From: a virus | Strand: one strand, 5' to 3' | DNA: 58,084 bases | Virus record (IMG/VR): IMGVR_UViG_3300032285_005007 | Coordinates: 1 to 58,084 of that record | Part shown: piece after piece, positions 1 to 58,084 of the stretch | Layout of the letters: every line of letters starts with the position of its first letter | How positions within the stretch are numbered: position 1 is the first letter of the stretch | Notes under the pieces: model-generated | The model's database searches: none | What the model saw: only the letters and a program-made list of their open reading frames with translations | What the model was told of the DNA's origin: nothing | Translations under genes and position numbers: made by a program

Positions 1-618
1 GGTACAGGAATGATGCAAATGATGGATGCATTTGGTTGGGGATCATATTCACCTGCTATTAACTTTATGTTAATGCCTGTTAGTTATGATATACAAAAAA
101 TCCAAGCAATTGAATTTAACGATCAAATTAGAAAGTCACAGTATACATTTGAATTAGTAAACAATCAATTACGATTATTCCCAATTCCAATTTCACATTA
201 CCATACTTTACGTTTTGAATATATTTTAGAATCTGATCGTAATAATCCATACGCGAATAACAACGGACAAGATTTAATTACCAATGCCTCTAATGTGCCA
301 TACGAGAATCCAACTTATAACTCGATTAACTCAATTGGTCGTCAATGGATATTTGAATACGCTTTATCTATTTCTAAAGAAATTTTAGGATATGTTAGAG
401 GAAAATATGCTACTATTCCAATCCCTGGATCAGAAGTAACATTGAATCAAAGTGATTTGATTACGGCCGCAACAAGTGAAAAAACAGCATTGATAGAACG
501 TTTAAGAGCATATTTTGATACAACTTCTCGTAAAACATTACTTGCTAATAAAGCAGAAGAAGCACAAAGTCAAATGAGTATATTAACCGACGTTCCAATG
601 ACAATTTTTATAGGATAA
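1..618 (+). CDS. Neck protein, T4 gp13-like (5' end outside window)
   Basis: The reading frame is open from base 1 (Gly-Thr-Gly before the first Met at 10), so this is the C-terminal ~205 residues of a longer protein; T4 gp13 is about 309 residues. The pattern of a middle segment with FELVNNQLRLFPIP, a helical RQWIFEY...KEILGYVRGKY stretch, then IPIPGSEVTLN and a terminal FIG fits T4-type gp13 neck proteins, which with gp14 close the head after packaging and receive the tail. It is followed one base later by the gp14-like gene and then the gp15-like gene, the same order as in T4. The assignment rests on pattern recall and on gene order. Confidence 0.65.
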   Translation, partial: GTGMMQMMDAFGWGSYSPAINFMLMPVSYDIQKIQAIEFNDQIRKSQYTFELVNNQLRLFPIPISHYHTLRFEYILESDRNNPYANNNGQDLITNASNVPYENPTYNSINSIGRQWIFEYALSISKEILGYVRGKYATIPIPGSEVTLNQSDLITAATSEKTALIERLRAYFDTTSRKTLLANKAEEAQSQMSILTDVPMTIFIG

Positions 619-619
619 C

Positions 620-1129
620 ATGGCATTATTTGGTACACAACGTGACGTTTCTTTATTAAGACATCTTAATCGTGAGTTGTTATGGGATATTATTTCACAA
701 GAATGCGTGTATTATCAATTTAAAACAGGACCAACTAAAGTAAACATGTATGGTGAAATGGCTGGTGCAAAATATTATGGAGCACCGGTTATTTTAAACA
801 TGCTTGTTGATAGAGGTGATAATACTTCCCCAACTAGTGATATGGGTGTAGATTATGCTCGTCCTATGGTATTTAAATTCTTAGCAGACGATTTAGTTGA
901 TGCAAATCTAGTACCTGATGTAGGTGATATCATTATGTGGTATGAAGGATATTGGGAAGTTGAAAATACAAATGCTAACCAGTTATTTGTAGGTAAAGAC
1001 CCATCTTACCCATATGAACCAAACCCACTAAACCCAGGTTTAGGAAACTATGGCTCCAACATATCTATTATGTGTGTATGTCATTACGTACCTGCAGATA
1101 AAGTACAGATTACAAAAGAAAGGATATAA
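620..1129 (+). CDS. Neck protein, T4 gp14-like
   Basis: A 169-residue soluble protein without signal or membrane segment. A central GDIIMWYEGYWEVENT followed by QLFVGKDP resembles the 'GDLIYFP...LFEI' region of T4 gp14, but the protein is much shorter than T4 gp14 (256 residues). It lies between the gp13-like and gp15-like genes, with only 1 and 2 bases to its neighbours, so the three are surely co-transcribed. In T4, gp13 and gp14 form the neck collar where the tail joins. The similarity is faint and synteny carries much of the call. Confidence 0.55.
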   Translation: MALFGTQRDVSLLRHLNRELLWDIISQECVYYQFKTGPTKVNMYGEMAGAKYYGAPVILNMLVDRGDNTSPTSDMGVDYARPMVFKFLADDLVDANLVPDVGDIIMWYEGYWEVENTNANQLFVGKDPSYPYEPNPLNPGLGNYGSNISIMCVCHYVPADKVQITKERI

Positions 1130-1131
1130 AC

Positions 1132-2037
1132 ATGCCATCAAGAAGAAAACCAACCCCAAAATCTCAATTAGAGATCCAAAATGATCAGATACACCCATAC
1201 GTGTTTCCTGAAAATGGTAAATCTTATGGTAATCCTAACATACCTAATGACTTTAATCAATTTACTCCTACAAACCAAAGCGGAGTAAATTTTAACCGTT
1301 CAGAAAAATTATCTTTTACAGACGATACATCTAAACCATTTACAGTTGGATTACAGGATATAGACGAATCAATAATGTACTATTTTCAAAATGTAATTAA
1401 ACCAACAGTAATCCAAAATGGTGTTCGATTAGCAGTTCCTATTATATATGGTGCTCCTGAACGTTGGAAATCAGTAACCAAAGATGGATATTATAAAGAT
1501 AAAAATGGAGCAATTATGTCTCCTTTGATTATGTTTAAAAGGGATACAATGGATAAAAACCGTTCCCTAACAAACAAATTAGATGCTAATACACCTCATC
1601 TTTATACATCTTGGGTAACTAAATACGATTCTAAAAATGCATATTCGAATTTTAGTGTATTAACAAATCGTATTCCTGTTAAACAATTTGTAGTAAACGT
1701 AGTACCTGATTATGTTAACTTAACCTATACATGTATTGCCCAAACATATTATGTAGAACAACTTAATAAAATAATTGAAGCAGTAAACTATGCTTCTGAT
1801 GCGTATTGGGGTGATCCTGAACGCTTTAAATTTAAAGCATCTATTGATTCATATTCTACAGTAGTAGAAATTGGAGATAGTACCGCTCGTATTGTAAAAG
1901 GAACTTTTACCATTAAACTATTTGGTTATATTGTACCAGATACCATTCAAAAAGAGGTAACAGCTATTAAAAAATATAATAGTAAAGCCCAAGTTATTAT
2001 CGGAGCAGAAACAGTTAATAATTTAAATAATCTATAA
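1132..2037 (+). CDS. Tail completion / sheath stabiliser, T4 gp15-like
   Basis: A 301-residue protein. Residues ~95-115 (NGVRLAVPIIYGAPERW) match the 'RVPITYAS' region of T4 gp15. The central NRIPVKQFVVNVVPDYVNLT matches its 'NPSPIKMIYELSIFTRYEDD' region, and RIVKGTFTIKLFGYIVPD matches the late 'EWSLTFEVNGWMYPP' strand. gp15 forms the hexameric terminator on top of tube and sheath and docks to the neck. The basic, Pro-rich first ~70 residues look disordered. Position directly after the two neck genes supports the call. Confidence 0.65.
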   Translation: MPSRRKPTPKSQLEIQNDQIHPYVFPENGKSYGNPNIPNDFNQFTPTNQSGVNFNRSEKLSFTDDTSKPFTVGLQDIDESIMYYFQNVIKPTVIQNGVRLAVPIIYGAPERWKSVTKDGYYKDKNGAIMSPLIMFKRDTMDKNRSLTNKLDANTPHLYTSWVTKYDSKNAYSNFSVLTNRIPVKQFVVNVVPDYVNLTYTCIAQTYYVEQLNKIIEAVNYASDAYWGDPERFKFKASIDSYSTVVEIGDSTARIVKGTFTIKLFGYIVPDTIQKEVTAIKKYNSKAQVIIGAETVNNLNNL

Positions 2038-2040
2038 CAA

Positions 2041-2187
2041 ATGGCAGCAAAAACAAAAGGACAAGCAACAGTTTCATTCGTAAGCAAACCTAAAAAGAAA
2101 AACCCGGGCGTTCACGCAAAATCAAAATCAAGTAAAAACAAGAACAGCAAAAATTATGTTAAGTCATATGTTTCCCAAGGAAAATAA
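2041..2187 (+). CDS. Small lysine-rich protein (48 aa)
   Basis: An ATG three bases after the gp15-like stop opens a 48-codon frame ending TAA at 2187. About a third of the residues are Lys or Arg; the centre reads KPKKKNPGVHAKSKSSK and the end YVKSYVSQGK. I recall small basic proteins of this 'PGVHAK...K..YRGQGR' pattern in other large phages, but their role is unknown to me. It could bind nucleic acid or be a minor virion component. The tight spacing inside the neck/tail block and the patterned basic sequence argue that it is real. Confidence 0.6.
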   Translation: MAAKTKGQATVSFVSKPKKKNPGVHAKSKSSKNKNSKNYVKSYVSQGK

Positions 2188-2198
2188 TATATAGATTT

Positions 2199-2525
2199 AT
2201 GGCCATCCAATCTACTTCAACATTCGAGTACAATTCAGGAACATATACAAATCCATATTTCCGTTTAGTACTTCATTTACCACTAAGTGGTGATCAAACA
2301 CCAATTGATTGTTTTATGTACCCATCAAAAGATGCTTACGTAAGTGGAAGCAGTTATATTGCATGTTTACCATTTTATGTTTCAAATGCATCTGCATCTA
2401 TAGATAACGATGCAAGCAATGTAGTAAATAAATTCTTATTATATGCTACAAATGAAATTACCGGATCCTTGGAGATTATGAGTCCTGGTTCTACATTTGA
2501 TGTAGTTGAAATACCAACTATTTAA
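2199..2525 (+). CDS. Hypothetical structural-region protein (108 aa)
   Basis: A 108-residue protein rich in Ser, Thr, Asn and aromatic residues with alternating hydrophobic positions, which suggests beta structure (LVLHLPLSGDQTPIDCFMYP; KFLLYATNEITGSLEIMSPG). It has no signal peptide or membrane helix. It lies between the gp15-like gene and the sheath genes, so a minor tail or head-tail component is plausible. I do not recognise the family. Confidence 0.5.
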   Translation: MAIQSTSTFEYNSGTYTNPYFRLVLHLPLSGDQTPIDCFMYPSKDAYVSGSSYIACLPFYVSNASASIDNDASNVVNKFLLYATNEITGSLEIMSPGSTFDVVEIPTI

Positions 2526-2541
2526 TTTTGAATAGATCCAT

Positions 2542-2551
2542 ATATTTATAA
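2542..2551 (+). promoter_or_regulatory. Late-type upstream motif ATATTTATAA
   Basis: An exact copy of a 10-mer that recurs upstream of structural genes in this window, followed by ACACAAA, 22 bases before the ATG at 2574. Probably a phage late promoter element. Confidence 0.55.
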
Positions 2552-2573
2552 ACACAAATTAATAAATTAAATT

Positions 2574-2837
2574 ATGTCAATAGTTACAGAACAAAAGTTT
2601 TTATCAGAAGAAGAATTAACTTCTTTAAAAAAAATCCAAACAAATACACAAGCGTTAATTGCTGAATTAGGTGAAATTGAATTAGTTAAATTGCAGTTAG
2701 AAAATCGCCACGATGCTGCTAAAACATTCTTAAGTGAATTAAGAACTAATGAACAAGAATTTACCAAAAATGTATTTGATAAATATGGTAAAGTCAATGT
2801 TAATCCTGAAACCGGTGAAATTACAGTGATAGGTTAA
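2574..2837 (+). CDS. Hypothetical coiled-coil protein (87 aa)
   Basis: An 87-residue, mostly helical, acidic protein. Residues ~8-65 are a Leu/Glu/Lys-rich heptad-like stretch (SEEELTSLKKIQTNTQALIA and onward), ending in a short YGKVNVNPETGEITVIG tail. It has its own upstream ATATTTATAA motif and sits just before the sheath genes. A small chaperone or minor tail protein is possible. No function is recognised. Confidence 0.5.
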   Translation: MSIVTEQKFLSEEELTSLKKIQTNTQALIAELGEIELVKLQLENRHDAAKTFLSELRTNEQEFTKNVFDKYGKVNVNPETGEITVIG

Positions 2838-2855
2838 TCTGGATTTAAATACACC

Positions 2856-2865
2856 ATATTTATAA
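2856..2865 (+). promoter_or_regulatory. Late-type upstream motif ATATTTATAA
   Basis: An exact motif copy followed by TAAAATAAA, 17 bases before the first sheath ATG at 2883. This is the expected place for a strong late promoter. Confidence 0.6.
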
Positions 2866-2882
2866 TAAAATAAATTATTACA

Positions 2883-4652
2883 ATGGCAGAAACAATTGTA
2901 TCACCTGGTGTATTAGCGATAGAGAACGATCAATCATTCACAACTCAACAACCTGTTCAAGCAGGTGCTGCTATCGTAGGCCCAACAGTAAAAGGTAAAG
3001 TAGGTATTCCTACATTGGTAACAACATATAGTGATTACGTTAATAAATTTGGTACATCTTTTTTAAGTGGAAGCCAATATTACACTTATTTTACTTCAAT
3101 TGCAGCATATAACTATTTTGCAGGTGGTGGGAATACTCTATTAGTTACTCGTGTAGTAAGTGGAAGTACTACTACAGCTTGGACCCCAGCATCATCATCA
3201 TTCATTTCATCATCAGCATTTAATGCCGGAGCACCATATAATACTTCTCCATTTGTATTAGAAACAATATCTGAAGGAGTTCTTATGAATAGTGTTGGCC
3301 CTACAGGGTCAAATGGTACTTTATTAAGTGGTTCAAATGAAAACTATAGATGGCAAATTACATCACCAAATACAAGTAGTGGAACTTTTTATTTAGTTAT
3401 CCGTCAAGGAAATGATTCAAACGTTCAACAATCCGTTTTAGAAACTTGGGGTCCACTTTCATTAGATCCATTTGCTTCAAATTATATTGAAAAAGTAATT
3501 GGTAACCAAGTTGAAAATATAGCAAGCGATAATGGTGAATTTTATATCCAACTTTCAGGTAGCTATATTAACAAATCTGCATATGTACGTGTTAGTAGAG
3601 TCAACCAGACAACCCCAGGATATTTAGATAATGTAGGTAATCCAAAACCACAATATACAGGATCTATTCCAATAGCTCAAACAGGTGTATTTGGAGATGG
3701 TAAAGGAAAAAACATCCCAACAGGTGTTGCGGGTGCATATTATAATAATATTACAGATACAAATGTTCAAGGTTTAAGTCCTTATGAATATACTTCATCT
3801 ATTTCGTTATTAGCTAATAAAGATGCATTTAAATATAATTTATTAGTTGCACCCGGACTAATTGCTGACCCAACATATTATCCTTCACATTATACTGTAG
3901 TAAATCAAATTATTAATACTGTACAATCAAGAGGTGATGCAATGACCTTAATTGATTTAGTAGGATATAATTCCAATCTACTCCCAGTAGTAGCAAATGC
4001 TCAATCTTTTGATACTTCATATGCTGCGGCTTATTGGCCTTGGGTTTATACTGTAGATCCTAGTACTGCAAATCAAGTTTGGATTCCTGCAACAACTATG
4101 ATCCCAAGAGTATATGCTCAAAATGATGCTATTGCTTATCCTTGGTATGCACCAGCAGGTATTAATCGAGGAATAATGACAAACGTTATTAAAACCGAGC
4201 GTGTATTAACTCAAGGAAACAGAGATACATTATACCAAGCAAATATTAATCCAATTGCAACCCTACAAACTCAAACTGGAGCTTCAGTAACAGTATTTGG
4301 ACAAAAAACATTGCAGAAAAAAGCAAGTGCCTTAGATCGTGTAAATGTACGTCGTTTATTAATTGAATTAAAAAGTTATATTTCTCAAATTGCTGATACA
4401 TTTGTATTTGAACAAAATACCGAAGCAACAAGAAATAGTTTCTTATCTTTAATTAATCCTTATTTATCATTAGTTCAACAACAACAAGGTTTAACAGCAT
4501 TCCAAGTTATTATCAATGAAACTAATAATCCACCATCAGTAGTAGATCAAAACCAATTAGTAGGTCAAATCTATTTACAACCTACTAGAACAATTGAATT
4601 CATTGTACTAGACTTTAATATATTACCTACAGGTGCAACGTTTCCTGCTTAA
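2883..4652 (+). CDS. 18: Tail sheath protein, gp18-like (copy 1)
   Basis: A 589-residue contractile tail sheath subunit, which polymerises around the tube and contracts to drive it through the host envelope. The N terminus has the sheath signature VSPGV, then PVQAGAAIVGPTVKG, SIAAYNYF.GGG and LLVTRVVSGS. The C-terminal sheath domain has ASALDRVNVRRLLIELK, FEQNTEATR, and VDQNQLVGQIYLQPTRTIEF. The middle ~250 residues are the variable protrusion domain. A second complete paralogue starts 46 bases downstream, and each copy has its own ATATTTATAA motif. Confidence 0.95.
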   Translation: MAETIVSPGVLAIENDQSFTTQQPVQAGAAIVGPTVKGKVGIPTLVTTYSDYVNKFGTSFLSGSQYYTYFTSIAAYNYFAGGGNTLLVTRVVSGSTTTAWTPASSSFISSSAFNAGAPYNTSPFVLETISEGVLMNSVGPTGSNGTLLSGSNENYRWQITSPNTSSGTFYLVIRQGNDSNVQQSVLETWGPLSLDPFASNYIEKVIGNQVENIASDNGEFYIQLSGSYINKSAYVRVSRVNQTTPGYLDNVGNPKPQYTGSIPIAQTGVFGDGKGKNIPTGVAGAYYNNITDTNVQGLSPYEYTSSISLLANKDAFKYNLLVAPGLIADPTYYPSHYTVVNQIINTVQSRGDAMTLIDLVGYNSNLLPVVANAQSFDTSYAAAYWPWVYTVDPSTANQVWIPATTMIPRVYAQNDAIAYPWYAPAGINRGIMTNVIKTERVLTQGNRDTLYQANINPIATLQTQTGASVTVFGQKTLQKKASALDRVNVRRLLIELKSYISQIADTFVFEQNTEATRNSFLSLINPYLSLVQQQQGLTAFQVIINETNNPPSVVDQNQLVGQIYLQPTRTIEFIVLDFNILPTGATFPA

Positions 4653-4676
4653 CAATATATTTTAAAGAGAATATTC

Positions 4677-4686
4677 ATATTTATAA
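4677..4686 (+). promoter_or_regulatory. Late-type upstream motif ATATTTATAA
   Basis: An exact motif copy followed by TAAAAAG, 12 bases before the ATG of the second sheath gene at 4699. Confidence 0.6.
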
Positions 4687-4698
4687 TAAAAAGATAAA

Positions 4699-6405
4699 AT
4701 GGCAAATTTTACAGTATCCCCTGGGGTAGCAATTAGTGAGATAGACAACACGTATTTAACAGGAAATCCTGTTCAAGCTGGTGCTGCTATTATAGGCCCA
4801 ACAGTTAAAGGACCTGTTGAGGTACCAACATTGGTAACTTCTTACTCTGATTTCGTAACATTATTTGGAGATAATTTTGTTAGTGGTGGTAACGCTTATT
4901 CATACCTTACTTCAATTGCAGCTTACAACTATTTCAATTACGGTGGAACTTCATTATTAGTAGCACGTGTAGTAACTGGATCATATACTTCAGCAACTAG
5001 TACTTTAGTTACAAACTATTTAAATGCAGCTTCATCTTCATTTACTTTAGAAACCATTTCTAAAGGTATTATAATGAACAGTTCAAGTTCATTGAATGTT
5101 TCTGGAGCATTAGAATCAGGATCAGCAGATAATATTAGATGGGAAATTACCAATTCTAATACTGGATCAGGTACATTTAATGTAGTAATTAGAAGAGGAA
5201 ATGATACTACAAACAATAAAGTTGTTTTAGAGGCATTTAACAATGTTAATCTAGATCCAAACTCTTCAAGATACATTTCTCAAGTAATTGGTGATCAAAC
5301 TTTGAATTATAACTCCACCACTAATCAAATGGAATTAAGTGGAAGTTATGCTAATTTATCTAAATACGTACGAGTTAAATCGGTTAATGCCCCTACACCA
5401 AATTATTTTGATGCTAGTGGTCAACCTGTATCAGCATATACTGCTTCTATCCCACTTAACGGAAGTGGATCATTTTATAATGCAACTGGAGACATTTCAG
5501 GATCCACAGGAGCTACAATGTATGATAACATTGGTACTAATACACAAGGTTTAATAGGTTCATGCTACAACAACATGATCTCATTACTTGGAAATTCAGA
5601 AGCATACCAATTTAATGTATTATTTACTCCTGGATTAACTAACGATAATCACGCAGCACAAATTACAAACATTATTACAAACACTCAACAACGTGGAGAT
5701 AATTTGTATGTAACAGATTTAACAGCTTTCAACGGAACAGTTGCTAGCGCAGTAGCTCAAGCCCAAACAAGAGATACTTCATATGCTGCCACCTACTGGC
5801 CTTGGGTTCGTATTGTAGACCCAGCAACAGGAAAACAAGTATGGGTACCAGCTTCAACTGTAATACCAGGTGTATATGCTTTCAACGATAAAGTAGCTGC
5901 TCCATGGTTTGCACCAGCAGGTATTAATAGAGGTGGATTGTCTACAGTATTACAAGCTCAATACAAATTATCTCAAGGAAATAAAGATACTTTATATTCA
6001 AGCAATATTAACCCAATTGCAACATTACCTAAACAAGGTGTTGTAGTATACGGACAAAAAACATTACAAAAAGCTCAATCGGCTCTTGATCGTGTAAATG
6101 TACGTCGTTTGATGATTGAATTAAAAAATTACATCCGTCAAATTTCCAATACATTAGTATTTGAACAAAATACAAATGCTACAAGAACAGTATTTGTTAC
6201 AAGAGTTACTCCATATTTGGAAGGAATTCAACAAAAACAAGGATTATACGCGTTTAAAGTAGTAATGGATGCTTCAAATAACGGACCAGCAGTAATTGAC
6301 CAAAACCAATTAATCGGTCAAATTTACGTACAACCAACACGCACAGCCGAATTTATATCTCTAGATTTCATCATTACACCAACAGGAACTGAATTCCCAG
6401 GATAA
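4699..6405 (+). CDS. 18: Tail sheath protein, gp18-like (copy 2)
   Basis: A 568-residue paralogue of the preceding gene. The two share the N-terminal frame (VSPGV, PVQAGAAIIGPTVKG, SIAAYNYF, GGTSLLVARVV) and the C-terminal frame (SALDRVNVRRLMIELKNYI, FEQNTNATR, IDQNQLIGQIYVQPTRT). They diverge in the central domain that faces outward on the sheath. Both copies are intact with no stops. The phage may build a mixed sheath or use two sheath types. It is followed by the tail tube gene. Confidence 0.95.
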   Translation: MANFTVSPGVAISEIDNTYLTGNPVQAGAAIIGPTVKGPVEVPTLVTSYSDFVTLFGDNFVSGGNAYSYLTSIAAYNYFNYGGTSLLVARVVTGSYTSATSTLVTNYLNAASSSFTLETISKGIIMNSSSSLNVSGALESGSADNIRWEITNSNTGSGTFNVVIRRGNDTTNNKVVLEAFNNVNLDPNSSRYISQVIGDQTLNYNSTTNQMELSGSYANLSKYVRVKSVNAPTPNYFDASGQPVSAYTASIPLNGSGSFYNATGDISGSTGATMYDNIGTNTQGLIGSCYNNMISLLGNSEAYQFNVLFTPGLTNDNHAAQITNIITNTQQRGDNLYVTDLTAFNGTVASAVAQAQTRDTSYAATYWPWVRIVDPATGKQVWVPASTVIPGVYAFNDKVAAPWFAPAGINRGGLSTVLQAQYKLSQGNKDTLYSSNINPIATLPKQGVVVYGQKTLQKAQSALDRVNVRRLMIELKNYIRQISNTLVFEQNTNATRTVFVTRVTPYLEGIQQKQGLYAFKVVMDASNNGPAVIDQNQLIGQIYVQPTRTAEFISLDFIITPTGTEFPG

Positions 6406-6421
6406 AAAATAAAAATATTTA

Positions 6422-6431
6422 ATATTTATAA
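6422..6431 (+). promoter_or_regulatory. Late-type upstream motif ATATTTATAA
   Basis: An exact motif copy followed by TAAAAAG, 15 bases before the tail tube ATG at 6447. Confidence 0.6.
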
Positions 6432-6446
6432 TAAAAAGAAAACAAA

Positions 6447-6935
6447 ATGGCAATTTTAGATCAAAATCAAATATTTTTTACCCCATTTGAACCAAAACAA
6501 AGCAACCGCTTTATTGTTTCAATTGACGGTGTTCCTGGATATTTAGTTAAAGGAGTTAGTGCGATCTCTATGACACAAACAGCAGTTGCCCTTAACCATA
6601 TCAACATCCAACGATATGTAAAAGGAAAAACTGTTTGGGGACCTATCACATTTACAATGTATGAATCAATCACTCCATCAGGTGCACAAGCAGTAATGGA
6701 ATGGGTACGTTTAGGTCACGAATCAGTAACAGGTAGAGATGGATATTCTGATTTTTATAAAAAAGATATTACCTTTAATTCTGTAGGACCTGTAGGTGAT
6801 TACGTATCTGAATGGGTAATCAAAGGAGCTGTAATTACAAGTGTTAACTTTGGTGATTATAACTGGGATGATGATGGAACTGTAGTAAACATTACAGTTG
6901 AAGTTCAACCAGATTACTGTGTATTGAATTACTAA
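6447..6935 (+). CDS. 19: Tail tube protein, gp19-like
   Basis: A 162-residue protein of typical T4 gp19 length (163). It begins with FTPFEPKQSNRFIVSIDGVP and GYLVKGVSAISMTQT, has a central KGKTVWGPITFTMYES and SGAQAVMEWVRLGHES, and ends with a strand-rich region (VITSVNFGDYNWDDDG, NITVEVQPDYCVLN). This is the tube-forming fold of contractile tails, the rigid conduit inside the sheath. A Rho-independent terminator follows, so this closes the first tail transcription unit. Confidence 0.9.
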   Translation: MAILDQNQIFFTPFEPKQSNRFIVSIDGVPGYLVKGVSAISMTQTAVALNHINIQRYVKGKTVWGPITFTMYESITPSGAQAVMEWVRLGHESVTGRDGYSDFYKKDITFNSVGPVGDYVSEWVIKGAVITSVNFGDYNWDDDGTVVNITVEVQPDYCVLNY

Positions 6936-6957
6936 GAACAAACCAACAAATTATACG

Positions 6958-6984
6958 AAAGCTCCAAAGAAATTTGGGGCTTTT
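6958..6984 (+). terminator. Rho-independent terminator after tail tube gene
   Basis: The arms AGCTCCAAA and TTTGGGGCT pair (one G-T wobble) around a GAA loop and run into TTTT. It separates the tube gene from the inserted secreted-protein gene at 7009. Confidence 0.75.
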
Positions 6985-7004
6985 ACTTTCTTTCAATATA
7001 TTGG
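6973..7004 (+). promoter_or_regulatory. Candidate Bacteroidota-type promoter before the secreted protein gene
   Basis: TTTG at 6973-6976 and TATATTGG at 6997-7004 are separated by 20 bases, close to the Bacteroidota pattern TTTG / TAnnTTTG. The TTTG lies inside the terminator stem. The ATG at 7009 starts 4 bases after the -7-like box, so a transcript from it would be leaderless or nearly so. Confidence 0.4.
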
Positions 7005-7008
7005 GCTT

Positions 7009-9210
7009 ATGAAAAACTTATTAATATTCCTTTTATTGACTAGTATAGGATACGGTCAATATTGTCCTGCACTAGGACCCGATCAACTGTTACCTTGTGG
7101 TGTAGGATCAACTACTTTAACCGCAAATTTAAGTCAATGTGGAGCGGGTAATAACCCCAATCAAACAACAAATTATACCGTTGCTTCCATACCATATGTA
7201 GCTCAAACCAATACAGGAACATCTGTTTTTATGACGGATGATTCCCAACAAGGGCCATTTGTTATTGGATTTAACTTTTGTTTTTACGGACAAACATATA
7301 GTCAATTCTATATTGGTTCAAATGGATGGATTTCATTTAGTGGAGGACAACCTACTACATTTACTTCATCCCCATTACCAACTGTAGGTGCTTTAACACC
7401 TAAAAATTGTATTATGGGTCCTTGGCAGGATTGGCATCCTGGAATTGGAGGTCAAATCAAATACCAAACAAGTGGTGTTGCACCATGTAGAAAACTAACA
7501 GTAAGTTGGATAAATATGCCTATGTTTTCTTGCACTGGAAACCAAGGTACATTCCATATTGTAATTGAAGAATCAACCAACTATATCAGCAACTATATCC
7601 AATCAAAACCTGCTTGTTTACAATGGCAAGGTGGAACTGCTACTGAAGGAATCCATAATGCCGCGGGAACGGCAGCAGTAACTGTACCTGGAAGAAATTC
7701 TACAGCTTGGACAGCAAATAACGATGCTTGGAAATGGACTCCAAGTGGACCAGTAGTTACTCCAACATTAACTTGGTATCAAGTAGGAAATCCTGTAGCT
7801 ATTGGAACGGGACCCACACTTACCGTTACACCAACAGGACCAACATTGTATACTTGCCATTTAGAATATCCATCATGTAATGCAGGATGGTCTTCATGTA
7901 ATGCCGGAACAAGTTTAGGACCTGATACAGTACTAGTTGTACCTGGTCCTCCAAATTTACCTCCACCCGTAGTAATTCCATTTAATCCAAATTGTATTGG
8001 AAGTTGTGATGGAGCTATTAGTGTAATTTCAAGTGGTGGAACAGGCGTTCAAACGATTTCATGGAATGGACCTGCTAATGGTTTTAATCCAATTGGGTTA
8101 TGTGCTGGCGTATATAATTTTACAATTGTTGATGCTGCTGGATGTACGGTTTCTGGAACTGCTACGCTAACAAACCCTGCTCCTATTGTAGTAGGTCCTA
8201 TAGTAGCGTCGGATACTGTTTGTTTTAATACAACCAATGAAGTGTATAATGTACCCGATTTGGGAGCAGGATTCACATATCAATGGAGCAGTATCGGTAA
8301 TATTGTTTCGGGTCAAGGTACAACTTCTATAATAGTAGACTATACCTCTATACCAGCAGGATTTATTCCTGGAGTGGTAGATGTTATAGCTACTAGTCCA
8401 AATGGATGTACAAGCCTTCCTATTTCATTCGATGTTACTGTATTTAATATTTTATCTGTAATTGATCCTGCAGGTCCGTTTTGTTCAAATGATGAGTTTT
8501 CAACATTAAATGCTACTCCAATTGGAGGTGTCTTTAGTGGAACAGGAATGATGGGTGCTGATTTTTATCCTGCATTTGCTGATACTTTAGATAATTTTAT
8601 AACTTATACCTATTTGCAAAGTGGATGCTCATTCGATACTACAATTAATATTACTGTTTACGAACAGCCAACTATTACCCCAATTACCCCGTATAATGAA
8701 TTTTTTGAATTATGTGATGGTGATTCTATACCGAGCATATATTCGGTAGTTGCTTCTTTACCCGGTTATAATGAATGGACTGTATTGAATAATACGACCC
8801 AAACAGATAACTTAAGTATCGCTTGGAATGCGCCTGGGATGTTTGATATTTCGGTAGTACATTATTCAAATGGATGTCCTTCATCCCCACAATTTAATCT
8901 AGTTACTATAGTTCAATGTCCTGAATTGTTATTTTATGTGCCAAATTCATTTACACCGGATGGAGATGAACATAATAATACCTTTAAATGGACTTTTACA
9001 AGTGGATTTGATCCATTTGACTTCCATGTAGAAATTTACAATAGATGGGGAGAATTGATATATGAAAGCTATGACCATAACGATTATTGGGACGGAACAT
9101 ACTCTAACTTCCCAGTAACCCCAGGTCTATATAACTATAAAATCCATTTTGGTAGCCAAAAAAATGATGGTGCCTATGAATTTGCAGGAAGTGTTAATCT
9201 TATTAGATAG
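7009..9210 (+). CDS. Secreted protein with T9SS type B (CHU_C / gliding motility-associated) C-terminal domain
   Basis: A 733-residue protein starting with a clear signal peptide (MKNLLIFLLLTSIGYGQ). Residues ~85-240 form a Cys-rich beta domain with a FCFYGQTYSQFYIGSNGWIS motif. The middle (~310-640) looks like Ig/PKD/SprB-type repeats (GSCDGAISV, GCTVSGTATLTNP). The last ~90 residues are the gliding motility-associated C-terminal domain: VPNSFTPDGDEHN, then VEIYNRWGELIYES, YWDGTYSN and PGLYNYKIHF. In Bacteroidota this domain directs export through the type IX system and surface attachment. Finding it between the tail tube and baseplate genes suggests a cargo gene acquired from a host and displayed on infected cells. 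A virion adhesin is less likely because of the signal peptide. Confidence 0.9.
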   Translation: MKNLLIFLLLTSIGYGQYCPALGPDQLLPCGVGSTTLTANLSQCGAGNNPNQTTNYTVASIPYVAQTNTGTSVFMTDDSQQGPFVIGFNFCFYGQTYSQFYIGSNGWISFSGGQPTTFTSSPLPTVGALTPKNCIMGPWQDWHPGIGGQIKYQTSGVAPCRKLTVSWINMPMFSCTGNQGTFHIVIEESTNYISNYIQSKPACLQWQGGTATEGIHNAAGTAAVTVPGRNSTAWTANNDAWKWTPSGPVVTPTLTWYQVGNPVAIGTGPTLTVTPTGPTLYTCHLEYPSCNAGWSSCNAGTSLGPDTVLVVPGPPNLPPPVVIPFNPNCIGSCDGAISVISSGGTGVQTISWNGPANGFNPIGLCAGVYNFTIVDAAGCTVSGTATLTNPAPIVVGPIVASDTVCFNTTNEVYNVPDLGAGFTYQWSSIGNIVSGQGTTSIIVDYTSIPAGFIPGVVDVIATSPNGCTSLPISFDVTVFNILSVIDPAGPFCSNDEFSTLNATPIGGVFSGTGMMGADFYPAFADTLDNFITYTYLQSGCSFDTTINITVYEQPTITPITPYNEFFELCDGDSIPSIYSVVASLPGYNEWTVLNNTTQTDNLSIAWNAPGMFDISVVHYSNGCPSSPQFNLVTIVQCPELLFYVPNSFTPDGDEHNNTFKWTFTSGFDPFDFHVEIYNRWGELIYESYDHNDYWDGTYSNFPVTPGLYNYKIHFGSQKNDGAYEFAGSVNLIR

Positions 9211-9214
9211 TGCA

Positions 9215-9224
9215 ATATTTATAA
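9215..9224 (+). promoter_or_regulatory. Late-type upstream motif ATATTTATAA
   Basis: An exact motif copy, but only 4 bases before the ATG at 9229. This spacing would leave no leader if the motif is a -10 element. Confidence 0.5.
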
Positions 9225-9228
9225 CAGT

Positions 9229-9600
9229 ATGAAATTAGAAAATCTACGTGAGTTAGTAAAAGAAGAGTTAAGCAGAAAGCTTAATGAAGAATACCAAGAC
9301 AAATTCAAAATGGTTGGTATGATCATCACTAACATTAAAAAACGACCACAAAAAGAAATATTTTCAGATATTCGTTCACTACCTGGCATTACAGTAGCAT
9401 CAGCTAAAGAACCTATGGACTACAGTGAACAAAATACTGAAAAATTTCAAACCGTTTTAACTATCAAAGTTGATGGTCACCCTTGGATTGTAAAAGGTGG
9501 TTTTGATAGATCAAAAATGGAAGAAATACGCAAAGAAATATTAAAGATAGATGGAGTATTGTCATTTAATGTAAACCCTGACAATATTACTACTCTTTAA
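9229..9600 (+). CDS. Hypothetical protein, possible ferredoxin/ACT-like fold (123 aa)
   Basis: A charged helix of ~25 residues is followed by a beta-alpha-beta pattern: MVGMIITNIKKRPQKEIF, helix, LPGITVASAKEP, LTIKVDGHPWIVKGGFD, helix EEIRKEILKIDGV, LSFNVNP. This alternation resembles ferredoxin-like or ACT-type domains. I recall similar short proteins beside structural genes in marine phages, with no assigned role. It starts the second tail/baseplate unit, just behind a late-type motif. Confidence 0.5.
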   Translation: MKLENLRELVKEELSRKLNEEYQDKFKMVGMIITNIKKRPQKEIFSDIRSLPGITVASAKEPMDYSEQNTEKFQTVLTIKVDGHPWIVKGGFDRSKMEEIRKEILKIDGVLSFNVNPDNITTL

Positions 9601-9641
9601 TATATGTATATAAAACAATTAAGTTATAATAAATAAAAATT

Positions 9642-10373
9642 ATGGAAGAGTTTAAAACACCAACTGAAAAAGTTGAATTACCCTCAAAAGGTTTAGTATA
9701 TCCACCAGAAAATCCTTTAGCAAAAGGTTATGTAGAAATGAAATACATGACTGCTAAAGAAGAAGATATTCTTCTTAATTCAAACTATATCAAAAACGGT
9801 ACCGCTATTGATAAATTATTAAAGGCAATGATTGTAACTCCAATCAATTACGATGATTTGATTACTGGAGATAAAAATGCAATTATGATTGCTTCTCGTA
9901 TTTTAGGATATGGATCTGAATATACGTTTACATACAATGATGAAGAACATACAGTTGATTTATCTCAATTAGATTCTAAACCATTAGACGAATCCAAATT
10001 TACCCCAGGAGTAAATGAGTTTGATTATACATTCCCATTCTCTAAAACAAACATTACATTTAAATTCCTTCAACACCGTGATGAAAATAATATTCAACGC
10101 GAATTAGATGGACTTAAAAAAATTAATAAAGATAATTCCCCTGAATTATCAACTCGAATGAAATTCATGATCACATCAGTTGATGGAAATAGCGATTCAA
10201 AATTAATTCGAGAATTTGTAGATAAACATCTCTTAGCACGAGACGCTAAGTCTCTTAGAACATATATTAAAGATTTTCAGCCAGACGTAGATCTAACTTT
10301 TTTTCCCTCTGGGGAATCGGATAGAGTCTCTATCCCAATTGGGGTTAGGTTTTTTTGGCCTGACTTCGAATGA
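9642..10373 (+). CDS. 26: T4 gp26-like protein (T4_baseplate family), upstream part of a frameshifted pair
   Basis: A 243-residue protein beginning EEFKTPTEKVELPSKGLVYP, the typical start of the T4 gp26 family (Pfam T4_baseplate), with YMTAKEEDIL at ~33-42 and an end SIPIGVRFFWPDFE. These proteins lie just before the tape measure gene and act in hub/tape-measure assembly, like the lambda G protein. The leader TTATAATAAATAAAA resembles a degenerate late motif. The gene overlaps, in another frame, a second reading frame without an ATG (10297-10650), which is the pattern of tail assembly chaperone frameshifting. Confidence 0.8.
   Translation: MEEFKTPTEKVELPSKGLVYPPENPLAKGYVEMKYMTAKEEDILLNSNYIKNGTAIDKLLKAMIVTPINYDDLITGDKNAIMIASRILGYGSEYTFTYNDEEHTVDLSQLDSKPLDESKFTPGVNEFDYTFPFSKTNITFKFLQHRDENNIQRELDGLKKINKDNSPELSTRMKFMITSVDGNSDSKLIREFVDKHLLARDAKSLRTYIKDFQPDVDLTFFPSGESDRVSIPIGVRFFWPDFE
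10297..10373 (+). other. Candidate programmed ribosomal frameshift window
   Basis: The gp26-like frame stops at 10371-10373. The next frame (+1 or -2) is open from 10297, after a TAA at 10294, to 10650. The overlap holds two runs of seven T: 10298-10304, read TTT TTT CCC, where a +1 slip from UUU to UUC keeps Phe pairing, and 10350-10356, read TTT TTT TGG. Between them is a perfect 7-bp hairpin with a 3-base loop at 10319-10335 (GGATAGA / TCTATCC). CCCAATTGGG at 10334-10343 is also a palindrome. Confidence 0.6.
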
Positions 10374-10650
10374 TGATTCGGCTCAAGTAAAATTAGCCAT
10401 TTACAAACAAATTCACCAAATTTGTTTTTTTGGAAAAGGAGGATATAGTTGGCCTGTTGTATACAACATGCCAATTTATCTTCGTCGTTTTGTCTTTAAT
10501 GAAATGAAACAATTTTATGAGGAAGAAAAAGCAGCAAATGAAAATGCTGCAAAGAAACATAAAACCTCTCCAAAAAACCCATCTTCCCAAACTCAAACAT
10601 TCAATATGGGAGTCCCCACTAAAGGCAAACCACCAGTATCGTATCAATAA
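10297..10650 (+). CDS. gp51-like downstream part of tail assembly chaperone, expressed by frameshift
   Basis: This frame has no ATG until deep inside a conserved-looking segment (the Met of VVYNMPIYLRRF), so it is probably made as an extension of the gp26-like protein; a TTG at 10339 is the alternative start. Recognisable content is IYKQIHQICFFGKGGYSWP, then VVYNMPIYLRRFVFNEMK and a charged, disordered tail (EEEKAANENAAKKHK). I recall the 'GxGGxxWxxVYNMPxxLRRF' pattern from gp51-type products that follow gp26 in T4-like phages. The role is chaperoning of hub or tape measure. The exact N terminus is undecided. Confidence 0.65.
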   Translation, partial: LFFPLGNRIESLSQLGLGFFGLTSNDDSAQVKLAIYKQIHQICFFGKGGYSWPVVYNMPIYLRRFVFNEMKQFYEEEKAANENAAKKHKTSPKNPSSQTQTFNMGVPTKGKPPVSYQ

Positions 10651-10665
10651 AAATTGATATTTTTG

Positions 10666-10675
10666 ATATTTATAA
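10666..10675 (+). promoter_or_regulatory. Late-type upstream motif ATATTTATAA
   Basis: An exact motif copy followed by TAAAATAA, 16 bases before the tape measure ATG at 10692. Confidence 0.6.
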
Positions 10676-10691
10676 TAAAATAATTTAGGAT

Positions 10692-12992
10692 ATGGCTGCT
10701 AATGATGATGCTAAAGAATTAAAAAGTCTTGTTGAACAGTGGAAAGATGTTACTAAACAACTTAATAATGAGTTAAAAACAACAAGATCTCTTGCTGCGG
10801 AATCATTATCACCTTTTGAATCTTTAGTTGATGTTTTTGACAAACTTGAAAAACATAAAATTCGAGAAAATCAATTAAGCTCCGAGGAATTAAAAAAATT
10901 ATCACTAAAAGTTCAATTAGAAAAAGAAAATTTAAATAATTCTAAAAAAGCTTTAGATGCAAGATTAGGTTTCCTTAAAGCACAAGAAAATGATTTAAAG
11001 AATAACCTTATAGGAATTAAAAAGACTACCAAAGCTTATAAGGAAACTGTTAAAACATTACAAGACGTTCAAAAGGAAATGAACAGTAATGTTGCTGCTT
11101 CTCATGAATTTGAAAAAAGAATTGAAGATACTACTAAAAGTGTTGAGGATTTAGAAAAAGCATTAGCTCAAGCCGCAAGTCAAGCTAAAAAACTCGAAAG
11201 TATAGATAAATTTAAAAAATCTTTGGATAAGATTTCCACCCCTATGGATAATATTCTTAACCCAATGAATCTTCTTAATAAAGCTATTAATTTTGCTGTT
11301 GGAGGAATATTAGAATATGATAAAAGATTAGGTGATACTGCTAAAAGTATGAATTTAACATACGGAGAAGCAGATAAATCTAATAAAGCTATGGTTGCAT
11401 TTGCAGATGCCTCCAAAAGCGCCTACGATAACTCAGAAGATTTAAATAAAACTGTAGTAGACTTAAATAAAAATTTAGGTACTTCAATAAAATTTGAACA
11501 ACTTACTGGTGCCCTTAAGGAAGATGTAGCCTTGATGTCTCAATTAGAAAACATAGCTGGATTAACCTCAGAAGAAACCCAAGGAATACTTAATTATACA
11601 TTAGCTACTAATCAATCAGCAACAAAAGCTACAAAAGATTTAATGGCTAATTATAGAGTAGCAGGTCTTAAACGTGGAGTTGTATTAAATGAAAAAGATG
11701 CTTTAAAAGAAGTATCAAAATTATCAAATTCCATCAAATTATCCACAGCTGGTGGTGCTGCTGGATTAGGTAAAGCTGTAGCAGCTGCTAAAGCATTAGG
11801 AACCGATTTGGGTAAAGTAGATGATATAGCAGGAAGCATCCTTAACTTTGAAGAATCCATTGAATCAGAATTAAGTGCAGAATTACTTACTGGTAAAAAT
11901 CTAAATCTAGAAAAAGCACGTGAAGCTGCTTTAAATAATGACCTAGCAACCCTTTCAGATGAAATAAAGAAAAATGTTGGTAGTACTGCTGAATTTAATG
12001 AAATGAATAGAATCCAACAGGATGCAATTGCAAAATCTGTTGGTATGACTCGTGAAGAATTAGCAACAACTTTAACTAACCAAGAAGCCTTAAAAAATAT
12101 AAGTGCCTCTTCTGTAGAAGATGCCCAAGAACAATATAATTTAGCAGTAAAAAACGGGAAAGAAAAAGAATTTTTAAATAAATTAGGAGATGAAGCATTA
12201 GGAAAACAATTTGAACAAACCCATATGCAAGAGGAAGCTGCAATCGCTCAAAAGAAAGCAAATGATTCAATAATTTCTGCTTTAGGTCCTATGGAAGAAC
12301 ATAAAAAGTCTTTTAAATTAATTTTAGATACTGTAATATCTATTATTAAAAATTTCGGGGCTTTTAAAGGACTTATAATTGCTGTAGGTGCTATTATGGC
12401 CACTAAATTAGTTGCCCAAGCAGGAATGGCTGCAGTTTCATTTGCCGCCCAATTAGCTTCAGCAATAGCTATGAAGAGAGCAATAAAACAACAATCCTCT
12501 GATATGGATCCCCTTATAGCAAAACAAGCCGCTCTTACTGCTTCTCAAGTAGCAGGTGCTGAAGCCGCTTCTTTTGGTACTGTTACAGTTGCTATTCTCT
12601 CGGGGCTTGCTTTAGTTGGAGCAGCAATAGCTGGATTCTCAATGATGAATGATGGTGTTATCTCCCCATCATCAGGAGGAAGTGGTTACGGAGATAGAGT
12701 AATGTATGGTCCTGAAGGTGCAATTTCATTCAACAATAAAGATACTATTGTAGCAGGAACGGATTTATTTAAATCTGATGATATGGTATCTGCCCCTAAA
12801 GGTGCAGTTCAAGTATCAAGCGGTAATAATTCATCTAGAGAAATAGCAGAATTAAGAAGCGCAATTATGGCTTTAGCTTCCCGACCAGTAAATGTATCAA
12901 TTGATGGTAAAAAAGTAATTGAAGCTACAACAGGTGCTAATCCAAACACACAAGGAGTGGAATCTGCTAAAAATAGCTTTAAAATGCAATAA
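10692..12992 (+). CDS. Tape measure protein (gp29-like position)
   Basis: A 766-residue protein. Residues ~1-170 are charged, Leu/Lys/Glu-rich coiled coil. Residues ~560-660 are hydrophobic and Ala/Gly-rich (LIIAVGAIMATKLVAQAGM, then AILSGLALVGAAIAGFSMM), as in tape measures that insert into the host membrane. The end has GPEGAISFNNKDTIVAGTDL and a short coiled coil. It lies directly after the gp26/gp51-like pair, the usual place for the tape measure, which sets tail length and passes through the tube on ejection. It is longer than T4 gp29 (590 residues). Confidence 0.8.
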   Translation: MAANDDAKELKSLVEQWKDVTKQLNNELKTTRSLAAESLSPFESLVDVFDKLEKHKIRENQLSSEELKKLSLKVQLEKENLNNSKKALDARLGFLKAQENDLKNNLIGIKKTTKAYKETVKTLQDVQKEMNSNVAASHEFEKRIEDTTKSVEDLEKALAQAASQAKKLESIDKFKKSLDKISTPMDNILNPMNLLNKAINFAVGGILEYDKRLGDTAKSMNLTYGEADKSNKAMVAFADASKSAYDNSEDLNKTVVDLNKNLGTSIKFEQLTGALKEDVALMSQLENIAGLTSEETQGILNYTLATNQSATKATKDLMANYRVAGLKRGVVLNEKDALKEVSKLSNSIKLSTAGGAAGLGKAVAAAKALGTDLGKVDDIAGSILNFEESIESELSAELLTGKNLNLEKAREAALNNDLATLSDEIKKNVGSTAEFNEMNRIQQDAIAKSVGMTREELATTLTNQEALKNISASSVEDAQEQYNLAVKNGKEKEFLNKLGDEALGKQFEQTHMQEEAAIAQKKANDSIISALGPMEEHKKSFKLILDTVISIIKNFGAFKGLIIAVGAIMATKLVAQAGMAAVSFAAQLASAIAMKRAIKQQSSDMDPLIAKQAALTASQVAGAEAASFGTVTVAILSGLALVGAAIAGFSMMNDGVISPSSGGSGYGDRVMYGPEGAISFNNKDTIVAGTDLFKSDDMVSAPKGAVQVSSGNNSSREIAELRSAIMALASRPVNVSIDGKKVIEATTGANPNTQGVESAKNSFKMQ

Positions 12993-12998
12993 TATTTA

Positions 12999-13008
12999 AT
13001 ATTTATAA
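12999..13008 (+). promoter_or_regulatory. Late-type upstream motif ATATTTATAA
   Basis: An exact motif copy followed by ACAAAATAA, 11 bases before the ATG at 13020. Confidence 0.6.
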
Positions 13009-13019
13009 ACAAAATAATT

Positions 13020-13298
13020 ATGGGACTTAAAGACAGACTCCAACAAGCAGGATCCAGCTTAACAGCATATGATGGAAATACCCCACCAATTAATCCTTTA
13101 GCTACAAACCAATCCACATTACATGCTATCGCCTCTGGACAACCAGGATACTCAGTATCTGGGATTAATTCAAACATAGTAAATGGGCAATACCAGCAAT
13201 ATCAAGATGGAGCCCCTAATAGCTTACCATTCCCATCTAATTTAGATTTAAATAACGGATTTACACCATTTCAATATTTGAATAATCCACCTCATTAA
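13020..13298 (+). CDS. Small baseplate-region protein, paralogue A (92 aa)
   Basis: A 92-residue, Asn/Pro/Ser-rich protein, probably extended. It shares with the next gene the blocks NPLATNQSTLH, GYSV, and Y.QYQDGAPNSLPFPSNLD (compare YSSYRDGTTNAIPLPTTLD downstream). The two are tandem paralogues, 6 bases apart. They may be minor baseplate or hub peptides. The family is not recognised. Confidence 0.55.
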   Translation: MGLKDRLQQAGSSLTAYDGNTPPINPLATNQSTLHAIASGQPGYSVSGINSNIVNGQYQQYQDGAPNSLPFPSNLDLNNGFTPFQYLNNPPH

Positions 13299-13304
13299 GA
13301 TATT

Positions 13305-13709
13305 ATGTCTAATGGATTATTACATAAATTTAATAGTGGTGGATCTAACTATGCTTTAACTAATAACATAGGTTCCACTAACCCTTCTACCGACCCGATA
13401 GAAGAAAAACTTGTTATGGAAGGTTCCCCTTACTCAGCTAATAATGGACAAGGTGTACCGGTAAATCCCTTAGCTACTAAACAATCAACACTTCATTACG
13501 ATACAAAAACAAATTCAGAAGGATATTCAGTAATTGGGGGGAAATCAACATCATTAACAACTAATAATTATTCTTCTTATAGAGATGGAACAACAAATGC
13601 AATCCCATTACCAACCACTTTAGATCCTAATGATCCTACTGGTGGTGACCCCATCTATAAATTAAAATATACTTCAAAAAACCCGTACGAAAAAAGTACT
13701 TTTCAATAA
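13305..13709 (+). CDS. Small baseplate-region protein, paralogue B (134 aa)
   Basis: A 134-residue protein. Its residues ~40-110 align with the preceding 92-residue protein (VNPLATKQSTLHYD, EGYSVIGG, SYRDGTTNAIPLPTTLD). It has an extra N-terminal segment (LLHKFNSGGSNYALTNN) and a C-terminal YKLKYTSKNPYEKS. There is no signal peptide. Its place between tape measure and baseplate genes suggests a virion part. Function unknown. Confidence 0.55.
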   Translation: MSNGLLHKFNSGGSNYALTNNIGSTNPSTDPIEEKLVMEGSPYSANNGQGVPVNPLATKQSTLHYDTKTNSEGYSVIGGKSTSLTTNNYSSYRDGTTNAIPLPTTLDPNDPTGGDPIYKLKYTSKNPYEKSTFQ

Positions 13710-13715
13710 ACATAT

Positions 13716-15689
13716 ATGGGACTTTACCAAATACTAACAGATCCACAAAACTTTAAATTTTACGCGGAAAAATCTTTTCCTGGCGTTAATGCTAAGTTTA
13801 CAAATGATACATTTGGTCAAAAAAGTATTGGATTTGGAGATTCAAGCCAACCATATATTCAAATTTCACCACCACCAGTTGTAGGACCTACAACAGGTAC
13901 TGGACTTCAAAAAATAGAAGATAATATCCGATACAATTCTAAATCTTGGGGTCCTGATTTTTTAAATAGAGGTAATCTTTTTGGAGCTGTTAGAACAGCT
14001 GATGATGTAACAAGATTAACAAAATATTTTTTTGACAAAAGAAATATTAGCGGTTATTTATTTATTGCCAAACAAAATTTACTTTCTAGAATGTCTCCAT
14101 CCACTGAGGCATCAACCGGTGTAGCTTACGGTTTAGGTAATTTTAATGCAGGTGTTTACACCCCAGCTTCAACAATAGGACAAGCGGCATTAAGTATTAT
14201 TGAAGGGCATTTACTTAAACAAGGTATTGATCCTACGGGATTAATTAATCCCTTAAGTATTAAAACATACCAACAAGCAATATATAAGAATCAACTAGAA
14301 GAAGGAACAGATTTTGAAAAAAATAATCGCTTAATCAAATTAAGTAGTCTATCATATCGCACTGAATCTGAAATTGAAAATTTAAATTCTTTAATTGCTT
14401 CTCCATATAAAGTTAGAAAAAAGCCAAATTTTTTTATGTCTTATGGAGGTGGACCCGACTCAGTTTTAGGAATAGGTCCAACTCGAATTAAATATGCTAC
14501 AGATAATACTGGAGAAAACGCATTAACTACCGTTACTAATAGAACAGGATTAAAAAGTATTATGTACTTTCAAGATCCAACACCATTAACATGGGATCGA
14601 AAAGATCTTTCCCAACCTAGTAAAAATGTAGATGTTACTATATCAGAAGATTTTAGAAAAAGATTAGTAGATAGCGCAACCCCAGGACAACAAATATTTC
14701 TTAGTATTTCTCCTAGTTATAAACTAGATGCTAATGTTAGTGGAAGTTCAACAACAGGTAATATTGAAAAAAGAACTAACTTTAGAGGAGCAGGATCACG
14801 TGGAAATAGAAAAAATTATCAAGAAGGTAAAAAAGATCCTACTTCTGGAAAAGTATTAGGTCCAACAGATATTATTAATGCTGTTCCTATATATCAAGGA
14901 ACTACTCCATCCAATAATGACATATTAAAGGATATGATTGATTTCCGTATAGGAATTTATGATAATGATACAATTGGGCAGGGTAATATTATCCAACTTA
15001 ATTGGATGCATTTTAGAGTCCTTTTAGATGAGTTCTCTGATTCGTATGGTGCTGATTGGAAAGCAATAAACTATATGGGTAGAGCAGAAAATTTTTATAA
15101 ATATGAATCATTTAAAAGAGATATTTCAATTGGATTTACTGTAGCGGCTCAATCAAAACAAGAATTATTACCAATATATAGAAAATTAAATTATTTAGCT
15201 TCTTCATTAGCACCTAGCTATTCTACTAATGGTTTTATCCGTGGGAACTTATCACAAATTACTTTAGGTAACTGGCTTTGGGAACAACCCGGATTTATTA
15301 GTTCAGTAGACTTATCTATCCCTGATGATTCCCCTTGGGAAATCAATCTACCAGTAGACGGAGATAAAAATAATCTAGATTCAAATGTCAAACAGGTTCC
15401 TCATATGGTTAATGTAAAAATTAAATTTACCCCAATCCATCGTTTCAGGCCAGAAATTACTAAATTATCCAACCAACCAAACCCAGATAAATTCTCAGAA
15501 GATAATATTACATTTTACGATTCAATATATGGTCCTCAAAGATATATTTCTTTACAAGATAAAAAAACTAATGGATATGATGTTAATGCATTAAATAATA
15601 TTCAGGCATATTATGATAGCGGACAAGTTGCTTTCACTCTCCCAACAAATGAAGATCTTCTTAATGAGTCTTACCCCAACCCAGAATAA
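13716..15689 (+). CDS. Large baseplate protein, tube-initiator-like (gp48/gp54-type domain)
   Basis: A 657-residue protein. Residues ~420-590 contain DFRIGIYDNDTIG, then INYMGRAENFYKYESFKRDI, SIGFTVAAQSKQELLPIYRK and LNYLASSLAPSYS. This 'GR....YKY....R.I.F.FTV.A.....L..IY.KLN.L' pattern is typical of baseplate tube-initiation proteins that cap the hub and nucleate the tail tube. The N-terminal half (NFNAGVYTPASTIGQAALSI, a region around 145-165) is not assigned to a domain. It is followed directly by the LysM wedge protein. The class is likely; equating it to one T4 gene is not possible by eye. Confidence 0.6.
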   Translation: MGLYQILTDPQNFKFYAEKSFPGVNAKFTNDTFGQKSIGFGDSSQPYIQISPPPVVGPTTGTGLQKIEDNIRYNSKSWGPDFLNRGNLFGAVRTADDVTRLTKYFFDKRNISGYLFIAKQNLLSRMSPSTEASTGVAYGLGNFNAGVYTPASTIGQAALSIIEGHLLKQGIDPTGLINPLSIKTYQQAIYKNQLEEGTDFEKNNRLIKLSSLSYRTESEIENLNSLIASPYKVRKKPNFFMSYGGGPDSVLGIGPTRIKYATDNTGENALTTVTNRTGLKSIMYFQDPTPLTWDRKDLSQPSKNVDVTISEDFRKRLVDSATPGQQIFLSISPSYKLDANVSGSSTTGNIEKRTNFRGAGSRGNRKNYQEGKKDPTSGKVLGPTDIINAVPIYQGTTPSNNDILKDMIDFRIGIYDNDTIGQGNIIQLNWMHFRVLLDEFSDSYGADWKAINYMGRAENFYKYESFKRDISIGFTVAAQSKQELLPIYRKLNYLASSLAPSYSTNGFIRGNLSQITLGNWLWEQPGFISSVDLSIPDDSPWEINLPVDGDKNNLDSNVKQVPHMVNVKIKFTPIHRFRPEITKLSNQPNPDKFSEDNITFYDSIYGPQRYISLQDKKTNGYDVNALNNIQAYYDSGQVAFTLPTNEDLLNESYPNPE

Positions 15690-15691
15690 TC

Positions 15692-16003
15692 ATGAATAGA
15701 TATAATGTAGCCCAAATCATTAAAACCCCAGAGGATCCAAGAAGAAGATATACAAATATTAAATATCCTTCGATTTTTCCAACTTCTGCCGATATTTATG
15801 TATATACGGGTCAAGGAGATAGATATGATACTTTGGCTTTAACATATTATAGTGATACTACATTATGGTGGGTTATTAGTAGAGCTAATCCTTCCCAACC
15901 AAATGATACATTATATCCGAGTGTTGGAGCCCAAATTAGAATACCTGCAACTTCAAGAATCCCACAATTGATAGCAGCATTTCAGAATTTAAATAATATT
16001 TAA
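15692..16003 (+). CDS. LysM-like baseplate wedge protein, T4 gp53-like
   Basis: A 103-residue protein with a LysM-type core: GQGDRYDTLALTYYSDTTLW, WVISRANP, then VGAQIRIPA. T4 gp53 and the P2 gpX group use such a domain to clamp inner baseplate parts around the hub. The N terminus (RRRYTNIKYPSIFPTSADIY) fits gp53-like 'Y....YP.I......D.Y' starts. It starts 2 bases after the preceding gene and is followed by the large hub-like gene. Confidence 0.75.
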   Translation: MNRYNVAQIIKTPEDPRRRYTNIKYPSIFPTSADIYVYTGQGDRYDTLALTYYSDTTLWWVISRANPSQPNDTLYPSVGAQIRIPATSRIPQLIAAFQNLNNI

Positions 16004-16016
16004 AATATAAAAAGTT

Positions 16017-18662
16017 ATGGCACTAGTAGGAGAACCAATCCCAGATTACGTTCAACGTCAGATACAAGTTAGACAAGCCTCTTATGGTAGTGGTAGTCTT
16101 CCTGATCTTCCAAGAACTGATGAAATTTTACTTCATCAAAATGCAGGTAATGCCTTTATCAAAATGGCATCTGGCGTCTCAGTTTCTTCAAAAAAATTAG
16201 AAGAAATGGGGTTTGACACATCTAATGTTGAACAATTAAAGGGGATGGGTCTTGCTAAAAATTATGTTTTATTTGGTGGGACTGCTCAAATATCTCAATT
16301 TAATAACGATCGTGGAGGAACCGATGGGATTTTATTTCAAAAAACAGAATTTTTAGGAGATAATGGAGCATACAGTCTTGAAAATGATTTTGGTATTGTT
16401 CCAATGCCTGGTATAGAAAGTTTAGAAATAAAAGCATTAAACCGAGGTTCATTAAAAAAAGCAACAGTTAAATTAACTGCCCAAACCAGAAATCAACTTG
16501 CTATTCTAGATGTTTTGTATATGCGTTTAGGATACACTGTTTTACTTGAGTGGGGGAATTCAATTTATATGGCTTCTTCTAATCGTGAAAAAAAAGATGG
16601 AAATATTGAATCTGGAAGATTACAAAAAATGTATACCTCTATTATTGAGGACAATGCTTTATTTTTCAATAGTTCATGGTCATCCCATAAATCATATAGT
16701 GATATTTCAACTAAAATAGCTAAAGTTAGAGAATTATATGATGGTAATTATGATGCTTTATTAGGTAAAGTTTCTAATTTCAACTGGTCATTTAACCCCG
16801 ATGGTTCGTATAGTATAGAACTTACTATTATTAGTTTAGGTGATATAGTTGAATCATTAAAAACCAATGTCCCAGCATCATATGAAACATTAGCATATGT
16901 TGATCAAAATGACCTTACTTGGGCTACTGAAGGTGAACCTATTGACCAACATAGAAAAGATAATATTATTCTTTCCTTACTTCATGTATTTCGATTAGTA
17001 AACATATCACCAACAGGAACAGCTATTACTATATATACCAAAAAAGGTAATGACCCCAATTTTGGAAAAAAAGCAACTCTTGGAAATTTATTAGTTGAAG
17101 GAGAAGCTAAACTTTCTACTTCCGATCACTTTTTAACAGAAACTGTTAGAGTAGGATTCCAAGATAATGAAAAATGGATATCATCTGAAGATTTAGTTGA
17201 AGGATATTATGATTCTGATGGGCGAATCCTTACAGAAAAAGAAGCTAAAGAAATAGCATCAAACCAAAAAATAGAATTAAAAGATCTTAAAGGTTATGGG
17301 TATGGAAAATTTTCCAAATTAAGAAATTATGGTCAAAACAATACCGAATATATAGACTATGCCAAAATAGTATTTTCGGGCCCAGAAGCATCTTATGCCT
17401 ATTCAGAGACCAACACAACAGTATTTTCAGAAGTTGATTGGAAAACATATAATGAAATTCCCGAAGCCGATCAATTAACAGATCCTTCAATATCCAACAA
17501 CCCTATTGTTTTATTTAGGAAAAAATTTGTAGATGAATATTCAGGGTTCACTCTTAAAGGAACAAAAAAGTTAGGAAATAATTCTAATTTTTCTCCACAA
17601 TTCTTAATTCAAGGTCGTTTCCTTAGAGCTAATGATAGTTTCATAAATGCATTAGGGAGTGAAACAAACCCTAATACTATTAAATTTGCTCAAGCAATTT
17701 CCAAATCTCTCAGCTCAAAAAATTTCAAATCTTTCAAAAATCCATTAAAAGGAACAGGATATCAAGAAAAAGATGCTTTTGTAATAAAATTGGATAAACC
17801 TCAATACTATGTAAGATTAGGATATTTATTAAGTTTACTTAAACAAAAAGTTATTACTCGTGTAAAAATCAATGCGGCTAAATATGATGATAACCCAAAC
17901 ATATTTGATATAGATACATCAGATAATAATAAGATGTTATGCCTACCTCTTCAGATTTCATTTGATTGGAGAACATGTATAGTAAGCCGAAAAGATTTTT
18001 ATAGAGATTCATGGCAACAAAACATCCTCCCAGAAATAAATGAATGGCGTATAGGTGAGACTAATACGGCAAATATTATGAATATCTATTTGAATTTTAA
18101 TTTTCTTGCAGATGCCATGTCTTCTAATATGGATGAACGAGGAAATATTTCGGTATATGATTTTATTAAATCTATATGTGATGGGATTAATAAAGCTATG
18201 GCTGGAGTAAATAACTTAGAACCAGTTATAGATGAAGATACTAATACATTACAAATATTTGAATCTTCTCCTATTCCAAAAGATTCACCACCATCAAAAT
18301 ATACTCTTCAACTTTATGGCTATGGGAATGGAGCTACGAGTCCTGCAGGGAATTCAACATTTGTTAGAAAAGTAGACCTAAAAACAGCTATCACCCCAGA
18401 ATATGCTACTATGATTACAGTTGGAGCAACAGCTAATGGATATGTTAAAGGAACTGAAGCAACAGCATTTGCTAGATGGAATGACGGTTTAACAGATAGA
18501 TTTAAAACAGAATTAATAGCAGCTGATAAAGATACTAACGATGATGCTAAAGGAACTCGTGAAGATACTGCTAATAGTTTTAACCAAGCTATGAGTTGGA
18601 ATGCCAAATGTTTTGGAATAGAAGGAGGAGGTAATCTTTGGGACATGTTCCCTTCAATATAA
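16017..18662 (+). CDS. Large baseplate hub-like protein (881 aa)
   Basis: An 881-residue protein without signal peptide. Residues ~135-190 read MPGIESLEIKALNRGSLKKA, TVKLTAQTRNQLAILDVLYM, and RLGYTVLLEWGNSIYM, a hub-type start with a tube-like strand pattern. Late segments (ISFDWRTCIVSRKDFY, WRIGETNTANIMNIYLNFNF, DFIKSICDGINKAMAGVNNL) resemble the gp27/gpD-type hub that forms the trimeric base for the cell-puncturing device. The three following genes begin with what looks like the missing last hub domain. The start is supported by AAAAAGTT directly before the ATG. Hub identity is an inference from patterns and neighbours. Confidence 0.55.
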   Translation: MALVGEPIPDYVQRQIQVRQASYGSGSLPDLPRTDEILLHQNAGNAFIKMASGVSVSSKKLEEMGFDTSNVEQLKGMGLAKNYVLFGGTAQISQFNNDRGGTDGILFQKTEFLGDNGAYSLENDFGIVPMPGIESLEIKALNRGSLKKATVKLTAQTRNQLAILDVLYMRLGYTVLLEWGNSIYMASSNREKKDGNIESGRLQKMYTSIIEDNALFFNSSWSSHKSYSDISTKIAKVRELYDGNYDALLGKVSNFNWSFNPDGSYSIELTIISLGDIVESLKTNVPASYETLAYVDQNDLTWATEGEPIDQHRKDNIILSLLHVFRLVNISPTGTAITIYTKKGNDPNFGKKATLGNLLVEGEAKLSTSDHFLTETVRVGFQDNEKWISSEDLVEGYYDSDGRILTEKEAKEIASNQKIELKDLKGYGYGKFSKLRNYGQNNTEYIDYAKIVFSGPEASYAYSETNTTVFSEVDWKTYNEIPEADQLTDPSISNNPIVLFRKKFVDEYSGFTLKGTKKLGNNSNFSPQFLIQGRFLRANDSFINALGSETNPNTIKFAQAISKSLSSKNFKSFKNPLKGTGYQEKDAFVIKLDKPQYYVRLGYLLSLLKQKVITRVKINAAKYDDNPNIFDIDTSDNNKMLCLPLQISFDWRTCIVSRKDFYRDSWQQNILPEINEWRIGETNTANIMNIYLNFNFLADAMSSNMDERGNISVYDFIKSICDGINKAMAGVNNLEPVIDEDTNTLQIFESSPIPKDSPPSKYTLQLYGYGNGATSPAGNSTFVRKVDLKTAITPEYATMITVGATANGYVKGTEATAFARWNDGLTDRFKTELIAADKDTNDDAKGTREDTANSFNQAMSWNAKCFGIEGGGNLWDMFPSI

Positions 18663-18670
18663 TTTAAATT

Positions 18671-19684
18671 ATGCCCAGTAGTTTTGTAGAATCAAGAATA
18701 AACCAAAATCTAGAAGTAGCAACAGAATACTTTAAAGCTTTGGTTTCTGAAAATAAAAAAAGTACCACTGATAAAATAAAACAATCAGCCGGTTCTATAG
18801 GTTTTATTCCTTATAACGTATCATTTACTATGGATGGTTTAGGTGGAATTAAAATTTATAATGAGTTAGTTTTAGATACTAGCTTTTTACCTCCTGGATA
18901 CACCAGCACAACCGAATTTATTGTAACCGGAGTAAATCATAAAATACAAAACGGGGATTGGGAAACAGATATTAATGTTACTTTAATCCCAAGAACTAGT
19001 CCTATAACTGATGCTCTTACAGGTAGTCTTCAAATATTTGGTCAAATTGAAACGGCACCTGTAAACCCACCAAGTACTTTGGGTTCTACTAACGGTGCTT
19101 CTGTATTAGGAGATGAGGCTGATTTTTGGTCTTTATTAACTATTTGTATTTTTGAAGATGGAGATGATCAAGGACGTGCGGATGTAGCTCAATCTATTTA
19201 TAATAGAGCTCTATCAGGGGTTTATTCATCAACAATTGCAGCAGTTGTCAAAAGAGATGGACAGTATGAACCTGCATTTGCCTCAGGAACTAAAGTAACA
19301 TCAACTGCATGGAAAAATATCAAAGATAAAGCTACAGCTATTGCTGCTGTAAGATCAACAAAACCATCAACCTATACTACTGACCAATTAGCACTAGATG
19401 CTCTTAAAAGCGTATATAATGTTTTAAGTAATCCAACATTCCAAAATCAATCAAAATCATTCGTTCAAGGTCGTACAGACTTTTTAAGTATTACTCAAGG
19501 TTCAGTTAGTAGTAGAAATTCATCAGTTGGTGCTGGGCCAAATGATCCAACAGGTAAACGTGGAACCTTTGTAATGAGAAGTACTGGAGGAGGAAATAAT
19601 GTATTTGGTTGGGCATATAATTATACCAAAAATGTTATAGCACAACCACCAGACCAAAATTGGTGGAATAAATATAAATTTTAA
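18671..19684 (+). CDS. Hub-domain / SleB-like cell wall hydrolase fusion (hub-lysin 1)
   Basis: A 337-residue protein. Residues 1-125 are the hub-type domain shared with the next two genes (GSIGFIPYNVSFTMDGLGGI, FIVTGVNHKIQNGDWETD, LIPRTSP). After a Pro/Thr linker, residues ~150-255 resemble SleB-type cell wall hydrolases (LLTICIFEDGDDQGRADVAQ, SIYNRALSG, VVKRDGQYEPAF), with E162 as candidate catalytic acid. The expected role is to cut peptidoglycan from the tail tip during entry. There is no signal peptide, so it acts from the virion and not after secretion. Confidence 0.75.
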   Translation: MPSSFVESRINQNLEVATEYFKALVSENKKSTTDKIKQSAGSIGFIPYNVSFTMDGLGGIKIYNELVLDTSFLPPGYTSTTEFIVTGVNHKIQNGDWETDINVTLIPRTSPITDALTGSLQIFGQIETAPVNPPSTLGSTNGASVLGDEADFWSLLTICIFEDGDDQGRADVAQSIYNRALSGVYSSTIAAVVKRDGQYEPAFASGTKVTSTAWKNIKDKATAIAAVRSTKPSTYTTDQLALDALKSVYNVLSNPTFQNQSKSFVQGRTDFLSITQGSVSSRNSSVGAGPNDPTGKRGTFVMRSTGGGNNVFGWAYNYTKNVIAQPPDQNWWNKYKF

Positions 19685-19686
19685 TT

Positions 19687-20541
19687 ATGCCTAGCAGCTT
19701 TGTAGATTCAAGAATAAATCAAAACTTAGAAGTAGCAACAGAATACTTCAAGGCTCTTATGTCTGATAAAACCAAAGATGCTACTGGAAATAAAATAAAC
19801 CAATCAGCTGGATCTATAGGTTTTATTCCTTTCAATATATCGTTTACTATGGATGGTATTGGAGGAATTAAAATATATAATGAATTACCTCTAGACACCA
19901 GCTTTTTACCCCCTGGGTATACTAAAACTACTGATTTCATTATAACTGGAATAAATCATAAAATACAAAACGGAGATTGGGAAACAGATATTAATGTTAC
20001 ATTAGTTCCTCGAACTAGTCCAATAACTAATGTCCTCACAAGTAGTCTCCAAATATTTGGTCAAACAGAAACATCACCTCTTACACCACCAACAACAACC
20101 GGAGGAAAAGGAAAACCACCAGGTATAACTTCAGAAAATGCTAGATTATTAGATTCCGAATTAGTTACAATTGTAACTAAAGGTGGAAGAGATTATAAAT
20201 TGTATAAAGATGCAGTAGCAGGATATAATACACTAAAAGCCGCAGCCTCAGCTGCAGGATATAATCTGGATGCAGCTCTATCAAGTGCTTATCGTGATTA
20301 CGCAACCCAAGAACAACTTTACAATAATTACCTCTCAGGAGGATCAGCATATGTCACCGCAAAACCAGGTACTTCAAATCACGGATGGGGAAAAGCAATT
20401 GATGTATCTTCAGGAGCAGGTGCAATAAATGATTGGTTAAGAAAAAATTGTGTAAAATATAATTGGTATTGGTTTGGTCCTGCTGACTCTATTCACTTTA
20501 CATTTGGATATAATGAGTCAGGTCATACCCAATTATCTTAA
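19687..20541 (+). CDS. Hub-domain / VanY-type D,D-carboxypeptidase fusion (hub-lysin 2)
   Basis: A 284-residue protein. Residues 1-125 repeat the hub-type domain of the neighbours. Residues ~165-278 are a VanY/M15B peptidase: LSSAYRDYATQEQLYNNYLS, then PGTSNHGWGKAIDVS with zinc ligands H232 and D239, then INDWLRKNCVKYNW and SIHFTFG with H270. Family members cleave D-Ala-containing peptide ends or cross-links of peptidoglycan. With no signal peptide and the shared baseplate-type domain, it is probably a tail-tip lysin. It starts 2 bases after the previous gene. Confidence 0.85.
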   Translation: MPSSFVDSRINQNLEVATEYFKALMSDKTKDATGNKINQSAGSIGFIPFNISFTMDGIGGIKIYNELPLDTSFLPPGYTKTTDFIITGINHKIQNGDWETDINVTLVPRTSPITNVLTSSLQIFGQTETSPLTPPTTTGGKGKPPGITSENARLLDSELVTIVTKGGRDYKLYKDAVAGYNTLKAAASAAGYNLDAALSSAYRDYATQEQLYNNYLSGGSAYVTAKPGTSNHGWGKAIDVSSGAGAINDWLRKNCVKYNWYWFGPADSIHFTFGYNESGHTQLS

Positions 20542-20565
20542 TAAACTTAATATAAATTTGAAATT

Positions 20566-21684
20566 ATGCCTAGCAGTTTCGTAGATTCAAGAATAAACCA
20601 AAATTTAGAAGTAGCAACTGAATACTTTAGAGCTCTTATGTCTTATAAAGACGGAGATAAGGTTGCTGCTGGATCTGTAGGTTTTCTTCCTTTCAACGTT
20701 AATTTTACTATGGATGGTATTGGAGGAATTAAAATATATAATGAATTATCTGTAGATACCAGCTTTTTACCCCCAGGATATACTAAGACAACCGACTTTA
20801 TTGTAACAGGTGTTGATCATAAAATTTCAAATGGGGATTGGGAAACTAATGTTACTACTACATTAATTCCTAGGACTAGCCCAATAAATAATGTTCTTAC
20901 AAGCAGTCTTCAAATATTTGGTCAAGTTGAAACAGCACCTCTCCCTCCAGCTCCTCCATCAACTCAAGTTATTACGGGTGCTGTAAACACAGATGCATCT
21001 GAAGGAAGCCCTACTGGAGTTTATATTTCACCTGCAAGAAAAGCAGATAAATCAGATGGGACTAATTATGTAGATGTTTCCAAAACATTAGCTAATAAAA
21101 CATTAGCATCATTAGCTCAAATCAATGGAGGTCTTTACCCAATTAAATTCTACACTAAACCAGGAGATACCTCAGGAATCAAATACGCTAAAGTAGTTGG
21201 ATTTAATGGAGCAAGAAATGAATATGAACCAAACCCAACATTTATATCAAACAATATAGTTTCATGGTCTTATAAAGGATCCTCAGGATTTAACCAATCT
21301 GCTAAGGTTAATAAAGCATGGGTTCCTACATTAACTAAAATTGCTCAACTTTTAGATAGTAAAGGTATGTGGAATACTACCCACATAAAATCATGGGGTG
21401 CTGGAATAATTTTAAGAGACGTTACCCCAGCTAGTGGAATTGCATATGGTCAAATATCCGCTCACGCATTTGGTATGGCTATAGATATAAACCCAGGACA
21501 ATATCCTTTAGGATCAGAAGGTGTAGCAACTTGGAATGCATCCTTTGCATCAAGAATCCCAACAGCTCTTGTCCATAATGAAATTAATGAAAATTTTGTA
21601 AAAGTTCAAGGAGGATCAAACCCTGTATTCTGGTTAAAAGATTCTAATGATGCCCATCACTTTTCAGTATATAAAAAAGTTTAA
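20566..21684 (+). CDS. Hub-domain / M15-type peptidase fusion (hub-lysin 3)
   Basis: A 372-residue protein. Residues 1-120 are the third copy of the shared hub-type domain. After a Pro-rich linker and ~100 unassigned residues (about 150-250), residues ~250-372 carry an M15-type zinc peptidase: WGAGIILRDV, SAHAFGMAIDINP with H300 and D307, then NDAHHFSVY with H364/H365. It differs from the VanY domain next door and resembles the L-Ala-D-Glu peptidase branch of M15. A tail-tip lysin with another bond specificity is likely. Confidence 0.8.
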   Translation: MPSSFVDSRINQNLEVATEYFRALMSYKDGDKVAAGSVGFLPFNVNFTMDGIGGIKIYNELSVDTSFLPPGYTKTTDFIVTGVDHKISNGDWETNVTTTLIPRTSPINNVLTSSLQIFGQVETAPLPPAPPSTQVITGAVNTDASEGSPTGVYISPARKADKSDGTNYVDVSKTLANKTLASLAQINGGLYPIKFYTKPGDTSGIKYAKVVGFNGARNEYEPNPTFISNNIVSWSYKGSSGFNQSAKVNKAWVPTLTKIAQLLDSKGMWNTTHIKSWGAGIILRDVTPASGIAYGQISAHAFGMAIDINPGQYPLGSEGVATWNASFASRIPTALVHNEINENFVKVQGGSNPVFWLKDSNDAHHFSVYKKV

Positions 21685-21693
21685 TATTTATTA
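21684..21693 (+). promoter_or_regulatory. Variant late-type motif ATATTTATTA
   Basis: It differs from the consensus 10-mer at one base, overlaps the stop of the previous gene, and ends only 2 bases before the ATG at 21696. Confidence 0.35.
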
Positions 21694-21695
21694 GT

Positions 21696-22328
21696 ATGGC
21701 ATATTACCCTAAATCTCAAATTAAAACTAACCTATATACAAATGGGAATGAATATACTACCTCCCCTAATCTATCATCCCCATCAGTTTCAGCATATATA
21801 GGATATTATTTTAAAACTTCTACAGGGCAATTATTTACTGGAAAAGACCCCTCAGACATCCCAAACCAACAATTATATTCCCTTTCCACTCCACCAGTTA
21901 CTGACTACAATTCAGATACACCACAAACTAACATAATATCTTATAATCAAACAGCATTTGATTCAACATATAGTAATATAAATGGTACCAATGCTTCTCA
22001 AACTCGAAGTATTCCACAATTTAGTTTAACCCAACCCAACTCTGAAGATAAAAAACGAGGATTCTTTATTCGCTACTTCTGTAAAAAAAATAATGAGTTA
22101 ATCTACTTTGAAACTAACCAAGCAGACCACGATAGAATCAAAAGCCAAGACCCAACAACAGCCTATGACCTATACTCAGTAGCTGCTGTTAAATGGCAAA
22201 TAACGGGGGACCCTTCCCAAGTAACAACTCAAAACATATCTCAAATAAACCAAACCTCAGCAGCAAATGGGTGGTTAGGTTTTATCCAATATTTTAAAGG
22301 AGATTTCACTAAATATTTGGGAGCATAA
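21696..22328 (+). CDS. Hypothetical virion-associated protein (210 aa)
   Basis: A 210-residue, Ser/Thr/Asn/Gln-rich protein without signal or membrane segment. Residues ~34-62 (YIGYYFKTSTGQLFTGKDPS) recall short 'GYYF....G..FTGK.P' modules seen in phage structural proteins. It ends the baseplate/hub block and precedes the polymerase gene, with a stop 23 bases before that ATG. A baseplate accessory protein is plausible; function unknown. Confidence 0.5.
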   Translation: MAYYPKSQIKTNLYTNGNEYTTSPNLSSPSVSAYIGYYFKTSTGQLFTGKDPSDIPNQQLYSLSTPPVTDYNSDTPQTNIISYNQTAFDSTYSNINGTNASQTRSIPQFSLTQPNSEDKKRGFFIRYFCKKNNELIYFETNQADHDRIKSQDPTTAYDLYSVAAVKWQITGDPSQVTTQNISQINQTSAANGWLGFIQYFKGDFTKYLGA

Positions 22329-22351
22329 AATATAGTTTGTATCTTCAAAGC

Positions 22352-23602
22352 ATGTATTGGCTAATAGAAGATATTGAACATATAGAAACCCTTTGTCGCA
22401 TTAAGCATCAAGTAGCTTATGTTGATGTAATTCCATGTTCACATACACTTCACCCTGTTGAAAATGAGGTATGTGCTGTCTACATTAGACCAAAAGACGA
22501 TTCAAAAGGATACATTATTGCTATAAACCATAGCGAAACAATAAACTTTGAATTAGAGGTAGTAGAAAGAGTATTAAACAGTATTGAAAACATTTATGTA
22601 AGGGATAGAAAAGAATTTTTACATTACTTCCCTATCAAGCACTGCTGCCAACCACCACCCTCCCCCCATACGTATATACCTCAATTAACACAAGCTCACA
22701 CACAATTATACAATAGATATCCGGAAATACAAAATCTAAACACAATTGTACCGATCGTAAAACATTATGAGGTATGTGAACAAAACTTTGCAAACTACGA
22801 AAAAATAAGACTTAACCCGTTTTACAATAAGGCGACATTGGTGTTCAATCAACTCGAACGAGCGGGTATAAAAGTGGATCAAACCAAATTCGAGCAGTAC
22901 TTCGATAGAGAGGTAAACGAGTTTATTTACACGCAATATAACCTAAACACATTAACTACAAGACCTTCAAACGCCTTTGGAGGAATTAACTTTTCATCTT
23001 TAGATAAAAACAATGGAGAAAGAGAATGTTTCATCCCTCGCAACAGTTCATTTATTGAAATGGACATTAGTGCTTATCACCCTACCCTTTTGGCTAATTT
23101 ACTTGACTACACTTTTGATAGCAGTGATATCCATGGTAGTTTTGCTAAAATGTATGGAGTGGATTACGCCAAAGCAAAAGAGATCACGTTTAAACAAATT
23201 TATGGCGGGATTTGGAAGGAGTATAGGGAACTTCCCTTCTTTAGAAAAGTAGTAGCATATACGGACGATTTATGGGATTCATTTAACTATGCGGGACACA
23301 TTAAATGTCCCATTTCAGATTATAAGTTTTACAACAACGAACTGGAAAATATGAATCCACAAAAGTTGTTGAATTACGTGTTACAAAACTTGGAGACCGC
23401 AAATAATGTTAATATATTATACGATATTTTCAAAATATTACGAGGGAAAAATACTAAACTCGTGTTATATGTGTATGATTCGTTTTTATTTGATTACGAT
23501 AATAGTGAACCGAATGTAATGCTTAAAATATTAGGAATATTTAACAAATACAATTTACAAGTAAAAACCAAACAAGGCACAAATTACGCCAATATAAAAT
23601 AA
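22352..23602 (+). CDS. DNA polymerase, family A (PolI-like), without 5' nuclease domain
   Basis: A 416-residue polymerase core. Motif A is IEMDISAYHPTLLANL with catalytic D238, motif B is AKAKEITFKQIYGG (K274-G285), and motif C is LVLYVYDSFLFDY with D376. A 'TTRPSNAFGGINFSSL' segment at ~202-217 matches the template-contact region of PolI. Residues 1-150 are too short and too divergent to identify an intact 3'-5' exonuclease. A TTG at 22337 could extend it by 5 residues; I prefer the ATG. It starts the replication block. A T4-like phage would usually carry a family B enzyme. Confidence 0.85.
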   Translation: MYWLIEDIEHIETLCRIKHQVAYVDVIPCSHTLHPVENEVCAVYIRPKDDSKGYIIAINHSETINFELEVVERVLNSIENIYVRDRKEFLHYFPIKHCCQPPPSPHTYIPQLTQAHTQLYNRYPEIQNLNTIVPIVKHYEVCEQNFANYEKIRLNPFYNKATLVFNQLERAGIKVDQTKFEQYFDREVNEFIYTQYNLNTLTTRPSNAFGGINFSSLDKNNGERECFIPRNSSFIEMDISAYHPTLLANLLDYTFDSSDIHGSFAKMYGVDYAKAKEITFKQIYGGIWKEYRELPFFRKVVAYTDDLWDSFNYAGHIKCPISDYKFYNNELENMNPQKLLNYVLQNLETANNVNILYDIFKILRGKNTKLVLYVYDSFLFDYDNSEPNVMLKILGIFNKYNLQVKTKQGTNYANIK

Positions 23603-23607
23603 AAGTT

Positions 23608-24069
23608 ATGTACAACACTCTTGAACAACCTCGTCATATGTATGATCAATACGATTATGATTCTACATTTGAAAATCTATTAATGAATAACAGACTGTTT
23701 TGTACTTTTACTGCTTTGGCGGATTTGGAGGCGTTGGTGAGTGAATTATCAAGCCGTTATGTTATCATGTATGATAAAATGTTTGTATTGCATATCAAAA
23801 GCAATAACGAGTATGTTGTAACATACAATGTAGATCAAGGAAATGTAAATGACATTCCCGAAAACACAATTCTGGTACACAGAAAAAAAGAATCAAATAC
23901 ACTTTACACAATCAACGCTTTAAACGAGTTAATCAAAAGATTAAACGGTGGAGTAGTTGATACACATTTCCCAGTGAACTGGCAACATTATAAAAATTGT
24001 ATATTGTTGACCCAACATAATGAAATTAAACAACTTAATACAAAGATTTTCAAGATCGTTGAATTATAG
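23608..24069 (+). CDS. Hypothetical protein (153 aa) downstream of polymerase
   Basis: A 153-residue soluble protein, 5 bases after the polymerase stop, with AAAAGTT directly before its ATG. It alternates strands and helices (ALVSELSSRYVIMYDKMFVL, NEYVVTYNVDQGN, LNELIKRLNGGVVDTHFPVN). No motif is recognised. Tight coupling to the polymerase suggests a replication accessory role, but this is inference. Confidence 0.5.
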   Translation: MYNTLEQPRHMYDQYDYDSTFENLLMNNRLFCTFTALADLEALVSELSSRYVIMYDKMFVLHIKSNNEYVVTYNVDQGNVNDIPENTILVHRKKESNTLYTINALNELIKRLNGGVVDTHFPVNWQHYKNCILLTQHNEIKQLNTKIFKIVEL

Positions 24070-24101
24070 TTTGGTTTAGTAAATAAAGGTTATTATATTT
24101 A
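24070..24101 (+). promoter_or_regulatory. Candidate Bacteroidota-type promoter before the SSB gene
   Basis: TTTG at 24070-24073 and TATATTTA at 24094-24101 are 20 bases apart, close to the TTTG / TAnnTTTG consensus. The predicted start is ~24106-24108, giving a leader of about 20 bases to the ATG at 24129. Confidence 0.55.
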
Positions 24102-24128
24102 AGTTGTAAACAATAAAATAAGTTATAT

Positions 24129-24953
24129 ATGAATCTAGATGCAATCAAGAAAAAACTTGAGTCTATGCAGTCTAAACCTTCATCAGGTGGTGGCTCAACC
24201 AATCAGACAAAGCGATTTAAACCGCAGATTGGAAAACAAACGGTACGTGTTGTTCCGTTCAAATACAACAAAGAGTTTCCATTTACGGAAATGAAATTCT
24301 ACTATGGTATTGGTAGTAAAAAAGTAATCGCTTCTCCATTGAACTGGGGCGAAAAAGATCCAATTGCTGAATTTGCAAAACAACTTCGTGGTACAAACGA
24401 CAAAGAAAACTGGCGCTTGGCTAAAAAATTAGATCCGAAAGTTCGTATCTTTGCTCCTGTAATCGTTCGTGGGCAAGAGTCTGAAGGTGTTCACTTGTGG
24501 GAATTTGGTAAAGAAATTTATGAAGCGTTCTTGCAAATGGCAGCTGACGAGGAAGTAGGAGATTTCACAGATATCATGACTGGTCGTGACATTAAATTGG
24601 TTACTGTAGGACCTGAATCAACAGGTACTGTCTACAACAAGACAACAATTCAACCATCTATGAAAACATCTCCATTATCTGAAGAAGATAAAGAATTGGA
24701 ATTGTGGTTGGAAGATCAAGTCAATCCAAAAGACATTTACAAAATGTTACCTTTTGATGATATCAAAGCAGCCCTTCAAGAATGGTTAAACCCTGAAGAA
24801 GCAGCTGAGGAAGAATTTCCATCAGATGGTTTATTAACAGTAGAGGAAAAACCACAATCAAATTATAGCTTGTCTGCCAAACCAGCGGCTAAAAAATCAA
24901 AGGCAGATGCATTTGATGATTTGTTTGAGGAAGATGATGATATGCCATTTTAA
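24129..24953 (+). CDS. 32: Single-stranded DNA-binding protein, T4 gp32-like
   Basis: A 274-residue protein. A short basic N terminus (MNLDAIKKKLESMQSK) corresponds to the cooperativity segment. The core begins KPQIGKQTVRVVPFKYNKEF with KFYYGIGSKK and LNWGEKDPI, typical of gp32/SSB of T4-like phages. The C terminus is strongly acidic (DAFDDLFEEDDDMPF), the usual partner-binding tail. It covers single strands during replication and recombination. It lies 8 bases before uvsX behind its own promoter candidate, so both were probably made together early. Confidence 0.85.
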   Translation: MNLDAIKKKLESMQSKPSSGGGSTNQTKRFKPQIGKQTVRVVPFKYNKEFPFTEMKFYYGIGSKKVIASPLNWGEKDPIAEFAKQLRGTNDKENWRLAKKLDPKVRIFAPVIVRGQESEGVHLWEFGKEIYEAFLQMAADEEVGDFTDIMTGRDIKLVTVGPESTGTVYNKTTIQPSMKTSPLSEEDKELELWLEDQVNPKDIYKMLPFDDIKAALQEWLNPEEAAEEEFPSDGLLTVEEKPQSNYSLSAKPAAKKSKADAFDDLFEEDDDMPF

Positions 24954-24961
24954 TCTAAATC

Positions 24962-26050
24962 ATGGCTAAGACATCAAGAAAGTCATTAACTGAGGCGGCA
25001 GACAAGGAATTGAAAACCGCCTTCAGTTTAGATAAATTTAAGGCAAATAAGGGTTTAGCGTCAAACGTTAAATTCAAGGAGCAAAAATGGATTCCATTTT
25101 CTCCCGCTTTACAAGAAGCGCTATCTATTCCTGGCATTCCTATGGGTCATAATTCAATGGTTCGAGGAAAATCAAACACAGGAAAATCTACTATGACCAT
25201 TGAGGTAGCAGTTAATGCCCAAAAAATGGGAGTACTACCTGTACTGATCATCACCGAAATGAAACATGATTGGAACCACTGGAGAACAATGGGGTTTGAA
25301 ATGGAAGATGTTATTGATAAGGAAACAGGTGAAATTATCGATCAAACTGGATTCTTTATTTATCGAGATAGAAGCTCATTAAATTCAATTGAAGATATTG
25401 CAGCGTTCATTATCGATTTATTAACTGAACAGAAAAAAGGTAATTTACCATACGACTTACTATTCATCTGGGATTCAGTTGGTTCAATCCCTTGCCAAAT
25501 GTCAATTGAACAAGGTAAAAACAATCCAATGTGGAACGCAGGAGCCATTGCAACTCAATTCGGGAACTTTATCAATCAACAGATTGTAATGTCTCGTAAG
25601 GAAAGCTCAAAATACACGAATACTCTGTTTATTGTAAACAAAGTAGGTGTTGCTCCGGCTCTAACTCCAATGTCACAACCTAGAATGACAAATAAAGGTG
25701 GAGATACGTTCTATTACGATGTTTCATTATGTTTAACATTTGGTAACGTTACAAACGCTGGTACTTCTAAACTTAATGCTGTTAAAGACAAGAAAAAAGT
25801 TGAATTTGCATTACGTACAAAAATTGCTTGTGATAAAAACCACATCAATGGAATCACTACAATGGGTACTATTGTTTCTACAGTACACGGATTCATTAAA
25901 GATGATCCGAATGCTATCAAGAAATATAAAGATGCACACTCTACTGAATGGGCCGATATTTTAGGACAAGGTACTTATACAGTACAAGAAGACAACAGTG
26001 AGTGGGACGAAAAAGCACCAACACCTGATTTATTTGAAAACGAAGATTAA
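24962..26050 (+). CDS. uvsX: UvsX-like recombinase (RecA family)
   Basis: A 362-residue RecA-type ATPase. Walker A is GKSNTGKST at 69-77, and Walker B is LLFIWDS at ~166-172. LIITEMKHDWNHW at ~95-107 holds the switch-region glutamate, and EFALRTKIACDKNHINGI is a likely DNA-binding loop. UvsX exchanges strands for recombination-dependent replication and repair and works with the gp32-like SSB encoded just upstream. The 5' nuclease gene starts right after its stop. Confidence 0.9.
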   Translation: MAKTSRKSLTEAADKELKTAFSLDKFKANKGLASNVKFKEQKWIPFSPALQEALSIPGIPMGHNSMVRGKSNTGKSTMTIEVAVNAQKMGVLPVLIITEMKHDWNHWRTMGFEMEDVIDKETGEIIDQTGFFIYRDRSSLNSIEDIAAFIIDLLTEQKKGNLPYDLLFIWDSVGSIPCQMSIEQGKNNPMWNAGAIATQFGNFINQQIVMSRKESSKYTNTLFIVNKVGVAPALTPMSQPRMTNKGGDTFYYDVSLCLTFGNVTNAGTSKLNAVKDKKKVEFALRTKIACDKNHINGITTMGTIVSTVHGFIKDDPNAIKKYKDAHSTEWADILGQGTYTVQEDNSEWDEKAPTPDLFENED

Positions 26051-26051
26051 T

Positions 26052-27083
26052 ATGAAAAAAGACCTCCTAAATCTCTTAAACAACATACAAGAACATGGGG
26101 ACGAAACCCCAAAATCGGAGCGCTACTTGCTTATAGATGGACTCAACCTATTCTTCAGAAATTTTAGTGCAATTAACGCCGTCAACTCAAACGGAGTCCA
26201 TATTGGAGGTTTAGGAGGATTTTTTCGATCTTTGGGAGCTTTAATTCGCACCATCCAACCTACACAAGTTTATGTGGTGTTTGATGGTGTGGGTTCCTCC
26301 AATAACAGAAAAAACATCATTCCCGAATACAAATCAAACCGAAATGTATCTCGAGTAACTAAACATGAATTGTTTGATAATTTGGAAGAAGAAGATGACT
26401 CCAAAGTAGATCAAATCGTTCGCATCATCCAATACTTGAAAACGTTACCTGTTAAAACAGTTTCGTTACCTAGAGTAGAAGCAGATGATATTATCGCTTA
26501 CTTAAGTAGTACTTTGCTTACAAAACCTGAAGACAGAGCCTTCATAGTATCCAGCGATAAAGATTATTTACAGTTGGTAAGCGAGCAAGTAATTGTTTAT
26601 CGTCCAATTGAAAAAGAATACTACACTACAGATACTGTAAAAGAGAAATTCAATGTAACACCACACAACTTCCTATTGTACAAATTGTTAATGGGTGATA
26701 GTTCTGATGGAGTAACAGGTATCAAAGGATTAGGGGCTAAAGGATTATTCAAAAAATTCCCCGAAATAGCAACACAAGATCTATCATTTGATGATTTGAT
26801 TGACATTGCTGAAGCAAAATTAAAAGAACATGTCGTTTATGCAAGAGTACTACACGATGTGCCTTTACTAGAAGACAAATACAGGGTAATGGATTTATCT
26901 AATCCAATGATGGATGATAAAGATAAGATGTTTATAGACAAGTTTGTTGAAGAAACACACCTCCAATTTTTACCTAACACATTCGTTGAAATGTGTAATG
27001 AAGATCAACTTGGAAACTTAATTCGAAATACTGAATTCTGGGTGCAAGATATTTTCAAAGAATTGTTGGAAAACCAACAATAA
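26052..27083 (+). CDS. 5'-3' exonuclease / flap endonuclease (PolI N-terminal / T4 RNase H type)
   Basis: A 343-residue FEN-family nuclease starting at the ATG 2 bases after uvsX. Metal-binding motifs are YLLIDGLNLFFR (D29), VYVVFDGVGSSNNRK, RVEADDIIAYL and IVSSDKDYLQL. The helix-two-turn-helix region is MGDSSDGVTGIKGLGAKG. It removes RNA primers and flaps. Because the polymerase of this phage lacks a 5' nuclease domain, this free-standing enzyme supplies that activity in trans. Confidence 0.9.
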   Translation: MKKDLLNLLNNIQEHGDETPKSERYLLIDGLNLFFRNFSAINAVNSNGVHIGGLGGFFRSLGALIRTIQPTQVYVVFDGVGSSNNRKNIIPEYKSNRNVSRVTKHELFDNLEEEDDSKVDQIVRIIQYLKTLPVKTVSLPRVEADDIIAYLSSTLLTKPEDRAFIVSSDKDYLQLVSEQVIVYRPIEKEYYTTDTVKEKFNVTPHNFLLYKLLMGDSSDGVTGIKGLGAKGLFKKFPEIATQDLSFDDLIDIAEAKLKEHVVYARVLHDVPLLEDKYRVMDLSNPMMDDKDKMFIDKFVEETHLQFLPNTFVEMCNEDQLGNLIRNTEFWVQDIFKELLENQQ

Positions 27084-27130
27084 GTTATTAAGTTGAAGAA
27101 AAATAAGAGTTATATTTAAACAACAAGAAA

Positions 27131-27376
27131 ATGAAAGAAAAAATAGAAATTGATAGTTGGTTACAATATGTAGGCAATAATATTCCATCTTTAAAAAATG
27201 GGACTATTTATAGAGTTGATAATATGAGTGATAATTGGTTTGAAATATTAGTAGAGTCAGAAGTTATTTTGAGATTAGACTTAAAGAAAAATTCAAAAGA
27301 ATTTAAAGTCATAAATGATAAAGAATTAGAAGAATCAATGTTCAAACAACTTGAAATATTTAAAAAAGAACAATGA
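27131..27376 (+). CDS. Hypothetical protein (81 aa)
   Basis: A small charged protein (MKEKIEIDSWLQYVGNNIP; ENKD-rich end LEIFKKEQ) with a central strand pattern GTIYRVDNMSDNWFEILVES. It has a TATATTTA box at 27111-27118, though no matching TTTG 20 bases upstream. It overlaps the next gene by ATGA, so both are translated together. Function unknown. Confidence 0.5.
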   Translation: MKEKIEIDSWLQYVGNNIPSLKNGTIYRVDNMSDNWFEILVESEVILRLDLKKNSKEFKVINDKELEESMFKQLEIFKKEQ

Positions 27377-27819
27377 AAACATCAGTAGAAGAAACTAAAC
27401 CAATTACTATTTTATACGCAGCCTTTTGTGGCACAGGCAAAACATATATTTGTAACAATATTGATATTAAAGCAGTTGAGGTTGAATATTGGCAATATAA
27501 AGAAAAAGGATTACAGAAAGAATATATTCAAGATGTTAAAAAACTCATTGGAAAAGTAGACTATATTTTTATTTCAACTGACCCTGAAGGTTTAAGGCTT
27601 TTGAATGAAGAAGGTTTTGATATGACTCTTGTATATCCAAAAAATGAATTGAGAAATGAATATCTAGATAGGTACATTGATAGAGATAGTTCTTATGATT
27701 TTATTGGAACCTTTATGAAACATTGGAATCTTTGGATTAACGAACTCAAAGAACAAACATATTGTAAACATATTATTCTAGATTCAGGACAATACCTAAA
27801 AGATATTATTAACCTTTAA
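27373..27819 (+). CDS. P-loop nucleotide kinase-like protein
   Basis: A 148-residue protein with a P-loop near the N terminus (AFCGTGKTYI, about 17-26), then KKLIGKVDYIFISTDPEGL, LVYPKNELRNEYLDRY and a C-terminal helical lid-like end. I recall this compact family in phages and prophages, annotated as adenylate-kinase-like or P-loop NTPase. The expected role is nucleotide phosphorylation, in keeping with the reductase genes downstream, but the substrate is unknown. Its start overlaps the stop of the previous gene. Confidence 0.65.
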   Translation: MKTSVEETKPITILYAAFCGTGKTYICNNIDIKAVEVEYWQYKEKGLQKEYIQDVKKLIGKVDYIFISTDPEGLRLLNEEGFDMTLVYPKNELRNEYLDRYIDRDSSYDFIGTFMKHWNLWINELKEQTYCKHIILDSGQYLKDIINL

Positions 27820-27881
27820 ACAACAAGAACAATAAAACATGACATTTCCAATTGTTGTTAATATGTATAATAAAACGACAT

Positions 27882-28505
27882 ATGGTGATTTATTTAACAA
27901 CTCATGTTATAACTGGAAAAAAATATATTGGAAAGGATGTATCAAATAGTCCTAGTTATTTTGGAAGTGGAGCTGAAATTAAACATATAATTAAAACAGA
28001 AGGTAAAAGTAATTTAGTTAAAACTATACTTGAACATTGTGATTGTAAAGAAGATTTAGCTAAACGAGAAGAATTTTGGTTGCAAAAGTTTGATGCCGAA
28101 AACAATCCATTGTTTATGAACAGAACAAATAAAGCTTTTGGAAATAGTGGACTTTCGGATGAAACAAAATTAAAGATTAAAATGTCTAGTTTAGGTAAAC
28201 CAAAATCTACCGAAGCAAGAAATAATATGAGTAAAGGAAGAACAGGTAAAACTAGAAACCAAACAAAAGTTAGATCAGATAAGGGAAAACCAAGAGGAAT
28301 TAGCCCATGGGTTTCAGAAAGTCTTAAAACTAGAAATAGAGAATCTACCTTCAAACCAGTTATACAATATGATCTAGAAGGTAATATTGTTAGAGAATAC
28401 AAATCTGCCCAAGAAGCAAAAGATATTACAAATTTAAAAATCCAGAATGCTCTTTTAGGAACTACTAAAACTTCTGGAGGTTATATTTGGAAATACAAAG
28501 AATAA
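27882..28505 (+). CDS. GIY-YIG homing endonuclease with NUMOD modules
   Basis: A 207-residue protein from the ATG at 27882; a TTG ten codons earlier in frame is less likely. The N terminus is a GIY-YIG variant (VIYLTTHVITGKKYIGKD) with AKREEFWLQKFDA in the usual place of the later catalytic part. NUMOD3-like repeats (LSDETKLKIKMSSLGKPKS, then TEARNNMSKGRTGKT) follow. A NUMOD1-like end (PVIQYDLEGNIVREYKSAQE) binds DNA. It is a free-standing mobile gene between the kinase-like and helicase genes. There is no sign of an intron in the neighbours. Confidence 0.85.
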   Translation: MVIYLTTHVITGKKYIGKDVSNSPSYFGSGAEIKHIIKTEGKSNLVKTILEHCDCKEDLAKREEFWLQKFDAENNPLFMNRTNKAFGNSGLSDETKLKIKMSSLGKPKSTEARNNMSKGRTGKTRNQTKVRSDKGKPRGISPWVSESLKTRNRESTFKPVIQYDLEGNIVREYKSAQEAKDITNLKIQNALLGTTKTSGGYIWKYKE

Positions 28506-28517
28506 ATATTATATTTA
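28486..28517 (+). promoter_or_regulatory. Candidate Bacteroidota-type promoter before the helicase gene
   Basis: TTTG at 28486-28489, inside the end of the endonuclease gene, and TATATTTA at 28510-28517 are 20 bases apart, the same spacing as before the SSB gene. The leader to the TTG start at 28558 would be about 35 bases. Confidence 0.55.
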
Positions 28518-28557
28518 CATTAAATAAAAGTTATTAACAATTTAAAAAATAAAAGTT

Positions 28558-29916
28558 TTGACCCTCTCTTCAATTGATGAATATGGACCATCGTTCCAGA
28601 TGAAAGTAATATCTTCTTTACTAACACATAAAGAATTTTTACAAAACATAAACGACGTACTAAGTGATGAATATTTTTCAAATCCAGCACACAAATGGGT
28701 TATAAATCAAATCATCCAATATTATGAAAAGTTTCACACAACAATTTCAATGGACATCCTAAAGGTGGAAATGAAGAAATTAGATAACGAAGTACTTAAA
28801 GTATCCGTTAAAGAGCAATTACGTGAAGCATATAAAGCAGATATTGATGATTTAGCATATGTACAAGAAGAATTTTCTACGTTTTGTAAAAACCAACAGT
28901 TGAAAAAAGCATTATTGAATAGTGTAGATTTGTTAAAAGCTGGAGATTACGATTCGATCAAATATATGATTGAATCAGCAATGAAAGCAGGACAAGATAA
29001 AAACATTGGTCACGAATATAAAAAAGATACTGAATCACGTTACCGTGAAGATCATAGATCAATTGTACCAACACCATGGGAACCAATTAATGAATTAATT
29101 CAAGGTGGTTTAGGTAATGGAGATTTAGGATTGATTTTTGGTAATCCTGGAGGAGGTAAGTCATGGACTTTAGTTGCTTTAGGTGGACATGCTGTTAAAA
29201 TGGGTTACAATGTTATCCACTACACCTTAGAGTTAAGTGAAGCATATACTGGAAGACGATATGACGCTTTCTTTACAGGAACACCAGTAGATCAATTAGA
29301 AAAACATAAAGCAGAAGTAGAAGCATTAACAGCTGATCTACCAGGAGAATTGATTATTCGTGAGTATCCTATGGGAAAAACCACAATAAATACAATAGAA
29401 TCTCACATTAAAAAGGTAATTGATTTAGGAATCCAACCAGATCTTATCTTGATAGATTACATTGATTTACTTTCAACAAGAAAAAGAAATGTTGACCGTA
29501 AGGGAGAGATTGATGATATTTATACAAGCACGAAAGGATTAGCTCGCGAATTAAACATACCAATTTGGTCAGTTTCGCAAGTAAATCGCGCGGGAGCCAA
29601 AGATGATATTATTGAAGGCGATAAAGCAGCGGGATCATACGATAAAATGATGATTACCGATTTATCGCTCTCATTATCAAGAAAAAAAGAAGATAAAGTT
29701 AACGGAACCGGAAGGCTCCATATTATGAAAAATAGATATGGAATGGATGGTTTGACTTTTCAAGTAGATGTTAATACATCAAATGGTCATATTGCAATTG
29801 GAGACCATTACGATGAAGAAGCAGATACAGTTGCACCGAAAAAACAGTCAAATGATAACTTTGACGATTTAGATAAAAAAATGTTGGCAAATAGATTTTT
29901 TGAATTAAACGCATGA
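28558..29916 (+). CDS. Replicative DNA helicase, DnaB/gp41-like
   Basis: A 452-residue helicase. Residues 1-150 are the helical N domain. The RecA-like domain has Walker A GNPGGGKS (195-202), Walker B DLILIDYIDLL with D300, IPIWSVSQVNRAG (sensor H3) and an LHIMKNRYG arginine-finger region. It unwinds the fork as a hexamer. A TTG start is chosen because AAAAGTT stands directly before it, as before several ATG starts here; the first in-frame ATG is 14 codons in. It overlaps nrdB by ATGA. Confidence 0.9.
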   Translation: MTLSSIDEYGPSFQMKVISSLLTHKEFLQNINDVLSDEYFSNPAHKWVINQIIQYYEKFHTTISMDILKVEMKKLDNEVLKVSVKEQLREAYKADIDDLAYVQEEFSTFCKNQQLKKALLNSVDLLKAGDYDSIKYMIESAMKAGQDKNIGHEYKKDTESRYREDHRSIVPTPWEPINELIQGGLGNGDLGLIFGNPGGGKSWTLVALGGHAVKMGYNVIHYTLELSEAYTGRRYDAFFTGTPVDQLEKHKAEVEALTADLPGELIIREYPMGKTTINTIESHIKKVIDLGIQPDLILIDYIDLLSTRKRNVDRKGEIDDIYTSTKGLARELNIPIWSVSQVNRAGAKDDIIEGDKAAGSYDKMMITDLSLSLSRKKEDKVNGTGRLHIMKNRYGMDGLTFQVDVNTSNGHIAIGDHYDEEADTVAPKKQSNDNFDDLDKKMLANRFFELNA

Positions 29917-30863
29917 TAACAGAACTTAGACCCCACTACAAACCATTCGAATATCAAACAGCATTCGAATTTTACAAAGATCAACATAGAGCCCATTGGC
30001 TAGCAGACGAAGTTCCATTATCTTCAGACTTAAATGACTGGAAACTTAAATTAAGCGAATCTGAGAAAAATCTAATTGGTAATATCTTGAAATCGTTTGC
30101 TCAAACAGAGACGTATGTAAACGATTATTGGGCAACAAAGGTAGCAGTATGGTTTCCTAAACATGAAATCAAAGCTATGGCGTGTGCATTCGCTGATTTC
30201 GAATCGATACATGCTGAGGCTTATGCTCGTTTAAATGAAGAACTTGGATTAGATGATTTTGAGGCATTTATGGAAGACGAGGAAGCAAAAGCTAAAATTG
30301 ATCGTCTAGTTGAATTACCTGGAGATACATTACGTGAAAAAGCACTTTCATTAGCTATATTCTCTGCATTTACAGAAGGTGTAAATTTATTCTCTTCATT
30401 TGCAGTATTGATGTCTTTTCAATTACGTAACTTAATGAAAGGTACAGGCCAGATTGTTGAATGGAGCGTTCGTGATGAATCATTACATTCAAAAGCTGGA
30501 TGCTGGTTATTCAGAACATTAATGGAAGAAAACCCAGAGTTAAATAACCCAATGATGACAATTGATATTTACGAGGCATGTGAAATTTCAGTTGGATTAG
30601 AATTTGACTTTATTGACAAAGCATTTGAAATGGGTGAAATTGAAGGTTTAAATAAAGACCAATTGAAAAATTTCATTAAAGAACGTGCTAATCAAAAATT
30701 AATTGAATTAGGTTATAGTCCTTTATACAACGATATCGATCCAAATCTTTTAAAACAAATGGAATGGTTCGGACATTTAACAAGTGGTAAAACACACCAA
30801 GATTTCTTCGCAGGAAGAGTAACAGATTATTCAAAATCAACCGCTGACTGGAGCGATTTATAA
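29913..30863 (+). CDS. nrdB: Ribonucleotide reductase class I beta subunit
   Basis: A 316-residue ferritin-like protein. Metal ligands visible are E66 (SFAQTETYVNDYW), E97 and H100 (DFESIHAEAY), E155 (FTEGVNLF), E189 and H192 (VRDESLHSKA). Y104 sits in the position of the radical tyrosine, four residues after the histidine. It generates the radical used by NrdA to make deoxynucleotides. It is coupled to the helicase upstream (ATGA overlap) and to nrdA 9 bases downstream. Confidence 0.95.
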   Translation: MITELRPHYKPFEYQTAFEFYKDQHRAHWLADEVPLSSDLNDWKLKLSESEKNLIGNILKSFAQTETYVNDYWATKVAVWFPKHEIKAMACAFADFESIHAEAYARLNEELGLDDFEAFMEDEEAKAKIDRLVELPGDTLREKALSLAIFSAFTEGVNLFSSFAVLMSFQLRNLMKGTGQIVEWSVRDESLHSKAGCWLFRTLMEENPELNNPMMTIDIYEACEISVGLEFDFIDKAFEMGEIEGLNKDQLKNFIKERANQKLIELGYSPLYNDIDPNLLKQMEWFGHLTSGKTHQDFFAGRVTDYSKSTADWSDL

Positions 30864-30872
30864 AAACAACAA

Positions 30873-32600
30873 ATGAGCAAATTAAACGTAGACACAAGTA
30901 AATGGGTGAAGGGTAAAGATTTCCCTGAATGGATGGATGAGATTGGTACTTCAATCATCTCACAAGGATACTTACTCCCAGAGGAAAATGTATTTAAAGC
31001 ATTTAATCGAGTAAGTAAAGCGGCAGGACGTAGACTAAAACGTAAAGATTTAGTACCGTTTTTTGCTGAGGCAATGGAAAAAAATTGGTTGTGTCTTGCG
31101 TCACCTGTACTTTCAAATTTAGGTACTGAACGTGGTATGCCTATCTCATGTTTTGGAATTGATACAGACGATTCAATTGAAGGAATTGCATTAGCAAATT
31201 CTGAGTTGATGCGCTTATCATCTCAAGGTGGAGGTGTAGGTATTGGTCTATCTCGAATTAGAGGTAGAGGTAAAGAAATTTCTGGAAACGGTGTTTCCGA
31301 GGGTGTAGTTCCATGGGCTAAAATTTATGACTCAACTATCCTAGCAACCAACCAAGGTTCAGTTAGACGAGGAGCAGCTTCAGTCAACTTACATATCAAC
31401 CACCCAGATATTGAAGAATTTTTAATGATTCGTCGACCAAAAGGAGATGTAAATCGTCAATGTCTTAACTTACACCAATGTGTAGTAATTGATGATGATT
31501 TTATGAACAAACTAGAGGATAAAGAACCACGCGCTTTAAGATTGTGGGGAGAAATCCTTAAAACACGTTTGGAAACAGGTGAACCCTATTTGATGTTTGA
31601 AGATAATATCAACAACAATAATCCTCAAGCATACAAAAATAATAATTTGCATGTTTCGATGACAAACATTTGTTCTGAAATTGCACTTTACACAGATCCA
31701 TTACATTCATTTATTTGCTGTTTATCATCTTTGAATTTGGCTAGATGGGATGAATGGAAAGACTATAAATTTGAAAACGGAATGACCTTACCTGAATTAA
31801 CTTGTTGGTTTTTGGAAGGTGTATTACAAGAATTTATTGACAGATCCAAAAATGTAAAATTTATGGAAAACACATACCGTTCAGCAGTTAAAGGTAGAGC
31901 AATTGGTATTGGTGTTTTAGGATGGCATACATTCTTACAAGAAAAAGGCATTCCATTTGCTGGTTTACAAGCAAATTCATACACTCGAATTATGTCTCAA
32001 TTTATTGAGGAAGGAGCATTAAAAGCATCTCGTGATCAAGCAATTGAATATGGAGAACCAGAATGGTGTAAAGGTACAGGTTTAAGACACACACATCATT
32101 TAGCAATTGCCCCAACAGTATCCAATGCTAATATTTCAGGTGGTGTTTCACCTTCAATTGAACCAATTCCTGCAAATGTATTTAACTTGAAAACGGCCAA
32201 AGGTACATTTATCAAGAAAAACCCAACATTGGAACGTTTATTGGCTTCAAAAGGATTTAACATCGATAGTATTTGGGAACAAATTGCTAAAGATAAAGGT
32301 TCTGTAATGGGATTACCTGATCATATTTTATCTGCTGAAGAAAAAGAAGTATTCTTGACCTTCAAAGAAATCAACCCATACGAAATCGTTCGTCAAAATG
32401 GTATCCGTCAAAAACACATTGATCAAGCTATTTCATTGAACTTGACTTTCGACCCATCTGATTCACCAAAATATATTAGTGAGGTACATAAATTGGCTTG
32501 GAGAGAAGGCATCAAAACGTTATATTACATGCGATCAGAAAGTATTCTAAGAGGAGATAATCTTCAACGTACTGCGGATTGTGTTTCTTGCGAAGGATAG
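30873..32600 (+). CDS. nrdA: Ribonucleotide reductase class I alpha subunit (no ATP cone)
   Basis: A 575-residue catalytic subunit. Active-site residues are C93 (RGMPISCFG), N265/C267/E269 (MTNICSEIAL), the second redox cysteine in FICCLSSLNL, the tyrosine pair in TLYYMRSES, and a C-terminal CVSC shuttle pair. It reduces ribonucleoside diphosphates with NrdB. At 575 residues it is shorter than cellular NrdA (~760) and lacks an N-terminal ATP cone, so it should escape dATP inhibition by that route. It ends the replication block. Confidence 0.95.
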   Translation: MSKLNVDTSKWVKGKDFPEWMDEIGTSIISQGYLLPEENVFKAFNRVSKAAGRRLKRKDLVPFFAEAMEKNWLCLASPVLSNLGTERGMPISCFGIDTDDSIEGIALANSELMRLSSQGGGVGIGLSRIRGRGKEISGNGVSEGVVPWAKIYDSTILATNQGSVRRGAASVNLHINHPDIEEFLMIRRPKGDVNRQCLNLHQCVVIDDDFMNKLEDKEPRALRLWGEILKTRLETGEPYLMFEDNINNNNPQAYKNNNLHVSMTNICSEIALYTDPLHSFICCLSSLNLARWDEWKDYKFENGMTLPELTCWFLEGVLQEFIDRSKNVKFMENTYRSAVKGRAIGIGVLGWHTFLQEKGIPFAGLQANSYTRIMSQFIEEGALKASRDQAIEYGEPEWCKGTGLRHTHHLAIAPTVSNANISGGVSPSIEPIPANVFNLKTAKGTFIKKNPTLERLLASKGFNIDSIWEQIAKDKGSVMGLPDHILSAEEKEVFLTFKEINPYEIVRQNGIRQKHIDQAISLNLTFDPSDSPKYISEVHKLAWREGIKTLYYMRSESILRGDNLQRTADCVSCEG

Positions 32601-32668
32601 TATATGTATGACCGTAAATAGGTTTTTTGTATTTGTTTTGTAATTGTTAAACTAATTTAAAAATAAAA

Positions 32669-34573
32669 ATGAAAAACCTTTTATTGTCTTTGTTATTCTT
32701 AGTAGTAACTTTTAACGTGTTTTCCCAAGCACCAAATGCACCAGGAAATGGTATTTATGCCATAATCCATCCAACTTATCAAGTAGCTCCTACCGCTACA
32801 GGTTTCACAACCGCTAACGTAACGTTGCAAAACACTACATTAACGAAATTTACCGCAACTCAATTTCGTGTGTTTTATGACAAAATTGCATTTACAAATG
32901 CTACAGTTGCTCTAATTGGTTCTACAACCAACTTGGACATGCAATATGTAGTTAATGCAGCTAATGGTTACATTACTATTACGCTTGTATACACAGGTGC
33001 TTCATCTACCTATACTTTAGCAGGTGGTGAAAGATTTGCAATTACATTTACACATGCCGCTCCTGCTGTATTCAATAACTTAGCTTCAATTTCCAACTTA
33101 ACTTGGACAGGTGCTGCAACATTTTCACAATATGCTGCTAAACAAAATGGTATTGATACTACTTTAATATTACACAACTATGGTGGTCAATTTATCTTAC
33201 CAACATTTACATTTGCTGGTAACTTTACAAACACAACAGGTACAGCAGCTAAAAACTTACCATTAGCATTACAAACTCGCCCTGCAGGTGGTTCTACTTG
33301 GTCACAACATTCATCTTATTTAACGGATTTAAGTGGTAACTTTACATTTACAGTTAACTTAGATACAACTTATTGGGATGTACGTTTAGCAATCCAAGGT
33401 GATACAATGGGTATTGGAAATGCTATCTCAGCAACTGATGCACAATTAATTAATCAATGGGTATTAGGCAACTCAACAATGTCAGGATTTGATTATTATA
33501 CAGCTGATGTAAATGGCTCAAATAACGTAACAATTTCAGATGCCTATGGTGTATTTGCAAAAGTATCAGGTAACTTTACAGTATGGCCAAACAACGTTAA
33601 AAACGTTAAATTCTTTACAGCAACAGAATACGCTACAATCAATAACTCCGCTACCAACTACACTTCAACTATACCAGGTGTAACTAATTTCACATATGAA
33701 ATTATAGCAGGTCAACCATCCACAGTAACTTATTATGTAGCGGTACCTGGTGATGCGAATGGAACAGGATATCATATGGCTCGTCAAACACCAATTGAAA
33801 TCTTGATTGATCCAATCCCTGGAATTGAAAACCAAATCTACAATGTAATCGATAATACAGTAGAATATGATTTCCCAACTTCACAAATTGAAGTAAACGT
33901 ACCTCATTTATCTGTACAAGCAGGAAATTTAGTTAATATTCCTGTAAAAGTATTTACAAACGGACAAGAATTGAATTCATTGCAATTTGGATTGAAATAC
34001 GATCCAACAGTACTTGAATTTAAAAATGCTTACTCTACTTCAAACGTAATGAAATGGTTAACATTTATCAACCCAAATAACGACGAAATTAAATGGGGTG
34101 GATATGATGCAACTGATAACTTGAATCCATTACAAGATGGTGATGAGGTAATGACATTGCAATTTTTAGCTCTACAACCACAAACATCATGGTTAGAAAG
34201 CCCACTTTACACAACTGATAAATTTGCAGGAGCTACTAATTCAAAAGATCTTGAAATTACACCTACAAATGGAATTTTACAAGTACTTAAATCTATTGGT
34301 GGTAAAGTAATTGCTCCAAACACAATTGAAGTAAACCCAAATCCTGTATTAAACGATGTTGCTATTACATTTAACGTAACTTCAACTACAGATGCTCATT
34401 TAGCAATCTATGATTTGCAAGGTAGAAAAGTTGTTACAATATTGGAAGGACAATTACCAGCAGGACAATTCACATATGTAAAAGATTTAGGTAAATTAGC
34501 TCAAGGAATGTATGTAGTCAATTTATCCCTAGATAACGAAAACCCAATCAATACAAAGTTAATTAAACAATAA
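32669..34573 (+). CDS. Secreted cohesin-like protein with T9SS type A sorting domain
   Basis: A 634-residue protein with signal peptide (MKNLLLSLLFLVVTFNVFSQ). A dockerin-like calcium loop lies near residue 275 (DVNGSNNVTISDAYGVF), followed by a TSTIPGVTNF / YYVAVPGDANG module. Residues ~405-545 look cohesin-like (VPHLSVQAGNLVNIPVKV, LNSLQFGLKYDPTVLEF). The last ~85 residues are a T9SS type A sorting domain (VNPNPVLNDVAITFNV, LAIYDLQGRKV, GMYVVNLSLD). It should be exported through the host type IX system and anchored at the surface. It opens a block of exported proteins; the next gene starts 3 bases later. Confidence 0.85.
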   Translation: MKNLLLSLLFLVVTFNVFSQAPNAPGNGIYAIIHPTYQVAPTATGFTTANVTLQNTTLTKFTATQFRVFYDKIAFTNATVALIGSTTNLDMQYVVNAANGYITITLVYTGASSTYTLAGGERFAITFTHAAPAVFNNLASISNLTWTGAATFSQYAAKQNGIDTTLILHNYGGQFILPTFTFAGNFTNTTGTAAKNLPLALQTRPAGGSTWSQHSSYLTDLSGNFTFTVNLDTTYWDVRLAIQGDTMGIGNAISATDAQLINQWVLGNSTMSGFDYYTADVNGSNNVTISDAYGVFAKVSGNFTVWPNNVKNVKFFTATEYATINNSATNYTSTIPGVTNFTYEIIAGQPSTVTYYVAVPGDANGTGYHMARQTPIEILIDPIPGIENQIYNVIDNTVEYDFPTSQIEVNVPHLSVQAGNLVNIPVKVFTNGQELNSLQFGLKYDPTVLEFKNAYSTSNVMKWLTFINPNNDEIKWGGYDATDNLNPLQDGDEVMTLQFLALQPQTSWLESPLYTTDKFAGATNSKDLEITPTNGILQVLKSIGGKVIAPNTIEVNPNPVLNDVAITFNVTSTTDAHLAIYDLQGRKVVTILEGQLPAGQFTYVKDLGKLAQGMYVVNLSLDNENPINTKLIKQ

Positions 34574-34576
34574 GCT

Positions 34577-34894
34577 ATGTCAGAAGAAACAAACGAAGAC
34601 ACTTGGTCAGGCCTTAAAAAAACGATCATTGGAACTCTTACTACAGTTATTACTGGAGGTGGTGTATGGTTAGGAACAGCTCTTTATGGTGGCGGACACG
34701 ATGAAGAACCTAAAGAAGAAACCAAAACAGAACAACCTGCATCAGCTGCTCCTGTAATTGTAAACGTTCAACAAAACCAAGAAAACAAACAAAAAGTTGA
34801 AAATGGTGGTGGAACAGTAATTCGTGAGCGAGTAATTGAAAAACCAGCTCAACCAGCTGCACCTGTACAGAAACCACAAGAGGAATCATGGTAA
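34577..34894 (+). CDS. Small inner-membrane protein with long periplasmic-type tail
   Basis: A 105-residue protein with no cleavable signal. A short charged N terminus is followed by one hydrophobic segment at ~17-40 (IIGTLTTVITGGGVWLGTAL). The tail is hydrophilic and Glu/Pro/Gln-rich (NVQQNQENKQKVENGG, KPAQPAAPVQKPQEES). Its last 7 bases overlap the CsgG-family lipoprotein gene. A single-pass anchor with periplasmic tail beside an outer-membrane lipoprotein resembles an i-spanin/o-spanin pair, though the tail is not an obvious coiled coil. Function unproven. Confidence 0.55.
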   Translation: MSEETNEDTWSGLKKTIIGTLTTVITGGGVWLGTALYGGGHDEEPKEETKTEQPASAAPVIVNVQQNQENKQKVENGGGTVIRERVIEKPAQPAAPVQKPQEESW

Positions 34895-35616
34895 GATTTT
34901 TATTTATATTATTGACGCTAGGGCTGTTTTCTTGCAAAACAGCTCAAGCTCAAGGTGGTATAGGTACTGTTAAAACAGAACAATATCAAGCTGATTTTGA
35001 GAAAAAACAGTCACTTGATGTTGTATCGGACTATGATGGTTCTATTCAAGTTCCTATCCAATTGCTTAAAATTGGAATCAACGAGGAACTATATGAAATG
35101 TATCCTGAACTTAAAGACAAACGTGTTGGTTTAGGTGTAACAAACATTGTGATCGAATACCTTGAATATACTAATCGCTTTACGTTTACTGAGGAAAAAG
35201 AAGACATTAAGCAACGTATGATTGCTCAAGATAAAGCATCTGATAAAGGTATTTCATCAAACAAAATAGAGGTAAAAGGAAATGTAGTACTTGCAAAGTA
35301 TTTCGTTTACATTGAAGTTTATGATTTCAGTGTATCCGAAGACGAAATAGTTAAAGTAAATGGTCAACAAACCACTACTCAAACAACACGTTTAGGGTTG
35401 CAGATTAAATTCGTAGATGCTGAAACCGGCCAAATCATTGTAGGTTCAGGTTTAGGCGAGTCAAACACGGTAAAAATGTCGTCTATATTGGGAGATGTTA
35501 CCGATGAGGTAAAATTCAACCAATCTACAATTGGAATCTCAACTAAAAAAGCACTAGAAACTGCATCATCCCGAGTTGTATCACGATTAATTAGCAAAGG
35601 TGTATTCAAGAATTGA
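34888..35616 (+). CDS. CsgG-family outer-membrane lipoprotein
   Basis: A 242-residue protein with a lipoprotein signal (FILLTLGLFSCKTAQAQ; lipobox LFSC). The rest follows CsgG order: VGLGVTNIVIEYLEYTNRFT with EEKEDIKQRMIAQDK (the CsgG 'LVTAL...RF...ER..L..LL.E' region), VLAKYFVYIEVYDFSVSEDE, a strand pair TTRLGLQIKFVDAETGQIIV, and a C-terminal helix ALETASSRVVSRLISKGVF. CsgG forms a nonameric pore that exports curli subunits. No curlin-like gene is visible here. It may secrete the neighbouring proteins or open the outer membrane. Confidence 0.75.
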   Translation: MVRFLFILLTLGLFSCKTAQAQGGIGTVKTEQYQADFEKKQSLDVVSDYDGSIQVPIQLLKIGINEELYEMYPELKDKRVGLGVTNIVIEYLEYTNRFTFTEEKEDIKQRMIAQDKASDKGISSNKIEVKGNVVLAKYFVYIEVYDFSVSEDEIVKVNGQQTTTQTTRLGLQIKFVDAETGQIIVGSGLGESNTVKMSSILGDVTDEVKFNQSTIGISTKKALETASSRVVSRLISKGVFKN

Positions 35617-37142
35617 AAAAATACTTGTTTATATTGTTCCTGCTGTGTATATTTAATATAGACGCACAGACGTATAATTATAGTTATACTGACCCTTGTA
35701 CTGGGAATTTAAAAACAATAGTAGTTCCGATAAATGGTAATGTTACTGTTGCATATTACGGTGAATTAGGGTCATTTAACGCAAATGATTTTACAAACGG
35801 AAATTTTGAGGCGTGGGCAAGCAACATATTTAACCAATATGGGCAAGATTCACCATGTTCTCAAATTGTGGGGTTGGGAACGGCGGTTAACGTGACACAA
35901 AGTACAACTTTAAATGTTATGGGGATTTTAAATTCCCTATCAACAATAGCGAGTTTGACGGGTGGAGCAACAAATGTTCTAGGAGGAGCAGTTGGATCAG
36001 TATCCAATTCTTCTGGAGATGGAGAAAGTAACAATAATAACAACAATAACAAAAATGGAAACAACAGTGTCAGTAGCAATCCTAGTAATCCTAGTGGGAG
36101 TGGGGGTAGCGTCTCTAATCAGTCTAATCCAAACTCGCAGACCCAAAGTAGCGGAACGCAAGAAGGAACAGGAACAAGCAGTAGCGAAACTAGTGGAAAC
36201 CCTGAAGGAAGCGGGAGTGCCGGTTCTACCTCATCCACTGAAGGAGGAGGAAGTGAAGGAACAACCACAAGTAGTGGAGGTGAAAGTGGAGGAACCAGTA
36301 GTGATCCCGGTAGTGGAAGCACCAGTGGAAGTAGTAGTGGTGGAAATACCGGTGGTACTTCAGGAAACGGTAACGGTGGAGAAACCAGTTCGAATCAAGA
36401 AGGCTCGCAAACCACGTCAGAAAAAACAGAAGGCAAAACAAATATAACAGCCGGAGCTTCAACAACAGCTAAATCAACACCAACCTCTAAAGAGGGAGGT
36501 AAACCAAGTGTAGTCGCGTCAAGCGACTTCGTTGGTTTCAACTTCAGAAATTCAGACGTTAAATTAGGAGCCAAAGCAACTGGTGGTTATACAGCCATGA
36601 GATGGGATGGAAAACGAAGTTGGGGTGCATTAGCAGATTATACTTCAGCCTTAAAAGGTCCAAACATCACAGGTTTCTATGCTTGGATGAGACCTAAATC
36701 AGTCATTTTACTTTCAGGAACTGCAACTATTGGATTTGAAGGAAACAAATCCTTATATGGTACTATAGCATTTGGACAAATGTTCAAATTTAAAAAAGCA
36801 CCTACCCTCAAATTGGTTTATATGGCTACGGCATCATATGGTCAAGTCTATAGAGTATCATTTTTAGGAACAGCAGTAATTGGAGGTATAATGTATGATA
36901 TCAAAGTAGGTAAACGCATAGATATCAAGTTAATGGATTTAATGGTTTATGCTCCATATGTTTCATATTATAATGATGTTTTATTAAAGTCACCTTATGT
37001 AATGCTTCCTAGCATTGGAACAAACATAGGTATAACCAAGAAATTCAAATTTAACATAAACGCAGGAGGTGCTTGGGATTTAAAAACCGCAGCTCTAAAC
37101 TATACAGTAACATGTGGTACAAGAATATTGGTAGGACAATAA
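35613..37142 (+). CDS. Exported protein: signal peptide, Ser/Gly/Thr-rich linker, predicted C-terminal beta-barrel
   Basis: A 509-residue protein from a TTG start overlapping the previous stop (TTGA). Signal peptide MKKYLFILFLLCIFNIDAQ. Residues ~20-120 are folded-looking, ~130-300 are low-complexity Ser/Gly/Thr/Asn/Glu, and ~305-509 have repeated amphipathic strands (GFYAWMRPKSVILLSGTATI, LKLVYMATASYGQVYRVSFL) suggesting an outer-membrane barrel. The low-complexity part could span the envelope or reach outside. No family is recognised. It shares the coupled block with CsgG and the lectin. Confidence 0.6.
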   Translation: MKKYLFILFLLCIFNIDAQTYNYSYTDPCTGNLKTIVVPINGNVTVAYYGELGSFNANDFTNGNFEAWASNIFNQYGQDSPCSQIVGLGTAVNVTQSTTLNVMGILNSLSTIASLTGGATNVLGGAVGSVSNSSGDGESNNNNNNNKNGNNSVSSNPSNPSGSGGSVSNQSNPNSQTQSSGTQEGTGTSSSETSGNPEGSGSAGSTSSTEGGGSEGTTTSSGGESGGTSSDPGSGSTSGSSSGGNTGGTSGNGNGGETSSNQEGSQTTSEKTEGKTNITAGASTTAKSTPTSKEGGKPSVVASSDFVGFNFRNSDVKLGAKATGGYTAMRWDGKRSWGALADYTSALKGPNITGFYAWMRPKSVILLSGTATIGFEGNKSLYGTIAFGQMFKFKKAPTLKLVYMATASYGQVYRVSFLGTAVIGGIMYDIKVGKRIDIKLMDLMVYAPYVSYYNDVLLKSPYVMLPSIGTNIGITKKFKFNINAGGAWDLKTAALNYTVTCGTRILVGQ

Positions 37143-38110
37143 TATTACTCATATTATTTTCATGTAACTTGTTTTCCCAAACATTTACATATTCTGGTTA
37201 CATCAAAAATGCTGATGGTACAGGTGCTGTAAATGTACCTGTTAAATTATATAGACGTACAACTCCAACTTTAACTGGGTTTACTTCACAAAACAACTAC
37301 AATGGACATTCATATTATCGTTCTACTGGTTCGGCATATTGGACAGATGCAAGAACTGCTTGTACTAATATGGGGGGACATTTAGTTACAGTAACAACTG
37401 CTGCTGAAAATACCTTCATCTACAACTTATGGCCTTCGGGATGGATTGGTTTAACTGATGAAGTCACAGAAGGTACTTGGAAATGGGTTACCGGAGAAAC
37501 ATATTCTTACTCTTCCTGGAACCCAGGAGAACCAAATAATGCGGGAAATGAAGATTATGTACAATTTGTTGGGGGTGGTAAATGGAATGACTTACCTAAT
37601 AATCAATCATTACCTTACGTAATTGAATTTGACTATATAAACGATTACACTCCATGGGTGTTATACCAAACAGTATACACTAACTCCTCAGGATTATATT
37701 CAATTTCCCAATCAACGAACCCAGCAGTTGAATGGTATATTCAAATAGACGCCCCTACTCCAGTGACATCCCACACTATAACAGATTTTAGAGGTGTAAC
37801 CAATGTAGTACTAGGAACAACATCTGCAAAAAGTATAAACTGGTTGCAATACGATACAAACAATGATGGAAAAATAAGCGTCTCAGATGCTATCTACATC
37901 AATAGAAAACAAAACGGGCTAGCAACATTCTCTTACACATCTAGAATATTTACCCCAACACAATATACTTCTTTAACAACAGGTACAACCGATTTGCGCT
38001 CCACTATACCAGGTGTAAGCTCAATTACAATTACATCTCCTGTAAGTGGTACCACTACAGGAAACTATTATTTAATCGCTCCTGGGTACAAGGGGCAAGT
38101 AACCTATTAA
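37112..38110 (+). CDS. Secreted C-type lectin with dockerin-like module
   Basis: A 332-residue protein from the ATG at 37112, inside the end of the previous gene. Signal peptide IGRTIILLILFSCNLFSQ. Residues ~60-175 are a C-type lectin fold: HSYYRSTGSAYWTDARTAC, WIGLTDE (111-117), GTWKWVTGE, EPN (140-142) and WND (158-160). The EPN motif is the mannose-type calcium site in animal lectins. Residues ~245-332 hold a dockerin-like loop (DTNNDGKISVSDAIYI) and a RSTIPGV / NYYLIAPGY module also present in the 634-residue protein upstream. No T9SS domain is visible. It should bind glycans at the cell surface. Confidence 0.85.
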   Translation: MWYKNIGRTIILLILFSCNLFSQTFTYSGYIKNADGTGAVNVPVKLYRRTTPTLTGFTSQNNYNGHSYYRSTGSAYWTDARTACTNMGGHLVTVTTAAENTFIYNLWPSGWIGLTDEVTEGTWKWVTGETYSYSSWNPGEPNNAGNEDYVQFVGGGKWNDLPNNQSLPYVIEFDYINDYTPWVLYQTVYTNSSGLYSISQSTNPAVEWYIQIDAPTPVTSHTITDFRGVTNVVLGTTSAKSINWLQYDTNNDGKISVSDAIYINRKQNGLATFSYTSRIFTPTQYTSLTTGTTDLRSTIPGVSSITITSPVSGTTTGNYYLIAPGYKGQVTY

Positions 38111-38111
38111 T

Positions 38112-38603
38112 ATGAAACTAATACTTTTATTACTACTTCCATTATTTGCTTGCGCACAAGAAGGCGTTACAAACTTTCAACGAGCCAACAACATCAACAC
38201 CACCATATCCTGTGTTTATGTAGATACCGTGTTTGTAACCGCAAAGGTAAGGGAACTAGGCACACGTGATATTCGCTTTGGTATCAAACAAATTACTGAA
38301 GATGCTTTATCTGAAAAATATTGTTTGGATGATAAAGGTGATGCTATTAAAGTTGAAATATATTACTTTGGTATTCCAAAAAATACCATTCGAGTAATGG
38401 GGATAGAACGTTCAAATGTAATTACTCAAGTTGGAGTGCGTTTATATCATAATAACAGCAAATATGAAGGTATAGGTGAATCCGAAACCGAAATTACAGC
38501 AGTTTTAATCGAGGTAAAAGAAGGTGCCATTCCATTTGAAAAAATGACAGTATCCTCTGCCCTAAAAAAAGCAATAAATGAAGCTATTAGCAAAATGCCT
38601 TAG
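38112..38603 (+). CDS. Putative lipoprotein, distantly CsgG/YajG-like
   Basis: A 163-residue protein with a lipoprotein-type signal (MKLILLLLLPLFACAQ; lipobox LFAC). The mature part has strand-rich ITQVGVRLYHNNSKYEGIGE and a C-terminal helix TVSSALKKAINEAISKM, a layout like the last part of CsgG or YajG-type lipoproteins. It could assemble with the CsgG-family protein upstream. The last 26 bases overlap the next gene in another frame. Confidence 0.55.
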   Translation: MKLILLLLLPLFACAQEGVTNFQRANNINTTISCVYVDTVFVTAKVRELGTRDIRFGIKQITEDALSEKYCLDDKGDAIKVEIYYFGIPKNTIRVMGIERSNVITQVGVRLYHNNSKYEGIGESETEITAVLIEVKEGAIPFEKMTVSSALKKAINEAISKMP

Positions 38604-39030
38604 TATATTTTTCCCATTTATACTCTCAGCTCAAATCAAAATAGATGATGTTGGAGATGGATGGAAAGATAAAGTTGAACAAGCAATAGAGGTTGTAAAA
38701 CAATACGACCCTGAAAAATATACTTTATTAAAGGAAAATTGTGAGCATATCAGCTACTCACTTTTATCTTTCTCCACTACCGAAAATGGAACTACGATTT
38801 TAATTGCTCAAAAAGAAATAATAGCGGGAAATATAAACGATTTAGCTGCTACTTTAGTACATGAGTCTTTACATTTATATTTTTGGAGAAACAATATGAT
38901 ACTCCCAGAAAATGAAGAAGAAATACTATGTTACACATATGAACTTGAATTGCTTTTTAAAATACCTGATGTAGAACCGTGGTTAATAAGTCATGCAAAA
39001 AAGCAGATTGAACTTTATACAAATCCTTAA
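38578..39030 (+). CDS. Exported HExxH zinc metallopeptidase-like protein
   Basis: A 150-residue protein with signal peptide (MKLLAKCLSIFFPFILSAQ). The helix NDLAATLVHESLHLYFW holds HESLH (H95-H99), the zincin motif, and a following acidic helix (ENEEEILCYTYELELL, ~110-125) could give the third zinc ligand. Short secreted zincins of this kind are sometimes immunity or housekeeping proteases, so activity is not certain. It closes the exported block and precedes the holin-like gene by 23 bases, which hints at a role in envelope breakdown. Confidence 0.65.
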   Translation: MKLLAKCLSIFFPFILSAQIKIDDVGDGWKDKVEQAIEVVKQYDPEKYTLLKENCEHISYSLLSFSTTENGTTILIAQKEIIAGNINDLAATLVHESLHLYFWRNNMILPENEEEILCYTYELELLFKIPDVEPWLISHAKKQIELYTNP

Positions 39031-39039
39031 TATTTATAA
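39030..39039 (+). promoter_or_regulatory. Late-type upstream motif ATATTTATAA
   Basis: An exact motif copy overlapping the stop of the previous gene, followed by ACAAAAG, 14 bases before the holin-like ATG at 39054. Confidence 0.6.
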
Positions 39040-39053
39040 ACAAAAGAACGCTT

Positions 39054-39302
39054 ATGAGAAATTTTTTCAATCATCTATTCGATGACAACAATTCAATCAA
39101 CGAAAAATCAGTTGTTGGATTTATAGCATTTTTTATGCTATGTGTAGCACTAATAGTAGATTTAGTTACTGGTGCTTATGGTAACCCATTATTGATCAAC
39201 AAATTTATTTTTGATGGCTTTATGGTAATTGTATTAGGGTCATTCGGAATTGCTTCCGTTGACAAGTGGATTAACAAAAAAAATGATAAAAACGAAGAGT
39301 AA
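39054..39302 (+). CDS. Holin-like membrane protein
   Basis: An 82-residue protein with two hydrophobic segments, VVGFIAFFMLCVALIVDLV (~20-38) and FIFDGFMVIVLGSFGIASV (~51-69), separated by a short turn, and a charged end KKNDKNEE. Size, topology and direct coupling (TAATG) to the endolysin gene fit a class II-type holin that times lysis by opening the inner membrane. The sequence itself is not matched to a named holin family. Confidence 0.7.
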   Translation: MRNFFNHLFDDNNSINEKSVVGFIAFFMLCVALIVDLVTGAYGNPLLINKFIFDGFMVIVLGSFGIASVDKWINKKNDKNEE

Positions 39303-39913
39303 TGAGTTTAAAAAGTTTACAAGAAAAAATTGGAGTAACAGCTGATGGAGCTTTTGGTCCAGGTACGTTAAAAGCCGCAATGGCGTTTTACAAATTAACC
39401 CCAGTACGTGCAGCACATTTCTTTGCACAAACAGCACATGAAACTGGTGAGTATAAATTATTTAGTGAAAACCTAAACTATTCAGCAGCAGGTTTGCAAG
39501 GTACTTTTGGAAAATATTTCCCTGGAACATTGGAAGAATCTTACGCTCGTAACCCTGAAAAAATTGCTAACCGCGTTTATGCAGACAGAATGGGTAACGG
39601 AAACGAAGCTTCAGGTGACGGATGGAAATACAGAGGTCGTGGTGCATTGCAATTGACTGGAAAAGCAAATTATAAAGCATTTGCAGACTATTTAGGAAAA
39701 CAAGAAATCATGGAAACACCGGATTTAGTTGCTACAACATATGCATTTGAATCAGCAATGTTCTTCTTTGACAAAAACAAATTATGGTCAATTTGTGATC
39801 AAGGTGTAAATGAAGCTGCTATTTTAGCATTGACAAAACGCATCAACGGAGGTACTAATGGTTTAGACCACAGAAAATTGTTAACTAACAAATATTACGG
39901 ATACGTAAAATAA
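39302..39913 (+). CDS. Endolysin, glycoside hydrolase family 19 (chitinase-like)
   Basis: A 203-residue enzyme. A short peptidoglycan-binding-like start (GVTADGAFGPGTLKAAMAFY) leads into a GH19 domain: HFFAQTAHETGEYKLFSENL with E47 and E56, ANRVYADRMGNGNEASGDGW, and KYRGRGALQLTGKANY. GH19 lysozymes cut the glycan strand at the end of infection. There is no signal peptide, so release should depend on the holin-like protein before it. A terminator follows 22 bases later. Confidence 0.9.
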   Translation: MSLKSLQEKIGVTADGAFGPGTLKAAMAFYKLTPVRAAHFFAQTAHETGEYKLFSENLNYSAAGLQGTFGKYFPGTLEESYARNPEKIANRVYADRMGNGNEASGDGWKYRGRGALQLTGKANYKAFADYLGKQEIMETPDLVATTYAFESAMFFFDKNKLWSICDQGVNEAAILALTKRINGGTNGLDHRKLLTNKYYGYVK

Positions 39914-39935
39914 TTGTTTCTCTAGAAATAATTTG

Positions 39936-39961
39936 GAGCCCCATTTAGGGGCTCTTTTTTT
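39936..39961 (+). terminator. Rho-independent terminator after endolysin
   Basis: Perfect 7-bp stem GAGCCCC / GGGGCTC with ATTTA loop and seven T. It separates the lysis genes from the tail fibre unit. Confidence 0.9.
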
Positions 39962-39977
39962 CCTTATATACTTTCCA

Positions 39978-39987
39978 ATATTTATCA
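39978..39987 (+). promoter_or_regulatory. Variant late-type motif ATATTTATCA
   Basis: It differs from the consensus at one base. It lies between the terminator and the fibre gene, 6 bases before the ATG at 39994. Confidence 0.45.
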
Positions 39988-39993
39988 TCCGAC

Positions 39994-42900
39994 ATGGAGA
40001 AGTTTTTAAAGAATCAACAAATACCCTTAACGCAAGTTATTGACCCCAATACAGGTCAGGCATATTATTCTACACAAAACGTTGTCTATCAAGATAAAAA
40101 TAATACAGGGGTAACATATCTTAAAAATGTAATAGTTGATCAAGCAACTTCTGCATCTTATTTTAGTGGAAGTGTTGCAAATGCTGTATCTGCTTCATAT
40201 GCTTTAACGGCATCTTATGTTGTAGGTGGTATAGGATCCCCGGGTGGACCAAATACATCAGTACAATTTAATAAAAATGGCAATTTTAGTGGATCAACTA
40301 ATTTTACATTCAATAGTGCTTCGAACTCTTTAACTCTAACAGGTTCCTTAAATGTAACTGGTTCAACTTTACAAATTGGAAATAATACTTTAGCAGGTAA
40401 TACTACATTATCCGGAAGTATCATTATATCAGGCTCTAATTCAAACCCCGTACAACCTACTATTAAAATATATGGGGATATGGAAACAAACGGTGTAATT
40501 AAATTTATGCCCGTTGTTAAAAGTGTTGATCCTGCAATATCAGCATCATATATTTATGTTTCCGGTTCTACCAATGACTTATATTTTAGCCAAAATGGTT
40601 CAGGATATTCCAATACAACTCGTTTACGTTGGATAGAAGGTAATTTATACACAGGATTACTTTCTGGTGGGATATTAAGTTCAACCCCTGGTTCTAGAAC
40701 ATTCAATTTATCTTCAGGTTCAGGTATTATTGTAACATTAAATGCTACAACTTCATCCGCAGACCCATTCCCAACAATACAATATTTAAATTGGGGTAAC
40801 TTTACCAATCAACCATTAGTATATTCAGGATCTGCAAGATTAACATATGTAAGTGTAAATTCAGCAGGAGCAATTGATCAATCCCCCAACCCTGTTGGAT
40901 ATACTGATCCCACACAGTGGGATAATCAAATTGAAATTGGTGTAGTACTGCATTTATCCGGTGCTGTATCTACAGGTGTTTATAATGCACCTCAAGTAGC
41001 ATATGGGTTAGCTCAACGCACAGATGATTTTGTTAGAGCATTTGGTCCTATTAAAATATCAGGACACGTATTGCAACCTAGTGGATCTACTTTAGGATTA
41101 ATTAAAACATCAGGGAATGCTTACAATAATGGAGCTAATTATGTAGTTAATCCAAATCACCCTTCAACTGTATCGGATCCTGCTACTTCAGTAAGTAAAA
41201 TTTATCGATACTATGTATCGGGCTCTACACCAGTAATTAACACTGGAGTAGCAAATGCAGGATTTACAGGGATTGATCCTTCAAAATACAACAATAACGG
41301 TACTTTAGCTTCTGTACCTGGTGGGAAATATACAATTCAACGTGTATTTTGGATCCCAAATTCACCAACCAACGCATTTTTAGTTTATTATGGAAATGAT
41401 ACATATAATAGTGCTGATACCGCTCAACTTGCTATCCCTATTGAACCCTTTACAGAAGCCCCAAATACAGCACAAAATGCTATTTTATTAGGATATGTAA
41501 TTGCAAGTGGGAATGAAACAAATTTACAAAATGCTCTTATAATCCAAGCTGGATTATTTAGATCTATAAATGGAGTAGGATCATCTGGTACAACTCCCGC
41601 AATTAATACATTTGCAGGTTTAGCAGATGTATCTGTTGCAAGTAGAACGGTCGGTGATCTATCATATTATAATGGATCCTTATGGATTAACTCAAAAATC
41701 CTATCAGGTTCATATGGTATATCAGGTAGTTTAAATGTATCCCAAGGTATAACAGGTTCATTTAGCGGTTCAATTACTGCTCCTGGTTCAACAACTCAAA
41801 TTGTGTTTAATAATGGAGGTGTTTTAGGAGCAACCGGTAGTTTTGTATATAGCGGCTCACGTGTTGGTATTGGTAAACCAGACCCAAATGCTACATTAGA
41901 TATTAGTGGATCAGAACTTATCTCAGGATCCACAACATGGGTCCTTCCAGGATATGCTAATGGATATATTTCACCGGGTACTGATGGAATTTCCATAGGA
42001 AATAGCAATTCAGGAGTTCATATTCGTATACGAAATTCAAATAGAACCGGGTTAGACCAAAGTGTAGGTATAGGAAGTCCTAGCTTTGGATGGACAACAT
42101 CCCAAAACGTTACCATTAAAACTGGAGGGACTACTTCAGGTTACCAAGGTATATTAGTTGGTAATGGAACAAATAATAATATTTTTTCAGTTCAAGGAGA
42201 TAGTAGGGTAGGAATAAACCTAGCTACAGCTACTTCTGCTTTACATGTTCAAGGCACAGGTGCAACTTCTTCTACAACTGCATTGACAGTACAAAATGCA
42301 AACGCTAGTGCGTCATTGGTTGTATTAGATAACACTTATGTAGGATTAGGAAAATCCCCAAGTTACCCTATAGATGTTGCCCTTACTAATGGAGGAAATG
42401 CTAATTCAGCTCTATTTGCTTCGGGAATCCACCCAGATGGAAGAGCAATTTTATATGGAAAAGCTAATACAAATACAGAGCAATTAATATATTGGTGGCA
42501 TAGTGGAGGTATAGGAATAGGTACCGGAGGATCAACAAGAGGTGGAGCTGTTTCTTATGTAGGAGATACAAGTTATTATGGTCCTGCTCATGGTATGTAT
42601 TTTATGGAAACTGGAACTACTTTTGGTCCCGTTAATATAAAATATAGACTTGGAATAACTACCAGTACAACAAATACTCAATTTGCTTCAGGGGTTTCAA
42701 ATAACTCAACAAATATAGAATCTAATACTTTTACATATGTTGCTAAAAGTCATACTTTCTATACAGGAACCACTTCAGGTAATCAATCTCTCCCATCCCA
42801 ATTTATCCCTTTATATTTATCGGATTCTGGTTCTGTTGGTATAGGAACAACAAACCCTACATCTACATTAGATATATCAGGTTCAGGTCGCTTTACAAAC

Positions 42901-43038
42901 GGTTTAACAGTAACAGGTTCACTCATAGTAACCGGAGGTATAACGGGCTCACTTTTAGGAACCGCTTCATATGCAACTCAAGCATTAAGTGCTTCATTTT
43001 CATTAACAGCATCATATATAGACGGAGGAACTTTTTAA
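39994..43038 (+). CDS. Tail fibre / appendage protein (1014 aa)
   Basis: A 1014-residue protein rich in Ser, Gly, Thr and Asn. It contains modules common in Bacteroidota phage fibres: SASYALTASYVVGG, LNVTGSTLQIGNNTL, GIGKPDPNATLDISGSELIS and GIGTTNPTSTLDISG. It ends in SGSLLGTASYATQALSASF-type sequence and DGGTF. Such proteins form beta-helical trimeric fibres that bind the host surface. It follows a terminator and a late-type motif and overlaps the next gene by TAATG. The precise receptor-binding part cannot be placed. Confidence 0.75.
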   Translation: MEKFLKNQQIPLTQVIDPNTGQAYYSTQNVVYQDKNNTGVTYLKNVIVDQATSASYFSGSVANAVSASYALTASYVVGGIGSPGGPNTSVQFNKNGNFSGSTNFTFNSASNSLTLTGSLNVTGSTLQIGNNTLAGNTTLSGSIIISGSNSNPVQPTIKIYGDMETNGVIKFMPVVKSVDPAISASYIYVSGSTNDLYFSQNGSGYSNTTRLRWIEGNLYTGLLSGGILSSTPGSRTFNLSSGSGIIVTLNATTSSADPFPTIQYLNWGNFTNQPLVYSGSARLTYVSVNSAGAIDQSPNPVGYTDPTQWDNQIEIGVVLHLSGAVSTGVYNAPQVAYGLAQRTDDFVRAFGPIKISGHVLQPSGSTLGLIKTSGNAYNNGANYVVNPNHPSTVSDPATSVSKIYRYYVSGSTPVINTGVANAGFTGIDPSKYNNNGTLASVPGGKYTIQRVFWIPNSPTNAFLVYYGNDTYNSADTAQLAIPIEPFTEAPNTAQNAILLGYVIASGNETNLQNALIIQAGLFRSINGVGSSGTTPAINTFAGLADVSVASRTVGDLSYYNGSLWINSKILSGSYGISGSLNVSQGITGSFSGSITAPGSTTQIVFNNGGVLGATGSFVYSGSRVGIGKPDPNATLDISGSELISGSTTWVLPGYANGYISPGTDGISIGNSNSGVHIRIRNSNRTGLDQSVGIGSPSFGWTTSQNVTIKTGGTTSGYQGILVGNGTNNNIFSVQGDSRVGINLATATSALHVQGTGATSSTTALTVQNANASASLVVLDNTYVGLGKSPSYPIDVALTNGGNANSALFASGIHPDGRAILYGKANTNTEQLIYWWHSGGIGIGTGGSTRGGAVSYVGDTSYYGPAHGMYFMETGTTFGPVNIKYRLGITTSTTNTQFASGVSNNSTNIESNTFTYVAKSHTFYTGTTSGNQSLPSQFIPLYLSDSGSVGIGTTNPTSTLDISGSGRFTNGLTVTGSLIVTGGITGSLLGTASYATQALSASFSLTASYIDGGTF

Positions 43039-43388
43039 TGGCAACTAGAATACCCTTTCAATGGAATACCGCTAACTTCAATTGGGACGCAACCAACCCA
43101 ACTGATGGGAAAACATACCCACCAAATGAAATAGTTACCGGAACTAATTTATGGAATGATTGTGCTTTGATCATTGAGATTATCAATGCAATGCAAGGGG
43201 GAGCTAGCCATGATGATTATTTTGATAAAAAACCTGAAAAGAAAAAGCAGTTTATCAAACTACTTTGCCAAGTTCAAGGAAAAGAATACAAAGAAACTAA
43301 AGAGGTACATAAGACCAAAATATTTATATCAGACATAAAACTAGTAGCTAAAGAAGTACTAGGAGTAGACGTAAAAATAGACAGATAA
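43038..43388 (+). CDS. Hypothetical fibre-region protein (116 aa)
   Basis: A 116-residue protein. A Trp/Asn/Thr-rich start (FQWNTANFNWDATNPTDGKT) is followed by a lysine-rich helical half (DYFDKKPEKKKQFIKLLCQV). It is coupled on both sides by TAATG overlaps, so it is made with the large fibre and the next protein. A fibre-assembly or connector role is conceivable. No family is recognised. Confidence 0.5.
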   Translation: MATRIPFQWNTANFNWDATNPTDGKTYPPNEIVTGTNLWNDCALIIEIINAMQGGASHDDYFDKKPEKKKQFIKLLCQVQGKEYKETKEVHKTKIFISDIKLVAKEVLGVDVKIDR

Positions 43389-43933
43389 TGTATACATTAT
43401 ACACAGACAAACAGGAATTATTTGAATGTTCCATTTCACTAGAAGGCGCTTCTGTTAAAAACAGTCAAGCACGTTTAATAGTAGAATCAGATAACTTAAA
43501 CCTTTTATTTAAAGGAACCATCGATTCTAGCGGTAAATGTACCGTTCCTATCAAGAAATTAAAAAATCTTTTAGAAGAATCCACAAAAGGTAAAATAAGA
43601 CTTGAAGTTATAGCAGACGATACGTATTTTACACCATGGGAATCAGATTTCGAGGTAGAAACTGCTAGAAAAGTAACCGTGGAAGTGAAATCTCAATCAA
43701 ATAAAACAACAATAGCGGAAGTTAAAACTGGAGTTACTGTAAAAAATATTAAGGTTGGAGATCACATTCAAAACTTGTCAAAAATGCTTGTAAAAGAAAA
43801 TATTAACGTACACAATATTGGTAAACATAGAGCCAAATTGAACAACGTTATAGCTTCTTACTTAAAAACAAACAAAATAAGCGATGGTGAAAAAGGCAGA
43901 ATAATCGAAGGAATTATTCAAACACTAATCTAA
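43388..43933 (+). CDS. Conserved-looking fibre-region protein (181 aa)
   Basis: A 181-residue protein. Residues 1-95 are strand-rich (YTLYTDKQELFECSISLEGA, ARLIVESDNLNLLFKGTIDS, GKIRLEVIADDTYFTPWESD). The C-terminal ~60 residues are helical (AKLNNVIASYLKTNKISDGE). I recall similar proteins in other marine T4-like phages without assigned function. It lies between fibre genes, so a virion or fibre-assembly role is likely. Confidence 0.55.
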   Translation: MYTLYTDKQELFECSISLEGASVKNSQARLIVESDNLNLLFKGTIDSSGKCTVPIKKLKNLLEESTKGKIRLEVIADDTYFTPWESDFEVETARKVTVEVKSQSNKTTIAEVKTGVTVKNIKVGDHIQNLSKMLVKENINVHNIGKHRAKLNNVIASYLKTNKISDGEKGRIIEGIIQTLI

Positions 43934-43941
43934 AATAAGTT

Positions 43942-44193
43942 ATGGCTGGACCTTTTGATTTTACAGGTCAAAATATAGAGACAACGTATCAGAGGGTTCT
44001 TCAAACCGATGGCGTTAACATATATGATGGTACAGGATCACTTGTTGTGCTCCCGGGATCAAATACAGGTTCATTTGCCACTACAGGTTCAAACATTTTC
44101 AAAGGAAATCAAACAATAACAGGAAGCATTTCGGTAACAGGATCCGTGACTGCTTCCTACTTTGTTGGTACTATCGACGGAGGCACATTTTAA
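43942..44193 (+). CDS. Short fibre-type protein (83 aa)
   Basis: An 83-residue protein of the fibre-repeat style (GSLVVLPGSNTGSFATTGSN, GNQTITGSISVTGSVTASYF) ending DGGTF like the 1014-residue fibre. It looks like a short version or remnant of a fibre start and end. AATAAGTT stands before its ATG. Confidence 0.55.
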   Translation: MAGPFDFTGQNIETTYQRVLQTDGVNIYDGTGSLVVLPGSNTGSFATTGSNIFKGNQTITGSISVTGSVTASYFVGTIDGGTF

Positions 44194-44194
44194 A

Positions 44195-44204
44195 ATATTT
44201 ATAA
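44195..44204 (+). promoter_or_regulatory. Late-type upstream motif ATATTTATAA
   Basis: An exact motif copy, only 3 bases before the ATG at 44208. Confidence 0.55.
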
Positions 44205-44207
44205 TCA

Positions 44208-47200
44208 ATGAGCACAATAATAACAAGAAATAGCGCAACATCTGGAAGTGTACCTTCTTCACTTATACAAGGTGAATTAGCAATTAACGTAAGAGACGGG
44301 CGTATATTCTATGGCTCTGGTTCTGCAAACATTGTAAAAGAATTTACAGGAAGTGCAAGTGGTGGAGGAGCAGCATTCCCATACACTGGCTCAGCTCAAA
44401 TAACAGGTTCATTAGGTGTAACTGGGTCAATCAATGGATTGCTTGTTGGACGTGGAAATGGTAACATTTCAACAAATGTTTCAATTGGTTCGACTACTGC
44501 ATTTGGTGGATCAAATACTGGAACATTTAATACAGCAATCGGAAATAGCACTCTTACCAGTAATACAACCGGATACTCTAATACAGCAATAGGTAGAAAT
44601 ACTTTACAAACTAATACAACTGGAAGAAATAATACAGCAATAGGCCAAGGTGCTTTACGTTTTAATACAACCGGAAGAGATAACACTGCCATAGGTGTTA
44701 ACTCTTTATATCAAAACACATCAGGATATATTAATACAGCAATAGGTCGATATGCTTTACGTTGTAACACAACAGGTCGTAGTAATGTAGCAATAGGACC
44801 ATATACTTTAACGTGTAATACAACAGGATATAATAATATAGCAATAGGTAAAAAAGCTTTATATTACAATTATTCTGGAAAGCGAAATCTAGCAATAGGA
44901 AATTATGCTTTATCTTGTAATTTAACAGGACAATATAATATAGCATTAGGTCAAAGTGCTTTATCTTTTAATTCATCTGGGGCATGTAATACAGCAATAG
45001 GTTTAGCTGCTTTATTTCTAAATACAACAGGAGTTCATAATACAGCAATAGGATGGAATGCTTTACCCGGTAATGATTCCGGAGCCCATAATATATCAAT
45101 TGGCTTTTTCTCTTCCCGATTCTTTAATGCATCTAACAATATTGCCTTAGGTAGATATGCACTTCAAGGTACATATCAATACGACCCAGGTTCTCAAACA
45201 TCATGTAAATGGACTGGTGGGAATAATATAGCTTTAGGTTGTTATGCTTTAGGTTGTAATACAACAGCTAATAGCAATATTGCAATAGGTAACAATGCTT
45301 TAAAGAATAATACAACAGGAAATTCCAATATTATATTTGGAACAAATGCCGCTCAATTTACTAGTGCATCTGCTAATGTAACATCTTTAAGCAGCTCAAT
45401 CGTAATAGGTACTAATACTAAACCATTAGCAAATAATGATATCAATGAAATTATAATTGGTACAAATGTAGCAGGTTTAGGTTCAAATACAACTGTAATT
45501 GGTAATTCAAGCACTACACGTGCTTGTATTTATGGGCAATTAACAGCAACTTCATTTACCGGATCATTACAAGGTACAGCTTCATTTGCCGTATCAGCTT
45601 CATGGGCTCCTAGTTCAGGTGGAGGAGCAGCATTTCCATTCACAGGCTCAGCTCAGATCACAGGTTCGTTAGGTGTTACTGGTTCAATTAACGGATTATT
45701 TGTTGGACGTGGAAATGGTAACGTTTCATCAAACGTTTCAATTGGCTCAACTATTGCATTTAGTGGATCTGCTACCGGAACAAACAATATAGCAATAGGT
45801 AGTGGTTCTTTAAGTAGAGTTACATCCGGAGGATTTAATACTGCAATAGGTTTCCGTACTTTATATGGTAATACAACCGGAATCAGTAACACAGCAATAG
45901 GCCAATATGCTTTATGTAGTAATATAACAGGAAGACATAACACCGCAGTAGGCTCTTCTGCTTTACGAAGTAATACAGCTGGATTTCACAATACTGCCAT
46001 AGGTCTAAATGCTTTACGTTATAATGTAGGATTCTATAACGCAGCAATTGGTTACAGTGCTTTATGTTCTAATACAACCGGGTATTATAATGTCGCAATA
46101 GGATATAGTACTTTACGCAATAATACAACTGGTCGATATAATGTAGCAATAGGATTATCTGCTTTACGTTCTAATACAACCGCTAATAATAATATTGCAT
46201 TAGGAAGGCGTGCTTTATGTTCTAATACAACAGGAACAGGTAATAATACATTAGGTGCTTGTACTTTAGTTAACAATTCAACGGGAAATCATAATGCTGC
46301 TATAGGTTATAGAGCTTTACAATATAATTCAACCGGAGGTTGTAATACAGCAATTGGATATCGTGCTTTATTTTGTAATACAACAGGACAACATAATACT
46401 GCAATAGGATACCTGGCTTTACGTTCTAATACATCCGGTTACTATAACACAGCAATAGGCCAAAATACTTTACGTTGTAATACAACCGGATTCTATAATA
46501 CTGCAATAAGTTCAAATGCTTTATGTAGTAATACATCCGGAAATAACAATACCGCAATTGGTGTCTATGCTTTACGCAATAATACAACTGGAAATAATAA
46601 TGTTGCAATAGGTTGTCGTGCATTACGTTACAACACAACTGCTAATAACAACACAGCAATCGGTCGATTTGCTTTATGCAATAATTCAACCGGATGTAAT
46701 AACACAGCAATAGGATACCAATCTTTACGAATTAATTCAACAGGAAACCATAACACAGCAATAGGCCAGTTTACTTTACGCAATAATACTACTAGCTGCC
46801 ATAACACCGCAATAGGATACCAGGCTTTACGTAATAACTCAACCGGAGCATATAATACCGCAATAGGTCAAAATGTTTTATATGGTAATACAACGGGTAC
46901 TAATAATACAGCAATAGGTCGATATGCTTTACGTAGTAATACAACCGGAATCAACAGTACAGCAATAGGTCCATATACCTTACGATGTAACACAACTGGA
47001 TTTAGCAATTTAGCATTGGGTCAAGGAGCATCATTTGCTAATTCTGTTGGAAATTGTAATATCGCAGTAGGAAGACGCGCCCTATATTGCAATACCTCAG
47101 GTAGTGTTAATATAGCAATTGGTGATTATTCTTTAGTATTTAATACTAATAGTAATTCTAACATAGCTATAGGAACTAAAGCAATGTATGCAAGTACAAC

Positions 47201-47882
47201 AGGTTGTTTTAATATAGCATTAGGTATTGGATCTTTAGGTTTTAACCAAACCGGAAATAGTAATATTGCAATAGGTACTAGTGCTTTATGTTCTAATACA
47301 TCTGGAAGAACTAATATTGCTATTGGCTATTCAGCTAACTCTCAGTTCGCAGGTAGTAACAATATCGTAATTGGTACTAATATTGGTTTACCAACCTCAG
47401 TAAATAACCAGATTAACATTGGTGGTTTAATATTTGGTTCAGGTTCAAACGCTCTCTCCGGGTCTGCAGCTGGCTTTCAAAGCATTACGGGATCAGCAAA
47501 TGGATCTGTAGGTATCAATCAACCAAATCCTCGATATACTTTAGATGTATCTGGAAGTTTTGGTTTAAATCAAGCAGCATTTATTAACCAAAATACAGCC
47601 TCTTTAGCATCTGGAACTCGAACACTATTTACAAATGCCACAGGATCATTTAACTCAGCATTCTATAACTACGTTTTACTTTCAGGTTCAAATGCAAGAG
47701 CAGGTCAAGTGATGAGTGTATGGAACGGTGGATCAATTCGATTTACTGATGTTACCACAACAGACATTGGTTCTACAACTGCAGTTGTTTTAACCGCGTC
47801 TTTGAGTGGAGCAAACGTTGTTTTATCAAGTACCTTACCAACATCGGGATGGACTTTTGAAACAGTAGTTAATTTAATATAG
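44208..47882 (+). CDS. Giant repeat tail fibre (YadA-head-like 17-residue repeats)
   Basis: A 1224-residue protein. A short N-terminal module (FPYTGSAQITGSLGVTGSIN) is followed by about 15 repeats of 17 residues with consensus NTAIGxxALxxNTTGxx. The same module occurs again near residue 475, followed by about 30 more repeats. The C-terminal ~150 residues are non-repetitive (NQPNPRYTLDVSGSFGLNQA; GWTFETVVNLI). The NxAIG repeats resemble the left-handed beta-roll of YadA-type trimeric adhesin heads, so a long trimeric fibre is likely. Many repeats carry Cys or Arg at the two positions after AL. Confidence 0.8.
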   Translation: MSTIITRNSATSGSVPSSLIQGELAINVRDGRIFYGSGSANIVKEFTGSASGGGAAFPYTGSAQITGSLGVTGSINGLLVGRGNGNISTNVSIGSTTAFGGSNTGTFNTAIGNSTLTSNTTGYSNTAIGRNTLQTNTTGRNNTAIGQGALRFNTTGRDNTAIGVNSLYQNTSGYINTAIGRYALRCNTTGRSNVAIGPYTLTCNTTGYNNIAIGKKALYYNYSGKRNLAIGNYALSCNLTGQYNIALGQSALSFNSSGACNTAIGLAALFLNTTGVHNTAIGWNALPGNDSGAHNISIGFFSSRFFNASNNIALGRYALQGTYQYDPGSQTSCKWTGGNNIALGCYALGCNTTANSNIAIGNNALKNNTTGNSNIIFGTNAAQFTSASANVTSLSSSIVIGTNTKPLANNDINEIIIGTNVAGLGSNTTVIGNSSTTRACIYGQLTATSFTGSLQGTASFAVSASWAPSSGGGAAFPFTGSAQITGSLGVTGSINGLFVGRGNGNVSSNVSIGSTIAFSGSATGTNNIAIGSGSLSRVTSGGFNTAIGFRTLYGNTTGISNTAIGQYALCSNITGRHNTAVGSSALRSNTAGFHNTAIGLNALRYNVGFYNAAIGYSALCSNTTGYYNVAIGYSTLRNNTTGRYNVAIGLSALRSNTTANNNIALGRRALCSNTTGTGNNTLGACTLVNNSTGNHNAAIGYRALQYNSTGGCNTAIGYRALFCNTTGQHNTAIGYLALRSNTSGYYNTAIGQNTLRCNTTGFYNTAISSNALCSNTSGNNNTAIGVYALRNNTTGNNNVAIGCRALRYNTTANNNTAIGRFALCNNSTGCNNTAIGYQSLRINSTGNHNTAIGQFTLRNNTTSCHNTAIGYQALRNNSTGAYNTAIGQNVLYGNTTGTNNTAIGRYALRSNTTGINSTAIGPYTLRCNTTGFSNLALGQGASFANSVGNCNIAVGRRALYCNTSGSVNIAIGDYSLVFNTNSNSNIAIGTKAMYASTTGCFNIALGIGSLGFNQTGNSNIAIGTSALCSNTSGRTNIAIGYSANSQFAGSNNIVIGTNIGLPTSVNNQINIGGLIFGSGSNALSGSAAGFQSITGSANGSVGINQPNPRYTLDVSGSFGLNQAAFINQNTASLASGTRTLFTNATGSFNSAFYNYVLLSGSNARAGQVMSVWNGGSIRFTDVTTTDIGSTTAVVLTASLSGANVVLSSTLPTSGWTFETVVNLI
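44361..44489 (+). repeat. Fibre module copy 1 (GGGAAFP...GSINGL)
   Basis: About 130 bp, repeated with few changes at 45618-45747 (same gene) and 48070-48204 (next fibre gene). It encodes AAFPYTGSAQITGSLGVTGS and the following NGLLVGRGNGN segment. Confidence 0.8.
44529..45360 (+). repeat. Tandem 51-bp coding repeats, block 1
   Basis: About 15 units encoding the 17-residue NTAIG repeat. Units are diverged at DNA level but keep AATACAGCAATAGG and AATACAAC(A/C)GG-type cores. Confidence 0.85.
45618..45747 (+). repeat. Fibre module copy 2 (GGGAAFP...GSINGL)
   Basis: An internal copy within the 1224-residue fibre gene, preceding the second repeat block. It suggests the gene arose by fusion or duplication of two fibre units. 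Confidence 0.8.
45782..47395 (+). repeat. Tandem 51-bp coding repeats, block 2
   Basis: About 30 units of the 17-residue repeat (NTAIGYRALFCNTTGQH type). Single-base CGT/TGT differences alternate Arg and Cys at fixed positions. Confidence 0.85.
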
Positions 47883-47888
47883 TTATCT

Positions 47889-47898
47889 ATATTTATCA
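47889..47898 (+). promoter_or_regulatory. Variant late-type motif ATATTTATCA
   Basis: The same one-base variant as at 39978, 35 bases before the fibre ATG at 47934. Confidence 0.45.
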
Positions 47899-47933
47899 TC
47901 AAATACTAACATAATCTTGGATAGGGAAAAGAT

Positions 47934-49856
47934 ATGGCAAACGAATTTAAAATAAAAAATGGTTTCTTCTCTGAAGGAGACTCAAACATAACCGGATCAC
48001 TTAATGTATCCGCAGGTATAACTGGTTCACTTTTAGGAACAGCTTCATATGCACTTTCAAGCCCAGGTGGAGGAGGTGGAGCAGCATTCCCATTCACAGG
48101 TTCTGCTCAAATCACAGGATCACTAGGAGTAACGGGATCAATCAACGGATTACTTATTGGAAAAGGAAACGGTGTAAATGGAGTATCTAATATTTCAATT
48201 GGCTTAACTACTGCATTTTCTTCAAGTTTAAACACTTCTTCCTTTAATAACGTTGCCATTGGATCAGGTTCAATGGTAAACCTAACTAGCGGATCAAATA
48301 ATATAGCAATTGGACAAGATACTTTACGATTAACTATTTCAGGCAACCAAAATATTGCAATTGGCAGAAACGCTTTATGCAGTAATACTATAGGTAGTAG
48401 AAATATTGCAATTGGCCAGAATGCTTTATTACAAACTAATACAACCAGCCCCAATATAGCAATAGGATACCAAACATTACAATCTGGATCAGTCACTGAT
48501 AGTATTGCTATAGGTTATAAAGCAGGATCACGATTAAATGGAAGTTCAAATAATATCCTTATAGGCCGTAAAGCAGGATATGGCGCCACGGGGTCACTTT
48601 CATTTCCATATGCCAATATTGCAATAGGTTATGCTGCAGGGTGTAGTTTGGGAACAAAGTATGCACTTCTTCGTAACTATATTGGATTAGAATATGGTGG
48701 ATACTTCAAATACTATCCAACAACCACAAGATCTAGTTGTAATATATTTATAGGTTATAATTCTGGGAAAAATACATGCGCTCCAACACCAACTGATTTT
48801 CCTAATTTTAATCAAAAAGGATATGCTTCTAAATTTAATACAGCAATAGGAATTAATACTTTGTATTGTAATACTGAAGGGAATAAAAATACAGCAATAG
48901 GATTTAGTACTTTACGCCGCAATACAACTGGGTTTTATAATGTAGCAATAGGATATAGACCATTAAATAATAATACAAATGGGTTCAATAATATAGGAAT
49001 AGGTAAACGAGCTTTATATAATAATACAACAGCAGGTGTTAATACAGCAATTGGAAGTAATGCTTTACTTTCTAATACAACAGGAATGGGTAACGTAGCA
49101 TTTGGGTATAGTTCTTTAATATCTAATACTACAGGATGTCAAAACGTAGCAATAGGTGGTAGAAATGTTTTACTTCAAAATAGTACAGGAAGTAGAAATG
49201 TAGCAATAGGGTATAATTCTTTATTTAGTAGTAGAGTTAGTGGCAATACAGCAATTGGAACTTGTGCTCTGTTTGGCTCAACAACCTCAGTGCGAAATGT
49301 AGTAATAGGACATTGTGCCGGAGTGAATATATATTCATGTGGTGACAATGTAGCAATAGGATATAATTCTTTGATATGTGGTGGTGGTTGTAATAACACT
49401 GTGGTTGGTTCTTGCACTTTAACTTCTGCTTGTATATATACACAAGGTAATGTAGCTGTGGGAACTAATACATTACGATTAGGTAGAGGTATTTTTAATG
49501 TAGCTATAGGTACTAATACAATGAAAAGTTCTACTACTGCAGGGAAAAATGTAGCCATAGGATATGGTGCGTTATGTGCTAACACAACTGGGGCATATAA
49601 TGTTATAGTTGGAACATACACTTCTCAAACCAACACAACAGGAGGAGGTAATACAGCTATCGGTTTTAAAGCTACTTCTGCCAATTTTTGCAACTCAGTA
49701 ATCCTAGGAAGATGTGCTGTTGCAACGGCAAATAATCAATTTGTAGTAGGTGCTTCTTCTTATAATGCTGGAGCCGTTACCACAGAAACTTGTTCTGCAA
49801 CTAAAACATGGTCTGTAGTAATTAATGGAGTTGCACAAAAAATCCTACTCGCTTAA
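47934..49856 (+). CDS. Repeat tail fibre paralogue (640 aa)
   Basis: A 640-residue protein. The start KNGFFSEGDSNITGSLNVSA and SLLGTASYALSSPGGGGGA is a typical fibre N terminus. The shared FPFTGSAQITGSLGVTGSIN module follows, then NxAIG repeats interrupted by irregular segments (about 48531-48830). The non-repeat C terminus (NQFVVGASSYNAGAVTTETC, WSVVINGVAQKILLA) differs from that of the 1224-residue fibre. Different tips on a related shaft suggest alternative receptor-binding fibres, or partners in one fibre. Confidence 0.8.
   Translation: MANEFKIKNGFFSEGDSNITGSLNVSAGITGSLLGTASYALSSPGGGGGAAFPFTGSAQITGSLGVTGSINGLLIGKGNGVNGVSNISIGLTTAFSSSLNTSSFNNVAIGSGSMVNLTSGSNNIAIGQDTLRLTISGNQNIAIGRNALCSNTIGSRNIAIGQNALLQTNTTSPNIAIGYQTLQSGSVTDSIAIGYKAGSRLNGSSNNILIGRKAGYGATGSLSFPYANIAIGYAAGCSLGTKYALLRNYIGLEYGGYFKYYPTTTRSSCNIFIGYNSGKNTCAPTPTDFPNFNQKGYASKFNTAIGINTLYCNTEGNKNTAIGFSTLRRNTTGFYNVAIGYRPLNNNTNGFNNIGIGKRALYNNTTAGVNTAIGSNALLSNTTGMGNVAFGYSSLISNTTGCQNVAIGGRNVLLQNSTGSRNVAIGYNSLFSSRVSGNTAIGTCALFGSTTSVRNVVIGHCAGVNIYSCGDNVAIGYNSLICGGGCNNTVVGSCTLTSACIYTQGNVAVGTNTLRLGRGIFNVAIGTNTMKSSTTAGKNVAIGYGALCANTTGAYNVIVGTYTSQTNTTGGGNTAIGFKATSANFCNSVILGRCAVATANNQFVVGASSYNAGAVTTETCSATKTWSVVINGVAQKILLA
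48070..48204 (+). repeat. Fibre module copy 3 (GGGAAFP...GSINGL)
   Basis: The third copy of the ~130-bp module, in the 640-residue fibre gene. It is a possible site for recombination with the copies at 44361 and 45618. Confidence 0.8.
48250..49700 (+). repeat. Coding NTAIG-type repeats, block 3
   Basis: Roughly 51-bp units encoding NxAIG repeats, less regular than blocks 1 and 2, with inserted longer loops near 48531-48830. Confidence 0.75.
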
Positions 49857-49863
49857 AAAATAA

Positions 49864-49895
49864 TTTGGATATTCAAAATAGAATACTTATATTAT
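49864..49895 (+). promoter_or_regulatory. Candidate Bacteroidota-type promoter before the sulfotransferase gene
   Basis: TTTG at 49864-49867 and TATATTAT at 49888-49895 with a 20-base spacer, 19 bases before the ATG at 49915. Confidence 0.4.
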
Positions 49896-49914
49896 AGCAA
49901 ACAAAATAAAATTT

Positions 49915-50736
49915 ATGGTACAAAAAGTTTTTTACAACCCATCCATGCCTAGAGCAGGATCAACCTTGATTCAAAACATTTTAATGCAAAATCCCGATAT
50001 CTATTCAACCCCTACTTCAGGTGTGATTGAATTTTTATTGAACGCAAGATCAGTGTATACTGCAGGTGAAGCATTTAAAGCGCAAGATCAAGATGAAATG
50101 AAAGCAGGATTCAAAAATTTCTGCAAAACAGGACTATATGGTTTTTTTGATGGAATTACAGATCGTCCTTATGTAATGGAAAAAAGTAGAGGATGGTTAG
50201 GCCACTTCAACTTTATCGAGTTTTTCACTGATGAAAAACCTAAAATGATTGTTATGGTTCGTGATTTACGTGCTATATTTGCTTCAATGGAGAAAAATTT
50301 CCGTAAACACCCAGACAAAGACCCAATGATTATCAATGGTGTTGAATTGAAAAATATGACTACCGCAGCACGCGTAGACCATTTCTCAGTTGCCCCTCCA
50401 ATCGGACCTTCAGTAGAATGGTTATCTGAGGCAATTCACCAAGGAATAGACAAAGATATTTTGTTTATCCGATTCGAAGATTTGACAACAGATCCTGAAA
50501 CGGAATTGAAAAAAATCTATGAATATTTAGAATTGCCATATTTTCAACACGACTTTAATAATGTTGAACAATTAACACACGAAAATGATGTTATCCATGG
50601 TATTTTTGGAGACCACAAAATCCAACCCCAAGTAAAACCAGTAAAAGATAATTTTGTTGAAATTCTTGGAAAAGAACAATGTGACCGCTTACGCGAACAT
50701 TACGATTGGTATTTTAGAGCTTTTAACTATATTTAA
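49915..50736 (+). CDS. PAPS-dependent sulfotransferase
   Basis: A 273-residue soluble enzyme. The 5'-phosphosulfate loop is NPSMPRAGSTLIQNIL (~8-23). The 3'-phosphate motif is MIVMVRDLRAIFASM (~111-125), with R116 and S124 as expected phosphate contacts. WLSEAI and ILFIRFEDLTTDPETELKKI are also typical. It transfers sulfate from PAPS to a hydroxyl or amine; the acceptor is unknown. It directly follows the fibre genes and lies just upstream of an APS kinase gene, so the phage appears to boost its own PAPS supply. Target candidates are fibre sugars, LPS or capsule, or a small molecule. Confidence 0.8.
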   Translation: MVQKVFYNPSMPRAGSTLIQNILMQNPDIYSTPTSGVIEFLLNARSVYTAGEAFKAQDQDEMKAGFKNFCKTGLYGFFDGITDRPYVMEKSRGWLGHFNFIEFFTDEKPKMIVMVRDLRAIFASMEKNFRKHPDKDPMIINGVELKNMTTAARVDHFSVAPPIGPSVEWLSEAIHQGIDKDILFIRFEDLTTDPETELKKIYEYLELPYFQHDFNNVEQLTHENDVIHGIFGDHKIQPQVKPVKDNFVEILGKEQCDRLREHYDWYFRAFNYI

Positions 50737-50745
50737 TATTTATAA
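50736..50745 (+). promoter_or_regulatory. Late-type upstream motif ATATTTATAA
   Basis: An exact motif copy overlapping the sulfotransferase stop, followed by ACAAAAC, 10 bases before the ATG at 50756. Confidence 0.55.
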
Positions 50746-50755
50746 ACAAAACAAA

Positions 50756-50998
50756 ATGGAAGAAACACAAACCCCAGAACAAGTACAACAACACATTAAT
50801 GCAGCATTTGATTCAGTTAATTTGATCAATGACGAAATCACTAAAGAAGTAACTGACAACCGTAAAGACACTGTAAAACGCAATGTTCAACATCTTGAAT
50901 TGATGATTGCAAAAGATTGGTTTGCAGCAGGATGTACAGAACAACAAGTAACTGATATCAATGCATGTATTGCTGCTGGAAACACATACACAGCATAA
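50756..50998 (+). CDS. Small hypothetical protein (80 aa)
   Basis: An 80-residue acidic helical protein (MEETQTPEQVQQHINAAFDS; DTVKRNVQHLELMIAKDWFA). The ATG just after the late-type motif is chosen; the frame is open further upstream only inside the sulfotransferase gene. I recall similar short 'NVxHLELMLAKxW' proteins in other phages, role unknown. Confidence 0.5.
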   Translation: MEETQTPEQVQQHINAAFDSVNLINDEITKEVTDNRKDTVKRNVQHLELMIAKDWFAAGCTEQQVTDINACIAAGNTYTA

Positions 50999-51015
50999 AA
51001 CCAACTAAAAAAGTT

Positions 51016-51486
51016 ATGATATATTGGTTTACAGGGCAACCTGGACACGGTAAAACGGTTTTGGCATCTGCTTTAAAGCAAGAACTAGACAATACATTTC
51101 ATATTGACGGAGATGACCTGCGCGCTATATTCGATAATAAAGACTATAGCGAGGCAGGCCGCCGTAAAAATATTGAATTGGCTCAACAACTAGCTCATTT
51201 TTTACACAACAAAGAATGTAATGTAGTTGTATCACTAGTTTCCCCTTATCAAGATCAACGTGAGGAATTTAAAAACAAACTTGGAGATTCTATAAAAGAG
51301 TTTTATATTCACACTACCGAAATGCGAGGTAGAGAAAATTTCCATGTAGAAAACTATCAACAACCTACAGAAAATTATCTTGATGTAGATACTACAGATA
51401 TTTCGGTTGAAGAATGTTTAAATAAAATAAAAAGTTATGCAAAATTGGAGCAAAAAATTACACGTACAGTCATCACTGGAATCTAA
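51016..51486 (+). CDS. cysC: Adenylylsulfate (APS) kinase
   Basis: A 156-residue kinase of near-minimal APS kinase length. Walker A is WFTGQPGHGKTVLAS (loop 7-14), then HIDGDDLRAIFDNKDYSEAG (compare DGDN.R.GL..DLGFS), RRKNIELA, and VVSLVSPYQDQREEF (compare ISPYR..R). It phosphorylates APS to PAPS, the sulfate donor of the sulfotransferase at 49915. No ATP sulfurylase is visible, so APS must come from the host. AAAAAAGTT stands before the ATG. It overlaps the next gene by 50 bases. Confidence 0.85.
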   Translation: MIYWFTGQPGHGKTVLASALKQELDNTFHIDGDDLRAIFDNKDYSEAGRRKNIELAQQLAHFLHNKECNVVVSLVSPYQDQREEFKNKLGDSIKEFYIHTTEMRGRENFHVENYQQPTENYLDVDTTDISVEECLNKIKSYAKLEQKITRTVITGI

Positions 51487-51841
51487 ACCGAATCAATATG
51501 CAATGTTTATTGGTCGTTGGCAACCACTACATGATGGGCATAAAGCATTATTTCAACAAGCTTTAGATGAAGGCAAAAATGTTTGGATTGCAATTAGGGA
51601 TGTTGAAACAACAGAATCAAACCCCTTTGATGCTCAAGAAGTACTTGAAAACATTGGAAACGAATACAAAGAACTTTGTGGACAAGGTCGAGTTAAAATT
51701 AGTGTCATCCCTGACATATGTTCGGTTGAGTTTGGTAGAGGAGTTGGTTATGATATTATTGAACATATACCTCCCACACCAATAGCTGAAATCTCAGCAA
51801 CAAAAGTTAGAGAACAAATGCGTAAAGAAGGTAAGTTATGA
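51437..51841 (+). CDS. Cytidylyltransferase-like nucleotidyltransferase
   Basis: A 134-residue protein with the HxGH nucleotidyltransferase core: AMFIGRWQPLHDGHKALF (H32, H35) and a late ISATKVREQM, matching the 'ISxTxxR' motif. NPFDAQEVLENIG and VSVIPDI-like KISVIPDICSVEFGRGVGYD recall NMN adenylyltransferases and glycerol-phosphate cytidylyltransferases. The substrate is unknown; activating a sugar or alcohol phosphate would fit the glycosyltransferase downstream. The start with AAAAAGTT is preferred over the ATG at 51503. It overlaps the next gene by ATGA. Confidence 0.75.
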   Translation: MQNWSKKLHVQSSLESKPNQYAMFIGRWQPLHDGHKALFQQALDEGKNVWIAIRDVETTESNPFDAQEVLENIGNEYKELCGQGRVKISVIPDICSVEFGRGVGYDIIEHIPPTPIAEISATKVREQMRKEGKL

Positions 51842-52284
51842 AAGACAAATCACATCAATTCCAAATCCGATTCAACGTTCATAGTAAAAACGAAGACGAG
51901 CGTTGGAGATTAATTACAGATGGACATGAGTTATTAGTTTCTAATATCATCATCAATGGACATACCTATACTACAATGGATTGGATGCCGGATCTCAATG
52001 AACACAAATGGCATATTAGTTGTGAAGGGTATGTTACAGTAAAAAATAATATAGCGTATATTACAACAGTAAAAGAAGAATCTGTAGTAGCGCGACATAT
52101 TTTGAAAACATTTTCATACCGTATTTTAGGTACGTTAACAACAGTTCTTGTTGCCTATTCATTAGGTGCTTCAGTTCAATTATCTTCCCTACTTGGAGTA
52201 GGTGAATTACTTATAAAACCCGTTATCTACTTTTTCCACGAACGAGTATGGTACAAATATCTTAGAATAGGAAACAAAAAATAA
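51838..52284 (+). CDS. DUF2061-type membrane protein
   Basis: A 148-residue protein. Residues 1-85 are a soluble strand-rich domain (ERWRLITDGHELLVSNIIIN, YTTMDWMPD, KWHISCEGYVTVKNNIAYIT). Residues ~88-145 are the DUF2061 pattern with two membrane segments: HILKTFSYRILGTLTTVLVA and LLGVGELLIKPVIYFFHERV with the conserved HERVWYK. I recall DUF2061 proteins next to or fused with APS kinases in Bacteroidota, which fits this location. Function unknown. Confidence 0.75.
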   Translation: MKDKSHQFQIRFNVHSKNEDERWRLITDGHELLVSNIIINGHTYTTMDWMPDLNEHKWHISCEGYVTVKNNIAYITTVKEESVVARHILKTFSYRILGTLTTVLVAYSLGASVQLSSLLGVGELLIKPVIYFFHERVWYKYLRIGNKK

Positions 52285-52285
52285 T

Positions 52286-53164
52286 ATGGAAGAAAAATAT
52301 ATAGTTTGGCACATCGAAGGAGGATTAGGTAAAAATGTTGCTGCTACCTCTTTATTAACCTCTTTACAAGAGACATACCCTGATAGAAAAACCATTGTGG
52401 TCGCTTCATACCCAGAAATATTCTTAAACCACCCAGATGCTCACCGAGTTTATAAAATGGGTTCTACACAATATTTCTATGACGATTATATCAAAGATAA
52501 AGATACATTAATCTTTAGACACGAACCGTATTTTGAGACACAACATATCTTGAAAAACAAACACTTGATTGCAAATTGGTGTAAATTGCTAGATGTTAAA
52601 TATACGTTCCAAACACCATTTTTGAATTTTAACTTTGTACAACAAAGAAATTCTATAAAATGGCAACGAGAGAAACCTATTCTTTTAATGCAAACCAATG
52701 GAGGACCTTTAAATAGCAATTTAGAATATTCTTGGACACGAGATATTCCATATATGATATCCAAACAAATTGCAGACAAATATAGAGAAACTCACCATAT
52801 TATTCAAATATGTAAACCATCTTCAATGAAAATAGAAGGTGCTGAAATAATTGATCAACCACTACAGGCAATGGATTTATTTGCATTATTAGCTGTAAGT
52901 GATAAACGCGTATTAATTGATTCATGTTTACAACATGCCGCAACTGCATTAAATCTCAAATCAAATGTATTTTGGATCGGAACATCAGCTAAAAACTTTG
53001 GATATTCAATGCATAAAAACATTGAAGCAAACCCACCATCAAATGCTGTTAAATTAGTAGATTCTTATTTATTTGATTATTCATTCGAAGGCATCACTCA
53101 TGAATGTCCATACTTCAGTATAGAGGAAATGTTTGACGTTGCCAAAATTATTGAAGAAATTTAA
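52286..53164 (+). CDS. Glycosyltransferase family 9-like protein (heptosyltransferase-type)
   Basis: A 292-residue protein. The start WHIEGGLGKNVAATSLLTSL, followed by YPDRKTIVVASYPEIFLNHP, is the GT9 nucleotide-sugar fold pattern ('GGLGDxxxxxP.l..L....P...I.vv'). The C-terminal half has ADKYRETHHIIQICKPSS and VSDKRVLIDSCLQHAATALN followed by VFWIGTSAKNFGY, like the second GT-B domain ('.DS...H.A.A......v.lfG.T'). GT9 enzymes add heptose to LPS. Here it may glycosylate a virion or surface component. It sits in the sulfation block. Confidence 0.75.
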   Translation: MEEKYIVWHIEGGLGKNVAATSLLTSLQETYPDRKTIVVASYPEIFLNHPDAHRVYKMGSTQYFYDDYIKDKDTLIFRHEPYFETQHILKNKHLIANWCKLLDVKYTFQTPFLNFNFVQQRNSIKWQREKPILLMQTNGGPLNSNLEYSWTRDIPYMISKQIADKYRETHHIIQICKPSSMKIEGAEIIDQPLQAMDLFALLAVSDKRVLIDSCLQHAATALNLKSNVFWIGTSAKNFGYSMHKNIEANPPSNAVKLVDSYLFDYSFEGITHECPYFSIEEMFDVAKIIEEI

Positions 53165-53166
53165 TA

Positions 53167-53703
53167 ATGGAACGTATTCAATTTCAAGGCACCTGGGGTT
53201 ATGAAAATTTTATAACAGATGATGAGCATTCTCAATTAATGAGTTGGATATATGAAAATGAAAAAAATTTTACATTACCTTCTGATAAAAATATTTCTAA
53301 ATTATTTGCTTCTCATCGTAAACGTTATATATTTAAAACCCATAAGGAACATCCATATCCCCTTATACAAAATATTAAACAAAGAGTAATTGATGTTGAA
53401 TTTATAGAAGAATGGATCCCCGAACCCTTTTGGCTTGATTATATAGGATATATTTCAGAAGGTGGATCCATCCAATTCCATAAAGATGTAAATACTCCAG
53501 GTTATACTCATGTACGATATAATGTAATATTATCTTTTCCTGAAGAAGGTGGAGACTCTGTATATGGTAATTCAGTTAATTCATTTAAAGAAAAAACAGT
53601 ATGGAGATGTGAAGCTGGAAAAATACCACATGGAAGTATAACTGTAAAAGGTAAACGTCCTAGAATTACATTATCTTTAGGTTTTTTAATTAAAAATAAA
53701 TAA
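53167..53703 (+). CDS. 2-oxoglutarate / Fe(II)-dependent oxygenase
   Basis: A 178-residue protein with a prolyl-hydroxylase-type jelly roll. Iron ligands are H105 and D107 (IQFHKDVN) and H155 (AGKIPHGSIT); R164 or R166 (KRPRITLSLGF) can bind 2-oxoglutarate. RYNVILSFPEEGGDSVYG gives the connecting strands. It would hydroxylate a protein, sugar or nucleotide. It starts 2 bases after the glycosyltransferase gene and ends the unit at a terminator, so it may prepare a hydroxyl acceptor for glycosylation or sulfation. This link is inference. Confidence 0.8.
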   Translation: MERIQFQGTWGYENFITDDEHSQLMSWIYENEKNFTLPSDKNISKLFASHRKRYIFKTHKEHPYPLIQNIKQRVIDVEFIEEWIPEPFWLDYIGYISEGGSIQFHKDVNTPGYTHVRYNVILSFPEEGGDSVYGNSVNSFKEKTVWRCEAGKIPHGSITVKGKRPRITLSLGFLIKNK

Positions 53704-53710
53704 AAAAATT

Positions 53711-53731
53711 AGGCCCCGTTAAGGGGCTTTT
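53711..53731 (+). terminator. Rho-independent terminator after the oxygenase gene
   Basis: Stem GCCCC / GGGGC with GTTAA loop, followed by TTTT. An A-rich stretch precedes it. It closes the sulfation/glycosylation unit. Confidence 0.8.
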
Positions 53732-53755
53732 GTACATTTAGTGAAAATAAAGGTT

Positions 53756-54340
53756 ATGTACGCATTTATCAAAGAAAGAAGTATTCGCCACAGTAGAGAA
53801 ACGGTTATGGAGCATATCAAAAAACTCCAACCACTCAAATACAACAAATTCATGTGGTGGAGAACACACACAGACAAAGTTGTTCCACTAGGCAAACGTG
53901 CTTTACTCAAAGACCGTATCCTAAACGGTGATTTCAACCCATCCTCTTATTTTTGGCAAGCACAATTAGCACTTTATGTTGCTAAAGACAAACTTGACTT
54001 AACCAAACACGATACACGTTACCAACTTGATCTTGCTGGGGTTGACTTTCAACGTCACAAAAAGTTAATGGAAGACTTTGAGAAGGAAGAAAAAAATCGT
54101 ATGTTCGCTTTATATGAAGCGTTTACTTCCGAGTACAATATTACCAAAGAAGAACTCGAAGAACATTTCCTCAAATGGCATGGTGATATTATGAGTTTCT
54201 ATTACTATGCAGAGGAATTTTTATATAAAACACCTGCTTCCAACCGTAAAGAAGGACGTGGACGTCCCAAAAAAGTAAGAACTGAAACCGTACCTAGAGT
54301 TTTACAAGCAAAACGAGGTAGACCTAAAAAAAATAAATAA
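53756..54340 (+). CDS. AT-hook DNA-binding protein (194 aa)
   Basis: A 194-residue basic protein. The ATG preceded by AAATAAAGGTT is chosen over a GTG five codons upstream. The body is helical and charged (HDTRYQLDLAGVDFQRHKKL, EELEEHFLKWHGDIMSFYYY). The C terminus has two AT-hook motifs, EGRGRPKKVR and AKRGRPKKNK, which bind the minor groove of AT-rich DNA such as this genome. A role in DNA organisation or transcription is likely. I do not recognise the main domain. Confidence 0.65.
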   Translation: MYAFIKERSIRHSRETVMEHIKKLQPLKYNKFMWWRTHTDKVVPLGKRALLKDRILNGDFNPSSYFWQAQLALYVAKDKLDLTKHDTRYQLDLAGVDFQRHKKLMEDFEKEEKNRMFALYEAFTSEYNITKEELEEHFLKWHGDIMSFYYYAEEFLYKTPASNRKEGRGRPKKVRTETVPRVLQAKRGRPKKNK

Positions 54341-54341
54341 T

Positions 54342-54575
54342 ATGGAAAATAACCAATACCCACAGCCAAATGAAGTTTGGCAACACTACAAAGGAGGAAA
54401 ATACCAAATTGTAGCAATGTGTAATCATACAACTACAGATGAAGTACTTGTAATTTATAAATCAATGTCATTTGGAGGTTTTCATGCTCGTCCATATAGT
54501 GAATGGCATGAACAAGTTGGAGAAACAAAATCAGCAGGATTCCCAATTTACCGTTTTGTAAAATTAACCTACTAA
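54342..54575 (+). CDS. DUF1653-like protein
   Basis: A 77-residue protein with the pattern of the DUF1653 family: PNEVWQHYKGGKYQIVAMCN, HTTTDEVLVIYKSM, ARPYSEWHEQV, YRFVKL ('G.Y.HYKG..Y.V......T.E..VVY......ARP...F.E.V....RF'). It is a small beta fold common in phages, with no known role. It is spaced 1 base from both neighbours, including thyX. Confidence 0.75.
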   Translation: MENNQYPQPNEVWQHYKGGKYQIVAMCNHTTTDEVLVIYKSMSFGGFHARPYSEWHEQVGETKSAGFPIYRFVKLTY

Positions 54576-54576
54576 C

Positions 54577-55269
54577 ATGAAAAACACAGTAGAACTACTG
54601 GGCCATTATGGCGACGATTTAATCCATGCGTGTTCAGCTTGGACAAGTACTTCTCGCGAATTAACTGATGAAAAAATTGAGCGTGTACCCAAGTTATTAG
54701 CCATGTTAGCAGGTGAAGGACACCACACCCCATTTGAAAAATCTAGTTTACATTTTCTAGTTACAGTAGATCAAGCAACTCACATCCATTTACTAAAACA
54801 TAGAATCGGAGTTTCTATAAATGGTGAATCAGCGCGCTATAAAGAACTAAAGGAAGATAAGTCTTACCTACCACAGGATTTTAAAGGTATACCTGTAGAC
54901 AAGAAACACCATAACATGAACTACATAAGAAATCAAGTAATTGCAAATTATAGTGACTATGATTGGCTCCAGTCTCTTCATGATTTTACAATGCTTGGTA
55001 ATGCTTTATATCATAAATGTCTTGAAGATCTAACACCTGTACTTGGACGAAAGAGAGCTAAAGAATCAGCTCGTTTCTTTAAAACATTCAACTCCCAAAT
55101 TACTATGGACTTGATGTTCAATTGGAGAAGTTTTGCTCATTTCCAACAACTTAGAAATAGTGAACATGCTCAAGTTGAAGTAAGAGAACTAGCACAAGAG
55201 ATGTTAGATTTAGTTAAAAATATTGAAGGTAATCCTTTTAAACATACAGTAAACGCTTTTGAATTATGA
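54577..55269 (+). CDS. thyX: Flavin-dependent thymidylate synthase
   Basis: A 230-residue ThyX. The signature region is HLLKHRIGVSINGESARYKE, with K74-H75-R76 and S85, one residue longer than the usual RHR-x7-S. GEGHHTPFEKSSLHF and the C-terminal FNWRSFAHFQQLRNSEHAQV with VRELAQEML complete the fold. It makes dTMP with FAD and NADPH and complements the ribonucleotide reductase genes. It overlaps the following lipoprotein gene by ATGA. Confidence 0.9.
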   Translation: MKNTVELLGHYGDDLIHACSAWTSTSRELTDEKIERVPKLLAMLAGEGHHTPFEKSSLHFLVTVDQATHIHLLKHRIGVSINGESARYKELKEDKSYLPQDFKGIPVDKKHHNMNYIRNQVIANYSDYDWLQSLHDFTMLGNALYHKCLEDLTPVLGRKRAKESARFFKTFNSQITMDLMFNWRSFAHFQQLRNSEHAQVEVRELAQEMLDLVKNIEGNPFKHTVNAFEL

Positions 55270-55505
55270 AAAAATTATTATTAATATTAGCAGTATTAGG
55301 ATTAACAAGTTGTGTTAATCAAATGGATCGTCTAAAAGACGCTCAAAAAAAGTATCCAAAATGTATTGTACAACCAACTACTAGTTTATTAGCTAGAGAT
55401 GGATATGAAATTATGGTAGAAGATACCATCACTAATCAAATTTATGTATTGAGTTATTACACATTTAGTACTACAAAAATTTCAAGTATCCGAAACATCA
55501 AGTAA
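55266..55505 (+). CDS. Small lipoprotein (79 aa)
   Basis: A 79-residue protein with a lipoprotein signal (MKKLLLILAVLGLTSCVNQ; lipobox LTSC). The mature part of about 63 residues is polar with a few strands (LARDGYEIMVEDTITNQIYV). Superinfection immunity, o-spanin or surface modification are possible roles. It overlaps thyX and the next gene (TAATG), so its expression is early-type and not tied to the lysis genes. Confidence 0.6.
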   Translation: MKKLLLILAVLGLTSCVNQMDRLKDAQKKYPKCIVQPTTSLLARDGYEIMVEDTITNQIYVLSYYTFSTTKISSIRNIK

Positions 55506-55921
55506 TGGAACAATTAAACACACACCCGATTAAAAAATCTGACCTTGGTTTCCACGGTAACCTATTCGGTGGTAAACTCCTAAGCTGGATCGATGCTTCA
55601 GCTGCAGGATATGCAATGCAACTTTGTGATACACCAAGAATGGTAACAGTAAGTATCGACCAATGTAACTTTGAACGTCCCGCTAAAGAATCTCAACTGC
55701 TAAAAATTTATGGACATCCAAAACGTGTAGGAAATAGTTCAATGACTCTTTATATGGAGGCAAGAGCACATAACGTTTATACAGGTAAACAGGACCTTGT
55801 ATTGAAAACAAATATCACGTTTGTTCAAATTGATGAGGGTGGAAATTCAATCCCATTGGGTGAAAAAGCTAAAAAGAGAATTAATGGGATGCTTGGAGAA
55901 AATTTGGTTTTTGAAAAATAA
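55505..55921 (+). CDS. Acyl-CoA thioesterase-like hotdog protein
   Basis: A 138-residue hotdog-fold protein. The N terminus GFHGNLFGGKLLSWIDASAA with catalytic-type D30, then MVTVSIDQCNFERPAKESQL and VGNSSMTLYMEARAHN, is the YciA/acyl-CoA thioesterase pattern. It would hydrolyse acyl-CoA to free acid and CoA. In a phage it could alter fatty acid or membrane metabolism or release CoA. It is coupled to the lipoprotein gene by TAATG. Confidence 0.8.
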   Translation: MEQLNTHPIKKSDLGFHGNLFGGKLLSWIDASAAGYAMQLCDTPRMVTVSIDQCNFERPAKESQLLKIYGHPKRVGNSSMTLYMEARAHNVYTGKQDLVLKTNITFVQIDEGGNSIPLGEKAKKRINGMLGENLVFEK

Positions 55922-55953
55922 TTTTGTATATTCCGGTTATAAAATAAGAAGTT

Positions 55954-56190
55954 ATGACATTTAAAAAGAAAGTAAAATCTAAATTTAAATTGTTCCTACG
56001 CAGATTAGGAATGCTTTGCAAAGGACCAACTGGATCCTCAAAACGAATTCGAATTTCTAAAACAGTTTACCCAGACGACACAATTGTTGAACATGGTTAC
56101 ATTACTAAAGTACCTGAAAACAAAGATTCATTTGCTTCCGAGCTACATGTTTTCAATGAGATTAAAAAATCCGTAAAGAAAAGTAAATAA
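55954..56190 (+). CDS. Small basic protein (78 aa)
   Basis: A 78-residue, strongly basic N-terminal half (MTFKKKVKSKFKLFLRRLGM; SSKRIRISKTVYP) with a polar end. There is no membrane segment. AGAAGTT precedes the ATG. It could bind nucleic acid or a membrane surface. Not recognised. Confidence 0.45.
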   Translation: MTFKKKVKSKFKLFLRRLGMLCKGPTGSSKRIRISKTVYPDDTIVEHGYITKVPENKDSFASELHVFNEIKKSVKKSK

Positions 56191-56210
56191 ATCCCCTAAA
56201 AATAAAAGTT

Positions 56211-56534
56211 ATGAAAATCGAGAGAGAAAAAGTTATGAATTTGTTAAAGCCGGCTATGAACCTTATTATTGTAGCAGCTGTTGGAACTGTTATGTTCCGT
56301 TTAGGAATTGCTTATCAAACACATGAAAGTAAAGAAACCACTAAAGTAGATAACCCATATGCACATGCGTTTTCCCCTGAGGAAATTTCAATTGCAGTCA
56401 ACGAGTCAAATGAGTTGATCATGATTGAACGTGCAACTGGAAAATACATTGTATATTCAGATCAAATTGGCCAAACTATCTTTGGAATGTATGCCAATCG
56501 TATTCACCAAGAAGTAGCAAATGCTGGTAAATAG
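56211..56534 (+). CDS. Single-pass membrane protein (107 aa)
   Basis: A 107-residue protein with one hydrophobic segment near the N terminus (MNLIIVAAVGTVMFRLGIAY, ~17-36) and an outside-type soluble part (FSPEEISIAVNESNELIMIE, DQIGQTIFGMYANRI). Two starts, 56211 and 56235, are both preceded by an AAAAGTT-type sequence; the second gives 99 residues. It overlaps the transglycosylase gene by 14 bases, suggesting a shared role at the envelope. Confidence 0.5.
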   Translation: MKIEREKVMNLLKPAMNLIIVAAVGTVMFRLGIAYQTHESKETTKVDNPYAHAFSPEEISIAVNESNELIMIERATGKYIVYSDQIGQTIFGMYANRIHQEVANAGK

Positions 56535-57042
56535 TATTAAAATCGGTATTGTAGCGGGGGCAGTTATTGCCACCGCTCTTACTGTTACTGAACCGGAAGT
56601 GCAAACAACTCAAGACGTGCGCATTCCGGACAGTATCGATCAAGGATCACCACCATCGTTGCAAATGTATAAGTACATTAAAGCTTACGCTGATACGTTC
56701 AATATTCCAATTAACTATGCGTTTGGAATAGCACATGCAGAAACAAGATATTGTGGCCCTTTCCATTGGAAATACAACCCTTCCCAAACATCTTGTTCAG
56801 GTGCAGAAGGACCAATGCAAATTTTGCTTTCAACAGCAAGATATTTAAACAAAGACAATGTTTCGCGTGAACGTTTACGCACAGATATTGAATACAACGT
56901 AAAAACCTCTATGGGGTATTTAAGACGTTTATATAATCGCTATAAAAGCTGGCCAATTGTATTTGGATACTACAATACAGGTTATCCTCAAGTAAATGGC
57001 TATGCAAGAAAAGTTATAAATCATAAAATAGATTGGAGATGA
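56521..57042 (+). CDS. Membrane-anchored lytic transglycosylase (SLT/lysozyme-like)
   Basis: A 173-residue protein. A hydrophobic N terminus (IKIGIVAGAVIATALTV) should anchor or export it. The SLT domain covers ~48-170: YAFGIAHAETRY with catalytic E74, GAEGPMQILLSTARYLNK, VKTSMGYLRRLYNRYKSWPI and YYNTGYPQVNGYARKV. It would cut glycan strands with 1,6-anhydro product. It lies far from the holin/endolysin pair, between small early-type genes. A role in envelope remodelling during infection is possible. Confidence 0.8.
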   Translation: MLVNSIKIGIVAGAVIATALTVTEPEVQTTQDVRIPDSIDQGSPPSLQMYKYIKAYADTFNIPINYAFGIAHAETRYCGPFHWKYNPSQTSCSGAEGPMQILLSTARYLNKDNVSRERLRTDIEYNVKTSMGYLRRLYNRYKSWPIVFGYYNTGYPQVNGYARKVINHKIDWR

Positions 57043-57287
57043 AAGAAGTAGTTTGTATAAACGACAAAAACATGCCCGAAGGTGCTGCAGTAGTAAAGGG
57101 CAGAGAATATACTGTAATAGAGGAATTTGTAAACAACTATGACCAGCGAGTTTACATCATTGAAGGTATAGCTAATGAAGGTACCACTAAAATGGGACTA
57201 CGTTGGGTTGGATACGATGCCACTCGATTTGCAGAACCTGAAACATTAATGGAAGAAAGTTACGAACACGCATACGCAGAAGCATAA
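57039..57287 (+). CDS. Small SH3-like hypothetical protein (82 aa)
   Basis: An 82-residue protein starting at an ATG that overlaps the previous stop (ATGA); a TTG two codons earlier is possible. Strand-rich core VVCINDKNMPEGAAVVKGRE, YTVIEEFVNNYDQRVYIIEG, GLRWVGYDATRFAEP resembles small SH3-like phage proteins. Function unknown. It is coupled to the next gene by TAATG. Confidence 0.5.
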   Translation: MKEVVCINDKNMPEGAAVVKGREYTVIEEFVNNYDQRVYIIEGIANEGTTKMGLRWVGYDATRFAEPETLMEESYEHAYAEA

Positions 57288-58084
57288 TGAAAAAAGTAAA
57301 AATTAGCCACGAGGTACCATTTTGCCTCTTAGAAAAAAGTAGAGAATTTAACGACTACGATTATTGTTTGCCCCATTTGATGGACGAAAATGAAGAGTAT
57401 CGCAATTTCTTCTACGAATCAAAGAAAATGGGTCGATATATTGTAATGGATAACTCATTACATGAATTAGGTGAAGCCTATAATTCAGAACGTTTAATGC
57501 ATTGGGTAAATGAAATTGAACCAAATGAATTTATCATACCTGATGTATGGGAAGATCATGCAGCATCAGTTCGAAATGCAAAACTTTGGTCATACCCACA
57601 ACTCCCTGCAAATACAACTAAAGTAGCAGTAGTACAAGCAAAATCTATATATGAAGCGGGATTGTGTGTACAAGCATATCGTGATTTGGGATACAAGAAA
57701 ATTGCATTTTCATATGGTGCTGAATATTACCACAGTGAAATGTGTCCACATCCAAACAAAGATTTAGGTAAAGCAATTGGACGTTTTATGGTTTTATCAA
57801 CTTTCCAAAACAATAAAACACTTTTACCAAACGATAGAGTACATTTGCTTGGAACTGCATCTCCAATTGAATTTGGAATGTACAAAAACATGTCATTTAT
57901 TGAATCAATTGATACTTCAAACCCAATTATGGCTGCAATCGGTGAAGTACCTTATACAAAAATGGGGTTGCATATGAAACCAATTGCAAACATGAACAAA
58001 TACCAAGATGTAAGCATCGATTTTGTAGATGAAGGTTTAGTAGAATATAATGTTGAAATGTTTAGACAAATAAATGGACTCTAA
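57287..58084 (+). CDS. TGT-like TIM-barrel protein (DpdA-type candidate)
   Basis: A 265-residue protein whose stop codon ends the window. Patterns fit the tRNA-guanine transglycosylase superfamily: GRYIVMDNSLHELGEAY (first catalytic-type Asp), EFIIPDVWEDHAASVRNAKL, VAVVQAKSIYEAGLCVQAYR, YKKIAFSYGAEYY, and VHLLGTASPIEFGMYKNMSF followed by ESIDTSNPIMAAI. Phage DpdA proteins of this group place 7-deazaguanine bases in DNA. No preQ0 synthesis genes are in this window, so the base would have to come from outside it. The family call is moderately sure; the DNA-modification role is inference. Confidence 0.6.
   Translation: MKKVKISHEVPFCLLEKSREFNDYDYCLPHLMDENEEYRNFFYESKKMGRYIVMDNSLHELGEAYNSERLMHWVNEIEPNEFIIPDVWEDHAASVRNAKLWSYPQLPANTTKVAVVQAKSIYEAGLCVQAYRDLGYKKIAFSYGAEYYHSEMCPHPNKDLGKAIGRFMVLSTFQNNKTLLPNDRVHLLGTASPIEFGMYKNMSFIESIDTSNPIMAAIGEVPYTKMGLHMKPIANMNKYQDVSIDFVDEGLVEYNVEMFRQINGL

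Follow-up and report, generated by a model that had tools for sequence, protein, structure and literature searches.

Curli (type VIII secretion) modules are known in pelagiphages and in the Methylophilales phage Melnitz, and their suggested roles are sibling capture, superinfection defence or lysis (PMC7029224; PMC9599517; PMC9004378). These modules include CsgA/B (PMC9599517), and their CsgG is truly a PF03783-level protein (37–40% to E. coli) and is accompanied by CsgF. Here, we analysed a 58,084-nt stretch of viral DNA, IMG/VR record IMGVR_UViG_3300032285_005007 (the window), which carries a seven-gene cassette (g1–g7) at positions 32669–39030 of the + strand. Like the phage curli modules, the cassette is phage-borne, multi-gene, exported, centred on a CsgG-fold protein and transferred as a unit. 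Unlike them, it has a cohesin-dockerin-like scaffold with a type IX secretion system (T9SS) sorting tail, a 12-strand barrel and a paralogue of its CsgG-fold protein, whereas the curli partners were not found: family searches of the block returned no CsgA/B, CsgE or CsgF, and a pattern search found no curlin repeat, in agreement with the initial annotation. Phage curli-type modules are the closest precedent, but the cassette is not a member of that group.

The cassette also resembles cellulosomes in that an anchored scaffold bears the cohesins, and the displayed parts carry dockerin-like modules. It differs from them in being phage-borne and T9SS-sorted, in having lectin-type heads instead of enzymes, and in its divergent dockerin. 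A search of the open-access literature retrieved no relevant papers on phage cohesin/dockerin systems or phage T9SS cargo.

Cassette organization and distribution

The layout described in the initial annotation was borne out (Table 1). The seven genes are consecutive and overlap or are separated by gaps of a few bases, and the holin-like and GH19 lysin genes directly downstream are supported by ORF positions, Pfam and PHROG. A simple signal-peptide rule of our own, used in place of SignalP, called six of the seven products as exported, compared with four of the window's 58 other non-overlapping + strand ORFs (Fisher p = 1.7e-5).

Table 1. Features of the cassette and the adjoining lysis genes, in window positions.
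Feature	Position	Strand	Description
g1	32669..34573	+	Secreted scaffold, 634 aa
g1 dockerin-like module	33422..33760	+	Residues 252-364; HMM built from g5, E 2.9e-25
g1 cohesin 2	33887..34270	+	Residues 407-534; PF00963 above cut-off
g1 T9SS type A sorting domain	34334..34564	+	Residues 556-632; PF18962 and TIGR04183
g2	34577..34894	+	Inner-membrane protein, one helix, periplasmic tail
g3	34888..35616	+	CsgG-fold exported protein
g4	35613..37142	+	Exported; N-terminal domain, long disordered linker, C-terminal outer-membrane barrel
g4 barrel domain, 12 strands	36507..37133	+	Residues 299-507; AlphaFold, Foldseek
g5	37112..38110	+	Exported head protein, C-type lectin and dockerin-like module; start proposed
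g5 C-type lectin domain	37337..37621	+	PF00059, E 1.1e-17
g5 dockerin-like module	37769..38095	+	Homologous to g1 module
g6	38112..38603	+	Exported short paralogue of g3; hhalign
g7	38578..39030	+	Exported HExxH putative metallopeptidase, accessory
ATATTTAT word	39030..39037	+	Putative late promoter element before g8-g9
g8	39054..39302	+	Holin-like, two helices
g9	39302..39913	+	GH19 endolysin; PHROG 181 E 3e-62, PF00182
Intrinsic terminator past g9	39935..39962	+	8-pair stem, then T run

Cassette carriers comprise 52 lineages with contigs of up to about 300 kb, all found through g3. Linkage was counted in the 40 well-flanked lineages, which are related, so these counts are not independent. 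Genes g1, g2, g3, g4 and g6 occur together in all 40, and the cassette is neither unlinked nor sporadic in related phages. This five-gene core is retained even in the 12 lineages that have neither a sorting tail nor a separate head. By contrast, g7 is dispensable (11/40 lineages); its motif, reported earlier as HExxH, is kept as HE[ST]xH in 16 of 16 relatives checked. Ribonucleotide reductase was rejected as a core marker for the carriers because its copies are unrelated or undetectable among them. A cellular origin of g3 was also rejected: only two loci were found in 84,980 species genomes, both on MAG contigs, and one of the two MAGs yielded no PF03783 gene.

The only cultured species found among the carriers is represented by isolates of Flavobacterium phage vB_FspM_immuto (NC_055915), which infects Flavobacterium sp. 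LMO8. Its gp013–gp019 form the same cassette, and its g3 shares 70% identity with that of the window. Immuto differs in that g1 is split in two, the lectin gene comes first and the lysin homologue is distant. Its cassette genes are annotated merely as hypothetical, lectin or cohesin proteins and are otherwise unexplained.

Putative scaffold, docking heads and envelope proteins

From its N terminus, g1 consists of a signal peptide, cohesin 1, an Ig-like domain, a dockerin-like module, cohesin 2 and a T9SS type A sorting tail. The earlier description of g1 as cohesin-like and T9SS-sorted is supported by PF00963, PF18962 (E 6e-9) and TIGR04183 (E 1.3e-9), all above cut-offs; a signal peptide combined with a C-terminal TIGR04183/PF18962 domain identifies T9SS type A cargo. 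Exactly one such tail is present in 16 of 22 long carrier records. PF00963 also exceeds its cut-off in immuto gp015. In immuto-type phages, g1 is cut exactly between the dockerin and cohesin 2, with a signal peptide on each half. Flavobacterium, the genus of the immuto host strain, has a T9SS.

The C-type lectin predicted in g5 was recovered by Pfam, and the true start of the gene is most likely the ATG at 37112, within the 3' end of g4. The g5-derived HMM also detects a dockerin-like module in g1, a shared module that had been overlooked in the first reading. Both copies score just under the curated cut-off of Pfam Dockerin_1 (PF00404; 22.9 bits), at 21.5 bits for g5 and 17.1 bits for g1. The module was not detected elsewhere in either the window or immuto, and no docking modules were found on virion proteins. 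The head preceding the g5 module is exchanged among lineages and can be a lectin, LamG-like or GEVED domain. A diversity-generating retroelement (DGR) acting on the lectin was considered and rejected, as no reverse transcriptase (RVT_1) was found in 15 carrier records, among which contigs may be partial and immuto is complete. Sorting tail and separate docking head are distributed together: 27 of the 40 lineages have both, 12 have neither, one has a head only and none has a tail only (Fisher 2e-9, a value that presumes independent lineages, which these related lineages are not).

Of all the cassette genes, g3 is the most conserved. Its sequence matched nothing in Pfam, PHROG, NCBIfam or PDB sequences, and fold comparison was therefore used. 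The first 19 Foldseek PDB matches of the g3 AlphaFold model are all CsgG (best E 9.8e-10), above every other fold. The initial assignment to the CsgG family thus holds for the fold but not for Pfam-level membership, since PF03783 missed g3 and hhalign against seven CsgG sequences gave only 33% probability; sequence profiles did fail to match CsgG, the outcome that was to have spoken against the assignment, but the structural comparison overturned this. The next best matches are PelC, FlgT, GNA1162 and LptE, which are ring-forming or envelope proteins without the CsgG barrel. They serve cellular polysaccharide, flagella or LPS systems, and no sequence similarity between them and g3 was detected.

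The suggestion that g3 forms a membrane pore is not supported, and secretion of the neighbouring proteins through it stays hypothetical. The regions of the monomer model that match the CsgG membrane hairpins are shorter and hydrophilic, and the lipobox, present in the window, occurs in only 14 of 52 lineages. Likewise, g6 had been read as a second lipoprotein, but a lipobox-like sequence was found in just 1 of 48 lineages; hhalign (probability 95%, E 3.2e-8) instead shows it to be a paralogue of g3, of shorter length. When g4 and g6 were compared directly with CsgG by sequence profile, neither proved to be a CsgG member.

As first proposed, g2 appears to be an inner-membrane protein, with one predicted N-terminal transmembrane helix. 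Its long periplasmic tail is Pro/Gln-rich and ends in a C-terminal Trp in 51 of 51 lineages. The outer-membrane barrel suggested for g4 is likewise supported, with a signal peptide and 12 predicted strands in the C-terminal domain. Foldseek matches of the barrel include KdgM, NanC, autotransporter barrels and FapF. The g4 protein resembles the amyloid exporter FapF in having an N-terminal helix, a linker and a 12-strand barrel, a likeness of fold only, and other barrels score equally or better.

A candidate adhesive complex and its alternatives

Among the jobs suggested in the initial annotation, a surface organelle is best supported, by the scaffold, the docking heads and the T9SS tail, and lysis remains a live rival, and the main one, because of the nearby lysin. 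We propose that, late in infection and before lysis, this conserved phage cassette equips the infected Bacteroidota cell with an adhesive complex on its surface, and give this proposal an even chance of being correct. It rests on the gene linkage, the modules, the predicted folds, the co-occurrence of tail and head, and a late-promoter-like word before the cassette. This word, ATATTTAT, lies upstream of the first cassette gene in 20 of 49 lineages; its exact form is absent before g1 in the window, where it has one mismatch. A Bacteroidota host-type promoter pattern was no more frequent than chance. The inexact word before g1, the sub-cut-off Dockerin_1 scores and the 12 lineages with neither tail nor head count against the proposal.

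We infer the binding, export route, ring and purpose as follows. The g1 scaffold would be secreted via Sec and the host T9SS and anchored by its sorting tail, and g5 would be an interchangeable sugar-binding head that docks by its dockerin-like module onto the g1 cohesins. Since g1 has both cohesin and dockerin-like modules, chains of several g1 copies are conceivable as well. The two CsgG-fold proteins, g3 and g6, may assemble into a ring in the periplasm or outer membrane; the g4 barrel would sit in the outer membrane, and g2 would extend outward from the inner membrane. This base of g2, g3, g4 and g6 would assemble or anchor the scaffold or, in lineages with a tailless g1, export it. Neighbouring cells or particles would probably be held near the lysing cell, or receptors masked.

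The cassette could instead be a machine for outer-membrane disruption, in which g2 with g3, g6 and g4 acts as an elaborate spanin after the holin and GH19 lysin, and g1 and g5 decorate or stabilise it. In 28 of the 40 lineages the cassette has a GH19 lysin within 8 kb, with about eight different arrangements, one of them between g3 and g4; the holin-like g8 sits between g2 and g3 in nine lineages, and all 12 lineages lacking both sorting tail and separate head have a lysin nearby. Such proximity would also suit a role in lysis, which counts against the adhesive complex. The single helix and long periplasmic tail of g2 are those of an inner-membrane spanin subunit, whereas g3, a 240-aa CsgG-fold protein with an unconserved lipobox, does not resemble the small outer-membrane lipoprotein partner. 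Lectins, cohesins and sorting tails would be superfluous for a spanin, and the homologous lysin of immuto lies 30 kb from the cassette, with 11 other lineages having no such lysin within 8 kb. We consider a dedicated lysis function rather unlikely. A dedicated curli/Fap-style secretion system, in which g3, g6 and the g4 barrel would export g1 and the heads across the outer membrane as a fibre and the host T9SS would play no part, seems improbable. CsgG is the best fold match of g3, FapF is among the barrel matches, the T9SS tail is missing in some lineages and canonical CsgG modules are present in other phages (PMC9599517). However, most lineages have the tail, and T9SS cargo does not need such a channel; the short, hydrophilic hairpins, the mostly lost lipobox and the curlin, CsgE and CsgF searches also argue against it. 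Very little probability attaches to superinfection exclusion, in which the surface lectin and scaffold would block or mask receptors against competing phages: the lectin is exported and surface-directed and the heads change rapidly, but the promoter-like word and neighbouring genes indicate late expression, and known defence families gave no match.

Returning to the adhesive complex, a wider proposal is that Bacteroidota phages evolved a surface organelle of their own independently of curli, combining a cohesin-dockerin scaffold exported and anchored by the hijacked host T9SS, swappable sugar-binding heads, a phage-specific CsgG-fold ring and a 12-strand barrel. Expression alongside the virion and lysis genes would let dying cells retain or attract new hosts. 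This is tentative, and we think it somewhat more doubtful than true.

The usual view of phages is that they act from within the cell. Here, a broad phage group keeps a five-gene envelope core and, in most of its lineages, a scaffold for the cell surface whose adhesive heads can be swapped. The cassette is conserved yet undescribed and, if the adhesive complex is confirmed, would provide functions for gene families now annotated as hypothetical. The model can be tested directly in phage immuto and its Flavobacterium host. Confirming it would reveal a second, unrelated route, besides pelagiphage curli, by which phages remodel the surface of their host. It might also be the first description of a virus using the type IX secretion system and cohesin-dockerin-like assembly.

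Organization and linkage of the cassette

The 58-kb virus record encodes a tail sheath and virion-structure genes. As described in the initial annotation, a seven-gene cassette (g1–g7) is followed on the plus strand by g8, which is holin-like, and g9, which encodes a GH19 endolysin. Beyond g9 lies a strong intrinsic terminator. The cassette proteins do appear to be mostly exported: a crude home-made rule found export signals in six of seven, versus 4 of 58 other plus-strand ORFs in the window. The two adjacent tail sheath paralogues each match PHROG 23 full-length, and a further protein encoded among the tail genes matches the Cell Wall Hydrolase domain (Hydrolase_2) at a borderline score, 26 bits vs. 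a cut-off of 27; it may be a lysin carried by the virion.

Features located in the 58-kb viral sequence
Feature	Position	Strand	Remark
Nine genes g1–g9	32669–39913	+	g1–g7, then holin-like g8 and GH19 endolysin g9
Intrinsic terminator	39935		3' of g9
ATATTTAT(A/C)A word	2542, 2856, 4677, 6422, 10666, 39030, 39978, 44195, 47889	+	before late structural genes
Tail sheath paralogues	2883–4652, 4699–6405	+	adjacent
Second T9SS cargo	7009–9210	+	733 aa, among tail genes
Hydrolase_2-like protein	18671–19684	+	tail region

Viral contigs were scanned three times with g3, which retrieved 146, 146, and 112 relatives in overlapping sets; at a g3 identity of 95% the kept loci collapse into 52 lineages. 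Linkage was counted in the 40 lineages with at least 6.5 kb on either side of the locus, all retrieved via g3 and not independent of each other. The expected linkage across related phages holds for g1, g2, g3, g4, and g6, which occur together in 40/40; g5 is present in 28 and g7 in 11. A lysin is found in 29 lineages and g8 in 28, one of each being that of Flavobacterium phage vB_FspM_immuto (NC_055915), where they lie 30 kb off; within 8 kb of the cassette the counts are 28 and 27. A binomial estimate based on the count of 29 assumes independent lineages and carries no weight here. Since the lysin occupies about eight distinct positions, one of them between g3 and g4, its proximity to the cassette has been kept through rearrangement. 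Tail sheaths of the carriers are diverged and their ribonucleotide reductases unrelated or absent, and thus the cassette is shared by distantly related phages. Among cultured phages, four immuto records were the only carriers found, and g3 is essentially absent from bacterial genomes. Immuto also carries annotated queuosine-type DNA modification genes (FolE, QueC/D/E/F, and DpdA; 18607–37015).

The word ATATTTAT precedes late genes (sheath, tube, fibre, terminase, and others) in the window and immuto, and was not seen before the replication genes examined. In 20 of 49 lineages it stands before the first gene of the cassette, compared to 2.2% of random windows and 9.9% of other ORF starts; before the internal genes g2, g3, and g4 it was seen only once in 154 cases. 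Here, g1 is preceded by a one-mismatch copy and g8–g9 by the perfect copy at 39030. The form ATATTTAT(A/C)A, with 20 plus-strand and 5 minus-strand copies in the window, also lies before late structural genes in immuto, and its placement suggests that these phages probably use it as a late promoter element.

The CsgG-like protein and its neighbours

The initial annotation had centred the block on a CsgG-family pore protein, g3. By sequence, g3 has no match in any library searched, PF03783 included. An AlphaFold model built from 31 relatives (pLDDT 69; all models are monomers of moderate confidence) ranks CsgG first among PDB folds: the top 19 matches are all pre-pore or membrane forms of CsgG (best E 9.8e-10, probability 1.00, TM about 0.5), followed by FlgT, PelC, GNA1162, and LptE. 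The top match among viral predicted structures is a protein named CsgG from an uncultured phage, and the g3 profile aligns weakly, in a sensible register, with seven real CsgG sequences (E 4e-4, probability 33%). Because of these structural matches and the weak profile match, the predicted CsgG fold is supported, but a pore function is not: regions matching the membrane-barrel segments of E. coli CsgG are hydrophilic in g3 and lack several residues, although the second hairpin is nearly as short in some Pfam-positive Bacteroidota CsgG. Among 52 lineages, 14 have a g3 lipobox. In nearly every comparison g3 is the most conserved core protein (53–87% identity vs. 21–67% for g4 and 25–77% for g1), which suggests that it forms a tight ring or that its partner is conserved.

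The g6 protein, initially called a second lipoprotein, is not a typical one, with a lipobox in 1 of 48; it is a shorter g3 paralogue (hhalign 95%, E 3e-8). In g4, a small N-terminal domain that includes a long helix is joined by an extended low-complexity linker to a predicted barrel of 12 strands, which resembles outer-membrane barrels (KdgM, TMt 0.70; NanC, 0.65; autotransporters; FapF). The single helix of g2 is preceded by positive charges and followed by acidic residues and a Pro/Gln-rich tail, whose terminal tryptophan (51/51 lineages) suggests that g2 may contact a specific partner at its outer side.

Proposed scaffold and docking heads

The domain order of g1 is cohesin, Ig, dockerin, cohesin, and sorting tail. 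A cohesin and the T9SS type A tail are backed by Pfam and NCBIfam, and the dockerin scores of g1 and g5 fall slightly under the Pfam cut-off; g1 is a predicted T9SS type A cargo. In immuto-type phages it comes in two halves, divided between the dockerin and the second cohesin, with a signal peptide on each half. Of 22 long carrier records, 16 contain exactly one match to the NCBI T9SS model. With our own HMMs, the dockerin-like modules of g1 and g5 are homologous (E 2.9e-25), and no further protein with the module was detected in the window or the complete immuto genome. Across lineages the g5 module is constant and the head varies: C-type lectin, lectin with a LamG-like insert, GEVED, or NIDO-like domain (LamG-like and NIDO-like being our alignment reading). 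Sorting tail and separate docking head are both present in 27 lineages and both absent from 12; one has the head only and none the tail only.

The phage encodes a second T9SS cargo, a protein of 733 aa with a signal peptide, an SprB-like repeat, a PKD domain, and a T9SS type B sorting domain. Its relatives occur in at least 169 viral contigs and in uncultured 634- and 642-kb phages, mostly without the CsgG-like cassette.

Possible roles of the cassette

We propose that late in infection the scaffold g1 would cross the inner membrane via Sec, be taken over by the host T9SS, and be anchored at the cell surface, where the heads would dock onto it. A base of g2, g3, g6, and g4 would span the envelope and organize or export the scaffold. 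Both the binding of g5 to g1 and the surface localization are proposed from sequence.

The strongest ground for doubt is the 12 lineages lacking both tail and head, each of which has a nearby lysin. In these the core must act otherwise, or itself export the scaffold; this sustains two rival readings, a role in lysis and a role in secretion. A classical spanin was rejected as an identity for the cassette. Two of these lineages (L121 and L147) encode, between g8 and the lysin and about 4.6–5.0 kb upstream of g3, a 200–210-aa protein with one N-terminal helix, a candidate spanin of no assigned family.

As the initial annotation had anticipated from the absence of curlin, the cassette does not belong to the curli systems: neither a PF03783 match nor CsgA/B/E/F was found, and the lipobox is not conserved. 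It may nevertheless work like one. For pelagiphage curli a "sibling capture" benefit has been proposed (PMC7029224, PMC9599517). The authors of the Melnitz study did not see clumping and favoured a lysis role for the phage's CsgGF (PMC9004378). The likely benefit of the surface-anchored scaffold proposed here, by analogy, parallels sibling capture: it would maintain contact between lysing cells and new hosts or particles.

Follow-up and report, generated by a model that had tools for sequence, protein, structure and literature searches.

Bifunctional PAPS synthases of the PAPSS type combine an APS kinase with an ATP sulfurylase, in the order kinase first. A virus sequence of 58,084 nucleotides (positions 1 to 58,084 of IMG/VR virus record IMGVR_UViG_3300032285_005007; hereafter the window) carries, like PAPSS, an APS-kinase-family kinase and an HxGH nucleotidyltransferase (NT). 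Unlike in PAPSS, these are two short separate proteins of 156 and 112-134 aa, and the NT falls outside the ATP-sulfurylase family. The kinase-first order of PAPSS recurs in most cellular kinase-NT fusions, with L105 as the exception. As the best overall explanation, we consider it fairly likely that the pair belongs to a compact sulfation and glycosylation module with a fibre as the most likely shared target. The locus comprises:

44208..47882, + strand: NTAIG-repeat fibre-like protein of 1224 aa with 47 copies of a loose repeat motif; possible substrate
47934..49856, + strand: second NTAIG-repeat fibre-like protein, 640 aa, with 22 motif copies (phrog_6002, phrog_4636); possible substrate
49915..50736, + strand: PAPS-type sulfotransferase, ST (PF13469, 54.1 bits; PF00685, 48.9 bits)
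50756..50998, + strand: h82, a conserved 80-aa ORF between ST and kinase
51016..51486, + strand: APS-kinase-like kinase, 156 aa, starting MIYWFTG (PF01583, 53.7 bits)
51437 or 51503..51841, + strand: HxGH nucleotidyltransferase, NT, 112-134 aa, candidate minimal ATP sulfurylase (PF01467, 28.3)
51838..52284, + strand: N-terminal domain followed by a DUF2061 membrane domain (PF09834, 57.0)
52286..53164, + strand: GT9-fold glycosyltransferase, GT, heptosyltransferase-like (predicted model, pLDDT 88.2; Foldseek)
53167..53703, + strand: 2OG-Fe(II) oxygenase-like protein, accessory (HxD...H...R; phrog_13746, function unknown)
53713..53727, + strand: GC-rich hairpin, possible terminator

The six genes named by the sequence-only reading, from the ST to the oxygenase, are all present on the + strand at about the coordinates it gave. 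They are tightly packed from the kinase onward: kinase and NT overlap, NT and DUF2061 share an ATGA, and gaps of 1 and 2 nt follow. The conserved part of the NT begins at Met 51503. A seventh gene, h82, was absent from the earlier list; it is kept in 37 of the 55 ST-query loci whose two flanks both reach 3 kb. The hairpin at the end of the island is real, but the scan classed it as a terminator on the - strand alone, and terminator-like sites are no more frequent here than by chance (8 found versus 7.9 +/- 3.0 in shuffles). Upstream, the phrog_6002 and phrog_4636 matches of the 640-aa protein denote virion structural or tail-spike proteins, and the 1224-aa protein matched no Pfam family at E<=1.

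The ST was identified as a PAPS sulfotransferase by Pfam gathering score and PAPS-loop motifs. Its closest solved relatives are the protein-tyrosine sulfotransferases (TPSTs), with which it shares the PAPS loops by profile (TPST1 in the PDB, E 3.6e-10), and its PRxGSTL and RD...SMEK motifs are invariant or nearly so in 14 aligned rows. Cyanophage relatives annotated as sulfotransferases are 26-28% identical to it. The GT matched no Pfam or NCBIfam family, yet Foldseek on its predicted model confirmed the GT9 fold. The best matches were 1psw and 3tov, followed by WaaC and TibC; the predicted fold matches WaaF at E 2.0e-10 and WaaC and TibC at about 1e-7 to 1e-5. By sequence, in contrast, the GT matches none of the solved structures. 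The DUF2061 gene was likewise borne out. In some contigs its N-terminal domain is encoded by an ORF of its own, and one ORF matches both DUF2061 and APS kinase. In Bacteroidota, DUF2061 adjoins genes of the PAPS-reductase fold (PAPS_reduct) at 10 of 15 loci, and these neighbours tie DUF2061 to sulfate activation, as judged from gene context.

The kinase scores well over the Pfam gathering threshold (53.7 versus 21.1 bits for PF01583) and below the cut-off of the NCBIfam APS-kinase equivalog TIGR00455 (60.4 versus 138.7 bits). The P-loop, DGDxxR, RxxN and SPY motifs, which have established roles in APS kinase, are kept in the viral kinase rows as in two canonical APS kinases, whereas part of the lid is missing compared with the canonical enzymes. 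The shortened lid and the sub-cut-off score leave room for another substrate, so that the pair might make a different 3'-phosphorylated nucleotide donor for the "sulfotransferase"; Cj1415, an APS-kinase homologue of Campylobacter, acts in this way for CDP-phosphoramidate. We regard this as improbable, given that the ST retains TPST-like PAPS motifs and that the NT is found with APS reductase, whose substrate is APS. The best reading of kinase and NT together is a miniature but whole PAPS synthase that would feed the ST, and a PAPS-making sulfation module is what we think the locus probably encodes.

The presence of the HxGH nucleotidyltransferase was confirmed, but its role is probably that of a sulfate adenylyltransferase and not of a sugar activator. 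Alignment revealed invariant GRW, HxGH, PDI.S, GR..GY and IS.T..R motifs. The NT scored under the cut-off for the ATP sulfurylase Sat (PF01747, 13.6 versus 24.3 bits, E 0.046) and far under that of the NadM equivalog TIGR01527 (28.3 versus 181.2), and its profile matches NMN adenylyltransferases, not ATP sulfurylases, among solved structures. Its predicted model, with a pLDDT of 72.7 and a top Foldseek match to PPAT at E 1.8e-3, is too weak to tell the PPAT, NMNAT and ATP sulfurylase folds apart. With NadM it shares the HxGH motif, a GRxQP start and an ISxT..R end; it differs in being shorter, in having its own conserved C-terminal half and in its linkage to sulfur genes. A role as sugar-phosphate or NMN adenylyltransferase was demoted to a rival.

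In its NMN form, that rival takes kinase and NT as a cofactor salvage pair resembling NadR, a nucleoside kinase plus NMN adenylyltransferase, that makes NAD+ or a related nucleotide, with PAPS for the ST coming from the host. The best profile matches of the NT are indeed NadM-type enzymes, and a fused homologue in phage Bhz60 adjoins a gene annotated with a NADAR domain. The kinase, however, belongs to the APS-kinase family and not to that of the NadR kinase. Only the N-terminal half of the NT aligns to NadM, the PDI.S/GRGVGY half lying mostly outside the alignment, and the genes are linked to aprBA, to sulfotransferases and, via DUF2061, to PAPS_reduct genes. Taken together, these observations make a NadR-like pair unlikely.

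Genomic behaviour in SAR11 points instead to sulfate adenylylation. NT matches below E 1e-15 occur in 79 Pelagibacteraceae genomes (86 at E <= 0.001), in 61 of which the NT stands alone (frame length under 150; one, G035, is a fragment). The APS reductase gene aprA is present in 56 of these 61 genomes versus 10 of the remaining 86 of the 147 genomes, those without a stand-alone NT, a contrast that overstates independence since SAR11 genomes share ancestry. In 30 of the 56, NT and aprA lie at most 7 kb apart, and the linked AprA and AprB were identified at 995 and 188 bits. Canonical Sat was found in only 5 of these 147 genomes; in a set of 20 NT-bearing genomes, Sat occurred in 4 and CysD over its cut-off in none. 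The Pelagibacteraceae are reported to lack Sat. P. ubique is described as without sat and cysDNCHIJ (PMC5069961), and a 2025 study (PMC12636525) still reports an incomplete pathway as core to the family. In Marinimicrobia, NT occurs in 4 and Sat in 41 of 120 genomes and both in none, numbers too few for evidence. Against the ATP-sulfurylase reading, apr-linked NTs differ from the viral ones at four positions that are otherwise conserved. On this genomic behaviour, the balance tips slightly towards the NT being an ATP sulfurylase.

Outside the Pelagibacteraceae, an APS-kinase-like kinase accompanies the NT, either as a partner gene or in a fusion. In cells, the pair has a polysaccharide neighbourhood that includes UDP-sugar dehydrogenases, aminotransferases, GT2 and Wzy, and Sulfotransfer_5 is the commonest Pfam family nearby (9 of the 114 neighbour proteins obtained, of 156). 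Two Stenotrophomonas phages have fused kinase-NT forms with Q where N52 stands and with different gene surroundings; from their sequences, we judged these fusions to be divergent.

For viral contigs, a locus was kept if both of its flanks reached 3 kb (57, 44 and 55 of 80 each for the kinase, NT and ST queries). Kinase, NT and DUF2061 were all present in 57/57 kinase-query loci, and the kinase in 44/44 NT-query loci; these three genes are the core of the module in viral contigs. The ST was accompanied by the GT9-fold transferase in 44 of 55 loci and by the core in 34. Gene order around the core varies between contigs, and this recurrence of gene content in shuffled order across many contigs suggests that the island is more than a chance assembly. 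The proposal of a sulfation and glycosylation set beside fibres is thus supported, with conservation extending to the core, ST and GT but not to the oxygenase. The latter matched no Pfam family; H105, D107, H155 and R166, corresponding to the HxD...H...R motif of 2OG-Fe(II) oxygenases, are invariant in 6/6 rows. Only five relatives appeared when viral contigs were scanned; three of these have 42-44% identity, and around them the fetched stretch lacks the rest of the module. In INPHARED, the kinase had four weak matches and no close relative, the GT had three relatives and DUF2061 none.

An NTAIG-repeat fibre lies beside the ST in 45 of 54 ST loci versus 0 of 25 core loci without ST, counting loci of 8 kb or more; in clusters at 80%, the figures are 14 of 17 versus 0 of 10. 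Only 1 of 21 NT-query loci showed the fibre, as their 4-kb flanks probably stop short of it. For many viral loci that bear the core, the fetched stretch contains no recognised sulfotransferase; 36 ST-less loci have a DNA-methyltransferase-like gene nearby instead. One ST-less representative, L074, carries Sulfotransfer_2, found in 3 of the 127 representatives obtained (of 183). Two neighbours in ST-less loci looked sulfotransferase-like by eye; they gave no Pfam match and no notable PDB sequence match and were not counted.

Provided that the module makes PAPS, its target could also be LPS or capsule on the host surface, for instance to prevent superinfection, the fibres being adjacent since both belong to a host-interaction region. 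The polysaccharide surroundings of the cellular pair and the LPS-heptosyltransferase fold of the GT are consistent with this variant of the best explanation. The fibre linkage just described argues against it, and we hold it as a minority view; that the fibre is modified has a chance approaching even.

From gene content, linkage, conservation and folds, we infer the following activities. The NT would convert ATP and sulfate to APS, and the kinase would add the 3'-phosphate to yield PAPS. The DUF2061 protein may aid sulfate activation at the membrane, perhaps through sulfate entry or anchoring. The TPST-like ST would use the PAPS and the GT9-fold enzyme would attach a sugar, with the neighbouring NTAIG-repeat fibre as the likeliest shared target, giving virions with sulfated, glycosylated fibres. 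Such phages would possess every step that leads from sulfate to a sulfated product. Our searches of open-access papers found no description of this virion modification. More broadly, the NT may be a third kind of ATP sulfurylase, an HxGH enzyme of about 112 residues unrelated at the family level to Sat and CysDN, that supplies the missing APS-sulfate step of SAR11 sulfite oxidation and that in phages forms, together with DUF2061 and a short APS kinase, a very small cassette making PAPS for the sulfation of their fibres; we put this combined proposal forward tentatively, at a little under even. If true, the same small enzyme would close a pathway gap in one of the ocean's most abundant bacterial groups. 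Both claims are testable in vitro with two small proteins.

The suggestion that sulfation mimics host glycans found no support. The phage helicase is 55% identical to that of Flavobacterium phage immuto, making a flavobacterium a plausible host.

In the single virus record of 58,084 bases that makes up the window, ORFs and family matches confirmed the sequence-only reading that genes for a sulfotransferase (ST), an APS-kinase-like protein (kinase), an HxGH nucleotidyltransferase (NT), a DUF2061 protein, a GT9-fold glycosyltransferase-like protein (GT), and a 2OG-Fe(II) oxygenase-like protein (oxygenase) follow one another in this order on the plus strand. A further small ORF, flanked by the ST and the kinase, is conserved, being present in 37 of 55 loci retrieved with the ST query:

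50756-50998, plus strand, 80-codon ORF with the ST on one side and the kinase on the other

From the kinase onward, neighboring genes abut or overlap. The hairpin 3' of the last gene was scored as a terminator on the minus strand only, in a scan whose total was at chance level. Elsewhere in the window, two tail-sheath genes in tandem (2883-4652 and 4699-6405) both matched phrog_23, the replicative helicase has 55% identity to Flavobacterium phage immuto (160 kb), and a search of positions 1-58084 found no tRNA genes.

The ST retains a TPST-like PRxGSTL loop and the RD...SMEK region in 14 aligned relatives, and its profile matched TPST1 (E 3.6e-10). By its motifs, the kinase is APS-kinase-like: DGDxxR, RxxN, and SPY are kept in the viral rows as in two canonical sequences, and the lid is partly absent from the viral rows in the same alignment. 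A Pfam search of the GT and the oxygenase matched no family for either protein. The confident predicted model of the GT (pLDDT 88.2) has as its top fold matches WaaF and a Veillonella enzyme of family GT9, followed by WaaC and TibC, and the HxD...H...R residues of the oxygenase-like protein are invariant in 6/6 aligned rows.

Viral contigs were scanned three times, with the kinase, NT, and ST as queries, and gene content was scored in the best 80 loci of each; the counts are limited to loci whose flanks both reach 3 kb or more, and contigs overlap between the three sets. NT and DUF2061 accompany the kinase in 57/57 kinase-query loci, and the NT-query loci contain the kinase in 44/44 and DUF2061 in 34/44. 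Among the ST-query loci, 44 of 55 have the GT and 34 of 55 both kinase and NT. The gene order varies (ST-core-GT, ST-GT-core, or GT-ST-core, the core being kinase, NT, and DUF2061), so that the linkage is more than common descent of a single arrangement. The oxygenase accompanies the module in close relatives only. A fibre ORF, taken as one carrying at least five NTAIG-type repeats, was found in 45/54 ST-query loci of at least 8 kb. Among kinase-query loci it is present in 21/33 with ST versus 0/25 without. After grouping at 80% identity, it is present in 14/17 ST clusters versus 0/10 clusters lacking ST. Among NT-query loci with 4-kb flanks, it is present in 1/21 with ST and 0/19 without. The fibre is therefore tied to the ST rather than to the core. 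The best-supported reading is that the genes form a sulfation module, conserved among phages, that provides its own PAPS.

Against this reading, kinase and NT also occur in a second viral setting without a recognized sulfotransferase: in 36 ST-less loci, including L203, L207, L215, and L243, a DNA-methyltransferase-like gene, named by eye, follows the two. Such a gene is also annotated at the locus of Stenotrophomonas phage Bhz60 (L353). Fused homologues were examined from two phages, Bhz60 and DLP6; in both, Gln replaces Asn52 of the kinase, as in 17% of the cellular kinases, and these fusions may have a different function.

We consider the NT enzyme the most interesting part of the module. 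It bears the HxGH signature and belongs to a superfamily that also contains ATP sulfurylase. Against a sulfurylase reading, its sequence directs to NMN adenylyltransferases, which account for all 11 matches of its profile to known structures better than E 1e-5, the alignment covering mostly the first half of NT. Cellular relatives of NT occur in two genomic settings. In one, NT adjoins the kinase or is fused to it, in most fusions with the kinase part first; the commonest Pfam family among the neighbors (114 of 156 neighboring proteins) is a sulfotransferase family, with nine proteins whose positions point to mostly one orthologous group. The second setting is that of Pelagibacterales: here NT is a stand-alone gene, and most loci (L104-L161) have it in a row with aprB, aprA (188 and 995 bits to the NCBIfam names), and a gene for a QmoC-like membrane protein. 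Stand-alone NT was found in 61/147 genomes of the family and canonical Sat in 5/147. AprA exceeded the cut-off in 56/61 genomes with stand-alone NT versus 10/86 others; in these 56, NT and aprA are at most 7 kb apart in 30, farther apart on one contig in 9, and on separate contigs in 17. Among 20 NT-bearing genomes, possibly incomplete, Sat was found in four and CysD over the cut-off in none. Also against the sulfurylase reading, the SAR11 stand-alone NTs differ from the viral ones at four conserved positions, although both groups have HxGH, GR.VGY, and IS.T..R. Passages of one paper report AprBA as present and sat and cysDNCHIJ as absent in P. ubique, and tabulate a cysC ortholog and cysQ for several strains despite the stated lack of cysDNCHIJ (PMC5069961); the pathway is again called incomplete in a passage from 2025 (PMC12636525). 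The missing partner is the enzyme interconverting APS and sulfate, and the NT relative is a candidate for this step in SAR11. Within the open-access literature searched, we found no description of NT as a sulfurylase or of a phage PAPS-making module.

Outside phages, DUF2061 is carried by 15/148 genomes from a single phylum, the one to which a Flavobacteriales genome belongs, and PAPS_reduct-family proteins (CysH/CysD type; 18 proteins) adjoin it in 10 of 15 distinct loci. At L347, a locus from a genome of this phylum, an ORF (964-1683, minus strand) opens DUF2061-like and also matches the APS-kinase-like query. These neighbors and this ORF therefore link DUF2061 to sulfate activation independently of phages; its role might be to transport sulfate or to anchor enzymes. 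Judged from its two matches, the ORF is possibly a DUF2061-kinase fusion.
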